In this document: positions 1 to 36,483 of the stretch, piece by piece
Layout of the letters: every line of letters begins with the position of its first letter
How positions within the stretch are numbered: position 1 is the stretch's first letter
Assembly: GCA_947165975.1 (NCBI GenBank)
Contig: CAMVCL010000010.1
Span: 1-36,483 of the forward strand
Direction of reading: 5' to 3'
Length of the DNA stretch: 36,483 nt
Source of the DNA: an uncultured Candidatus Saccharibacteria bacterium
Lineage (GTDB): Bacteria; Patescibacteriota; Saccharimonadia; Saccharimonadales; Saccharimonadaceae
Made by a program: the position numbers and the translations under genes
The notes under the pieces: model-generated
Databases searched by the model: none
What the model was told of the DNA's origin: nothing
What the model saw: the letters and a program-made list of their open reading frames with translations, nothing else

Positions 1-2364
1 CCAGAAGAGATGCAGGCAAAAGTAGAAGAGTCTGGTTTCATAAATCCGCCAGAGGCTCCTCGTGGTAATAAGATAGACGGGCAAGAAATAAGCCGAGATG
101 TATATCCTCGACACGAAGAAGAATCTTATACGGAATACACGAACCGGCTGTCTTCCATGAATGAAAAAACGCGGGATGTTATTGCTGATCGCATGAGCAA
201 AAAGGTAGATAATTTATTTACGAACGACACTATAGATGCCGTCCATAATCTCCTGATAAAAAACAATAGATTCCGTAATCGAAACCCTTCCGAGGACATT
301 AGAAAAGAAATTCGGGGCGAAGTAAGAGATTTAGTTAAAAATAGCATAGTCGAACGATACGCAGCAATTGACGAAATGGAAAAAAATAATTACCCTACAT
401 TATATGAACGTGCCTATTATAAGAAGCTTGCGAATAACGATTTAGAGGAGGTCGCCAAAGAAGACATAGAGGATATAGTATATGACACTCTGAATCTCGA
501 AAATTATAGAGTTAAAAATAAACTTGGCGGGTCTAACGGATGGAATAATAAGTACGGTTCTGGATATAGATACCATTACGAATCTCCAATTATCGCACAA
601 GAACTAATGTCAGAAAAACAAAGAGAACTTTTCCGTGGTGAACTTCAAGAAGAGTATATTTCTCCGAGTGATTTAATAAAATATAATCAAAACGTAATTA
701 AAAGTGCTATCAATGAAGGCGATTTTTTGCCGGACATCATAAAGACCAACCCTGAAGCAGCCGATGAAGTGTTAGCGAAGAATGAAATTGATAAAAATTC
801 CGACAAAATTACTTGGCTTGCGATAAATGGAGCTGAGGCATCAAAAAAACGCCAAAGGAGTCGCATTACAAATTATTTTAATTTAAACTCTAGGATTGCC
901 GAAATGATGGATAATCCAAATTATGATTTCAGTTATAAATATGGAAAGTTATATCGTGAAGGCAAGGCATTAGATCCTATTATGTCTAAAGGCGGAATTG
1001 AAAAATTAAAAAACATTGTAACCGCCACCTCTAATGAAATCGCTAACGACGGCGAGTCGATCGAAAAAAGCAAAAACGAAATACGTGAATATAAAGAGAA
1101 GGAGCTGACGAATAGAGCTCGCAATGATGACGGTATAATGAATCAAGTTGAAAACCTACTGGAGGTTCATTCAATAAATGCCAGTATAAATGCAGAGGGT
1201 TTCGCAGATAATTCATCCGAATCTGCTGGATTAAAAAAATTAATTATGGCATATTATCTTGAGAATGAGTCCAGTATAGAAATCCCAGTTGATTATAAAA
1301 CCGCTATAAAAAGAGGTTTCGAAGAACGTCTCGCACTTGGAATACAAAAAGTTGGCGAACATTGGGAGAGTCATGATGGTGGATGGCATATGGTTGATGA
1401 ATATAAAGATTATACTGAAATCTTTAGAAGTAAACATTATGCTGAGATTAAAGATAAAATTGGTATCAATTTCGAAGATGAAGAATACTATGATATGGCG
1501 TTCACTGGCTTTATTAATGCCCTAGGTTCAACAAACGGATATAGATCTGACGCAGCGAACTGGTATTATGATGAAATTTTCTCCAAGGATCCAGGAAAAT
1601 TTCTAGCATCCCTTGCAGCTTATCGAGAGAGCGACGGGTGTAATCGGGGGATGAAAAATCGAATAACAAGATTCAAGGATCATCGGATAGATATTCTCGA
1701 ATTTCAAAAACAACTGGTATCAGAACAAAATAATGACACTGAAAACATCAAAGTTACTAAAACATTTGAAGCCAATAGAGAGGATGTTGCTAATATTCTA
1801 AGGAAGAAACAATTGTCTTTACTTCGAGAACACGGTATAGATAAATTCGACATTAGCACCACTTCATTCTTACCTGGTTCTAGGAATAACGAAACGGCTG
1901 AATATGGCGTAGGCGAAACTCCAGAAATGCCTATTTATGATTTTGGATATGAAAAGGTTAAAGCTTTGTTTGCGTTTGCTCAGCATATGGATATGAATGT
2001 TCCGGGTAGCAATGTAAGATATTTTATTAATGCTTTTCCGCGAGCTAAAAATGCCGATGAGCAGAACGCACAGTTAGAAGATGTAGCACTCGATGATTCT
2101 AGGTCTTACATAGGTTTCAAATTTGTACGTAATGGAGTTGAATGCCTAATGGCTGAAAGCTTTGCCCAAGGAGCTGGCTTGTATACAGCTTATGATGCTG
2201 GCGATGGATTAGATTGCAACCATATCTTTAACAGAACAAAACAGAATGCTATTAAAGAAAAAAATATCGCAAGAACTAATCACTTAGACCAGGCACATTA
2301 CAACGAGAGTTTAAACGATTCTCACCAACGCTCACTTAAATTCATTGATAAAAGAACACGATAA
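1..2364 (+). CDS. Large charged protein of unknown function (5' end probably outside window)
   Basis: The frame is open from the first base of the window. The first ATG is at 10, but no ribosome binding site is visible before it, so the gene may begin upstream. At least 784 residues are present. The protein is hydrophilic, rich in Glu, Lys, Asn and Asp, with no signal peptide or membrane segment that I can see, and long stretches look helical. The last ~150 residues look most domain-like, with alternating hydrophobic strands (for example SYIGFKFVRNG and AQGAGLYTAYDAGD) before a polar tail. I recognise no catalytic motif or family and assign no function. Large lineage-specific soluble proteins of this kind are common in CPR genomes (general knowledge). 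It is followed by a 317-base gap and then a convergent helicase gene. Confidence 0.8.
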   Translation, partial: PEEMQAKVEESGFINPPEAPRGNKIDGQEISRDVYPRHEEESYTEYTNRLSSMNEKTRDVIADRMSKKVDNLFTNDTIDAVHNLLIKNNRFRNRNPSEDIRKEIRGEVRDLVKNSIVERYAAIDEMEKNNYPTLYERAYYKKLANNDLEEVAKEDIEDIVYDTLNLENYRVKNKLGGSNGWNNKYGSGYRYHYESPIIAQELMSEKQRELFRGELQEEYISPSDLIKYNQNVIKSAINEGDFLPDIIKTNPEAADEVLAKNEIDKNSDKITWLAINGAEASKKRQRSRITNYFNLNSRIAEMMDNPNYDFSYKYGKLYREGKALDPIMSKGGIEKLKNIVTATSNEIANDGESIEKSKNEIREYKEKELTNRARNDDGIMNQVENLLEVHSINASINAEGFADNSSESAGLKKLIMAYYLENESSIEIPVDYKTAIKRGFEERLALGIQKVGEHWESHDGGWHMVDEYKDYTEIFRSKHYAEIKDKIGINFEDEEYYDMAFTGFINALGSTNGYRSDAANWYYDEIFSKDPGKFLASLAAYRESDGCNRGMKNRITRFKDHRIDILEFQKQLVSEQNNDTENIKVTKTFEANREDVANILRKKQLSLLREHGIDKFDISTTSFLPGSRNNETAEYGVGETPEMPIYDFGYEKVKALFAFAQHMDMNVPGSNVRYFINAFPRAKNADEQNAQLEDVALDDSRSYIGFKFVRNGVECLMAESFAQGAGLYTAYDAGDGLDCNHIFNRTKQNAIKEKNIARTNHLDQAHYNESLNDSHQRSLKFIDKRTR

Positions 2365-2532
2365 ATTACTCCAAATAAGCTCCTAACTATACTGTGGTTA
2401 TAATCTGGCTCCGGTCACAATTAAATCAAAAAATAGTTAGAATGGCCCCCTTACTACTTTCCCAAAAAAATTTTTAGTTTTTTACATGCTTTTTTGGGCT
2501 TTTACAGATATGGATTTTCAGAGCAAATGCGA

Positions 2533-2538
2533 TATAAT
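2533..2538 (+). promoter_or_regulatory. Possible -10 box upstream of hairpin RNA
   Basis: A perfect TATAAT lies about 30 bases before the hairpin at 2570-2604, placing a transcription start near 2545. No TTGACA-like -35 is found at the normal spacing, so the call rests on the -10 hexamer alone. Confidence 0.35.
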
Positions 2539-2569
2539 ACTGAAGATACACCTATTAATGAGAGAAAAA

Positions 2570-2604
2570 CAGATATGATGGGCAATTTCCGCCCATCAAA
2601 TCTG
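2570..2604 (+). ncRNA. Two-tier hairpin, possible small RNA or attenuator
   Basis: An outer stem CAGAT/ATCTG (2570-2574 with 2600-2604) and an inner stem GATGGGC/GCCCATC (2577-2583 with 2591-2597) are separated by a symmetric 2x2 internal loop and closed by a 7-base loop. No U-run follows, so it does not look like an intrinsic terminator. With the TATAAT at 2533 it may be the core of a short structured RNA. No known RNA family was recognised. Confidence 0.35.
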
Positions 2605-2681
2605 CCTTTAACATAGTTACAACCTCTTTCACTAGGGTGCACCAACTAATAATCGTTTCAAATATTCTCATAAAACACTTT

Positions 2682-4541
2682 CTATTTTATATATTTACAT
2701 TTATTATTAGAACAAACCACAAAAACTTGTCCATCACGTTTTCGACGCTTTTTTAATAAGATTCCTCTTCTACATTTTGGACAAACTTTTTCACCAGTCC
2801 CCTTTAATCTTGGATTAATTTCAAAAATAAAATCAGAGATTTTTTCTGCCTCCGCAATCATGATCGTCTTTTCTTTCGCTCGCGTCATCGCCACATAAAA
2901 TAATCTTCTTTCTTCTGCAAAAGGGAAAGCATCCAATTTTGCCAATAAAACCTCTTCTACCGCTTTATTTCCCCTTGTTGCTGGCATGCCCATTTCCCCC
3001 TGATTCATATTTATTACAAATACTATATCTCTAGTGATCCCTTTCGCTTTATGCATACTACAGAATCCAACTTTAAGCCAACATTCTACTTCCGCAATCC
3101 ACCATTTTAATTCAATTTGACCATCCTCTCCACCTTCGATTTTCGCATTTTTGAACCGGCCGGCTACAGTCACCAATCGGTATAAATCTCGATTATATCT
3201 TGCAATTATCTGTACTTTTTTCTTAAATATATTCTCACCATATTCAGCAAATAACTTTTGTATCTCCTCATCAACCACCTTATAATCACGTGGTTGTGTC
3301 ATTTTTTTCCCGCAATAATTCAACTTAATTTCAATTGGCGTTTTACGCTTCACATGCGAAATCACTCGTTTTTTTGACTGATATGGATTCTTTTGGATGA
3401 ATTTATTGCTGACTTTTGCTGTCGGTTCTCCAAACCGATACGTTAATCCAATCACGCCCCGATAAGTTTCTCTTTGAAAAATCTTCTCAAAATCATCTAA
3501 AACTTGTAAGTTACTCCCTGCAAAACGGTAAATCGATTGCCAATCATCTCCAACTGCAAAGAGTTTCACTCTCTCACACTTATCTAAGACTGCCTTTAGA
3601 AGCAAATATTTACTTGTAGACATATCTTGTGCTTCATCCACCAAAACATACCGATAACTCATACTACCTTCAGGCATTGTCTCAATCAATTCTCTTGCTT
3701 CGATCAGCATATCTGAAAAATCATACTTCCTATACTTTTTTAAATACTCTTGATACATTCGCACTACTGGTTCATATAGTTCAAAAAAATCCATCGCCCG
3801 TTTTCGACTCTTGTCACATTCAATTACTTCTAATCTCTTCTTGAATTCCTTTAGGTCAGCCCCTTCGCCTTTTTGTAAACTCATCACCGAAATAAACATC
3901 TTCACTAATTTCTGCCCATCTTCCTCTTCTCTACATTCTCCAAAATTTATTTCACTCTGCTTTTCGTCCTTTAGATAATTTCTATATTTCTCAGCATAAT
4001 TTACTCGCTCTTTCGTCAATTTATTAACTATCACATCAAATACCTTTATAATCTCTCCTTCTGATATCAATTCTCTTTTTTCCTGATTACCCTGTATGAT
4101 TTTGTTGCCCAGCGAATGAAATGTCCGAATTTCTACTTTTAAGTCTTTTACACGTTCTTGCAGCTCAACTACTACTTTATTCGTAAAAGCAATCACCAAA
4201 ATCTTCTCTGGTAGGATGTTTAAATCATCTATTAGATAATTTACCTTGGCAAGTAAGCTTGCACTCTTTCCACTACCTGCTGGCGCCAAAAACAACGCCG
4301 CATCTTCACACGCCACCACTGCTTCAATCTGCTTAGCATCTAATCGATTTCCTTCAACTTCATATATTTTCCCCTGTTCTCTTGAAATAAACAACCGGTT
4401 ATATTTTTTTCTAATTTTTTCCATTCTCTTTAGCGGTATTTCTTTAAAATCATTCATATAGTCACTTAAATCAGTCCTCGAAACATATTTACCCCCAGAC
4501 AACTCCTCTAGTTGTTTTATCAAAATCTTAGAATTTCGCAT
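2682..4541 (-). CDS. UvrD/Rep-like superfamily 1 helicase with C-terminal zinc finger
   Basis: The gene encodes a probable ATP-dependent 3'-5' DNA helicase of superfamily 1A. Visible motifs are Walker A APAGSGKS (about residues 86-93), Walker B with VDEAQD, motif III-type VGDDWQSIYRFAGS, motif V-like SMHKAKG and motif VI with FYVAMTRAKE. The last 33 residues form a four-cysteine zinc ribbon (CPKC...CSNNKC) of the kind seen in topoisomerase I tails and some helicases. The length, about 619 residues, is near that of Rep, UvrD or HelD. The frame stays open to a GTG at 4592, but that would run into tRNA-Arg. I chose the ATG at 4541 because an extended -10 (TGC TAGAAT) ends 8 bases before it, matching the leaderless pattern of other genes here. 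A role in repair or in handling stalled replication is inferred; the exact subfamily (HelD-like or UvrD) is not decided. Confidence 0.9.
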   Translation of the reverse strand: MRNSKILIKQLEELSGGKYVSRTDLSDYMNDFKEIPLKRMEKIRKKYNRLFISREQGKIYEVEGNRLDAKQIEAVVACEDAALFLAPAGSGKSASLLAKVNYLIDDLNILPEKILVIAFTNKVVVELQERVKDLKVEIRTFHSLGNKIIQGNQEKRELISEGEIIKVFDVIVNKLTKERVNYAEKYRNYLKDEKQSEINFGECREEEDGQKLVKMFISVMSLQKGEGADLKEFKKRLEVIECDKSRKRAMDFFELYEPVVRMYQEYLKKYRKYDFSDMLIEARELIETMPEGSMSYRYVLVDEAQDMSTSKYLLLKAVLDKCERVKLFAVGDDWQSIYRFAGSNLQVLDDFEKIFQRETYRGVIGLTYRFGEPTAKVSNKFIQKNPYQSKKRVISHVKRKTPIEIKLNYCGKKMTQPRDYKVVDEEIQKLFAEYGENIFKKKVQIIARYNRDLYRLVTVAGRFKNAKIEGGEDGQIELKWWIAEVECWLKVGFCSMHKAKGITRDIVFVINMNQGEMGMPATRGNKAVEEVLLAKLDAFPFAEERRLFYVAMTRAKEKTIMIAEAEKISDFIFEINPRLKGTGEKVCPKCRRGILLKKRRKRDGQVFVVCSNNKCKYIK

Positions 4542-4549
4542 CGACATGC

Positions 4550-4558
4550 ATTCTAGCA
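4550..4558 (-). promoter_or_regulatory. Extended -10 promoter of the helicase gene (leaderless)
   Basis: On the minus strand TGC-TAGAAT is followed by 8 bases and then the ATG at 4541. No Shine-Dalgarno sequence fits in this space, so the mRNA probably starts at or next to the start codon. The site lies back to back with the tRNA-Arg promoter. Confidence 0.5.
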
Positions 4559-4568
4559 TAAAATATGG

Positions 4569-4574
4569 TATAAT
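4569..4574 (+). promoter_or_regulatory. -10 box of tRNA-Arg
   Basis: TATAAT lies 14 bases before the first base of the tRNA, which gives a predicted transcript start near 4581. It is only about 20 bases from the divergent helicase promoter. Confidence 0.55.
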
Positions 4575-4588
4575 AACAGATACTACGT

Positions 4589-4665
4589 GCACCGGTAGCT
4601 CAGTGGATTAGAGCATCTGTCTTCGGAACAGAGGGTCGTGGGTTCGAGTCCCTCCCGGTGTACCA
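4589..4665 (+). tRNA. tRNA-Arg (anticodon TCG, 4623-4625)
   Basis: A full cloverleaf can be folded. The acceptor stem is 4589-4595 with 4655-4661, the D arm contains GCTC...GAGC, the anticodon stem TCTGT/ACAGA encloses CTTCGGA, and the T arm has loop TTCGAGT. The discriminator A (4662) is followed by an encoded CCA. Position 1-72 is a G-U wobble and the T stem contains one U-U mismatch (50-64). The anticodon UCG reads CGA and probably other CGN codons. An intrinsic terminator follows at once. Confidence 0.95.
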
Positions 4666-4672
4666 GAGTATT

Positions 4673-4697
4673 AAAAAGGACCCAAAAGGTCTTTTTT
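4673..4697 (+). terminator. Intrinsic terminator of tRNA-Arg
   Basis: The arms AAAAAGGACC and GGTCTTTTTT, separated by CAAAA, form a hairpin with one G-U pair and end in a run of six T. It begins 8 bases after the tRNA CCA end. Confidence 0.8.
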
Positions 4698-4725
4698 ATA
4701 TACCCCAATATAAGCACAAATAGTA

Positions 4726-4754
4726 TTGACAAATACTACAATCTATGCTATAAT
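4726..4754 (+). promoter_or_regulatory. Consensus sigma-70-type promoter
   Basis: A perfect TTGACA (4726-4731) and a perfect TATAAT (4749-4754) are separated by 17 bases, with TGC just before the -10. It is the best promoter in the window and drives the small unknown gene at 4804, so that gene is probably well expressed. Confidence 0.85.
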
Positions 4755-4803
4755 CATACAACACAGCTGTTTCTATAATGTACATTAAAAAGAGGAAAGG
4801 AAG

Positions 4804-5220
4804 GTGAAAAAATTGGAAAGGGGGAAGAACAAGTTTCTGTCCAATTTAATAAAAGTCGAGGAAAAAAGAGAGCCTGGAACAATAGCTCGTCGCACAGATT
4901 TCAATTACTTAGACGGCCACGGCACATTCTACAAGTTTGATAAGAAATATTTTCCAAGCGATCTCTTAGATACAGAAGAAGGAGACCGTGTAAGCCTAGT
5001 CTTGCGCAATCTTCACACCAACAATCTCGACGAAGTCGTGTTCGATACCATATCTAAATTCAAAGTCGGCGAAAAAAGCATTTGGTTTCGCGGACACATA
5101 GTTGATAGTGAAGACTACTACGGGATCAAAATCGAATATTATATTAACAGACCACTAGAAAGCTACATCCTAGTACATGCTAGCGGTCATCCCTTCTATG
5201 ACATTTTTTCACGTCCCTGA
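4804..5220 (+). CDS. Small unknown protein, strongly promoted single-gene unit
   Basis: The gene encodes 138 residues with a GTG start. The start is supported by a purine-rich ribosome binding site (AGAGGAAAGGAAG) just upstream and a consensus promoter about 50 bases upstream. The N-terminus is basic (MKKLERGKNKF), and the rest is a mixed, probably alpha/beta soluble domain with many aromatic residues (for example SIWFRGHIVD and YYGIKIEYYI). There is no membrane segment, no cysteine pair and no motif I recognise. The gene is monocistronic, bounded by its own promoter and a terminator that overlaps its stop codon. Function is unknown. Confidence 0.8.
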   Translation: MKKLERGKNKFLSNLIKVEEKREPGTIARRTDFNYLDGHGTFYKFDKKYFPSDLLDTEEGDRVSLVLRNLHTNNLDEVVFDTISKFKVGEKSIWFRGHIVDSEDYYGIKIEYYINRPLESYILVHASGHPFYDIFSRP

Positions 5221-5241
5221 GCCTTCAGGGACTTATTTTTT
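5213..5241. terminator. Intrinsic terminator overlapping the stop codon
   Basis: GTCCCTGA/TCAGGGAC forms an 8-bp stem with a GCCT loop, followed by TTATTTTTT. The stop codon of the 4804 gene lies in the 5' arm. The convergent phosphoribosyltransferase-like gene ends at its far edge. Confidence 0.8.
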
Positions 5242-6697
5242 AAATATGACCCTTCTCGTATTCAACTCTTAAACGAGCAATCTGTTCACGAAGTCGTAGA
5301 GATTTTTTATTTTTTTCCGTTTCGTAATCTAGTGGAGTCGCCAAAAAGTCTGCACCATAAACCGCTGCACGCAAAGGGCCAGTAGGCGTCTTTGCAAATT
5401 GTCTCTCATAAAAGCGCTTATCCAAACCCAGAATACCACGCCCCGTTCCATCATCATGCACCAGTGAATACCAAAAAGGTATTATTAACATCTGGCCATC
5501 CATAGAACTATTAGCGTCTGTAAGAAGTTTTGCTTCATAAAAAGCAAAGAAATTTATTTCCGATGCTTCAGGAAAAGCCCATTTAAAAAAGTGCTCAGCT
5601 ATCTTTCCGGTAGTGCCTGATCGCACAACCTCATCAACAATAGTAATATTCTTCCCTTCCATATCAACCGGATAATCCATAATGCGTTCTGGATGTTCCA
5701 AATCTTCTTCCGACAATCCCCCTGGAACAAACAGTCCTCTGAGTCGTGCCGCAATCATCAAAGCATCATAAATTGATTTTAGTCTCGAATTATCAAGAAT
5801 CTTAATCTTTTCTAACGCTGCAGTTTTATAAACTTCTAATTCTTCATTCTTAGTTATCTCTCCACGTTGTATCTTTCCACGCACATCCTCTTTTTCAAAA
5901 ACCGCATTTATTGCCCTTTCTTTAATTCGACTATTTAATTGTGTGTCTTTTTTGATTAGCCTTTCTAATTCCTCATGTGAGAGCACTCCATCTTTTAGAA
6001 GTTGCTTCAAGGTCATAATATCCTCTTGCCTTACATCATGAATCGGCAAATCATCCCATTTAGCAAGCTCACCAGATGAATACTCGCCACTCTCAGTCTT
6101 AATGTCGAAATATGCAAACCAAGTCCTTCTGTCTATCGCAATATGCTCTGTCCTTGGCTTTGGCTCATCTGTAACATCTTCCCACAATTCATTTACAAAC
6201 CAACTTACTGGTCTAGCTGACTTATCTAAATAAATTGCAACATCTGTTTTCGGTAATTTTCCACTTTCTCCAGAAAGATCTTTTACAGTGTCTATCGCTT
6301 TTTCCAAATAAGAACGAACTGTCTCCTCGTAAGTCCAATATTGAACATTAAACTTATAATCTGTACTATCCTTCTTTGAGATCGGAATAAGTTCTTCTTG
6401 CAAAAATAAATCAAATGCCTCCTTAAAATCTTCTTCCGTTTTCAGAGGATTCGGCCCAAAGTCGCGCTCAAAATGCTTTTTTGGACTAATGTCATCTGGG
6501 AAATGATCCCGCACGATTTCAACCGCCGACGAATCAGGCTTTAGCAGTTCTCCGCCAGGAAGACTATCCTCTCCCCCCGCCTCTTCGACTGCCGCCATCG
6601 CTATTTTAGCTACTTTCTTTTCTCTTGAATGCGATAAAATCTCTGTTTCTTTAAGCTCAGCATCCTCACTAAAAGACTTTTCTGGAAATTTTTCCAT
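5240..6697 (-). CDS. Phosphoribosyltransferase-domain protein with long insertions
   Basis: The gene encodes 485 residues from the ATG at 6697, which has GGAGG 7 bases upstream; a TTG four codons earlier lies inside that site. The clearest motif is a PRPP-binding loop, ITIVDEVVRSGTTG (residues 351-364), typical of type I phosphoribosyltransferases. An earlier segment, VAIYLDKSARPVSWFV (153-168), looks like the first strand and loop of the same fold, so the domain appears to be split by about 180 residues of charged, helical sequence. The first ~90 residues look disordered and acidic. Known type I enzymes bind PRPP for nucleotide salvage or regulation; the substrate here cannot be told. It is transcribed alone from a promoter near 6770. 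Confidence 0.8.
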   Translation of the reverse strand: MEKFPEKSFSEDAELKETEILSHSREKKVAKIAMAAVEEAGGEDSLPGGELLKPDSSAVEIVRDHFPDDISPKKHFERDFGPNPLKTEEDFKEAFDLFLQEELIPISKKDSTDYKFNVQYWTYEETVRSYLEKAIDTVKDLSGESGKLPKTDVAIYLDKSARPVSWFVNELWEDVTDEPKPRTEHIAIDRRTWFAYFDIKTESGEYSSGELAKWDDLPIHDVRQEDIMTLKQLLKDGVLSHEELERLIKKDTQLNSRIKERAINAVFEKEDVRGKIQRGEITKNEELEVYKTAALEKIKILDNSRLKSIYDALMIAARLRGLFVPGGLSEEDLEHPERIMDYPVDMEGKNITIVDEVVRSGTTGKIAEHFFKWAFPEASEINFFAFYEAKLLTDANSSMDGQMLIIPFWYSLVHDDGTGRGILGLDKRFYERQFAKTPTGPLRAAVYGADFLATPLDYETEKNKKSLRLREQIARLRVEYEKGHI

Positions 6698-6767
6698 AAT
6701 ATCCTCCAATCCACGATTAATTATAATTATTCAATACTAGGTACATTGACATTCATATCACATTTTT

Positions 6768-6776
6768 ATTATACCA
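6768..6776 (-). promoter_or_regulatory. Extended -10 promoter of the phosphoribosyltransferase-like gene
   Basis: The minus strand reads TGG-TATAAT, giving a start near 6761 and a leader of about 64 bases before the GGAGG-ATG at 6697. No clear -35 is present. Confidence 0.5.
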
Positions 6777-6843
6777 GTTCTAAACCAGGTAGCAGATTTA
6801 TCTTTTCGCCTAAATATGTTTTTACTATTAAATACATTACGCT

Positions 6844-7020
6844 CTATGACGATTTCAAACATCTTACCGTATTTCCATTTACCAGCACATATTGACTAGG
6901 TTTATAGCCCAATTTGTTATTATATTGAGTATTAGATGAACTAGAAAAATCCGAATTAGTAATATTAGAAGAAATAGAAGTAAATTTCTTAGTATTATCT
7001 GATTGATTTATATTAAAATA
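6844..7020 (-). pseudogene. Possible 3' gene relic (59-codon open frame without a start)
   Basis: The minus strand carries an open frame between a TGA at 7021-7023 and a TAG at 6844-6846. Its translation is Ser/Asn-rich and then protein-like (KLGYKPSQYVLVNGNTVRC), but no ATG, GTG or TTG with a ribosome site leads it. It could be the C-terminal remnant of a lost secreted or pilin-like gene, or chance. Confidence is low. Confidence 0.3.
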
Positions 7021-7043
7021 TCATGGTTATTAAACCCTTTTTC

Positions 7044-7072
7044 TTGACTTTTTTAAAAAAGTGTGCTATAAT
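7044..7072 (+). promoter_or_regulatory. Strong promoter of a hairpin-rich RNA
   Basis: TTGACT (7044-7049), a 17-base spacer and TATAAT (7067-7072) with TGC before the -10 predict a start near 7079. No protein start follows; the next 150 bases fold into hairpins. Confidence 0.7.
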
Positions 7073-7078
7073 TAATAA

Positions 7079-7233
7079 ACCCTTATACCTAGGGATTTAT
7101 TCTGTACTTTACTGACCAATCAGGGTCATTAATATATAAAAAACATTAAGTTCTTTACTTAAATGTTTTTCGCTAGCTAACCATTTGCTAGCCGCACCCT
7201 CCTTGCGCCGGGATTGCCCACCCGGCGCTTTAT
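7079..7233 (+). ncRNA. Candidate structured small RNA with five hairpins and a C-rich anti-SD-like motif
   Basis: A strong promoter precedes a non-coding stretch with consecutive inverted repeats: CCCT/AGGG (7080-7094), TGACC/GGTCA (7113-7128), an A/U-rich stem around 7138-7170 (AACATT.AAG with CTTAAATGTT), GCTAGC/GCTAGC (7172-7192), and a very stable GCGCCGGG/CCCGGCGC stem (7205-7228) followed by TTTA. Just before the last stem lies the unpaired motif ACCCTCCT (7196-7203), able to pair with Shine-Dalgarno sequences. The last stem could terminate the RNA, although its U-run is short. It does not match tmRNA, SRP RNA, RNase P RNA or 6S RNA as I know them. A leader of the tRNA-Met transcript is the alternative, but that tRNA has its own promoter. 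Confidence 0.55.
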
Positions 7234-7245
7234 CATACCTAAACC

Positions 7246-7274
7246 TTGTATTTACGCCACTTTTAAGCTATAAT
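7246..7274 (+). promoter_or_regulatory. Promoter of tRNA-Met
   Basis: TTGTAT (7246-7251), a 17-base gap and TATAAT (7269-7274) place a start near 7281, three bases before the tRNA. Confidence 0.55.
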
Positions 7275-7283
7275 ATACGAAGT

Positions 7284-7360
7284 GGTACCGTAGCTCAGTT
7301 GGTTAGAGCGTGGGACTCATAAGCCCAAGGTCACTGGTTCGATCCCAGTCGGTACTACCA
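7284..7360 (+). tRNA. tRNA-Met (anticodon CAT, 7318-7320)
   Basis: The cloverleaf has acceptor GGTACCG (7284-7290) with CGGTACT (7350-7356), D stem GCTC/GAGC, anticodon loop CTCATAA, T arm ACTGG-TTCGATC-CCAGT, discriminator A and encoded CCA. Position 1-72 is G-U, and there is an A-G mismatch at 31-39. It lacks the unpaired C1-A72 of bacterial initiators, so an elongator tRNA-Met is most likely. A lysidine-modified tRNA-Ile(CAT) cannot be excluded from sequence alone. Confidence 0.9.
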
Positions 7361-7371
7361 TTTTTGTCGAA

Positions 7372-7443
7372 AGAAGAAGCGTCGGTCGCTTGGTGGCCCC
7401 ATAAACTACTTGTTAGTTGGTTCAACTCCAACCCCTCCTACCA
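7372..7443 (+). pseudogene. tRNA-like relic downstream of tRNA-Met
   Basis: Eleven bases after tRNA-Met lies a sequence whose 3' half is clearly tRNA-like. It has a T arm GTTGG-TTCAACT-CCAAC (7416-7430 region), then CCCTCCT and ACCA. Upstream is a possible anticodon arm with loop CCCATAA (again CAT) and a small hairpin AAGCG/CGCTT in the D-arm place. The 5' acceptor strand (AGAAGAA) pairs only partly with CCCTCCT, with A-C mismatches, and U33 is a C. This fits a decayed tRNA copy. A functional tRNA is unlikely. Confidence 0.35.
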
Positions 7444-7457
7444 CATTTTAAATCCTG

Positions 7458-7466
7458 TGTTATAAT
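7458..7466 (+). promoter_or_regulatory. Extended -10 promoter of the pilin-like gene (leaderless)
   Basis: TGT-TATAAT ends 7 bases before the ATG at 7474, and no ribosome binding site lies between. The transcript should begin at the start codon. Confidence 0.6.
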
Positions 7467-7473
7467 TAAACCT

Positions 7474-7863
7474 ATGAACAAGAAACAAGGTTTTACTATC
7501 TTAGAAGTAATCGTTGTAGGCGTATTCGCCAGTCTTCTCCTTATATTTTTCTTTATTCAAAAATCCAACATTGATGCTATGCAACGCGACGAAGATCGCA
7601 AAACCGCTATCAATGCTATGTATTACGCTCTTGAAGAAAGTTTTTACAAAGAAAATGGCTACTACCCAGAACATATTTCCGAAGAGAACATCAAAGTCAT
7701 TGACCCTGCCCTTTGGACTGATCCACTAGGGATTAATCTCGGTCAAACCGGCAGCTCTTATTCGTACGAACCTGCCAACTGCAAAGAAGGCAAATGTAAA
7801 GAATACATCCTAAAAGCCAATCTCGAGAAAGAAGACGCCTACGTCAAATATAATCGTAATTAA
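7474..7863 (+). CDS. Type IV pilin-like protein (prepilin N-terminus)
   Basis: The protein has 129 residues and begins MNKKQGFTILEVIVVG, a classic class III prepilin signal: short basic leader, Gly6 at the cleavage site, Phe at +1 and Glu at +5, then a ~20-residue hydrophobic helix. After peptidase cleavage the helix would pack into a type IV pilus or pseudopilus. The C-terminal part contains a cysteine pair (NCKEGKC) and a short soluble domain with YYPEHISEE and DPLG motifs like those of G/pseudopilins. The ATG at 7474 was chosen over an in-frame TTG at 7417, which lies inside the tRNA relic. No other pilus genes are in the window. In Saccharibacteria such pili take part in motility, uptake or host contact (family knowledge). 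Confidence 0.88.
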   Translation: MNKKQGFTILEVIVVGVFASLLLIFFFIQKSNIDAMQRDEDRKTAINAMYYALEESFYKENGYYPEHISEENIKVIDPALWTDPLGINLGQTGSSYSYEPANCKEGKCKEYILKANLEKEDAYVKYNRN

Positions 7864-7888
7864 AAAACGGCCCTTGGGCCGTTTTTTT
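7862..7888. terminator. Bidirectional intrinsic terminator
   Basis: ACGGCCC (7867-7873) and GGGCCGT (7876-7882) form a GC-rich stem flanked by six A and seven T. It can end both the pilin-like gene and the convergent PH-domain gene that stops at 7894. Confidence 0.85.
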
Positions 7889-7893
7889 AAGTC

Positions 7894-8478
7894 TTATTTA
7901 TCTTTTCTATCTTTATGATCTTTATTTTTAGAATCATTCACTAATTTAGACAACGCCTTTAAGTCTTCTGATGAGATATCCGAATATTTGAAAGTATAAG
8001 TCGTCTCTTCACCTACTGTCGCCAATCTCAATGTACCATAATGGAATAATCTTGGCAAAATGCCATCTTGACGGAAACTCACATCTTCAACACCACCTAA
8101 ATCGATTGAGTTCACCGAAGACGAGACCAAAGACGTCATCAAATATTGCACCACCTTTTTATTAGTTACGAACAAACGATTCCCCCTATAAGTCTTAATC
8201 GCTACGATTCTTATTATCACTACCGCAGCCAAAAGAGCAAACAACATCAAAAACAAGAAATTCTTTCCCATATCATCAATCATTGACTGGCCTAGTAACA
8301 CCAACAAAAATCCAAGTAATAATATGATTACGCCTAACCCCGTCCCCACCAAAATCAGCATCAAACAAATCGTCGCTCGCCTAAAAGCAAATTCTACATA
8401 TTCATCGTCTTCGAGGTTAAGCATCGGAAAATCTTTTTTACTCCTCTCATGACGGATTTTGGCTAGGTTTTCATCCAT
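7894..8478 (-). CDS. Membrane protein with bacterial PH-like domain
   Basis: The protein has 194 residues. A polar N-terminal ~30 residues is followed by two membrane helices (about 34-62 and 72-93). A C-terminal domain carries the bacterial PH signature: NRLFVTNKKVV, then VNSIDLGGVEDVSF, then a YGTLRLATVG strand pair. The tail is Lys/Asp-rich. Family members (bPH2, YdbS/YdbT type) are membrane-anchored proteins of unclear function, sometimes linked to envelope stress. The ATG at 8478 is preceded by AAAAGGAGCC and by a TATAAT at 8496-8501. It stands alone downstream of ruvB on the same strand. Confidence 0.8.
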   Translation of the reverse strand: MDENLAKIRHERSKKDFPMLNLEDDEYVEFAFRRATICLMLILVGTGLGVIILLLGFLLVLLGQSMIDDMGKNFLFLMLFALLAAVVIIRIVAIKTYRGNRLFVTNKKVVQYLMTSLVSSSVNSIDLGGVEDVSFRQDGILPRLFHYGTLRLATVGEETTYTFKYSDISSEDLKALSKLVNDSKNKDHKDRKDK

Positions 8479-8551
8479 AATGGCTCCTTTTTATAATTAT
8501 ACTATATTTGCTATTATTTGTAAAGTCCAGCCCACATGTAATCGCCTTAAG

Positions 8552-9565
8552 CTAGCTAGTTCTCTGCAAGTGTTTTCTCCCTTTCTCTGTTACTACGCGA
8601 CCCTTTGGTGTACGTGCTAAAAGTCCCATTTGCATCAAATATGGTTCATAAAAATCCTCAATCGTTGACGCTTCATCCCCTGTTAGAGCTGCTATAGTAG
8701 TCAATCCTACTGGTCTCTCTCCGTAATTTTCGTACATCAATCTTAGCATATTTCTATCCGCCGGATCTAATCCCAAATAGTCTATCTCCATCAGTTCAAG
8801 CGAGCGCGTAGCAACTTCCCGATCAATTATTCCATCTCCGTTCACATCAGCATAATCACGTACTCTTTTGAAAATCCGATTCGCAATCCTTGGCGTCAAT
8901 CTCGAACGTGTTGCTAGAAGTTCCGTAGCTTCTGGCAAGATTTTTGTTGATAAAATTCTCGCCGTCCGGTTAATGATTTGCTCTATCTCTGATTCCTTAT
9001 AATACTCTAATCGATGGATAATTCCAAACCTATCTCTTAAAGGCCCTGCCAGAGACCCAGTTCTAGTCGTTGCCCCAATTACTGTAAAGTGTGGCAGATC
9101 TAATCTTACACTTCTGGCCGCTGGACCTTTTCCGATTACAATATCTAATTTATAGTCTTCCATTGCTGAATATAAGACCTCTTCTACGGCACGACGTAAA
9201 CGATGAATCTCATCAATAAACAGCACGTCACCATCCTTAAGGTTCGTCAGAATTGAGGCCAAGTCTCCCGCACGTTCAATGGCCGGCCCAGAAGTCACTC
9301 TAAGTGACGCCCCCAACTCATGTGCAATCACGCCCGCCATTGTAGTTTTACCTAACCCTGGTGGACCGTATAGTAACACATGATCAAGACTAGAGCCATC
9401 ATTACGTTTTTTTACTGCATCAATCGCCAATCGTAGATTATTCTTCAAATGTTCCTGTCCGATATATTCAGAAAAACTCGTCGGCCTGAGTGAGATTTCG
9501 ATCTTCTCCTCTTCAGAGTCATTACCCGACGACAAAGTTGGCTCAACTAACCTCTCTATTGCCAT
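8552..9565 (-). CDS. ruvB: Holliday junction branch-migration ATPase RuvB
   Basis: The gene encodes 337 residues, the usual RuvB length. RuvB forms hexameric rings that drive branch migration of Holliday junctions with RuvA. Visible are the N-terminal SLRPTSFSEYIGQEHLK block, Walker A GPPGLGKT (67-74), Walker B LFIDEIHRL (DEIH 118-121), sensor region GATTRTGSLAGPLRDRFG and a C-terminal winged helix with RTPKGRVVTEKG. RuvA and RuvC are not in the window. Translation begins at an ATG 8 bases after a TGG-TATAAT promoter, without a Shine-Dalgarno sequence. Confidence 0.98.
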   Translation of the reverse strand: MAIERLVEPTLSSGNDSEEEKIEISLRPTSFSEYIGQEHLKNNLRLAIDAVKKRNDGSSLDHVLLYGPPGLGKTTMAGVIAHELGASLRVTSGPAIERAGDLASILTNLKDGDVLFIDEIHRLRRAVEEVLYSAMEDYKLDIVIGKGPAARSVRLDLPHFTVIGATTRTGSLAGPLRDRFGIIHRLEYYKESEIEQIINRTARILSTKILPEATELLATRSRLTPRIANRIFKRVRDYADVNGDGIIDREVATRSLELMEIDYLGLDPADRNMLRLMYENYGERPVGLTTIAALTGDEASTIEDFYEPYLMQMGLLARTPKGRVVTEKGRKHLQRTS

Positions 9566-9573
9566 ATAAAACT

Positions 9574-9582
9574 ATTATACCA
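9574..9582 (-). promoter_or_regulatory. Extended -10 promoter of ruvB (leaderless)
   Basis: The minus strand reads TGG-TATAAT, then 8 bases, then the ruvB ATG. The predicted transcript starts within one or two bases of the start codon. Confidence 0.6.
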
Positions 9583-9606
9583 CGCCGCAAATTAATCTAA
9601 TTGCCA

Positions 9607-9822
9607 CTATTCTTCTTTATCGGAAGATTTTTTAAGCGCATATAGCGTTGCACACGCCATTATTCCTGTTGCCGCCATCAACGTCATTGCAACATCCGCA
9701 GTAAGCAATGAACCATCCTCCGCATAAGTATCATAACTAACACCAAAAACACCAGCTATCAGTGATAACAATATAGAAGATAGTATTATAAAAATTCTGC
9801 CAAAAACACCACTCCTATTCAT
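9607..9822 (-). CDS. Small membrane protein, unknown function
   Basis: The protein has 71 residues, with a hydrophobic helix at about 8-28, a short polar segment (YDTYAEDGSLLTADV) and a second helix at about 44-62, ending in a charged KKSSDKEE tail. Both ends are therefore predicted on the same side of the membrane. No family is recognised. It lies 41 bases upstream of ruvB on the same strand, but ruvB has its own promoter. No clear ribosome binding site precedes the ATG, so start and expression are uncertain. Confidence 0.55.
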   Translation of the reverse strand: MNRSGVFGRIFIILSSILLSLIAGVFGVSYDTYAEDGSLLTADVAMTLMAATGIMACATLYALKKSSDKEE

Positions 9823-9937
9823 AACACTCTACTAAACTCTTATGTATATAATATTACCACTCAAACCATCCAAAATCAACATTTTAATGCTTATTATTCA
9901 TCTTTCAATTTCAATTTTTTTTAATTCTACCCCTGTA

Positions 9938-9964
9938 TTAGCACTCTTGACAAATGAGTGCCAG
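9938..9964 (+). promoter_or_regulatory. CIRCE operator 1 upstream of dnaK
   Basis: TTAGCACTC and GAGTGCCAG are separated by 9 bases, matching the CIRCE inverted repeat bound by HrcA, with two changes in the right arm. The -35 element lies in the spacer, so HrcA binding would block RNA polymerase. Confidence 0.9.
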
Positions 9965-9975
9965 TGATATACAAT
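9947..9975 (+). promoter_or_regulatory. dnaK promoter
   Basis: TTGACA (9947-9952), 17 bases and TACAAT (9970-9975) give a start near 9982, which falls just before the second CIRCE. The promoter is thus enclosed by two operators. Confidence 0.8.
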
Positions 9976-9984
9976 AGATACAAA

Positions 9985-10011
9985 TTAGCACTCATACATA
10001 CCGAGTGCCAA
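9985..10011 (+). promoter_or_regulatory. CIRCE operator 2 upstream of dnaK
   Basis: TTAGCACTC, 9 bases, GAGTGCCAA. This second copy lies at the expected transcript start and in the 5' leader, 25 bases before the dnaK ATG. Confidence 0.9.
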
Positions 10012-10036
10012 CGTAAATAAATGAAAGTGAGGAATA

Positions 10037-11935
10037 ATGAGTAAAATAATCGGTATTGATCTAGGAACAACTAACAGCGCCTTCGCTTACATGGTTGCAG
10101 GTAAACCTGAAGTAATCACAAATGCTGAAGGCGATCGCACTACTCCATCTGTTGTTGCTGTTACGAAGAAGGGTGAACGTCTAGTCGGTAAAGTTGCTCA
10201 ACGTCAACGCGTTACCAATCCTAAAAACACCATTTATGGCATAAAGCGTCTCATTGGACGTAAATTCGAAGATAAAGAAGTCAAACATGACCTCGACATT
10301 AGCCCATATAAGATTGTCAAAAAAGGCCAAGGTGTTGCTGTCGAAATGGATGGCAAAGAATATACACCAGAAGAAATCAGCGCTATGATCCTCTCAAAAA
10401 TCAAAGCAGATGCCGAAGCTTTCCTTGGCGAACCAGTTACCGAAGCTATTATTACTGTACCAGCATATTTCGATGATTCTCAACGTCAAGCTACTAAAGA
10501 CGCTGGTAAGATTGCTGGTCTCGAAGTTAAGCGTATCATCAATGAACCTACCGCCGCTGCTCTGGCTTATGGTCTTGAATCCAAAAAAGACGAAAAGATA
10601 GTTGTCTTCGATCTTGGTGGTGGTACTTTTGATGTCTCCGTCCTCGAACTAGGCGATGGTGTTTTCGAAGTAATGTCCACCAACGGTGACACCCACCTTG
10701 GCGGCGAAGATTTTGATAATATTATCGTTAACTACCTAGTCGATGAGTTTAAAAAAGAGTCCGGTATCGACATCAAAGGTGATGCGGCCGCTATGCAGCG
10801 TGTCAAAGATGAAGCCGAAAAAGCCAAAAAGGAACTTTCAAGTTCCACTAGTACCGATATCAACCTACCATTCTTAAGTGCCGACGCTGATGGCCCAAAA
10901 CATTTCGAACATACACTTACTCGCGCTAAGCTCGAAGAGTTAGTCTCAGATCTACTTGACCGTCTCGAAGGACCAGTCAAAAAAGCCCTAAAAGACGCTA
11001 AGCTTGATACCAAAGATATCAACGAAATCGTCATGGTCGGCGGTATGACTCGTATGCCAGCTGTAGTTGAAAAAGTCAAATCTATCTTTGGTAAGGATCC
11101 AATGCAAGGTGTTAACCCAGACGAAGTTGTTGCCGTCGGTGCCGCCATTCAAGGTGGTGTCCTCCAAGGCGATGTAAAGGACATTCTCTTACTTGATGTT
11201 ACTCCATTAACTCTAGGTATCGAAACTATGGGTGGTGTTCGTACCCCACTAATTGATCGTAATACCACTATTCCAACCAGTAAATCCGAGGTATTCTCTA
11301 CCGCCTCAGATAATCAGCCCCAAGTCGAAATACACGTCCTTCAAGGCGAACGCGAATTTGCCGCTGACAATAAATCACTCGGTCGCTTCATCCTCGATGG
11401 TATTGCTCCAGCTCCTCGCGGTATTCCACAAATCGAAGTTACCTTTAATCTCGATGCTAATGGTATCCTAAATGTCACTGCTAAAGATAAAGGTACTGGC
11501 AAAGAACAGTCCATCACTATTCAAAACTCTGGCAACATGAGCAAAGAAGATATCGAAAAAGCTCAAAAAGAAGCCGAAGCTCACGCCGAAGAAGATAAGA
11601 AAAAGAGAGACTCTGTCGATGCTAAGAACCACCTAGAAAATACTATCTATCAAGCCGAAAAAATGCCATCTGAATACAAGGACAAGATTAGCGAAGATGA
11701 CAAAGAAACTATCAAAAAAGCCGTCGAAGCAGCCAAAAAAGTCCTCAATGATGACAAGTCCGACAAAGACAAATTTGAAGAAGCTACCAAAGAGCTTTCC
11801 GACAAAATTATGCCTATTGGCGCTAAGCTCTATCAAGCCGAATCAAATGATTCGAAAACGGATAACAAATCCGGCAAAGACTCTAACAACAAATCCGACG
11901 ATGAACCAGTCGAAGGCGAGGTCGTAGACAAATAG
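10037..11935 (+). CDS. dnaK: Hsp70 chaperone DnaK
   Basis: The gene encodes 632 residues, typical of DnaK. The ATPase domain starts with [16 protein letters not shown] and contains the phosphate loop [19 protein letters not shown] and the adenosine-binding [10 protein letters not shown]. The linker [18 protein letters not shown] leads to the beta-sandwich peptide-binding domain, and a helical lid ends in a Lys/Asp/Ser-rich tail finishing EGEVVDK. An AGTGAGGA ribosome site precedes the ATG. Two CIRCE elements indicate HrcA heat-shock control. The gene is alone: grpE, dnaJ and hrcA are absent nearby. A strong terminator follows directly. Confidence 0.99.
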
Positions 11936-11943
11936 ACTAAGTT

Positions 11944-11975
11944 AAAAAATAAACCCCTTAAGGGGTTTATTTTTT
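11944..11975. terminator. Bidirectional intrinsic terminator after dnaK
   Basis: A 14-bp stem formed by AAAAAATAAACCCC and GGGGTTTATTTTTT with a four-base loop serves dnaK and the convergent efflux gene, whose stop codon overlaps its edge. Confidence 0.9.
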
Positions 11976-13080
11976 AATATTCTCCTGCAGTATCCACGTC
12001 TATAATCACTGCCACCTGATAATCGGAGTATTTCTCTCGTATTTTCTTCTTAATCTCTCTAACTTTTTCCGTCGCTTTTTCTTCTTCAAAGCTAAAAACC
12101 AAATCGAATGAGATCGTTTTTTCAACTTCATCAACATAAAAACCATGCATCTGTAAAAGTGTTGGATAATCCTTCAAAATCTTTTCAATAGATTGCTTAA
12201 TCGCCTTAGATTTACCATCGTCATTCGAAGCATAAACTCCTAAGGTTAAAATTACGCCAAACTTTTCATAAATGTCTACTTCGACCTTACGTGATAACTT
12301 GTGGATATCTCTAGTTCTTAAGGTATCACCAACTTGCATATGCGCGCTCGCGATAATCTTATTCGGACCATAATTATGCACTGCTATATCATACACACCT
12401 TCAATCTCAGGATAGCCACAAATAACCTTCTTCATCTTTTCTACTAATGCATTATCTACACGTGTGCCAATTAAATCATTTGCCGAATCGCGCAAAATCT
12501 CTACTGCAGTCCTAATAATCATTACAGCAATAATCGCCCCAATATAACCTTCCAGACTAACATGCCAGAAAAAGCTAATAATCGCCCCAATTAATACCGA
12601 CAGAGATAACGCGGCATCCGAAATTGCATCCACTCCACTTGCTACCAGACTCTTTGAATTCAATTCCTTCCCTTGCTTTTTTACAAAATGCCCAAAGAAA
12701 AACTTAACCAGTACTGCCACTGCCACCACAATTAGCGAAATAACGGAATAATCAGCGTCCTCTGGCTGGATAATCTTCTCGATTGATTCTTTTAATGCCA
12801 TTACACCAGTAACTAACACCACTATCGCCACAATCACCGCCGAAAAATATTCAATTCTACCATGACCAAATGGATGTTTCTTATCTGGTTTTTTTCCCGC
12901 CAATTTCACCCCCACGATTGTTACAATTGATGAAAGCGCATCCGTAAAGTTGTTTACAGCATCAAGGATAATCGAAATTGAATTAGCTAATATACCAACT
13001 AAAGCCTTGAATGCTACTAAAATTAAATTTACCAAAATCCCCAATATGCTAATCTTTACGATCTTCTTACTTCTACTCAT
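11974..13080 (-). CDS. Cation diffusion facilitator family metal efflux protein
   Basis: The protein has 368 residues and belongs to the CDF (FieF/MamM-like) family of proton-coupled exporters of divalent metals such as Zn, Fe or Mn. It has about six membrane helices in the first ~205 residues. Metal-site motifs are SISIILDAVNNFTDALSS in TM2 (Asp40, Asp47), the conserved KKHPFGHGRIEYFSA loop (68-81) and VDAISDAALSL in TM5. The cytosolic part holds the usual dimer domain and then roughly 80 further residues resembling a second such domain (ITLGVYASNDDGK onward), longer than the minimal family. It starts at an ATG 7 bases after TGT-TAAAAT. The exact metal is not determined. The window also has a Zur/Znu importer. 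Confidence 0.93.
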   Translation of the reverse strand: MSRSKKIVKISILGILVNLILVAFKALVGILANSISIILDAVNNFTDALSSIVTIVGVKLAGKKPDKKHPFGHGRIEYFSAVIVAIVVLVTGVMALKESIEKIIQPEDADYSVISLIVVAVAVLVKFFFGHFVKKQGKELNSKSLVASGVDAISDAALSLSVLIGAIISFFWHVSLEGYIGAIIAVMIIRTAVEILRDSANDLIGTRVDNALVEKMKKVICGYPEIEGVYDIAVHNYGPNKIIASAHMQVGDTLRTRDIHKLSRKVEVDIYEKFGVILTLGVYASNDDGKSKAIKQSIEKILKDYPTLLQMHGFYVDEVEKTISFDLVFSFEEEKATEKVREIKKKIREKYSDYQVAVIIDVDTAGEY

Positions 13081-13087
13081 GCTCTCA

Positions 13088-13096
13088 ATTTTAACA
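13088..13096 (-). promoter_or_regulatory. Extended -10 promoter of the CDF gene (leaderless)
   Basis: TGT-TAAAAT on the minus strand is followed by 7 bases and the ATG at 13080, with no ribosome site in between. It is divergent from the Pta-like operon promoter about 75 bases away. Confidence 0.45.
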
Positions 13097-13163
13097 ACTC
13101 AATTCCAAAATCGCAACTTAAACGTTTAGCGGTCACCTACCACCAACAACAAACCCCTATTTA

Positions 13164-13172
13164 TGCTATAAT
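13164..13172 (+). promoter_or_regulatory. Extended -10 promoter of the Pta-like/glmM operon (leaderless)
   Basis: TGC-TATAAT followed by GAACCT and the ATG at 13179. The 6-base gap places transcript start and translation start together. No -35 consensus is visible. Confidence 0.6.
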
Positions 13173-13178
13173 GAACCT

Positions 13179-13928
13179 ATGAAAATAGTCTTTCCAGAAT
13201 TAGAAAACCCCATAGCAAAATCAGCCACCCAACATTTCTCCGATATTGACTTTTTATCTGCAGATAATCTCGAAGCAGCCATCAAGATGCTCGTAACCAA
13301 TCAAGCAGATTCTATGATCTCTGGCCTAGACTATACTTCTCGCGATGTTTTACTCGCCTATAAGCAAGAAATTGATCTTAAATCCAATTATTTCTCCAGC
13401 TGTTTTATCTGCAAACGAGAAGACCGAACCATTGCGCTCGCTGACGGTGGAGTTAACAAGCATCCCACTAAAGAACATCTCTATACTATTATTGAAGATA
13501 CTGCAAACACCTTCCAAACCTTTACTTCAAATCAACCCAAAATCGCTCTTTTATCCTATTCCACTTACGGTTCTGGTGGTAAAAACTCCGACCTTGAGAA
13601 ATATCAATTCTGCCTCGAACAAATTAAGACCAATCATCCAAATTGGCTAATTGATGGGGAAATGCAACTTGACGCCGCCGTCAATCCCATCGTCGCCGCC
13701 AAAAAAACCCCAAATAGCCCTCTCAAAGGCCACGCCAACATCCTTATTACTCCTGACCTCAATTCCGGCAACATCCTTTACAAGTCTCTCGAGCAGTTTG
13801 GTAATTTTACTATTGCCGGCCCCATCATCCAGGGTTTTCAAATTCCTCTTGCCGATCTTTCACGTGGTAGTACTGTAGAAGATGTAATATTAACCATTGA
13901 AGTATTAAGGAGTCAATTATTATCATGA
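13179..13928 (+). CDS. Short phosphate acetyl/butyryltransferase-family protein
   Basis: The protein has 249 residues and resembles the C-terminal two thirds of the Pta/Ptb catalytic domain. Matching blocks are PKIALLSYSTYGSGG, DGEMQLDAAVNP, the GHANILITPDLNSGNILYK segment that shapes the active site, GPIIQGFQIPLADLSRG and a final helix. Family enzymes transfer acyl groups between CoA and phosphate, as in acetyl-P plus CoA to acetyl-CoA. The protein is about 80 residues shorter than usual, with a reduced N-terminal part, so activity is likely but not certain. Acetate kinase is not in the window. It overlaps glmM by 4 bases and is the first gene of a Pta-like/glmM/GNAT operon, suggesting it supplies acetyl-CoA for amino-sugar acetylation (inference). 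Confidence 0.8.
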   Translation: MKIVFPELENPIAKSATQHFSDIDFLSADNLEAAIKMLVTNQADSMISGLDYTSRDVLLAYKQEIDLKSNYFSSCFICKREDRTIALADGGVNKHPTKEHLYTIIEDTANTFQTFTSNQPKIALLSYSTYGSGGKNSDLEKYQFCLEQIKTNHPNWLIDGEMQLDAAVNPIVAAKKTPNSPLKGHANILITPDLNSGNILYKSLEQFGNFTIAGPIIQGFQIPLADLSRGSTVEDVILTIEVLRSQLLS

Positions 13929-15241
13929 AATATTTTGGTACCGACGGTATTAGACAATCAGCCGATTTTTTTACTACCGAATTTCTTATTAAAATCGTTC
14001 GGGGACTCATTGATTATGCAGGAGACGATATCAAAGTTCTACTTGGCGGTGATACCCGCGAATCTACTGAATGGATTCTTGCCGATTTGGAAACCGCTCT
14101 CGAATCCTTCGGCATCGATTACACTAACGTCGGAGTTTTACCCACTCCAGCTATCAACTACTGTTTCTATCAGATGAGCTACGATTTTGCCATCGATGTC
14201 ACTGCTAGTCACAATCCTTACCACGACAACGGCATAAAAATATTCGAACGTGGCCAGAAGTTTGGTGAAAAACTAAGCGAAAAAGGTTGCGAGATCATCG
14301 AAAAAGCTCTCACTAACGCACAAACATATGCACTCACTTCCACAACAATCAGGGAAGACTCTCATTCTGAAGCTCTCGAACGCTACATCGCCCATCTTTT
14401 GCAATACCTTGGTGATATAAGTTTTAAAGACCTCAAGATTGGCTTAGACTGTGCCAATGGCGCCACCAGCGTCATCAATAAAACCATCTTTGAACAACTC
14501 GGTGCCAATGTTACACTTATCAATTCGGACCAATCTTACGGAACCAAAATCAATCACGGATGTGGTAGTACTCATCTCGAATCTCTTCAAAAGCTCGTCA
14601 CCGAAAATCATCTAGATTTTGGTATCGCTTTTGATGGCGACGGCGATCGTTGTCTCATGATTGATGAAAAAGGCGAAACAATCGACGGCGACCAAATCAT
14701 CGCCATTTTGGCCAACTATCTCAAATTGGATTCAATAGCTATCACCGTTATGGCCAATCAGGGCCTCTTAAATTGGGCTAAAGACAATCAGATTCGCACC
14801 GAAATTACCTCAGTCGGCGATTCTAACGTTGCTGCCGCCATGAAAACCTCTCATATTCCTATCGGCGGAGAACAATCTGGTCACATTATTCTGCCAAACG
14901 AACCCACTGGTGATGGCATGTTAACCGCACTTATGGTCACCAAGGCTATTTCCGAAACTAAAAAATCTTTGCGAACTCTCGCCAACATCATTACGAAATC
15001 TCCACAAGTCATCGTTAATATGCCTGCAACTCCAGAACAAAAACAAACCCTCAAAGATTCCGACACCGTCAAAAAACTACTCTTAGATTACAATCAAAAA
15101 CTTAAATCCGTTGAGGGACGCCTCTTGGTCCGCCCCTCTGGCACTGAGCCTTTGATCCGTATTACTATGTGGGGAAACAATGCTGAATCAATCAATACTC
15201 TAGCCGAAGAATTAAAAAACAAATTAGGAGATGCCTTATGA
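13925..15241 (+). CDS. glmM: Phosphoglucosamine mutase-like phosphohexomutase
   Basis: The protein has 438 residues and belongs to the alpha-D-phosphohexomutase family. It opens with KYFGTDGIR as GlmM does. It carries the phosphoserine loop VTASHNPYHDNGIK (Ser95), the metal-binding DGDGDR (237-242), GGEQSGHII in domain 3, and RPSGTEPLIRIT in the C-terminal phosphate-binding domain. GlmM converts glucosamine-6-P to glucosamine-1-P on the way to UDP-GlcNAc. The start has AAGGAG upstream and overlaps the Pta-like stop. The partner glmS is in this window on the other strand. The GlmM assignment rests on the first block and context; a related phosphohexomutase, including phospho-acetylglucosamine mutase activity, is possible. 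Confidence 0.9.
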   Translation: MKYFGTDGIRQSADFFTTEFLIKIVRGLIDYAGDDIKVLLGGDTRESTEWILADLETALESFGIDYTNVGVLPTPAINYCFYQMSYDFAIDVTASHNPYHDNGIKIFERGQKFGEKLSEKGCEIIEKALTNAQTYALTSTTIREDSHSEALERYIAHLLQYLGDISFKDLKIGLDCANGATSVINKTIFEQLGANVTLINSDQSYGTKINHGCGSTHLESLQKLVTENHLDFGIAFDGDGDRCLMIDEKGETIDGDQIIAILANYLKLDSIAITVMANQGLLNWAKDNQIRTEITSVGDSNVAAAMKTSHIPIGGEQSGHIILPNEPTGDGMLTALMVTKAISETKKSLRTLANIITKSPQVIVNMPATPEQKQTLKDSDTVKKLLLDYNQKLKSVEGRLLVRPSGTEPLIRITMWGNNAESINTLAEELKNKLGDAL

Positions 15242-15681
15242 AAGTTAAATCACTTACCGAATATGATAAAACCACCGCTGATCGCGTGCGCGAACTATTA
15301 ATCCAACTATCTCGTAGCGGTAAAGATCGTGGCGAGATCCCTGAAGCCTGGTTCGAAGACCTTATTAACTCACCCCATCACGATATGTTACTCGCCTATG
15401 ACGATAGCGATAAAATTATCGGCATCGCAACCTTATCTATTATCATGGGGCCAATCGTCCGTAAGGTCGCCTACCTAGAAGATTTTGTCACCGATGAATC
15501 AATTCGTGGACAGGGTATCGGATCCGCCATTTGGCAAGCCATGCTCGCCTGGGCTAAAGAAAAAAACTGCACTGAACTCTGTTTTACTTCTGGACATGGC
15601 CGCGAAGCTGCACAAGCCTTTTATATTCACAAGGGGGCCGAAATTTACGATACTAACTTCTTCCGCATGAAAATACAATAG
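15238..15681 (+). CDS. GNAT family N-acetyltransferase
   Basis: The protein has 147 residues with a single GNAT fold. The acetyl-CoA pyrophosphate loop is in YLEDFVTDESIRGQGIGSA (motif A, Arg/Gln-x-x-Gly), followed by a helix and by the terminal REAAQAFYIHKGAE block (motif B). The ATG overlaps the glmM stop (ATGA), so it is translationally coupled to the mutase. The EDFVTD-RGQGIG block resembles eukaryotic glucosamine-6-P acetyltransferases as well as many unrelated GNATs, so substrate assignment is not possible from sequence. Its last 37 bases overlap, tail to tail, the end of the surface-polymer gene on the opposite strand. Confidence 0.88.
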   Translation: MKVKSLTEYDKTTADRVRELLIQLSRSGKDRGEIPEAWFEDLINSPHHDMLLAYDDSDKIIGIATLSIIMGPIVRKVAYLEDFVTDESIRGQGIGSAIWQAMLAWAKEKNCTELCFTSGHGREAAQAFYIHKGAEIYDTNFFRMKIQ

Positions 15682-17120
15682 AATAAGCCCATCAACAGGT
15701 AAATATGCAAAGCATTAGGTAATCCTGAAAAGAAACAAACAGAAATCCCGTAAACCACCATCAAGGTTAGTAACAAAACCGCTACTGGATTTCTGAAAGC
15801 TCGCCTAATCACTAGAACTATCGTAAATATTAACAAGACTATTCCCATCACTCCAGTTTCTAGCAACAAACTTGCGTATTGATTTTGTATGATCTCTTTT
15901 GGAGTAGTGGTTAAATGATTTACATATAAAGCTTCACCTGCACCGCCAACACCAACGCCGAATAATATCGTAGATGCATCCTTTGACCAAACCCTCATTG
16001 CCGAATCAGTCAATTTGATGCGTGTGTCAGTTGACTCCTCTACATATCCGTCAAATACTGACTCATCCGGCAGAGAATCGTGCGCTTCATTTACTCCTTC
16101 CTGAGATGATTCTTGTCGTTTTTCTTCTCTGTTATACTCTGTTCTGATCGATTCAGGCGCGTAGCTTTTTTCCGATCTCTCTCCATCTCTAACCTCAATC
16201 ACACCTAATGAAAGATGATTTAATACCTTCGCCACACCTGTATAATAGGTATCATTAGTTGGCGACATCTCGGCCATCAATCCTTGGGCATTCAATGTAA
16301 ACAAAAAAGAGAGAACTACTAACCCCCAAGTCGCTCCAACTTTTTTCACAACACTTTTTCGTTCTTTTTTGGTCCTTACAATCATAAAGGCTGACAAAAA
16401 CATCAGTCCCACGAGCAGGGCATAAACTGCCCCTCTCGAAAATGTCAAGAAAAGCGTCGCGGTTGTTACGAGAAAACAAACAAAGATCGGCCACGATTTT
16501 TTAAAATCATATCGATTCTTTGGTTCTATCATCAGCCATGCAGCTACAATTGTCGGCGCTAAAAGTAAATTACCCATAAACTGCGGCTCTATAGAAAAAC
16601 CATTCGGATGCGGGAACCCAAACATCTGATATGTACAACCTCTACACATCAGAGAATAATCTCTAGAGACACCCGCCAAATCCAACACACATTGCACTAC
16701 ACACCAAAAACACGCTAACAGAGAAGCGCCAAAAAACCATCGCCAAAAATTTCTCTTAAATTTTTCACTAAACAGCTTCCTTAAATTCCACATTTCATCT
16801 ATTGCCAAATATATTAGCCACAAAATCCCAACAGTCAAAAATCCCCTCAGGGAATTAAGCGACCAAAACACCGACAAAGATAACCATAAAGGGAATAACA
16901 ACCATATCCACTTTCTCTTAAAATCCTTAAAAACTAGCTTTTGTTTTATCATTAAAGCTAGTCCTACTACATCAAATACTACCAACCAAATCAGCGGCAG
17001 AGAAAATTCAAAATTCATCGAAGCACTAGTGCCTAGACTAACTATCGGATAATATGAAAAAAAGAGAATCGCTGGTAGTCCGTAAATTAAACCCTTAAAA
17101 ATTTTATTCAACTTTCCCAT
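15645..17120 (-). CDS. O-antigen ligase/polymerase-like polytopic membrane protein
   Basis: The protein has 491 residues with about eleven to twelve hydrophobic helices. It has a large periplasmic/extracellular-type loop (about 285-385) rich in Glu, Arg and Ser that contains the region before VGVGGAGEALYVNHL. This is the layout of the Wzy/WaaL superfamily (Wzy_C domain), which polymerises or ligates lipid-linked glycans. It overlaps the upstream glycosyltransferase by 17 bases and is the last gene of the glycan operon. Ligase and polymerase cannot be told apart from sequence. Either way it would act outside the membrane on undecaprenyl-linked sugars made by the two upstream enzymes. Confidence 0.85.
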   Translation of the reverse strand: MGKLNKIFKGLIYGLPAILFFSYYPIVSLGTSASMNFEFSLPLIWLVVFDVVGLALMIKQKLVFKDFKRKWIWLLFPLWLSLSVFWSLNSLRGFLTVGILWLIYLAIDEMWNLRKLFSEKFKRNFWRWFFGASLLACFWCVVQCVLDLAGVSRDYSLMCRGCTYQMFGFPHPNGFSIEPQFMGNLLLAPTIVAAWLMIEPKNRYDFKKSWPIFVCFLVTTATLFLTFSRGAVYALLVGLMFLSAFMIVRTKKERKSVVKKVGATWGLVVLSFLFTLNAQGLMAEMSPTNDTYYTGVAKVLNHLSLGVIEVRDGERSEKSYAPESIRTEYNREEKRQESSQEGVNEAHDSLPDESVFDGYVEESTDTRIKLTDSAMRVWSKDASTILFGVGVGGAGEALYVNHLTTTPKEIIQNQYASLLLETGVMGIVLLIFTIVLVIRRAFRNPVAVLLLTLMVVYGISVCFFSGLPNALHIYLLMGLFYCIFMRKKLVS

Positions 17121-18333
17121 GGATAAACGCCTTTATCTCCTTATCGAATCGCTGCACATCAAATTCATTAACAGATTTTGATATTTTCACGCGATCGAAT
17201 TTCATTTTTTCAAAACGGAGAATCGCTTCCGCCAAAGATTTCGCCGATTGCTCACTAAACAAAATTCCATTTTTTCCATCAATTACATAGTCTCTTGCTC
17301 CACCTTCTCCAAAAGCAATTACCGGACATCCAGCCGCTAAAGCTTCTACGGGTGCAATCCCAAACGGTTCTAAACTAGGGAACAAATAACCTTTTGCTTG
17401 ACTCAAATATCTAGCCAAATCGTCCTTTTTCATCAAAGGCAAAAATTGCACTAATTCAGAACCTTTAGCCATTTTAACTAACTTATCATGCTCAGGGCCT
17501 TCGCCAATCACTAACAAGTGCCTTTGCGACATCTCACAAGCTTTCACCGCAAGATCAATCCGTTTCCAGTTAACTTGACGAGAAGTAGTAATATATGTTT
17601 TAGCTAAGTCTAAGTTTTCCACAACCTGTGTAGAATCTTTCTCTTGACTTTTTTTAGATTTATTGTTTCCCTTGCGCTTGTTGTTTACTTGACTTTTTTC
17701 AGAATTATTACTTCCCTGCTTAAAATCCTCTATCTCAACCGGCGGATGAATAATACTTGCTTCCCTGTTATAATATTTTTTAATTTGTTCTTTAGCATAT
17801 TCTGAAATCGTCAAATAATAATCCGGTCGTTTGGCAGCTCTACGATCGGCAGATCTTAAAGGCCTTACTGTCAATCTAAACCCTAACCTGATTAAAGGAT
17901 TCAAAACTCCAAACCCCGGATTTTTCAGATACATCTCATACATCTGCCAATAATATTGTGTCGGCACATGACAATAGCTAATATGAATTCCTTTTGGATT
18001 TTTTACGTTCTTCTTTCCCTTTTCGTGAAGCCATTTTCCTGACTTCACAGATTTAGCTTCCGCCCCTGTTACCGAAATAATCAAATCATACTCTGATAAA
18101 TCTAGATGTGAAAAATACCATTGTCTAAACGGCCCTAAAATCCTTCTTAACTTCGTCGGAAACATCTGCAACCAACCAGTCCGCACTTCTGCATCTTTAA
18201 ACCAGTCAATTCCCTTTGGGTCATATTTCGAAGTATAAATCGGCGCCTTTGGATACATCTGATGTAATTCCAATAGAACCTTTTCTGCTCCACCAACATT
18301 AGTCAACCAGTCACAGACTAAGGCAACTTTCAC
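17104..18333 (-). CDS. GT4 family glycosyltransferase with low-complexity insertion
   Basis: The protein has 409 residues and a two-domain GT-B fold. The N-terminal domain contains CDWLTNVGGAEKVLLELH (Gly-rich acceptor loop) and ISYCHVPTQYYW. The C-terminal domain contains ITTSRQVNWKRIDLAVKA, LLVIGEGPEHDKL and the donor-binding FPSLEPFGIAPVEALAAGCPVIAF (the E-x7-E motif of GT4). Between the domains, residues about 206-240 are a Lys/Asn/Ser/Gln-rich insertion with imperfect repeats, absent from typical members. It starts with GTG overlapping the sugar transferase stop (GTGA). It probably adds the second sugar to the lipid-linked primer on the cytosolic side. Confidence 0.93.
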   Translation of the reverse strand: MKVALVCDWLTNVGGAEKVLLELHQMYPKAPIYTSKYDPKGIDWFKDAEVRTGWLQMFPTKLRRILGPFRQWYFSHLDLSEYDLIISVTGAEAKSVKSGKWLHEKGKKNVKNPKGIHISYCHVPTQYYWQMYEMYLKNPGFGVLNPLIRLGFRLTVRPLRSADRRAAKRPDYYLTISEYAKEQIKKYYNREASIIHPPVEIEDFKQGSNNSEKSQVNNKRKGNNKSKKSQEKDSTQVVENLDLAKTYITTSRQVNWKRIDLAVKACEMSQRHLLVIGEGPEHDKLVKMAKGSELVQFLPLMKKDDLARYLSQAKGYLFPSLEPFGIAPVEALAAGCPVIAFGEGGARDYVIDGKNGILFSEQSAKSLAEAILRFEKMKFDRVKISKSVNEFDVQRFDKEIKAFIHGKVE

Positions 18334-19754
18334 TTGGCGCCTTCCCCTTTAATTACAATGGCTATCGTTTTGAAGAAAATCGAAAGATCGAGTCCTAATG
18401 ACCAATTCCTCACATAATAAATATCTAGCGCCCTTCTTTCTTCAAACGAAATATTTCTTCTTCCTGACACCTGTGCAAACCCTGTTAATCCAGATTTTAC
18501 AGTTAAAAGAAGTGACCTGTCGCCATAATCTCGCAATTCCCCTGGCATCAACGCACGTGGTCCTATCAAAGAAATATCTCCCTTCAAAATATTAAACAAT
18601 TGTGGTAGCTCATCAATTGAAGTACGGCGCAAAAACTTCCCAATCTTCGTAATACGCGGATCATTTTTCAGATAGTCTCCGTCTTTACGATATTTCTTTA
18701 CTAGTTCAGGCTTTCCCATGATCACAAAAGCTTTCTCCGCCGGCATACCACTATATTCTGGCTTCATTGAACGAAACTTATAACACTTAAATTTTCGATT
18801 ATATTGAGTTAATCTTTCGTCTGCATAAATCGCTGGGCTCTTCAAATCCGACATTTTAATAATCATCCATACTAGCATCATCGGAATAGCTGCTATAATA
18901 ATAGCCACTAACGAAAAAAGGATATCGAATAATCTTTTAAATAATGCGTATCCCCCCACTAAAGGCGTCACCATTACCATCACCGCCGGAGTATTACCGA
19001 TCAACTCTAATTCTCCAAAATGCGATGAGAGCGCCGTTTCCGAAGGCACAAAATAGTATTCCAAATGCCGTATCACTGTCTGTCTATAAACATATTCTGT
19101 GGATTTTTCATCTGTTTGGAAAATGACATCTGCCCGTGATTTTCTCAAGGCATCCTTCAAAGATGAATACTGATGTGTTTTTAAATCTCTGGGGATAAAG
19201 TGTTTATTTGACACAATCCCTGCTAAACGATAGCCAGACTCCGGCGTAGAGGAAATATAATCCGCCAGATATCCCGTATTTTTATGGTTTCCTATGATAA
19301 TTGCACGCTTTACGGCATAATCATTTCTAAAAACCAGACGAATTACTAGCCTTACAACAATACGCTCAAGAACCAAAAACACAAACGATAATGCTACCGC
19401 AGTTAGCGCCATTATACGTACTGGAAAAATATTTTCCCCCACGAAAAAATCATAAACAATCAACGCTGCCACAGAAAGAATCGCTGCAAGAAATAACCTT
19501 CCTCTTTCTGGCAATCTAGTTTTACCTAGAAAAATAGATTTACGATACAATCCCAGCGCCGCCAAAATAATCAACATAATTGGCACCAAAAACACAATTG
19601 ATAACGTAAACTCTCTAAATTGCGCTTCAAATACATATGGTCTCGGGTCCACATGCACTCTAATAAAATAAGCCATTGCAAACGACAAAATCAGAGCCAA
19701 TGCATCTCCAATAATCAGACATAATCGTAAGATAAAATCGGACTTTTTCCGCAT
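18330..19754 (-). CDS. Undecaprenyl-phosphate sugar-1-phosphate transferase (WbaP/WcaJ-like)
   Basis: The protein has 474 residues. Four N-terminal membrane helices (about 8-125) are followed by a Rossmann-like domain (RAIIIGNHKNTGYLADYI), a fifth hydrophobic segment near 265-290, and the catalytic bacterial sugar transferase domain. Key blocks are FKCYKFRSMKP, DPRITKIGKFLRRTSIDELPQ and LFNILKGDISLIGPRAL, then GLTGFAQVSGR. These enzymes start capsule or exopolysaccharide repeat units by moving a hexose-1-P to undecaprenyl phosphate. It is the first gene of the three-gene glycan operon, with its own leaderless promoter. The sugar (Glc, Gal or an N-acetylated derivative) is not determined. Confidence 0.95.
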   Translation of the reverse strand: MRKKSDFILRLCLIIGDALALILSFAMAYFIRVHVDPRPYVFEAQFREFTLSIVFLVPIMLIILAALGLYRKSIFLGKTRLPERGRLFLAAILSVAALIVYDFFVGENIFPVRIMALTAVALSFVFLVLERIVVRLVIRLVFRNDYAVKRAIIIGNHKNTGYLADYISSTPESGYRLAGIVSNKHFIPRDLKTHQYSSLKDALRKSRADVIFQTDEKSTEYVYRQTVIRHLEYYFVPSETALSSHFGELELIGNTPAVMVMVTPLVGGYALFKRLFDILFSLVAIIIAAIPMMLVWMIIKMSDLKSPAIYADERLTQYNRKFKCYKFRSMKPEYSGMPAEKAFVIMGKPELVKKYRKDGDYLKNDPRITKIGKFLRRTSIDELPQLFNILKGDISLIGPRALMPGELRDYGDRSLLLTVKSGLTGFAQVSGRRNISFEERRALDIYYVRNWSLGLDLSIFFKTIAIVIKGEGAK

Positions 19755-19760
19755 ATATAT

Positions 19761-19769
19761 ATTATAACA
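19761..19769 (-). promoter_or_regulatory. Extended -10 promoter of the glycan operon (leaderless)
   Basis: TGT-TATAAT on the minus strand, then ATATAT and the ATG at 19754. The 6-base gap leaves no room for a ribosome binding site. Confidence 0.6.
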
Positions 19770-19815
19770 TAAAATGACGAAATATCACGCCATAGGACGA
19801 GCGCTCAAACAATCA

Positions 19816-21639
19816 CTACTCCACCGTTACGGATTTTGCCAAATTACGAGGTTGGTCTACATTATATCCCTTTGCTACTGTCACATAATAAGCAAATAAT
19901 TGTGATATCAGATTCATCAAAAGTGGCGCAAATATTTCTAAAGATGTTGTAATTTTTACAACATTCTCCACTTCCAAATCAATCTCAGAGTTTGTCACTA
20001 CTATCATATGTCCACCTCTAGCCAACACTTCTTGCACATTTGAAATCGACTTTTCAAATAAAATACCTTTAGGCACTAACGCCATTTCAAAAAATCTATC
20101 ATCAACTAACGCCAACGGACCATGTTTCAACTCACCAAATGCATAGGCATTCGCATCCATATAGGAAACCTCTTTTAATTTCAAGGCGCCCTCCATTGCC
20201 GCTGGATATGCCGTATCGCGGCCAAGATAAATAGCGTGATCGTACTTTGCGTAGTCCTTCGCTATCTTCCGTACATCCTCTGCCGTGCTATCTAAAGTCT
20301 TACGAATTTCTTCTGGCAATTTAGCAATTTCCTTAACATATGGAGCCAAAGTAGAACTTTTTACTCCTTTCGCTTGTGCGATCGTTAAACCAAACATCAC
20401 CATCGCAATCACTTGCGAAGTAAATGCTTTAGTAGAGGCTACTGAAATCTCAGGACCTACGTGTACATATGTGCCACCATCAACTTCACGCGCAATCGTT
20501 GATCCAATCACATTCACGATACCTATAGTCTTCGTTCCTTGCTTTTTTATTTCACGCAGACAAGCCAAGGTATCCGCAGTTTCGCCAGATTGCGAAACAA
20601 TCAACGCCACAGAGTCCTTCGGGATATAGGCATCACGATAGCGATATTCCGAAGCGATTACAGTTTCAATGGTAATTTCTGGCGTAAATTTCTCAATATA
20701 ATATCCTGCCAAAAGTCCTGCATGATACGCAGTCCCACATCCTACAATAATCAAATGCTTAATCTTGCGTAATTCCGCCTCCGACAGACCAGGACCGCCT
20801 AGTCGCACAGTACCATCCTTAACATTCAAACGTCCCCTCAGTGTCTCAGCAAGCGAGTCTGGTTGCTCCATTATCTCCTTCAATAAGAAATGATCGTAAC
20901 CGCCTTTCTGAATTGCCGCTAGATTTGTTTCAATCTCCTCCACCTTTGCCGAAACAGGCTCCGCATTCAGAGTCTTTATTTCAATACTATTTTTAGTAAC
21001 TAAAGCTACCTCACCATCATTCAAATAAATTGCTTTCTTGGTATGTCCAACCAAAGCCGAAGCATCCGAAGCAATTAAAGTCTCGTTATTCCCTACTCCA
21101 ATCACTAACGGAGAGCCACTTCTGGCTACCACTAATTCATCTGGATTTTTTTCCGAAACTACCGCAATCCCATAAGTCCCCTTTACTAACTTCAACGCTT
21201 GCACCACAGCGTTTATTAAAGGATACTTGCCGTCCTTATAAAACGAGTTGACCAACGCCGCCAAAACTTCTGTATCAGTTTCAGACTTAAATTCATGCCC
21301 CTTTAGCTCCGCCTTCAAATCCTTATAGTTTTCGATAATTCCATTATGCACCAAGAAAATCGAACCTGCTTGATGAGGATGCGCATTAGTCTCCGACGGT
21401 TCGCCATGCGTCGCCCATCGCGTGTGCCCAATTCCTATATGATCATCGCGTTTATTCTTAGCTAACTTTTCCTCGAGATTTACGATTTTTCCTTTTGCAC
21501 GAATCAAGGTTGTCTTATTATCTTTCGATACCGTCGCAATCCCCGCCGAATCATATCCACGATACTCGAGCCTCTTTAATCCAGAAACCAAAAAATCCTG
21601 TGCTTTTCGTTCTCCAACATACCCTACAATCCCACACAT
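19816..21639 (-). CDS. glmS: Glutamine-fructose-6-phosphate aminotransferase (isomerising)
   Basis: The enzyme makes glucosamine-6-P from fructose-6-P and glutamine, the entry step to UDP-GlcNAc. It has 607 residues, the usual length. The mature protein begins CGIVGYVG with the catalytic cysteine right after Met, which fixes the start at 21639, 4-5 bases after AAGGAGG. The glutaminase domain contains GHTRWATHG and HPHQAG. Two SIS sugar-binding domains follow (IIVGCGTAYHAG, VSQSGETADTLACL and YLGRDTAYPAAMEGALKLKE), and the protein ends AKSVTVE as in characterised GlmS. No glmS ribozyme is present: the leader is only about 18 bases. The glycan operon lies downstream on the same strand. Confidence 0.98.
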   Translation of the reverse strand: MCGIVGYVGERKAQDFLVSGLKRLEYRGYDSAGIATVSKDNKTTLIRAKGKIVNLEEKLAKNKRDDHIGIGHTRWATHGEPSETNAHPHQAGSIFLVHNGIIENYKDLKAELKGHEFKSETDTEVLAALVNSFYKDGKYPLINAVVQALKLVKGTYGIAVVSEKNPDELVVARSGSPLVIGVGNNETLIASDASALVGHTKKAIYLNDGEVALVTKNSIEIKTLNAEPVSAKVEEIETNLAAIQKGGYDHFLLKEIMEQPDSLAETLRGRLNVKDGTVRLGGPGLSEAELRKIKHLIIVGCGTAYHAGLLAGYYIEKFTPEITIETVIASEYRYRDAYIPKDSVALIVSQSGETADTLACLREIKKQGTKTIGIVNVIGSTIAREVDGGTYVHVGPEISVASTKAFTSQVIAMVMFGLTIAQAKGVKSSTLAPYVKEIAKLPEEIRKTLDSTAEDVRKIAKDYAKYDHAIYLGRDTAYPAAMEGALKLKEVSYMDANAYAFGELKHGPLALVDDRFFEMALVPKGILFEKSISNVQEVLARGGHMIVVTNSEIDLEVENVVKITTSLEIFAPLLMNLISQLFAYYVTVAKGYNVDQPRNLAKSVTVE

Positions 21640-21663
21640 AAACCTCCTTGTTAAGATAAATCC

Positions 21664-21672
21664 ATTATAACA
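21664..21672 (-). promoter_or_regulatory. Extended -10 promoter of glmS
   Basis: TGT-TATAAT on the minus strand places a start near 21657, giving a leader of about 18 bases that carries AAGGAGG. Unlike the leaderless genes, this one has a standard ribosome site. Confidence 0.6.
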
Positions 21673-21770
21673 CGCCAATCGTCCCTTCGATACATATCAA
21701 AATCATCTTGATAGCAAATTCTCAAAAATAATGCTTTTTAAACCTTCAAATAATTATTTTTATAAAAATG

Positions 21771-21800
21771 TGCTATACTAAAATATGAAAATGATTTTCA
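21771..21800 (+). promoter_or_regulatory. Promoter with overlapping Fur/Zur-type operator
   Basis: TGC-TATACT (-10 at 21774-21779) is followed directly by the perfect inverted repeat TGAAAATGATTTTCA (21786-21800, 7-1-7). The repeat covers the predicted transcript start. Its sequence resembles Fur-family boxes, and the first gene of the operon is a Fur-family repressor, so metal-dependent autoregulation is likely. Confidence 0.75.
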
Positions 21801-21815
21801 AATTAAGGAATAGGC

Positions 21816-22220
21816 ATGAGTTATAGTACTAAGCAAAAAAGAAGCATCTCGAATTATATCAAAAAGTTAAACAAAGATTTTACCGCTAAAGATATTTACG
21901 AATATTTTAAAGGAGAGATTGGATTAACTACAATTTATAGATTCGTAGAAACCCTAGAAAAAGATGGCACAATTCTTCGTATTACTACAGATGAAAATAC
22001 CACAAGGTATCAGTATATCAAACCATGCAATCACGCCGACCACTTCTATTTAAAATGCGAAGAGTGTGGGGACCTAAAACACGTAGATTGTAAAAAGATT
22101 CAAGGCCTCACAACGCATATTTCAGAAGAACACCACTTCATTCCGACGAACACAAATCTGATCATCAATGGTCTTTGCGCAAAATGTGCGAGAAAGGAAA
22201 ACCATGAAAAAGAACACTAA
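21816..22220 (+). CDS. zur: Fur-family metalloregulator, probable Zur
   Basis: The protein has 134 residues. An N-terminal winged helix contains the recognition helix region GLTTIYRFVETLEKDG (36-51). The C-terminal metal/dimer domain has HADHFYLKCEECG (Cys81, Cys84) and CAKC (121-124), the structural zinc site of Fur-family proteins, plus several His residues. It starts at an ATG with AAGGAA upstream. The operator in its own promoter and the downstream ZnuABC-like genes argue for zinc-responsive repression. Fur or Mn-type specificity cannot be excluded by sequence alone. Its last 17 bases overlap the solute-binding protein gene. Confidence 0.88.
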   Translation: MSYSTKQKRSISNYIKKLNKDFTAKDIYEYFKGEIGLTTIYRFVETLEKDGTILRITTDENTTRYQYIKPCNHADHFYLKCEECGDLKHVDCKKIQGLTTHISEEHHFIPTNTNLIINGLCAKCARKENHEKEH

Positions 22221-23154
22221 AATATTACTCGCCCTTGCCATAATATTATTTTCTGGAATAATCGCAGTCATTAACCTCAGCAATAATAAAAACTCTCAAA
22301 AGATATCAATCGTTACAACAAATTTCCCAGCCTATGATTTCGCCCGCGCCGTAGCCGGCGATAAAGCAGACATTAAGATATTGATAAAACCCGGCACTGA
22401 AACACACGATTTCGAACCAACCCCAAACGACATTATTGATATCAAAAACAGTGATCTATTTATTTATACCGGTGGCGAATCAGATGAATGGATAAAAGGT
22501 ATCCTAGATAACATCGACACGAACAAAACCAAATTTTTCAAAATGATGGATGCCGTAAATGTCGCAGAAGAAGAGACTGTAGACGGTATGGAAGAAGAAC
22601 AAAAACACCATAATGATGAAGAAATAGAATACGATGAGCATGTATGGACTAGTATCAAAAATGCCACAAAGATCACCAACCGTATTAAAGACGAACTAAT
22701 TATAATCTTTCCAAAAGACAAACAAGTTTTTGAAGAAAACACTCAAAAATACACAAGTAGGTTAACAAAACTTGACGCAGAATTTCAGGACGTCGTGAAC
22801 AGGGGGAGCAGAAAGACTATCATCTTCGGCGATCGCTTCCCTCTTCGCTATTTTGTAGATGATTATGGACTAGATTATTTTGCGGCCTTTCCAGGCTGTT
22901 CTGAGCAAACTGAAGCTAGCAGCAATACTATTGCATTCCTCGTAGAAAAAATCAAGCAAGAAAACATCCCGGTCATTTTCAAAATTGAAATGAGCAGCGG
23001 AGATATCGCCGAAACTATTGCTAATGAAACTAACGCCAAAGTTTTAACATTCAATACTGCTCACAATATTTCAGCCAATGATTTTAAAAATGGGCGTACC
23101 TACGTAGACATTATGGAAGAAAACCTAAAAGCCCTTGAGGAGGCGCTTAGATAA
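22204..23154 (+). CDS. znuA: ZnuA-like metal-binding protein of an ABC importer
   Basis: The protein has 316 residues in the cluster A-1 (ZnuA/PsaA) family that binds Zn or Mn outside the membrane. An N-terminal hydrophobic helix (about 7-25) has no lipobox cysteine, so it is probably an uncleaved anchor or plain signal. Metal ligands are His68 in GTETHDFEP and His146 in YDEHVWTS, preceded by an acidic/His loop (121-146, with KHHNDEE). The usual third His position reads FGDRFPLRYFVDDYG, with Asp-Arg instead, and FPGCSEQTEAS follows, a variant known in a subset of Gram-positive relatives. The start at 22204 has AAAGGAAAA upstream and overlaps zur. Confidence 0.92.
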   Translation: MKKNTKILLALAIILFSGIIAVINLSNNKNSQKISIVTTNFPAYDFARAVAGDKADIKILIKPGTETHDFEPTPNDIIDIKNSDLFIYTGGESDEWIKGILDNIDTNKTKFFKMMDAVNVAEEETVDGMEEEQKHHNDEEIEYDEHVWTSIKNATKITNRIKDELIIIFPKDKQVFEENTQKYTSRLTKLDAEFQDVVNRGSRKTIIFGDRFPLRYFVDDYGLDYFAAFPGCSEQTEASSNTIAFLVEKIKQENIPVIFKIEMSSGDIAETIANETNAKVLTFNTAHNISANDFKNGRTYVDIMEENLKALEEALR

Positions 23155-23825
23155 TGAACTTAATCTCACTAAACAAAATCAAACTCGGTTACAACAATAA
23201 CATCGTAATTAATAACCTAAGTCTTAATATAGAAGAACAAGATTTTATTTGCATTGTTGGCCCCAACGGCTCCGGCAAAACCACCTTAATCCATGGGATT
23301 TTGGGGCTGCTTCCCCTCAAATCTGGTAACATCAAATTTAATATAGAAAAAACCCAAATTGGATATATGCCACAAGAAACCGCCGTAGACTCCAATTTCC
23401 CAGCTTCAGTTTTCGAGATAATACTTTCTGGCTCACTAAATAATCATCAAAATTTTTACAGTGAAAAAACCAAAGAGCACGGAGAAGAAATACTAAAACT
23501 ACTTGGTATAAAAAACCTAAAAAATTTGAGCTTTTCAGAATTATCCGGCGGCCAACGTCAAAAGGTCTTATTAGCACGTGCACTCATGGCAACACAAAAA
23601 CTGTTAATCCTAGACGAACCTTCCAACAATCTAGATCAAAAATCAAAACAAGATTTATATAAAGTTATCCGTAATCTAAATAAAAAACAAAAAATCACCA
23701 TTATTATGATTACTCACGATTTGGATCATGGCAACTTAATCGGTGACAAAATTCTATCACTTCATGACAAAGATTATTTCTTTGGTACCACCGAAGAGTA
23801 TATCAGAAAGGTACACCATGAATAA
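23154..23825 (+). CDS. znuC: ABC transporter ATPase of the Zn/Mn importer
   Basis: The protein has 223 residues. It contains Walker A GPNGSGKT (36-43), Q-loop near YMPQE, signature LSGGQ (130-134), Walker B LLILDEP and the H-loop His188 (MITHDLD). It powers uptake through the partner permease. The ATG directly abuts the stop of the binding-protein gene with a one-base overlap, and the end overlaps the permease by 8 bases, so the three are translationally coupled. Confidence 0.95.
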   Translation: MNLISLNKIKLGYNNNIVINNLSLNIEEQDFICIVGPNGSGKTTLIHGILGLLPLKSGNIKFNIEKTQIGYMPQETAVDSNFPASVFEIILSGSLNNHQNFYSEKTKEHGEEILKLLGIKNLKNLSFSELSGGQRQKVLLARALMATQKLLILDEPSNNLDQKSKQDLYKVIRNLNKKQKITIIMITHDLDHGNLIGDKILSLHDKDYFFGTTEEYIRKVHHE

Positions 23826-24630
23826 TTTAATTGAAATGTTTTCGTATTCATTTATGATTCGTGCACTTATTGCCGGCGTTATGATATCATTATCCGCAGC
23901 ACTAGTCGGCACACCCCTAGTCCTAAAAAGAAACTCCATGCTCGGGGATGGACTCTCTCATGTCGCATTTGGTGCTTTTGCACTAGCAATAGCACTTAAT
24001 CTCACTCCAATCTGGATAGCAATTCCAATAGTTATCATAGCGTCGTTTTTCATCCTTAAATTAAATAGTAACTCAAAAATCCATGGCGATTCTGCTATTG
24101 CCGTATTATCCGCCAGCGCACTCGCAATCGGTACGTTTATCGTCTCACTAACTGGAGCCAACATTGATATTAATAGTTATCTTTTTGGCAGCATTCTGTC
24201 TATTGGTAACAATGAAGTATTTCTTTCGCTCATACTCCTAACTATTATTATTACAATTTATATCATATTTCATAATAAGATATTCGCACTCACTTTCGAC
24301 GAAAAATTTGCACGCGCCATCGGAATCAACACCAAAGTTCTTAACGCAGTATTTGCCATTCTCTGCTCCGTACTCATTGTACTCGGTATGCGTTTAGTCG
24401 GCGCGCTATTAATTTCAAGTCTAATTATTTTTCCAACATTATCAGCTCAAACAATCTTCAAAAGCTTTAAAAGTGTGACTATTGCTGGAGCAATATTATC
24501 AATCATTGCCTTTACGATCGGGTTAATCGCATCATATCTACTCAGTACGCCAACTGGCGCCACAATAGTCATCGTAAATTTGTTTACGTTACTCGTCCTC
24601 AAACTTCTTAGCTGTCTAATCAAAGAATAA
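23818..24630 (+). CDS. znuB: ABC-3 family permease of the Zn/Mn importer
   Basis: The protein has 271 residues and about eight membrane helices. It includes the family block NSMLGDGLSHVAFGAFALA near the N-terminus and GMRLVGALLISSLIIFPTLSAQ toward the end, both typical of ABC-3 (ZnuB/MntB) permeases. The ATG at 23818 sits inside the ATPase 3' end. It is the last gene of the zur-znuACB operon and ends only 13 bases from the convergent acyl-ligase gene, with no strong terminator visible between them. Confidence 0.94.
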   Translation: MNNLIEMFSYSFMIRALIAGVMISLSAALVGTPLVLKRNSMLGDGLSHVAFGAFALAIALNLTPIWIAIPIVIIASFFILKLNSNSKIHGDSAIAVLSASALAIGTFIVSLTGANIDINSYLFGSILSIGNNEVFLSLILLTIIITIYIIFHNKIFALTFDEKFARAIGINTKVLNAVFAILCSVLIVLGMRLVGALLISSLIIFPTLSAQTIFKSFKSVTIAGAILSIIAFTIGLIASYLLSTPTGATIVIVNLFTLLVLKLLSCLIKE

Positions 24631-24643
24631 GGAATCTTGTACT

Positions 24644-26050
24644 TTATTCCATCAACTTTTCATTTTTCCTCTTAAGTGATAACTCATAGCCAATAATCCG
24701 ATCTTTTTTGGCACATTTTTCATTAAAAGACTCGACAAGATCATCTAAATTGGTTTTATTGGTATCCATCAAGAAAAATTCAGCATATAATCTATCATTT
24801 CGAAGCGAAAACCTCACATCATTTACATTGCTATTCATTTTCTTTATTTTTTTTAACAAATCATCTGGGTAAATACTTTCGCCATTACTGCCAATCAAGA
24901 CTTTCTTTTTGCGTCCAGTTACAAACAACTTACCATTTTTTATGTGCCCAAGATCACCAGTCTTAAAATATCCGTCATTGGTAAGATAATCTATACCTTT
25001 TACAGTATATCCCAAAAACACACAGTTGCCTTTTACACAAATTTCGCCATTACCTTCTTTATCTGTATCAATAATTTTCACATCCAAATCTTCATAAATC
25101 GTACCCACATCCTCATCATCTGTATCACCAGGATAGCTCACAGCAAATGATGAAGCCGTTTCCGACAAAGCATAAGCATTCAAAATTTCCAGACCACATT
25201 TTTTATAAATCTGCTTCAGCTCCTTACTAATTGGTGCTCCGCCTGACACCAAAAACCTAATTCTATCACCAAAAGCTTTACTCACGTCATTATGATAGAC
25301 CTCAGCAATACGCTTATATATTAGCGGCACTGCGCCAAGAATAGTCGGCCTAACTTCTAAAAGTTCCTCGCCAATTTTCGCTATATCACTACAAAGATAA
25401 ATACTTAGTCCTGAAACTAACGAATAATAAAAAATATAAAGATTAGCATATGTGTGATGCAGGGGCAAGAATAAATACATAATGTCAGACATCACAAACT
25501 CTGCTCGTCGTTTCAAATATGGCCAACCATAATACATATTTTTAAAAGATAGCTTCACACCTTTTGGTTTTGAAGTCGTTCCACCAGTAAAGACAATTTT
25601 TGTACATTCATCCGGGTTATATTTTTTATAATCATTTCTGGCCTCATTTAATTCAGGAATAATTTCGTCAATATTAATTTTCAAAACATTATCTTTTATT
25701 ATATCGATTTTGTCAGCCTGATCATTTCCAAATAGCACTGCTTTCACACCTAAGCTTTCAACCATGCCAGCCAAATCTTCTGTACTCACTGAAGCAGCAG
25801 TATTTACACAAACACCCGTATAAACAGTAATAGCAATATCAGCAATCATTAAATTAGTTGAGTTTTTGCCAATCAACATTATTCGCTGATTCATCAAGCC
25901 ATCGTCAATTAACTTCGTCGCGAACGCCCGCGCTTTAAACACAAAATCATTAAATTTTATCGCGGAATATTTTCCATCACGTTTTTCAAAAATATATTCT
26001 TTATTATTGAATTTTTTCAAATCTTCTTCTAACAGTTTCTGTACATTCAT
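24644..26050 (-). CDS. AMP-forming acyl-CoA/acid ligase (ANL superfamily), 2
   Basis: The protein has 468 residues and activates a carboxylic acid as the acyl-AMP. Motifs are the P-loop-like FTGGTTSKPKG (154-164), LPLHHTYANLYIFYY, YALSETASSFAV (A5), YFKTGDLGHIKNGKLFVTGRKKKVLIGSNGESIYP (A7-A8, cited as two adjoining blocks: FKTGDLG and GRKKKVLIGSNGESIYP) and a short C-terminal domain ending in KRKNEKLME. The HHTYAN and GRKKK blocks resemble long-chain fatty acyl-CoA synthetases. The C-terminal subdomain is shorter than in most. The ATG has AAGGAG upstream. It is the last gene of the seven-gene minus-strand operon; substrate unknown. Confidence 0.9.
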   Translation of the reverse strand: MNVQKLLEEDLKKFNNKEYIFEKRDGKYSAIKFNDFVFKARAFATKLIDDGLMNQRIMLIGKNSTNLMIADIAITVYTGVCVNTAASVSTEDLAGMVESLGVKAVLFGNDQADKIDIIKDNVLKINIDEIIPELNEARNDYKKYNPDECTKIVFTGGTTSKPKGVKLSFKNMYYGWPYLKRRAEFVMSDIMYLFLPLHHTYANLYIFYYSLVSGLSIYLCSDIAKIGEELLEVRPTILGAVPLIYKRIAEVYHNDVSKAFGDRIRFLVSGGAPISKELKQIYKKCGLEILNAYALSETASSFAVSYPGDTDDEDVGTIYEDLDVKIIDTDKEGNGEICVKGNCVFLGYTVKGIDYLTNDGYFKTGDLGHIKNGKLFVTGRKKKVLIGSNGESIYPDDLLKKIKKMNSNVNDVRFSLRNDRLYAEFFLMDTNKTNLDDLVESFNEKCAKKDRIIGYELSLKRKNEKLME

Positions 26051-26058
26051 ACATCTCC

Positions 26059-27471
26059 TTAAACTAATGACAATAATTTTTTATAATCTGTTTTAGTATA
26101 ATGTCTTACGTCATGTGGCAACTTACTAATATATTTATATTTTACCTTGAATCCATATCTTTCAAATAACGCACTTTCAATTTTTTTTGCATGCTTACGT
26201 TCAGTACCAAATAAATAAATTTTGTTGTTCTTTTGCAAAACCGCACACTTCCTGTAGTTCGGAAATTTCACGGACAAAAATTGCTCAATCTCGTGACTAT
26301 AATATTTTTTCCCATTAAAAACAATATAGTAATTAAACTTCCCACGATAATATAACACGCCATTCTCAATATATCCTTTATCATTTGTATCATACCAATC
26401 ACCATCACGTATTCCATATTCAGATCTTTCATTAATAAAACCTTTAATCAGTGCATTACAACTGACTAAAATCGATTCGTCACCTGCAATTTTAATACTC
26501 ACGCAATCAAATGGTTTACCTAACGTAGACCGATAATTGTTACGAAGCTCACGAATATAATCAGGAAGAACGACCCATGCCATAATATTACACTCTGTCG
26601 CGCCATACACCATAATGTTTTTTGAACTAGCAAACTTCTTCTGAATCATTTCTGCCTCTTGCAAATTAATTGAAGCACCACCAATATAAAGTAGCTTCAA
26701 CTTCGGAAAAATATTATCCGCCTTAAGCCCAAAAACTGGCGAAGTAATAATAATCGAAATCGGTAAATTTTTAAATGCCTGCAAATGATCATTAATTTTC
26801 TTAGCCGAAGCGTTTAAATTAATCTGCGGTAGCACCGCTGTATCACCACGCGCCAGAATCGCAAAAATATAAATAAACGCGGTAGACATAATAACATTAC
26901 TTTCATCTATTGGCAAATTCTTGTCCATTAGCTCTAGCTGATTAAATAAATCGAGGTGCGAACGAACAATTATTTTTGGAACCCCAGTTGAGCCAGTAGT
27001 CGTCGTAAGAAGAGCCGGTACATCATCGGCTATTTTTGGTAGTCTACTAAGTTTAACTTCATCAAACTTAATCCTATCCAAATTCAATACTTCAAGCCCA
27101 TGTCGAATATTTTTAAACAGGAGATGCAAATATTTTGTTCTATTTGAAACCAATACATATTTTGGCTTAAATCTTTCGAATAGTATATCAAATGTTTCCT
27201 GGCGCGCATGAATATCCAAAAACATCACTTGGACACCAAGCTTAAAGGCAGCAATCATAAAAACCGTCAATTCATACGAAACTGTAGCAAACAGAAAAAC
27301 CGAATCACCAGTCTTAACACCTGAAGTAATTAGATAATTAATGCACGAATCAATATCAGTTTTTAGCTCGCCATATGTTCGCTTCTGAAGGGTTTTATCA
27401 TAAAAATAAATCGCATCTTTTTCAATATTGTTTAAACAAGCATCATCAAAAATATCCGCAATTTTACTCAC
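26059..27471 (-). CDS. AMP-forming acyl ligase (ANL superfamily), 1
   Basis: The protein has 470 residues. It shows ATP-loop TTTTGSTGVPK (156-166), YGATECNIMAW (A5), DGDWYDTNDKGYI (A7), LYYRGKFNYYIVFNGKKYYSHEIE (hinge and C-domain entry) and RHYTKTDYKKLL near the C-terminus, with the candidate catalytic lysine at about 460. The RH-x-x-K-x-D ending and compact size recall OleC-like or dedicated acyl ligases more than fatty acyl-CoA synthetases; this is a resemblance, not an assignment. It starts with GTG overlapping the stop of the BtaA-like gene and is followed 8 bases later by a second ligase that is clearly divergent from it, so the pair probably acts on different acids or in sequence. Confidence 0.88.
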   Translation of the reverse strand: MSKIADIFDDACLNNIEKDAIYFYDKTLQKRTYGELKTDIDSCINYLITSGVKTGDSVFLFATVSYELTVFMIAAFKLGVQVMFLDIHARQETFDILFERFKPKYVLVSNRTKYLHLLFKNIRHGLEVLNLDRIKFDEVKLSRLPKIADDVPALLTTTTGSTGVPKIIVRSHLDLFNQLELMDKNLPIDESNVIMSTAFIYIFAILARGDTAVLPQINLNASAKKINDHLQAFKNLPISIIITSPVFGLKADNIFPKLKLLYIGGASINLQEAEMIQKKFASSKNIMVYGATECNIMAWVVLPDYIRELRNNYRSTLGKPFDCVSIKIAGDESILVSCNALIKGFINERSEYGIRDGDWYDTNDKGYIENGVLYYRGKFNYYIVFNGKKYYSHEIEQFLSVKFPNYRKCAVLQKNNKIYLFGTERKHAKKIESALFERYGFKVKYKYISKLPHDVRHYTKTDYKKLLSLV

Positions 27472-28547
27472 TTTTTAACCTCATATATTAAAAGGTCGCG
27501 ATAAAACCACGCCTTATTTTGTTCAAATAATTTTTGCGATAAGTTTTCATCCAGTACAAAAGTATCATTACGAATATAACGTCTATTTTGCATATTCCAA
27601 TATAGTATCTTGCTACCATTTTTTACTCGCTTTTTTAGAGTTTCAATATTTTGCCCAAACTCTAAATCACTCATATATTCAAAAATATCCGACAAATAGA
27701 AGAAATCATATTTCAAATCCGGTAAATCACCCAGATTACCATGGACCAATTCCAATTTATCAAGATTAGCTCGAATTAGCTTATAGTATTCTGGTTGAAG
27801 ATACAACGGAAAAGCGTGCGTAAAATTATTATTAGCGATGTAATCAAGATATGGATTCTCCGAATTTTTAGTATGAAACAGTCCGTATTCAACTTTCTTT
27901 TTCAAATCATAACTATTATTTTTAACATCATTTTTATCGACATGTTCAAAAAAAGCTTTGTCACGACCGTACTTTGCCATAGATTTGTATCCAAAAAAAA
28001 TTTTAAAAAGTATTCGAAAACGACGTGTATCAATTTTTCGCACATAAAATTCTTTCTGAGTTTTTAAATTATCCATTTTCGAAAATTCACTATAATTATT
28101 TTTACTAGAAGTAGTTGGAATAATATATTTACGGAACAATTGAAAATAATGCTCAAATTTTCCAGTATGTACAATGCCTTTCTTGATAAAATCAATGTGC
28201 TCATCAAAATACCGCTGTGCATCCTTAGACATATTGTCGCAGACCTGCTTGTATAGTCCTAGTCGCTCTCCGTCTGTCACGCCCAACAAACATTTGGTCT
28301 CATCAAGTGTCAAATTAGCGATCGCAGCAATCTTTAGCTCAGTACAATAGAGCTGTGTTTTATTTACATCAAAAGCATAGATTTTTTTAGGTGATTTTAT
28401 TAGCATCGCTAAAACATTATCGCCACCCGAGCAAACTACAGCGCCTATTTGCCCCGTTTTAATACTTATCCCATCGAGAGCAATGTCAGTATCTTCCCAA
28501 ACATTCGAATACCGAATTATATTAAAAACTTTGTCATTTTTTATCAC
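27468..28547 (-). CDS. BtaA-like (DUF3419) S-adenosylmethionine aminocarboxypropyl transferase
   Basis: The protein has 359 residues. The order of blocks fits the DUF3419/BtaA family: YSNVWEDTDIAL at the start, the SAM-binding VVCSGGDNVLAMLI (SGGDN 40-44), YAFDVNKTQLYCTELKIAAI (Asp60, then the LKLAAI-like helix), GKFEHYFQLFRKYIIP, LELVHGNLGDLP and DFFYLSDIFEYM. BtaA moves the 3-amino-3-carboxypropyl group of SAM to diacylglycerol in betaine-lipid synthesis (family knowledge). The acceptor here may differ, and the downstream methyltransferase BtaB is not present. GTG start with GGAG upstream; it is coupled to the following ligase. Such a gene is unexpected in a reduced CPR genome. Confidence 0.85.
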   Translation of the reverse strand: MIKNDKVFNIIRYSNVWEDTDIALDGISIKTGQIGAVVCSGGDNVLAMLIKSPKKIYAFDVNKTQLYCTELKIAAIANLTLDETKCLLGVTDGERLGLYKQVCDNMSKDAQRYFDEHIDFIKKGIVHTGKFEHYFQLFRKYIIPTTSSKNNYSEFSKMDNLKTQKEFYVRKIDTRRFRILFKIFFGYKSMAKYGRDKAFFEHVDKNDVKNNSYDLKKKVEYGLFHTKNSENPYLDYIANNNFTHAFPLYLQPEYYKLIRANLDKLELVHGNLGDLPDLKYDFFYLSDIFEYMSDLEFGQNIETLKKRVKNGSKILYWNMQNRRYIRNDTFVLDENLSQKLFEQNKAWFYRDLLIYEVKK

Positions 28548-28551
28548 TTTT

Positions 28552-31068
28552 TTACTCCAATATTTCTATAGTACCATTAACACCATCTACTCGTACAGTG
28601 GCTCCGTCTGGGACTTTATCTGTCAAATTCTTTACGCTTACCACCAGCGTCATCCCCATTTCACGCGCAATCACTGCCGAATGCGAAAGCATGCTACCGT
28701 GCTCAATAATAATCGCTTTCGCCATCGGGAATAATGTGGTCCATCCTGGATCAGTACGCTTCGCCATCAAAATACGATTCTTCACATCTGCGTTATTTGG
28801 ATTGGTGACATATTTTACTTTTCCTATCACGACCTTACCACCACCAGCCGTGCCAGTCAAAACCTTCTCACTATTTGGCTTAATCTTTGCAAAGATCGGC
28901 AAAGCATTTTCAGGAACAATGTCTCCATAGAAATAAATTCGGTCGTACACCTCTTTTTTCGCATTTGCGTAATAAAGAGCTTTTCGCGTCTTTATCAATT
29001 CGTGCATATCGATTTTTTTGTTTTTCGAAATATAATCAAAAATTTCGGTTTTTTCCAAAAAGAAAATGTCACGATAATTGTCAATTAGCCCCTCCTTCTC
29101 AAAGTTACGTCCAATACTAAGGAAAATATTCCTCACCACAGAATAAATATACGTTCGTCTAAGCCTTAATGATTCACGATTTTTAATAAAATACTTCGAA
29201 AGTTTAAGCAATTCTCTAATTTTTATTCTAGCCACTGGCGATAAACCTTTATATAGTTCTTTCTCATCATCTATCGAATGTTTCTTGTGTTTCACTTTTG
29301 GTAGCTCCGGCATTTCTAAATATTCAGAAATCATTTCATAGAGCAGATTTGGATTTTGCTGCATAGTCACAGTTTCAAGCTTTAGTTCATCCATTGTACG
29401 TGGACCATATTTATAAATATAATCTTGGAGCATTGCATCAAGTTCTGAATATTTCTTTACATTTTTCCAGTTTTTTTTATGTCTAAACAAATCTGACCAT
29501 TCTACATTCTTCTTTATCTTTTCAACTATTTCAATCAAATCCGTAGTCTGTTTAACGCTTTCCACGCCACCTTCGTTCGCAAGTACTCTGCTAAGTAGTT
29601 GCTCAAAATTATCTGGTTTATATTTTTTTAATAGCTCCGTCAGTTTGCCAAACACTACCATCGTACCCATATCGTTCGAAATCGGCGTCACAAAATCATC
29701 TAAAATATTCTTTTCAAGATCACTATAAATCTCAACCAATTCTTTGTTAGAATATTCATCAAGCGACTTATTATAATACGCACCCACAACTTCATCAAAT
29801 CGTTTAATAAATTCCTTGCTGAGTTTTTTCATTCTCGTCATTCTACTTAAAAAACTCGCATATATTTTTATTCGACGCGTATTCTCCTGCGCCGCTGTTT
29901 CACGTAGAGGCGTCTTCACCCCCATCATAGTTTCCATGTATTGTTTATTCTTATTATAGCCGGGATATAAGGCTGTCATTTTATACCAACCATTAAGTCG
30001 GTAATAGATTTTGTTCTCAAAAAAGAATAACATGTGATCAAGGTCATATGCAATTGATTCAATATCTTCTTCTCCAATGTAAAAGCTTCGCAGAGTTTGA
30101 CGGTAAATCTTACCGTAAATTTCCCTTGCAAATGAATAAGTTAAATCCGAAGTTACGCCAGCATAACTTTCTATAATATTAGAGTTGTCCAAGATTGTCC
30201 GTGGCTGGTCTTTATCAACATATGAATAATTCGTAATTAAACGACATTGCAATACATAAACCTCATCATCCTTTACACAATATTCAATATCCACACCGCG
30301 ACGCGGCTTATAGCACCTTTCAATTTTTAATGCTATCTCATTTAGCTTCAAAACGGTTGCGTCACTAAGTTTTATCGACCCTTTTTCATTGCGTTCAATA
30401 ATTTCACCCAAACAGTCCACCGAATAATCAGTACTATCATTCTTGCCGGATACTAAATTCTCACCAATCCCTTTCACTACGCTGATCACGGTTTCATCAG
30501 TGTTATTTGTAACTGGATTAGTCGTAAACATTACACCAGAAAAGTCTGCATTAACCATTTCTTGAACAATGACCGCAACACCAATTCCTGAATTAATTAT
30601 TTTATTGTCAGCACGATATTTCATAATACGTTTAGAAAATGCAGAAATATAACATTTTTTTACCGCTTTCAACAACTCATCCACATCGTTTCTTATGTTA
30701 AGATACGATTCAAGCATCCCAGCAAAACAATATTTCTCGCCATCTTCATCACTAGCACTAGAACGTACGGCAAAATTCGTTTCAGGTGAAAAACATTCAC
30801 CAATTATCTCCGCTAGCTCTTCACGAATACTACCATCAAATTCCGACGTCTCAATAAGGGCAATAATCTTTGCATCATTCTCCGGTTTATAGTGTTCTAA
30901 TAGCTTTGCATATTTTTCATAATTATTACCCAAAAATTTTTCGAAACATTTTCTCGGCAAACACACCCATCTTGGTACGTTAAATCCACTCTTCTCTAAG
31001 TGACGCAAATTATACGCCTTACCACCCACTTCATTTAAAGACATTTTATCATCAAGATCATAAATCAT
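28552..31068 (-). CDS. PEP synthase/rifampicin-phosphotransferase-like dikinase
   Basis: The protein has 838 residues with three parts. The N-terminal ATP-grasp-like domain has VGGKAYNLRHLEKSGFNVP, FAVRSSASDEDGEKYCFAGM, DFSGVMFTTNPVT and GVDIEYCVKDDEVYVLQCR. A long helical middle (about 300-730) is unlike PEP synthase and is reminiscent of the substrate domain of rifampicin phosphotransferases. The C-terminal swivelling phosphohistidine domain has TDPGWTTLFPMAKAIIIEHGS followed by LSHSAVIAREMG (His796). Known relatives split ATP to AMP and phosphate and phosphorylate pyruvate or an antibiotic. The TIM-barrel PEP domain is absent, so the phosphate acceptor is probably another small molecule. 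The ATG overlaps the UbiA-like stop (ATGA). Confidence 0.88.
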   Translation of the reverse strand: MIYDLDDKMSLNEVGGKAYNLRHLEKSGFNVPRWVCLPRKCFEKFLGNNYEKYAKLLEHYKPENDAKIIALIETSEFDGSIREELAEIIGECFSPETNFAVRSSASDEDGEKYCFAGMLESYLNIRNDVDELLKAVKKCYISAFSKRIMKYRADNKIINSGIGVAVIVQEMVNADFSGVMFTTNPVTNNTDETVISVVKGIGENLVSGKNDSTDYSVDCLGEIIERNEKGSIKLSDATVLKLNEIALKIERCYKPRRGVDIEYCVKDDEVYVLQCRLITNYSYVDKDQPRTILDNSNIIESYAGVTSDLTYSFAREIYGKIYRQTLRSFYIGEEDIESIAYDLDHMLFFFENKIYYRLNGWYKMTALYPGYNKNKQYMETMMGVKTPLRETAAQENTRRIKIYASFLSRMTRMKKLSKEFIKRFDEVVGAYYNKSLDEYSNKELVEIYSDLEKNILDDFVTPISNDMGTMVVFGKLTELLKKYKPDNFEQLLSRVLANEGGVESVKQTTDLIEIVEKIKKNVEWSDLFRHKKNWKNVKKYSELDAMLQDYIYKYGPRTMDELKLETVTMQQNPNLLYEMISEYLEMPELPKVKHKKHSIDDEKELYKGLSPVARIKIRELLKLSKYFIKNRESLRLRRTYIYSVVRNIFLSIGRNFEKEGLIDNYRDIFFLEKTEIFDYISKNKKIDMHELIKTRKALYYANAKKEVYDRIYFYGDIVPENALPIFAKIKPNSEKVLTGTAGGGKVVIGKVKYVTNPNNADVKNRILMAKRTDPGWTTLFPMAKAIIIEHGSMLSHSAVIAREMGMTLVVSVKNLTDKVPDGATVRVDGVNGTIEILE

Positions 31069-31646
31069 TTACGCAAACTCCTTTTATAAATTGCATAAAT
31101 AGTCGAAAGCACCAAACACACGCCACAAGTCACAGCTAATTTCCAGTCCACCATATAATCATAAATCCAAACAAAATATAAAATCATAAGAGAGCTCATC
31201 AAAATCTCTAAGTACTCACAAATAAATTGAAACGAAAGCATATATAAGACAAACAGAATTGATACTAAACCTTTCCATTGAAAACAAGCGATGTTGAAAA
31301 TTACAAAAGCCGCATTAAATACAATCGCCATTACAATATTATCTTTGTGATAAAACATTTCTTTATTGTGCTCAATGTCATATTCCCAGTCTAAACAATT
31401 ATCAATATACCGTAACGAATAAAGTTGCAATAAAGTAAAAATCGCAAACTGCCAAAAACTAAATCCGAAAACAAAATAAGCTACCGCACCGGACACTAAA
31501 GCCACAAAAGGATACGAATATGTCTTTTTGTTAATGAAAAATTTACAGATTTTTTTAAATGATAACGGTGATGGCCCTAGGGCTTTCTTTTTTAGCTCCG
31601 TTACATTCGTCCTAATCATTCTTTTGCTATTACTTTGCAACTTCAT
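31065..31646 (-). CDS. Short membrane protein with UbiA-like Asp-rich motif
   Basis: The protein has 193 residues, a basic N-terminal ~40 residues and about five hydrophobic helices. After the second helix lies RYIDNCLDWEYDIEHNK (79-95), which resembles the NDxxDxxxD metal/diphosphate motif of UbiA prenyltransferases. The protein is about one third shorter than UbiA and lacks a clear second Asp motif, so it may be a half-size or degenerate relative, or chance similarity. It has AAGGAG upstream and lies directly after the GNAT-like gene. If real, it would act on a polyprenyl or isoprenoid diphosphate in the membrane. Confidence 0.6.
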   Translation of the reverse strand: MKLQSNSKRMIRTNVTELKKKALGPSPLSFKKICKFFINKKTYSYPFVALVSGAVAYFVFGFSFWQFAIFTLLQLYSLRYIDNCLDWEYDIEHNKEMFYHKDNIVMAIVFNAAFVIFNIACFQWKGLVSILFVLYMLSFQFICEYLEILMSSLMILYFVWIYDYMVDWKLAVTCGVCLVLSTIYAIYKRSLRK

Positions 31647-32525
31647 TTAAAGCTCCTTTCTAAATAACGCATAACGTTTTTCGTCAGATTCATACTGTTT
31701 GTCAAAACGTTTAAAATCTGGTTTTTGTTCGCACTGAAAATGATAAATCATATCATTAAAGCCCATCTGTTCAACAAATCCAGAACCATAATATAATAGT
31801 GCTGCAAATATTTGTTGGTTTTGATATTCTTGTTTCACGGCACTAGTTTTTGAAATAAAATTATCTGCAAACGGGTTTCTATATCCAAGCGCAAAACCAA
31901 TCGCCTGGCCATATTTATATGCAACAAATAGCTGCGCATCAATTTTCCTTATCCAAGACAAATAAAACCTTTCAAAATATTCAAACGGCAAATCGTAATA
32001 AAGCCACGCACCTTTAAATGCATCACAAGAAATCTCATAAATCTCGCGCGCTTTCAATAATGCCTCATTGCCCTCAAAGTGCTTAAAATCAAACCCTTGT
32101 GCCTGTTTTTTTTCATAGCTCTTTTTGCCAAGCCCATAAAGAGGATTATGAATCTTTACCCGCGCGCTACGATAAGTCAAAAACTTACTATAACCCAACT
32201 TCTCCAAATAGTCCACATAGTATCTTGGGTTGTTGCAATCTGGAAACAATTTCATATCATAACGATCTAAAGCTAAACGATAAGAAAACCATGTACAATA
32301 ATTAATTGGGCCAATAATATCATTATAACCCATCTCACGCGCTCGTTTTTCAACACGCTCAAATAGCTTCTTTACCGTCTCATAATCTTCTGGCAAGTCA
32401 ATAAACCCAAAAAGACATGGGTGATCAGCTATTTTAGAGTTAACAATCAAATAGGCCTTCGCTTTATCCTCCTCAAACAATTCCGAATAATCAGCTAATT
32501 CTAATATTGCTAATTCCTCATTCAT
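31647..32525 (-). CDS. GNAT-fold acyltransferase-like protein
   Basis: The protein has 292 residues from the ATG at 32525, which overlaps the kinase stop (ATGA) and has GAGG upstream. An N-terminal part with ARE.GYNDIIGPINYCTWFSYRL and a CNNPRYYVDYLEKLGYSKF block, followed by a C-terminal GNAT-like half (AQLFVAYKYGQAIGFALGYRNPF, then a helix with YQNQQIFAALLYYGSGFVEQMG), matches a group of double-domain acyl-CoA N-acyltransferase-like proteins. The classic R/Q-x-x-G-x-G/A loop is weak. It probably transfers an acyl or aminoacyl group to an amine; the substrate is unknown. Confidence 0.72.
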   Translation of the reverse strand: MNEELAILELADYSELFEEDKAKAYLIVNSKIADHPCLFGFIDLPEDYETVKKLFERVEKRAREMGYNDIIGPINYCTWFSYRLALDRYDMKLFPDCNNPRYYVDYLEKLGYSKFLTYRSARVKIHNPLYGLGKKSYEKKQAQGFDFKHFEGNEALLKAREIYEISCDAFKGAWLYYDLPFEYFERFYLSWIRKIDAQLFVAYKYGQAIGFALGYRNPFADNFISKTSAVKQEYQNQQIFAALLYYGSGFVEQMGFNDMIYHFQCEQKPDFKRFDKQYESDEKRYALFRKEL

Positions 32526-33625
32526 AAACAAGCCCTCAAAACTTTACGTACATTTTTCTCGCATCCACTGGCTAGCTTGTTGTGATTTTTTTTACTATAC
32601 GAACGAAAAATAGCTAAACGATTAACTACATATTCCAATGCATTGAAACGCATTCGTCTCGTGAATTCCTCATCACTAATTCCCTTTTTAGTTTTATTTA
32701 CAAGCTGCTTACGATAGTAACCAATTACTTTTCGGATTTGTTCAAAAGTACAATTATCATCAGCTGTCGTAAATAATAATTCAACTAAATCATGCTCGGG
32801 ATTTTGGAAACAAGCCAACTCCCAATCATAAATAATTATTCGTTCATCAATAGAAATATTACGAGGCGTCAAGTCATTATGCGTCAAAGTTTGACAATCC
32901 ATCACTTTCGCATATTCTTCATCTATATGTTCGATAAAACCATTAATAACTTCTACTAATTCTTTTCCGTACAATTTTACATTTTCGTCATAGTAATAAT
33001 TAAACAACGCACGCAAAGCGCCACGAGAACTCCGATAATCATTTGGTGTATAATAATTTAACCTCATCTCTCGTATTATTCTTCGATTATTGTAGTATTT
33101 AGCATGAAAATCCGTTATCAAGTCGATAATCTTATACAAATCGCCAAAAATAACCTCACGACCTCGCGAGAATTCAACCATTGCCAGTGATACTCTCTGT
33201 CCATTAAATGACTCGCACGCCCCAAGGAATTGCGGTAAAGCGCCACTTAAAGAACCGTCAACCTTCTCATAAAACAATTTTTCACGTTTTCTCCCACTAT
33301 TAAAACCAAAAATACGATGTCGCATAATTATTTTTAGAAAAATATCAAAACTCGGAGAAAGTAAAGTTGCCCCGAACGGTACGACCAAACTATTTTTATG
33401 TTTTATCACGATATGATGATTCTCGCCATTAGTATCAATTACTTTATAGAACATTACCGCATGTTTCCCAGAAAACTTACTGGAAATAGTATCCACTTCA
33501 TCAGACGAAAACTTCTGAAAGTTTTTATACTTTGGAAAAATCGAACAAATTAACTTTTGATCAGTCATTATTAATTTAAACCAGTATTTTTGATATTGCT
33601 TTCCCTTAATTATACCATGTGTCAT
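32522..33625 (-). CDS. APH/choline-kinase-fold phosphotransferase
   Basis: The protein has about 367 residues. The C-terminal half has the Brenner-type catalytic loop LTHNDLTPRNISID (His249-Asp251) and the Mg-binding IIYDWELACF (Asp267), as in aminoglycoside phosphotransferases, choline/ethanolamine kinases and homoserine kinases. The N-terminal lobe contains HHIVIKH as a possible ATP-lysine strand. The substrate may be a hydroxyl of a sugar, amino alcohol or lipid head group. The start is unsure: the ATG at 33625 is used here, 33661 is possible, and an extended -10 at 33609-33617 would instead favour the ATG at 33568. It is the first gene of the seven-gene operon. Confidence 0.82.
   Translation of the reverse strand: MTHGIIKGKQYQKYWFKLIMTDQKLICSIFPKYKNFQKFSSDEVDTISSKFSGKHAVMFYKVIDTNGENHHIVIKHKNSLVVPFGATLLSPSFDIFLKIIMRHRIFGFNSGRKREKLFYEKVDGSLSGALPQFLGACESFNGQRVSLAMVEFSRGREVIFGDLYKIIDLITDFHAKYYNNRRIIREMRLNYYTPNDYRSSRGALRALFNYYYDENVKLYGKELVEVINGFIEHIDEEYAKVMDCQTLTHNDLTPRNISIDERIIIYDWELACFQNPEHDLVELLFTTADDNCTFEQIRKVIGYYRKQLVNKTKKGISDEEFTRRMRFNALEYVVNRLAIFRSYSKKNHNKLASGCEKNVRKVLRACL
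33609..33617 (-). promoter_or_regulatory. Extended -10 promoter of the seven-gene operon
   Basis: TGG-TATAAT on the minus strand would start transcription near 33602. If used, the kinase must begin at the ATG at 33568, because the upstream ATGs lie before the transcript start. Alternatively the operon starts farther upstream, near 33650. Confidence 0.45.
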
Positions 33626-33646
33626 AACTATGCCCCCATACCTTTG

Positions 33647-33655
33647 TGCTATAAT
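33647..33655 (+). promoter_or_regulatory. Extended -10 promoter of the DUF5684-like gene
   Basis: TGC-TATAAT with a predicted start near 33662, giving a 20-base leader with ATAAGGA before the ATG at 33682. It is divergent from the kinase operon. Confidence 0.6.
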
Positions 33656-33681
33656 AAACATAAGTAATATAAGGAATTATT

Positions 33682-34257
33682 ATGCAAGGGTTATTAACCA
33701 CAACAAACGTTCATTGTGATCCAGGGCCATGTGAACCTACTATGCTCTTAAATGCCGCACTGGTAGTTTTAATTAGTACATTATCAATATATTTTGTTGT
33801 CTTCTACACTCTATTTATTATCGCCTGTTGGCAAATTCTAAAAAAAGCCGGAGAAAAAAGCTGGAAAGCCCTCATACCACTCTACAACATGTATCTAATG
33901 TTTAAAATTGTTGGTATGAAAAACTGGTTCTGGGGCATGATAATCCTCACTATCATAGTTAGTACCATCACGACCGTTGATGGGTTTGTTGGCCTTACTT
34001 CCATAAAAGACGTCGATACGCAAACCTTTGATTTTCAAAGCCATTTAGTCACTTTCGTTACCTTGCTAATTAATTTCTTCATTAATATTTACGTATTATG
34101 TGTTTATGGCTGGCGCACCTCAAAGATATTTGGTCACGGGAAAGGTTGGGCTGCCGGATTAGTTATTTTGCCAAACGTCTTTTGGCTAATGCTTGGTTTT
34201 GGCAAATCTAAATACAACAAAAAAGTCCTCAAAGAATTTACTCAAAAACACAAATAG
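33682..34257 (+). CDS. DUF5684-like small polytopic membrane protein
   Basis: The protein has 191 residues and about four membrane helices (near 22-48, 78-98, 125-145 and 155-175). The block CWQILKKAGEKSWKALIPLYNMYLMFKIVG is typical of a family annotated as DUF5684 or signal-peptidase-associated membrane proteins: W-x-x-x-KAG followed by W-x-A-x-IP-x-YN. It then ends with a basic tail. Two cysteines flank a short N-terminal turn (CDPGPC). Function is unknown. It has AAGGA upstream and is monocistronic, divergent from the seven-gene operon. Confidence 0.78.
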   Translation: MQGLLTTTNVHCDPGPCEPTMLLNAALVVLISTLSIYFVVFYTLFIIACWQILKKAGEKSWKALIPLYNMYLMFKIVGMKNWFWGMIILTIIVSTITTVDGFVGLTSIKDVDTQTFDFQSHLVTFVTLLINFFINIYVLCVYGWRTSKIFGHGKGWAAGLVILPNVFWLMLGFGKSKYNKKVLKEFTQKHK

Positions 34258-34337
34258 ACTAAACGTAAACTCACAACAAAAAAAACAACACAGACAAAGA
34301 AATTAGAATGTCGCTTCGCTTCATTCGGACTTTTAAG

Positions 34338-34359
34338 GGCTTCTGGCCTAACTGAAGCC
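34338..34359 (+). other. Hairpin in the intergenic spacer
   Basis: GGCTTC and GAAGCC pair around a 10-base loop, 80 bases after the DUF5684-like gene. No U-run follows, so terminator function is weak. The rest of this ~200-base gap shows only the promoter at 34411. Confidence 0.35.
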
Positions 34360-34410
34360 GGGAAACCTATAACAATGACAATAAAGAAGATAAATGGAAT
34401 ACAATGTCGA

Positions 34411-34419
34411 TGTTATAAT
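34411..34419 (+). promoter_or_regulatory. Extended -10 promoter of the hydrolase cassette
   Basis: TGT-TATAAT gives a start near 34426 and a leader of about 39 bases with AAAAGGAGA before the ATG at 34465. Confidence 0.6.
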
Positions 34420-34464
34420 AATAGCTAAAGTATTGGGCAACTATAACTTTAAAAGGAGATTTTT

Positions 34465-35505
34465 ATGACACTACAACTGACCAACGAATGGGATAAAGTA
34501 TTCAAAAAAAGTGACAAAGTAAACCACAAAAAAGTTTCTTTTAAAAATCATTTCGGAATTGAGCTAGCGGCGGACATATACACACCAAAAGAAGCAAGCG
34601 GCAAATTACCAGCAATTGCAATCTGTGGCCCATATGGAGCTGTCAAGGAACAATCGTCCGGTTTATACGCCCAAACACTAGCCGAACGTGGCTTCCTCGC
34701 TTTAGCTTTTGACCCATCGTTTACAGGTGAATCTGGTGGCGAAACCCGTTACATGACCTCTCCAGACTTAAACGTAGAGGATTATCAAGCGGCTATAGAC
34801 TATTTGTCCAATCTGGACGAAGTAGACCCAGACAAACTAGCCATCATTGGTATCTGTGGTTGGGGCGGTATGGTGCTCCATACCGCTTGTCTCGAAACAC
34901 GCGTTAAAGCTGTAGTGGCTAGCACAATGTACGATATGACTCGTGTAGCTGGAAATGGCTATTTTGATGCCGACGACAGCAAAGAAGCTCGCAAGAAAGC
35001 TCGCGCCGCACTCAACGATCAACGTACAGAAGACTACAAAAACGGTCATTACAAACTTGCCGGCGGCGTAATCGACCCAGTTCCAGATGACGCACCTGAG
35101 TTTCTCAAGGACTACCATACATATTACAAAACACCACGTGGTTATCACAAAAGAAGCCTCAACTCCAACGATGGCTGGGCTATTCAAACCAACGGTTCCC
35201 TTGCGAATACACGAATCCTCACCTATGCCAACGAGATCGACACGCCAATCTTGATTATTCATGGCGAAAAAGCTCACTCTCGCTACAATAGCGAAACAGC
35301 CTTTGATATGATTACCGGCGAAACAAAAACCAACGGCGTCAAGCCAGAACCATACACTGGAGTCTATCCACTCGGAAGCACCAAAATCGGCAACAAAGAA
35401 CTCTACATCGTAAAAGACGCATCACACGTCGATCTATACGATAATTTCGACAAAATTCCATTTGACAAAATCGAAAACTTCCTAAAAGAAAGTTTAGAGA
35501 TCTAA
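34465..35505 (+). CDS. Alpha/beta hydrolase with cysteine nucleophile elbow
   Basis: The protein has 346 residues in the dienelactone-hydrolase/YcjY-like branch of the alpha/beta hydrolases. The oxyanion strand is AIAICGPYGAVKEQSSGLYAQ. The nucleophile elbow is GICGWGG (129-135) with Cys131 where most members have Ser. The catalytic His is H321 in KDASHVDLYDN, and the acid is probably in LIIHGEKAHS. An insertion of about 80 residues after the elbow (Asp/Lys-rich, to about 240) forms a lid, with KTPRGYHKRSLNSNDGW. A signal peptide is absent. It is first in a three-gene unit with the cyclophilin-like and YjbR-like genes. Esterase or thioesterase-like activity is inferred; substrate unknown. Confidence 0.9.
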   Translation: MTLQLTNEWDKVFKKSDKVNHKKVSFKNHFGIELAADIYTPKEASGKLPAIAICGPYGAVKEQSSGLYAQTLAERGFLALAFDPSFTGESGGETRYMTSPDLNVEDYQAAIDYLSNLDEVDPDKLAIIGICGWGGMVLHTACLETRVKAVVASTMYDMTRVAGNGYFDADDSKEARKKARAALNDQRTEDYKNGHYKLAGGVIDPVPDDAPEFLKDYHTYYKTPRGYHKRSLNSNDGWAIQTNGSLANTRILTYANEIDTPILIIHGEKAHSRYNSETAFDMITGETKTNGVKPEPYTGVYPLGSTKIGNKELYIVKDASHVDLYDNFDKIPFDKIENFLKESLEI

Positions 35506-35997
35506 ATGAAAAAAGAGCTAAAAATCTCTATACCAATCCTTATCGTCATAATCATTTCTGTTATTGTTACAACGATCATAATGAATAATAAAGAACCAGC
35601 AATAGACCCAAATCTCACACAAGAAGCCAGCCAGCAAAACGATAACGAGGAAAACCCCATGAATGAAATATTTGTTAATCTCAATGGACAAAAACTCAAA
35701 ATTAATCTAGAAGACAATTCAACTACATCAGCTTTGATTAAACTATTACCGTTAAGTCTTTCAATGAACGACCTAAACGATAATGAAAAATACGTCTATC
35801 TAGACGAATCATTACCAACCAACACTTTTAGTCCAAAACATATAGAATCAGGCGATGTTATGCTCTATGGCGATAATTGCCTCGTAATCTTCTATAAATC
35901 ATTCAGCACAAACTACGACTACACCAAAATTGGCCAAATCGATAACCTACCAAATTTAGGCGATGGCGAAGTCTCTATAAGTATTAGTACGGAATAA
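35506..35997 (+). CDS. Membrane-anchored cyclophilin-like protein
   Basis: The protein has 163 residues. An N-terminal anchor helix (about 7-27) precedes a linker and a beta-rich domain. EIFVNLNGQKLKINLEDNST, ALIKLLPLSLSMNDLNDNEKY, YLDESLPTN, GDVMLYGDNCLVIFYKSF and YTKIGQIDNL together match the cyclophilin-like domain often called PF18050, frequent in gut Firmicutes and Bacteroidetes. In this family the peptidyl-prolyl isomerase residues are not conserved and the ligand is unknown. The ATG follows the hydrolase stop without a gap (TAA-ATG), so the genes are coupled. Confidence 0.88.
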   Translation: MKKELKISIPILIVIIISVIVTTIIMNNKEPAIDPNLTQEASQQNDNEENPMNEIFVNLNGQKLKINLEDNSTTSALIKLLPLSLSMNDLNDNEKYVYLDESLPTNTFSPKHIESGDVMLYGDNCLVIFYKSFSTNYDYTKIGQIDNLPNLGDGEVSISISTE

Positions 35998-36001
35998 AAA
36001 G

Positions 36002-36376
36002 ATGTATAAAGATACCCAAACGAATACAATAATTGGACATATCAAAACTGAGTATAGTGCTGAGCCAGAGTTTTTGTGGCCCGAACGCTATCCAAGCTAC
36101 GCGGTTTTTCGTCATAAAGACAACAAGAAGTGGTTTGCACTAGTCGCTACCATATCTAGCAAAAGTTTAGGACTAGAAGACGACAAACAAATCGATATCA
36201 TAAATCTCAAGTTCGACAAAAATCAAACCTACGACTTCGCTGAAACCAGTGACCACATCTTCCCTGCCTACCACATGAACAAAAACAATTGGATCACAAT
36301 CCTTCTCGACGGAACTTTGCAAGATAATCTAATATTCGATTTAATTCGCAAAAGTTATCTACTTTCAGATAAATAA
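36002..36376 (+). CDS. MmcQ/YjbR family DNA-binding-like protein
   Basis: The protein has 124 residues. YPSYAVFRHKDNKKWFALVA, IDIINLKFDK, FPAYHMNKNNWITILLDG and IRKSYLL match the MmcQ/YjbR family, whose fold (double-stranded beta with helices) was named DNA-binding-like but whose role is unclear. The domain lacks the first ~10-20 residues of longer relatives and begins directly at MYKDTQTN, 4 bases after the upstream stop. It is the third gene of the cassette with the hydrolase and cyclophilin-like protein, an arrangement seen in fermentative bacteria. Confidence 0.85.
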   Translation: MYKDTQTNTIIGHIKTEYSAEPEFLWPERYPSYAVFRHKDNKKWFALVATISSKSLGLEDDKQIDIINLKFDKNQTYDFAETSDHIFPAYHMNKNNWITILLDGTLQDNLIFDLIRKSYLLSDK

Positions 36377-36417
36377 TAAACCATTATCGATACAAAATAC
36401 CAATCAATACAATTCGG

Positions 36418-36426
36418 TGGTATAAT
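36418..36426 (+). promoter_or_regulatory. Extended -10 promoter at the window end
   Basis: TGG-TATAAT precedes a stretch that runs out of the window. No gene start with a long frame is visible in the last 55 bases, so the target lies downstream or is an RNA. Confidence 0.4.
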
Positions 36427-36483
36427 ATCTTTAAGTACGTATCAATATTATGTCCTTAGCGCGATACGGAAATTAGTCTTTAT

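Follow-up and report, generated by a model that had tools for sequence, protein, structure and literature searches.

A conserved seven-gene operon in a Candidatus Saccharibacteria genome that may build an aminocarboxypropyl-containing, lipid-like metabolite

Layout of the operon and features of its proteins

We analyzed a 36,483-nucleotide stretch of a Candidatus Saccharibacteria contig, referred to here as the window. Positions 24644 to 33625 hold an operon of seven uninterrupted open reading frames (ORFs), listed in the order of transcription.

32522 to 33625, minus strand: KIN, a small-molecule kinase of the APH/EcKL type (Pfam EcKL, 1.5e-6; APH, 2e-6)
31647 to 32525, minus strand: GNAT, a tandem-GNAT acyl- or aminoacyltransferase (Pfam Acetyltransf_1, 2.1e-4)
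31065 to 31646, minus strand: a truncated UbiA-like membrane protein of 193 amino acids and about six helices (family alignment and model)
28552 to 31068, minus strand: PPDK, a PPDK-like dikinase with the rifampin-phosphotransferase (Rph) layout (PPDK_N, 5e-54; C-terminal PEP-utilizers, 7e-20)
27468 to 28547, minus strand: DUF3419, of the BtaA-like SAM-dependent 3-amino-3-carboxypropyltransferase family (Pfam DUF3419, 1.7e-46)
26059 to 27471, minus strand: ANL2, an acyl-adenylating ligase resembling OleC, FadD and DltA (Pfam AMP-binding, 1.8e-29)
24644 to 26050, minus strand: ANL1, an acyl-CoA-synthetase-like ligase resembling MenE and FadD (Pfam AMP-binding, 2.7e-46)

Adjacent genes are spaced by -4 to +8 bases. 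KIN and GNAT overlap by 4 bases if GNAT starts at the ATG at 32525, or by 10 if translation begins at the TTG at 32531 instead. The remaining junctions are 0 (GNAT/UbiA), -4 (UbiA/PPDK), +4 (PPDK/DUF3419), -4 (DUF3419/ANL2) and +8 (ANL2/ANL1). Clear Shine-Dalgarno sequences lie upstream of the UbiA-like, PPDK, DUF3419, ANL2 and ANL1 genes. For KIN, the start at 33625, with its G-rich leader, is more plausible than the start at 33661 in the ORF list. The preliminary description had proposed a seven-gene minus-strand operon with tiny overlaps and gaps, and the intact ORFs, free of frameshifts, bear this out. It had also noted that no regulator or transporter is encoded, which is true inside the operon; a fur-znuACB cluster lies outside, convergent, 14 bases past ANL1 at the operon's 3' end. 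Promoter and terminator scans of the region gave results at about chance level, with nine terminator-like sites against 6.0 expected (standard deviation 2.5) and none at a gene junction. In a reduced genome, such tight packing means little by itself; the feature that goes beyond chance is that the set recurs elsewhere.

Most of the catalytic motifs that we checked are retained in the encoded proteins. KIN carries the APH/EcKL motifs HxDxxxxN and DxE as HNDLTPRN and YDWE; in an alignment of ten w-type homologs, the catalytic residues HND...RN...DWE are invariant. Its closest relatives in the PDB are aminoglycoside phosphotransferases. The GNAT protein is 49 to 56% identical to its homologs in w-type cassettes, and its AlphaFold2 model (pLDDT, 91) contains two GNAT folds in one chain, matching the tandem GNAT 7q3a with a Z score of 18.1 over 256 residues. 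We searched for the pyrophosphate loop that binds acetyl-CoA (R/Q-x-x-G-x-G/A); its G-x-G pattern was found in 0 of 19 w-type GNATs versus 21 of 46 r-type GNATs.

In the UbiA-like protein, helix 2 ends with the first Asp-rich motif (DxxxDxxxD), and R79, D82, D86 and D90 are invariant in 17 cassette UbiA proteins, both short and full-length. Other defining features of the UbiA superfamily (PMC4106721) are absent, namely a second Asp-rich motif and a total of eight or nine helices. The alignment runs out at the point where the full-length proteins start their second motif. A Pfam search with the window protein itself gave no match, and four of nine family members matched Pfam UbiA weakly. Foldseek found no significant match for the model, whereas a second structural alignment placed it near DGGGP synthase, with a Z score of 8.2 over 132 residues that is borderline for helical proteins. 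The earlier UbiA-like assignment is therefore upheld by family alignment and model, but for a protein cut after about six helices that lacks the second motif. The only other convincing UbiA match in the genome bin was discarded, because its contig looks like a Bacteroidota contaminant.

The top PDB match of the dikinase is Rph (1.6e-54), and the motifs GGK, VRSSA, E..Q.R and the swivel histidine segment LSHSAVIARE are all present and align to Rph. The domains are PPDK_N and the C-terminal PEP-utilizers; a PEP-binding C-terminal barrel following a central swivel histidine is absent. On this domain content, we rejected PEP synthase as an identity. The swivel histidine lies at the C terminus, like that of Rph. 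The dikinase of the preliminary description therefore needs correcting to the Rph layout in place of that of PEP synthase. The protein scores under the NCBIfam cut-offs for both Rph and the PigC/RedH-type families.

DUF3419 is 40 to 51% identical to its homologs in w-type cassettes and keeps the motifs RY..WED and SDIFEYM. The family is also found outside the cassette. No relatives were found in viral contigs. ANL2 is 59% and 55% identical to the copies in G457 and G458, two Saccharibacteria genomes of another genus, and ANL1 is 63% identical to its copies there. On the menaquinone reading of ANL1, its MenE-like score is far under the cut-off.

Recurrence of the gene set and its arrival in Saccharibacteria

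We chose loci by DUF3419 similarity alone; 80 of them carry the cassette, and partner genes were counted at the 51 with room on both sides. The dikinase, ANL2 and UbiA genes were each present at 48 of the 51 loci, and GNAT at 45. At least five of the six core genes occur together in at least 17 phylum-level groups, so the set is not confined to a single genome. Cyanobacteria, gut Firmicutes and a named Methylomonas are among the carriers. In the gut-Firmicutes version, 17 loci share the identical order KIN-GNAT-PPloop-UbiA-PPDK-DUF3419-ANL2-ANL1. The preliminary description knew of no named pathway with this set, in agreement with our searches of open-licence literature, which returned no description of the cassette.

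Cassettes of other phyla carry PHYK, a membrane kinase that, from its motifs and weak Pfam matches, appears to resemble phytol kinase. KIN and PHYK (20 and 53 loci, respectively) never co-occur. This mutual exclusion suggests that a phosphorylated alcohol is probably required. At two loci (L025 and L049), an HMG-CoA-reductase-like domain is fused to KIN, which links the making of an alcohol to its phosphorylation. A mevalonate role for the r-type HMG-CoA reductase is unlikely, since HMG-CoA synthase is missing in nine of ten such genomes, some of them draft MAGs. The r-type cassettes encode full-length UbiA members, and some r-type loci are neighbored by Aas-like acyltransferases and MMPL exporters. 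Because the PP-loop, KIN, PHYK and HMG-CoA reductase genes are gained or lost, the product may differ between lineages.

The window operon is a reduced copy of the larger Firmicutes cassette, without the amidotransferase-like PP-loop gene. In the trees, the w-type sequences of DUF3419 (100/100) and of PPDK (100) each group as a single clade, in which the window falls among Firmicutes; the DUF3419 branch is long (1.03). The gene set, its conservation, its transfer between phyla and the retention of catalytic motifs are all computed results. Among the same-genus genomes searched, only the window's own genome has the set; in the other genus, 3 of 45 genomes carry it. G457 and G458 have the same seven genes, again without the PP-loop gene, split between separate places. 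That the same seven genes are retained even when dispersed argues for one functional unit, as the preliminary description had supposed. Contamination of the window contig was rejected, because its DnaK and RuvB are 82% and 72% identical to those of a named Saccharibacteria genome and its RuvB is 80% identical to that of a same-genus genome. We also examined same-genus regions around homologs of DUF5684, and none kept the znuB/DUF5684 junction that would mark an empty insertion site.

Candidate product and competing explanations

We suggest that the operon arrived by horizontal transfer and works as one biosynthetic unit, most likely making a lipid-like metabolite that bears a 3-amino-3-carboxypropyl group. 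We put the probability of this reading at about 0.5. In the scheme that follows, we infer every substrate, the order of the steps and the product. An alcohol would be phosphorylated by the APH-type kinase, or in other phyla by the phytol-kinase-like enzyme, and the UbiA-like protein would join or present a polyprenyl or alkyl (pyro)phosphate. DUF3419 would move the aminocarboxypropyl group from SAM, and the dikinase would activate a hydroxyl or carboxyl via its phospho-histidine. The two ANL ligases may adenylate acids, probably host-derived, and GNAT may transfer the acyl group, perhaps onto the new amine. The integral membrane enzymes count in favor of a lipid-like product. The genome encodes SAM synthetase and UppS. 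Since no trans-polyprenyl-diphosphate synthase was found in it and the second Asp-rich motif is missing from the UbiA-like protein, this organism may not carry out prenylation. The missing loop pattern in w-type GNATs and the occurrence of DUF3419 outside the cassette also count against our reading.

Four known systems are partly similar. Like the BtaA/BtaB pathway to the betaine lipid DGTS, the cassette has a DUF3419-family aminocarboxypropyltransferase. However, another five or six enzymes recur alongside it, and it is just distantly similar to DUF3419 proteins outside the cassette. The UbiA-like protein shares the first Asp-rich motif and the N-terminal bundle with UbiA prenyltransferases, DGGGP synthase being closest by model, but the w-type protein lacks the last helices. 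The pairing of PHYK with UbiA in r-type cassettes would recall tocopherol-type phytol salvage by VTE5, VTE6 and a UbiA enzyme, yet the cassette adds SAM, dikinase, GNAT and ANL chemistry, and the window has a soluble APH-type kinase in place of the membrane kinase. The dikinase shares an N-terminal ATP-grasp, a middle substrate domain and a C-terminal phospho-histidine swivel domain with Rph and the PigC/RedH-type dikinases. Unlike those enzymes, which act on rifampin and prodigiosin precursors, it has a diverged middle domain and sits in a conserved cassette.

It is unlikely that DUF3419 is a true BtaA placing homoserine on diacylglycerol, perhaps host-derived, with the other genes just activating and attaching acyl chains. 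Its family membership fits this idea, as does the reported dependence of Saccharibacteria on host lipids (PMC10939385). However, neither the operon nor the recurrent cassette families include a BtaB-like N-methyltransferase, plasmid DUF3419 matches outside the cassette are just 24 to 33% identical, and DGTS needs no dikinase, UbiA or kinase. Metallophores also use aminocarboxypropyl transfer, and with fur and znuACB so near, the product could be a small soluble chelator of the nicotianamine type, or a signal, taken up by that transporter. We consider this quite unlikely, because znuACB is convergent and not co-transcribed, metal transporters are not recurrent neighbors of other cassettes, and UbiA and PHYK would be membrane enzymes for lipophilic substrates.

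Instead of making a new molecule, the enzymes might salvage or break down lipids or prenols of the host, which would suit a reduced genome. Catabolism can begin with a kinase, ligases or a dikinase, and an Rph-like two-component dikinase initiates aromatic catabolism (PMC12167813). Nevertheless, this reading seems improbable: the cassettes contain no recurrent family for beta-oxidation or any other degradation, and transferring an aminocarboxypropyl group from SAM is an expensive, anabolic step. Decay of a non-functional remnant of horizontal transfer could account for the patchy distribution, the lost PP-loop gene and the long DUF3419 branch. It is highly improbable, however, because over nine kilobases the ORFs are intact and come with ribosome-binding sites and catalytic motifs, and because two relatives retain the complete set in separate places.

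The biosynthetic reading can be extended, tentatively and with clear doubt, to an undescribed, nearly pan-bacterial pathway for an aminocarboxypropyl-tagged prenyl or alkyl lipid. Its Firmicutes and Saccharibacteria branch would use a truncated, single-motif UbiA that needs dimerization, and the ultra-reduced Saccharibacteria would thereby attach their own head group to host lipids. A published proposal derives UbiA from a four-helix, dimeric ancestor that was duplicated (PMC4106721). The short UbiA bears on that proposal by asking whether a single-motif unit can work, even if it was secondarily truncated. A gene set that stays together in some seventeen or more phylum-level groups points to a class of metabolites or lipids that is both sizeable and unassigned. 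Saccharibacteria are said to be without membrane-lipid synthesis (PMC10939385), and finding the set there raises the question of whether these bacteria modify the lipids of their hosts.

Operon layout and host genome

Seven minus-strand ORFs occupy positions 24644 to 33661 of the window. All seven are uninterrupted, so the frameshifts that the preliminary description named as refuting its proposal are absent. Neighboring genes overlap by 4 bases at most or are at most 8 bases apart, taking ATG 32525 as the GNAT start, and a clear Shine-Dalgarno sequence lies ahead of five of the seven starts. Scans for promoters and terminators gave results close to chance. The operon and its flanks are arranged as follows.

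24644-33661, minus strand: operon, in transcription order APH/EcKL-type kinase (KIN), GNAT, short UbiA-like membrane protein, PPDK-like dikinase, DUF3419, ANL2, ANL1
Within the operon, minus strand: two AMP-binding (ANL) ligases, ANL2 ahead of ANL1
21816-24630: genes for zinc uptake (fur-znuA-znuC-znuB) in convergent orientation, ending 14 bases short of the last stop codon of the operon
Beside KIN: DUF5684 gene, divergent, its start 21 bases away from that of KIN in the ORF list

Genes for surface glycans are grouped at 15645-19754; they encode a Wzy-type ligase, a GT4 glycosyltransferase, and a bacterial sugar transferase.

The window forms contig 10 of an assembly that is 882 kb long and 99.5% complete. 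Candidatus Saccharibacteria UBA3723 (G457) shares 82% identity with the window in DnaK and 72% in RuvB, and the RuvB of a same-genus genome shares 80%. Judged by these protein identities, the contig is genuine and its host is very probably a saccharibacterium. The assembly is not perfectly clean: one small contig (C30), with part of a UbiA gene and a lipoprotein of Bacteroidota type, is probably a contaminant.

Distribution and two architectures

DUF3419 was not found in the other genomes searched of the window's genus, and a search of 379 genomes of the phylum returned nothing except one weak C-terminal match. On a Roseinatronobacter plasmid, UbiA, dikinase, DUF3419, a membrane protein, GNAT, and an ANL ligase are consecutive. 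Genome contigs were scanned with the two DUF3419 proteins, those of the window and the plasmid; of the more than 500 matches, the best 80 were kept as loci, with DUF3419 similarity as the sole criterion. Many of the records are metagenome bins. The loci were annotated with profiles from two starting cassettes, and these profiles were made from the same loci. Among the best 80, 51 loci extend at least 3.5 kb on either side. The preliminary description had suggested a co-occurrence check of DUF3419, PPDK-like, and ANL genes; in these 51 loci picked by DUF3419 similarity, dikinase and ANL2 are each present in 48, as is UbiA (34 full, 14 short), and GNAT is present in 45. The set is not confined to one genome: among the best 80 matches, five or all six core genes share a locus in 17 phylum-level groups. 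The groups were assigned by record title, and two of them are not clean phyla, one being made up of unnamed records and the other a cyanobacterial record entered separately.

In one cyanobacterial cassette (L053:7079-9981) the dikinase is split into three ORFs, possibly by assembly errors or decay. Rhizobium plasmid pMK-2 (1-6155) carries another DUF3419 in what looks like a biosynthetic cluster; its neighbors are a ketoacyl-ACP synthase III, an MBL-fold hydrolase, a "CoF synthetase," and an NAD(P)-dependent oxidoreductase.

One architecture, the r-type, has a full-length UbiA and a membrane protein of about 440 aa (PHYK). Its carriers include cyanobacteria, Methylomonas, Verrucomicrobia, Melainabacteria, and some Clostridia. 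We read PHYK as a putative phytol/dolichol-kinase-like protein on the basis of its conserved motifs and of weak matches to CTP_transf_1 and DUF92. Nineteen PHYK-bearing loci also contain an HMG-CoA-reductase-family gene (Pfam, 380 bits). HMG-CoA synthase was not found in 9 of 10 genomes whose cassette has this gene, and therefore the reductase probably uses a thioester other than HMG-CoA. In the other architecture, the w-type, carried by Ruminococcus, other Oscillospiraceae, and Catonella morbi, KIN replaces PHYK, together with a short UbiA, a second ANL, and a WbuX-like PP-loop gene (NCBIfam, 149 bits, under the family cut-off). The exact order KIN-GNAT-PPloop-UbiA-PPDK-DUF3419-ANL2-ANL1 occurs in 17 loci. 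KIN (20 loci) and PHYK (53 loci) never co-occur, and in two outlying loci (L025:7239-9995 and L049:4612-7362) an HMG-CoA-reductase domain is fused to a cassette-type KIN domain. This pattern is most simply read as a pathway that requires an alcohol and its phosphate, with unrelated kinases used in different lineages. The fusion proteins have an N-terminal extension that is PilZ-like by eye.

Origin and mosaic structure in Saccharibacteria

In trees of DUF3419 (100/100) and PPDK (100), the w-type sequences form a single clade, with the window nested inside among Bacillota. This placement points to gut Firmicutes as the likely source of a transfer. In another Saccharibacteria genus, 3 of the 45 genomes also carry the cassette. 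The first (G456) has GNAT, PP-loop, UbiA, PPDK, DUF3419, ANL2, and ANL1 and no convincing KIN. G457 has the genes in two places, KIN-GNAT-PPDK-DUF3419 and UbiA-ANL2-ANL1. In the third (G458), a UbiA-ANL2-ANL1 run is internal to a contig, PPDK-DUF3419 and KIN are on other contigs, and GNAT was not placed separately. Summed, the split blocks of G457 and G458 equal the window's gene set; the PP-loop gene was not found in these two genomes or in that of the window. The UbiA-ANL2-ANL1 block clusters with its counterpart in the window (63% identity for ANL1 and 55 to 59% for ANL2, support 1.000), and PPDK and DUF3419 of the other block group with G456. This mosaic still retains a single copy of each gene, which is the best evidence that the cassette is a functional unit. 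In three Saccharibacteria genomes (window 35506-35997, L010:3476-3895, and L007:2779-3183), a divergent gene for a cyclophilin-like protein (PF18050) is some 2 kb away from the cassette and could mark a shared insertion site.

Enzymes and likely product

The dikinase aligns with rifampin phosphotransferase across the ATP-grasp and C-terminal swivel domains and keeps the GGK, VRSSA, E..Q.R, and swivel-His motifs. No PEP-binding barrel is present, which rules out a PEP synthase. KIN retains HNDxxxRN and DWE. In ANL2, each of the five core motifs looked for is present; a motif search of ANL1 found no recognizable A10 lysine motif. The GNAT model (pLDDT 91) is a tandem GNAT by model comparison (Z 18.1). 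A pattern search did not find the usual acetyl-CoA loop in w-type GNATs, so an aminoacyl donor is possible.

We favor a lipid-like product that bears an aminocarboxypropyl group, because the cassette combines membrane enzymes, alcohol kinases, and two acid-activating ligases, and its occasional neighbors are Aas-like acyltransferases and MMPL exporters. We infer all substrates and the order of steps. The rival explanations are that the cassette makes a variant betaine lipid, that it makes a soluble metallophore or signal, that it salvages lipids, or that it is a decaying remnant. For the lipid-like product, SAM synthetase and UppS are present in the window genome and a trans-polyprenyl synthase was not found there, so any prenyl donor would be undecaprenyl or host derived. 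The acids for the ANL ligases would probably be host supplied, because Saccharibacteria reportedly have no membrane-lipid synthesis of their own (PMC10939385). No description of the gene set was found in the open-licence literature, in agreement with the earlier statement that no named pathway is known to have it. Every protein belongs to a known family; the cassette appears undescribed as a pathway, and the novelty is confined to that level.

In the UbiA-like protein, R79, D82, D86, and D90 are kept and are invariant among short and full-length cassette members, but the protein stops where the second Asp-rich motif starts. Its model bears a resemblance to DGGGP synthase (Z 8.2, a borderline score when the protein is helical) and is superposable on either half of UbiA. 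UbiA has been proposed to originate by duplication of a four-helix dimeric protein (Huang et al., PMC4106721). The short protein makes this question testable, though its shortening looks secondary.

Follow-up and report, generated by a model that had tools for sequence, protein, structure and literature searches.

What a BtaA-like protein might produce in a small-genome Saccharibacterium is the question raised by one gene of the DNA stretch analysed here (the window, 36,483 nucleotides in full). BtaA uses S-adenosylmethionine (SAM) to convert diacylglycerol into DGHS, which BtaB then methylates to DGTS (PMC3972451). An earlier note, made from the sequence alone, had described the gene as a BtaA-type transferase whose BtaB partner was missing, and had listed a new acceptor among the possible explanations. 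Here, the family, fold and SAM-site features of the protein were computed, together with its placement in a separate clade, the structure of its operon, the conservation of the corresponding gene cassette and the catalytic residues of a neighbouring RPH-type kinase. We consider it reasonably probable that this protein, from a DUF3419 subfamily paralogous to BtaA, uses SAM to transfer a 3-amino-3-carboxypropyl (acp) group, and does so as one step in a conserved pathway to an amino-acid-headed and probably lipidic or membrane-bound product.

The DUF3419 protein and its host genome

The gene encodes 359 amino acids from a GTG start without internal stop; read on the plus strand, the same interval is interrupted by many stops. 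Its product matches the Pfam family DUF3419 (PF11899) over residues 5-330, covering positions 3-350 of the 385 in the profile and scoring 159.6 bits against a curated cut-off of 28.2, which upholds the membership of the DUF3419/BtaA superfamily proposed earlier. The blocks named in that proposal, SGGDN (residues 40-44), FDVNKTQ (59-65) and LKIAAI (71-76), are all present in this minus-strand frame. The SAM-binding residues on which it depended are likewise in place, SGGDN and D60 both being conserved in the alignments, and structure prediction, one of the checks suggested in the earlier note, returned an AlphaFold2 model with a class I SAM-methyltransferase fold (pLDDT 94.3, pTM 0.92). PDB searches gave no useful match with the sequence and a weak one to MJ0883 (0.011) with its profile. 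The fold search with the model singled out no acp transferase, the matches being general SAM methyltransferases and 6ulo, an uncharacterised Leptospira protein. NCBIfam holds no model for the cassette-type DUF3419 family (see below) and none for true BtaA.

DUF3419 occurs as a single copy in the genome assembly (882 kb, 31 contigs, 99.5% complete). This assembly contains no 16S; judged by a single marker, RuvB, the genome is Saccharibacteria-like, a possibility raised in the earlier note, with 74% identity to the Saccharibacteria MAG L006 and the same-family genome G159 and 52-59% to five genomes from other groups. The gene is rare in this lineage, in line with its earlier description as unusual: DUF3419 exceeds the cut-off in 1 of 380 genomes of the phylum, and clear matches were found in 2 of 198 genomes of the same family, a third match being weak and 81 residues long. 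This rarity, together with relatives that are mostly gut Bacillota, suggests a lateral transfer that was not recent (best identity 50%). In G159, PEPS (Table 1) and DUF3419 genes lie at a contig end and the ligases are not next door; an insertion-site comparison showed that the genes flanking the cassette vary within the genus. The window genome also holds CDP-alcohol phosphotransferases and one PlsC-type acyltransferase, and is therefore not wholly devoid of glycerolipid enzymes.

Inspection by eye further revealed similar small membrane-anchored, possibly cyclophilin-like proteins near the cassette at 35506-35997 of the window and at L006:2761-3282, which possibly mark a common cargo or integration region in two different Saccharibacteria.

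Relationship to BtaA

BtaA references with an adjoining methyltransferase gene were taken from Rhizobium leguminosarum (L078) and Sinorhizobium meliloti (L079); in the latter record BtaA consists of two overlapping ORFs, and it was left out of the tree. DUF3419 genes of Shinella (L080) and of a Sphingomonadales genome (L074) group with the R. leguminosarum BtaA. A profile-profile comparison of 45 cassette-type sequences with L078, L080 and L074 reached 99.9% probability over 350 columns, so that cassette-type DUF3419 and BtaA are homologous end to end. In a maximum-likelihood tree of 71 sequences, true BtaA is a distinct clade (100/100) set off by a branch of 3.9 changes per column. The window protein, which has a long branch (0.99), falls inside the cassette family, where it belongs to a 14-member gut clade (99/90, or 99/99 once the Treponema row is included). 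The motif LLDAQDWM of the Rhizobium, Shinella and Sphingomonadales BtaA is replaced by NLSDIFEYM in the cassette clade (YLSDIFEYM in the window), S286 and I288-M292 being invariant across the 45 cassette-type sequences, and the N-terminal extension of the same BtaA proteins is absent from the window protein. The Sphingomonadales genome (G561) contains one DUF3419 gene of each type, BtaA and cassette (C9:30209-31318 and C73:15470-16528).

Cassette-type DUF3419 and BtaA are paralogs, and the window protein lies outside BtaA proper. In the phylogeny it stands outside the clade of BtaB-linked BtaA. The label "BtaA-type" thus stands for the family or superfamily and fails for BtaA proper, given the separate clade, the changed motif, the lack of the extension and the seven-gene operon. 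The missing BtaB was correctly recognised, as the ORFs and Pfam matches of the operon include no BtaB-like methyltransferase. A role as a BtaA making DGHS is unsupported, and a non-BtaA acceptor, one of the alternatives raised earlier, fits best.

A third DUF3419 type, distinct from both BtaA and the cassette type, was observed on the Rhizobium plasmid pMK-2 (L073:1817-8155), together with KAS III, a reductase, an MBL-fold hydrolase and a CoF synthetase, and possibly represents a further undescribed pathway.

A tightly coupled operon

The DUF3419 gene is the fifth of seven coupled genes (Table 1), a setting that the earlier note had overlooked, which form a minus-strand operon at 24644-33661, in the order KIN, GNAT, half-UbiA, PEPS, DUF3419, LIG1 and LIG2, with spacings of -10, 0, -4, 4, -4 and 8 bases. 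All seven frames are open. The GC content of the operon (34.0%) differs modestly from that of the flanks (38.7%), and promoter and terminator scans performed no better than shuffles. Genes convergent with the operon (21816-24630) were recognised by eye as encoding a Fur/Zur-like regulator and then the binding protein, ATPase and permease of a zinc/manganese ABC transporter.

Table 1. Genes of the window operon, with the evidence for each assignment.
Feature	Coordinates	Strand	Evidence
KIN, soluble APH/choline-kinase-fold kinase, first gene	32522..33661	-	EcKL 1.5e-6, APH 2e-6
GNAT, tandem (double) GCN5-fold acyl/aminoacyl transferase	31647..32531	-	Acetyltransf_1 2.1e-4, model pLDDT 93.0
Half-size UbiA-like membrane protein, 193 aa	31065..31646	-	Iterative profile search reaching full UbiA of relatives
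PEPS, RPH-type His-swivel kinase (ATP-grasp, acceptor domain, C-terminal phospho-His domain)	28552..31068	-	PPDK_N 5.2e-54, PEP-utilizers 6.8e-20
DUF3419/BtaA-like putative SAM-dependent 3-amino-3-carboxypropyl transferase	27468..28547	-	PF11899 1.7e-46, model, phylogeny, alignments
LIG1, AMP-forming ligase (adenylate-forming enzyme)	26059..27471	-	AMP-binding 1.8e-29
LIG2, second, divergent AMP-forming ligase, last gene	24644..26050	-	AMP-binding 2.7e-46

KIN keeps the catalytic motifs HNDLTPRN and DWE, has homologs at the same position in 9 gut loci, and probably adds phosphate to a small or lipid alcohol. The best PDB match of GNAT, a protein present in nearly all complete relatives, is the tandem GNAT 7q3a (Z 18.8), with further matches to MshD, L-PGS/MprF and FemX; its tandem fold is likened to that of MAB_4324, MshD, MprF and FemX. 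A supposed link between GNAT and bacterial ceramide synthase was not confirmed. The half-UbiA keeps the first Asp-rich motif, RxxDxxxDxxxD, with R79, D82, D86 and D90 invariant, and is without the second conserved half; alone it has no Pfam match, the full-length version in relatives being PF01040. Of the two ligases, LIG1 has a P-loop (TTTTGSTG) and a C-terminal RHxxKxxY lysine that are conserved across the cassette family, and LIG2, which follows LIG1 in gut-type loci, has an atypical P-loop and C-terminus.

PEPS aligns with the RPH structures 5fbs and 5hv1 (1.6e-54), and its K17, R102, R631, E632 and H796 correspond to K22, R117, R666, E667 and H825 of RPH. These catalytic residues are invariant in 56 aligned relatives (H796 in 55, with one gap) and are those required to phosphorylate the histidine and to pass the phosphate on to a hydroxyl. 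The domain order is that of RPH (PMC4844700), not that of the pyruvate-using PEP synthase. In a Treponema locus (L053:7189-10002), the half-UbiA region and PEPS are apparently fused in a single ORF, suggesting that the two proteins may act together.

Distribution and architecture of the cassette

A pattern search of about 85,000 genomes, which was not exhaustive, yielded 64 homologous loci. A PEPS gene lies beside or near DUF3419 in 60 of them; among the remaining four, L022, L033 and L059 end at contig ends and L016 lacks PEPS. The core of UbiA, PEPS, DUF3419, DolK, GNAT and LIG recurs in three gene orders and more than 10 phyla. In the open-access literature searched (titles and abstracts for DUF3419 papers), no description of such a cassette was found.

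Based on their genetic organization, the cassettes can be divided into two architectures. The gut type, with the order KIN-GNAT-ATP-PPase-halfUbiA-PEPS-DUF3419-LIG1-LIG2, is carried by Oscillospiraceae/Ruminococcus, Bacilli and one Saccharibacteria MAG. The wide type comprises a full UbiA, PEPS, DUF3419, a DolK-like protein, GNAT and LIG, and occurs in Gemmatimonadota, Bacteroidota/Rhodothermota, Verrucomicrobiota, Melainabacteria, Clostridia, Acidobacteriota, Pseudomonadota and others, including a Roseinatronobacter plasmid. The window cassette is of the gut type without the ATP-PPase, which was not found elsewhere in the window genome; no wide-type cassette has this gene either.

No cassette of the set combines KIN with DolK: the gut clade, including the window, has KIN and lacks DolK, the other cassettes show the reverse, and L006 and L053 are without both. 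This mutual exclusion suggests that one alcohol kinase was exchanged for the other. CTP_transf_1, a family with cytidylyltransferases as well as dolichol/phytol kinases among its members, was matched by 3 of 11 DolK-like proteins (best 2.9e-7); the motif pattern of the DolK-like proteins would make them kinases. HMG-CoA reductase homologs with strong PF00368 matches accompany the wide type and occur in 20 of the 64 loci (e.g. L045:5021-6304 and L062:5136-6416). HMG-CoA synthase was detected in none of the 13 genomes tested, most of them drafts, with positive controls, nor in the nine tested genomes that hold reductase homologs in their cassettes, so that the reductase homologs probably reduce another acyl thioester.

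Convergent to the wide-type cassette of a gut Melainabacteria locus (L028:14611-18081) is an LplT/Aas-like protein combining an MFS transporter, an acyltransferase and an AMP-binding region, which we take to be of the lysophospholipid uptake and acylation type; an AMP-binding gene occupies the equivalent convergent place in L024, L027, L035, L038, L039 and L049. Together, the full UbiA, the DolK-like protein and the LplT/Aas-like protein of L028 hint at a membrane lipid context.

A possible pathway and its alternatives

The best reading of the pathway, for which we infer the acp transfer, its acceptor, the order of steps and the lipid nature of the product, is one leading to an acylated, phosphorylated and amino-acid-headed product. 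The DUF3419 enzyme would take the acp (homoseryl) group of SAM and attach it to a hydroxyl of a probably hydrophobic acceptor, LIG1 and LIG2 would convert carboxylates to adenylates, and the tandem GNAT would acylate or aminoacylate an amine. Hydroxyls would be phosphorylated by KIN and by the RPH-type His-swivel kinase, and the half-UbiA may act at the membrane, holding or transferring a substrate that is a hydrophobic diphosphate. For the wide type, a speculative order using every enzyme would begin with acp transfer to a lipid alcohol, continue with LIG activating the carboxylate thus gained and the HMG-CoA reductase homolog reducing it to an alcohol, and proceed through phosphorylation by DolK and PEPS and joining by UbiA to N-acylation by GNAT.

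That the operon instead makes a soluble natural product (metallophore-, signal- or nucleoside-like), with acp placed on a small amine or hydroxyl, appears unlikely. AMP-ligases, GNATs and APH-like and RPH-type kinases are common in natural-product clusters, and a soluble KIN with a possibly NRPS-like LIG1 would likewise suit a small metabolite that is not a lipid. Nicotianamine-type metallophores are also made with acp transferases. According to a review, BtaA does not appear homologous to these enzymes (PMC10491745). Such a product is nevertheless at odds with the UbiA-like and DolK-like membrane proteins of the core, with an operon that revealed neither a transporter nor a carrier protein nor NRPS/PKS, and with a deep, near-fixed six-gene core unlike that of a typical strain-specific metabolite. 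There is a small probability that the protein is a plain BtaA with unrelated neighbours, producing DGHS that stays unmethylated without BtaB. It belongs to the same family with full-length homology, and the CDP-alcohol phosphotransferases and PlsC-type acyltransferase mean that glycerolipids may be present, but the separation from BtaB-linked BtaA, the change from LLDAQDWM to NLSDIFEYM, the retention of both types in one genome and the conservation of the neighbours across phyla all argue otherwise.

The chance that the subfamily has changed its chemistry, to methylation or SAM cyclisation instead of acp transfer, seems slim. The class I SAM fold is common to methyltransferases, the motif differs from that of BtaA, and DUF3419 members could catalyse methyl transfer or another SAM reaction; the SAM-side motifs and length, however, are as in BtaA. 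A decaying, functionless acquisition in this Saccharibacterium is very improbable. The cassette is rare in the phylum and LIG2 has an atypical P-loop; the loss of the ATP-PPase, the half-size UbiA and the long branch indicate that the window product may differ or that the pathway may be decaying. Yet seven open, tightly coupled frames persist, the catalytic residues of KIN and PEPS and the invariants of DUF3419 are kept, and wide-type cassettes all do without an ATP-PPase anyway.

An acp transferase in an amino-acid-headed pathway is thus the reading that we retain for the window protein. With distinctly more reserve, we regard as possible a broader proposal: a widespread and undescribed six- to eight-gene pathway in more than 10 phyla, with gut Bacillota, Melainabacteria and a handful of Saccharibacteria among its carriers, making a new class of membrane lipid with a homoserine-type (acp) group by means of UbiA, an HMG-CoA reductase put to new use and an RPH-type kinase acting on lipids. 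If this were true, the labels "DUF3419", "phosphoenolpyruvate synthase", "UbiA" and "hypothetical" would hide a conserved lipid or metabolite pathway in gut, marine and soil bacteria, RPH-type kinases would gain a biosynthetic role, and an HMG-CoA reductase homolog acting outside the mevalonate pathway would be suggested. A small-genome Saccharibacterium would then possess what looks like a complete envelope or metabolite pathway, probably lateral in origin.

Comparison with known systems

Several components of the cassette have counterparts in known systems. Phytol/polyprenol salvage (VTE5-type kinase, VTE6 and UbiA prenyltransferase) likewise pairs a CTP_transf_1 protein with UbiA, as does the wide type; the cassette differs by its added DUF3419, RPH-type kinase, GNAT and ligase, and the window further by its soluble kinase and half UbiA. 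PEPS resembles RPH in its domain order, with a C-terminal His-swivel domain, and in five catalytic residues, and differs in its diverged acceptor domain and its operonic association with UbiA and DUF3419. The double GCN5 fold of the window GNAT is common to tandem GNATs, MprF (L-PGS) and FemX, but identity to these proteins is low (about 10-13%). With BtaA, the window protein shares the DUF3419 family, full-length homology and the SAM-side motifs; it differs by its separate clade, the motif at LLDAQDWM, the lack of an N-terminal extension and of BtaB, and its multi-enzyme operon. The pathway, if confirmed, would be new, and the enzyme itself is a variant within the known BtaA superfamily.
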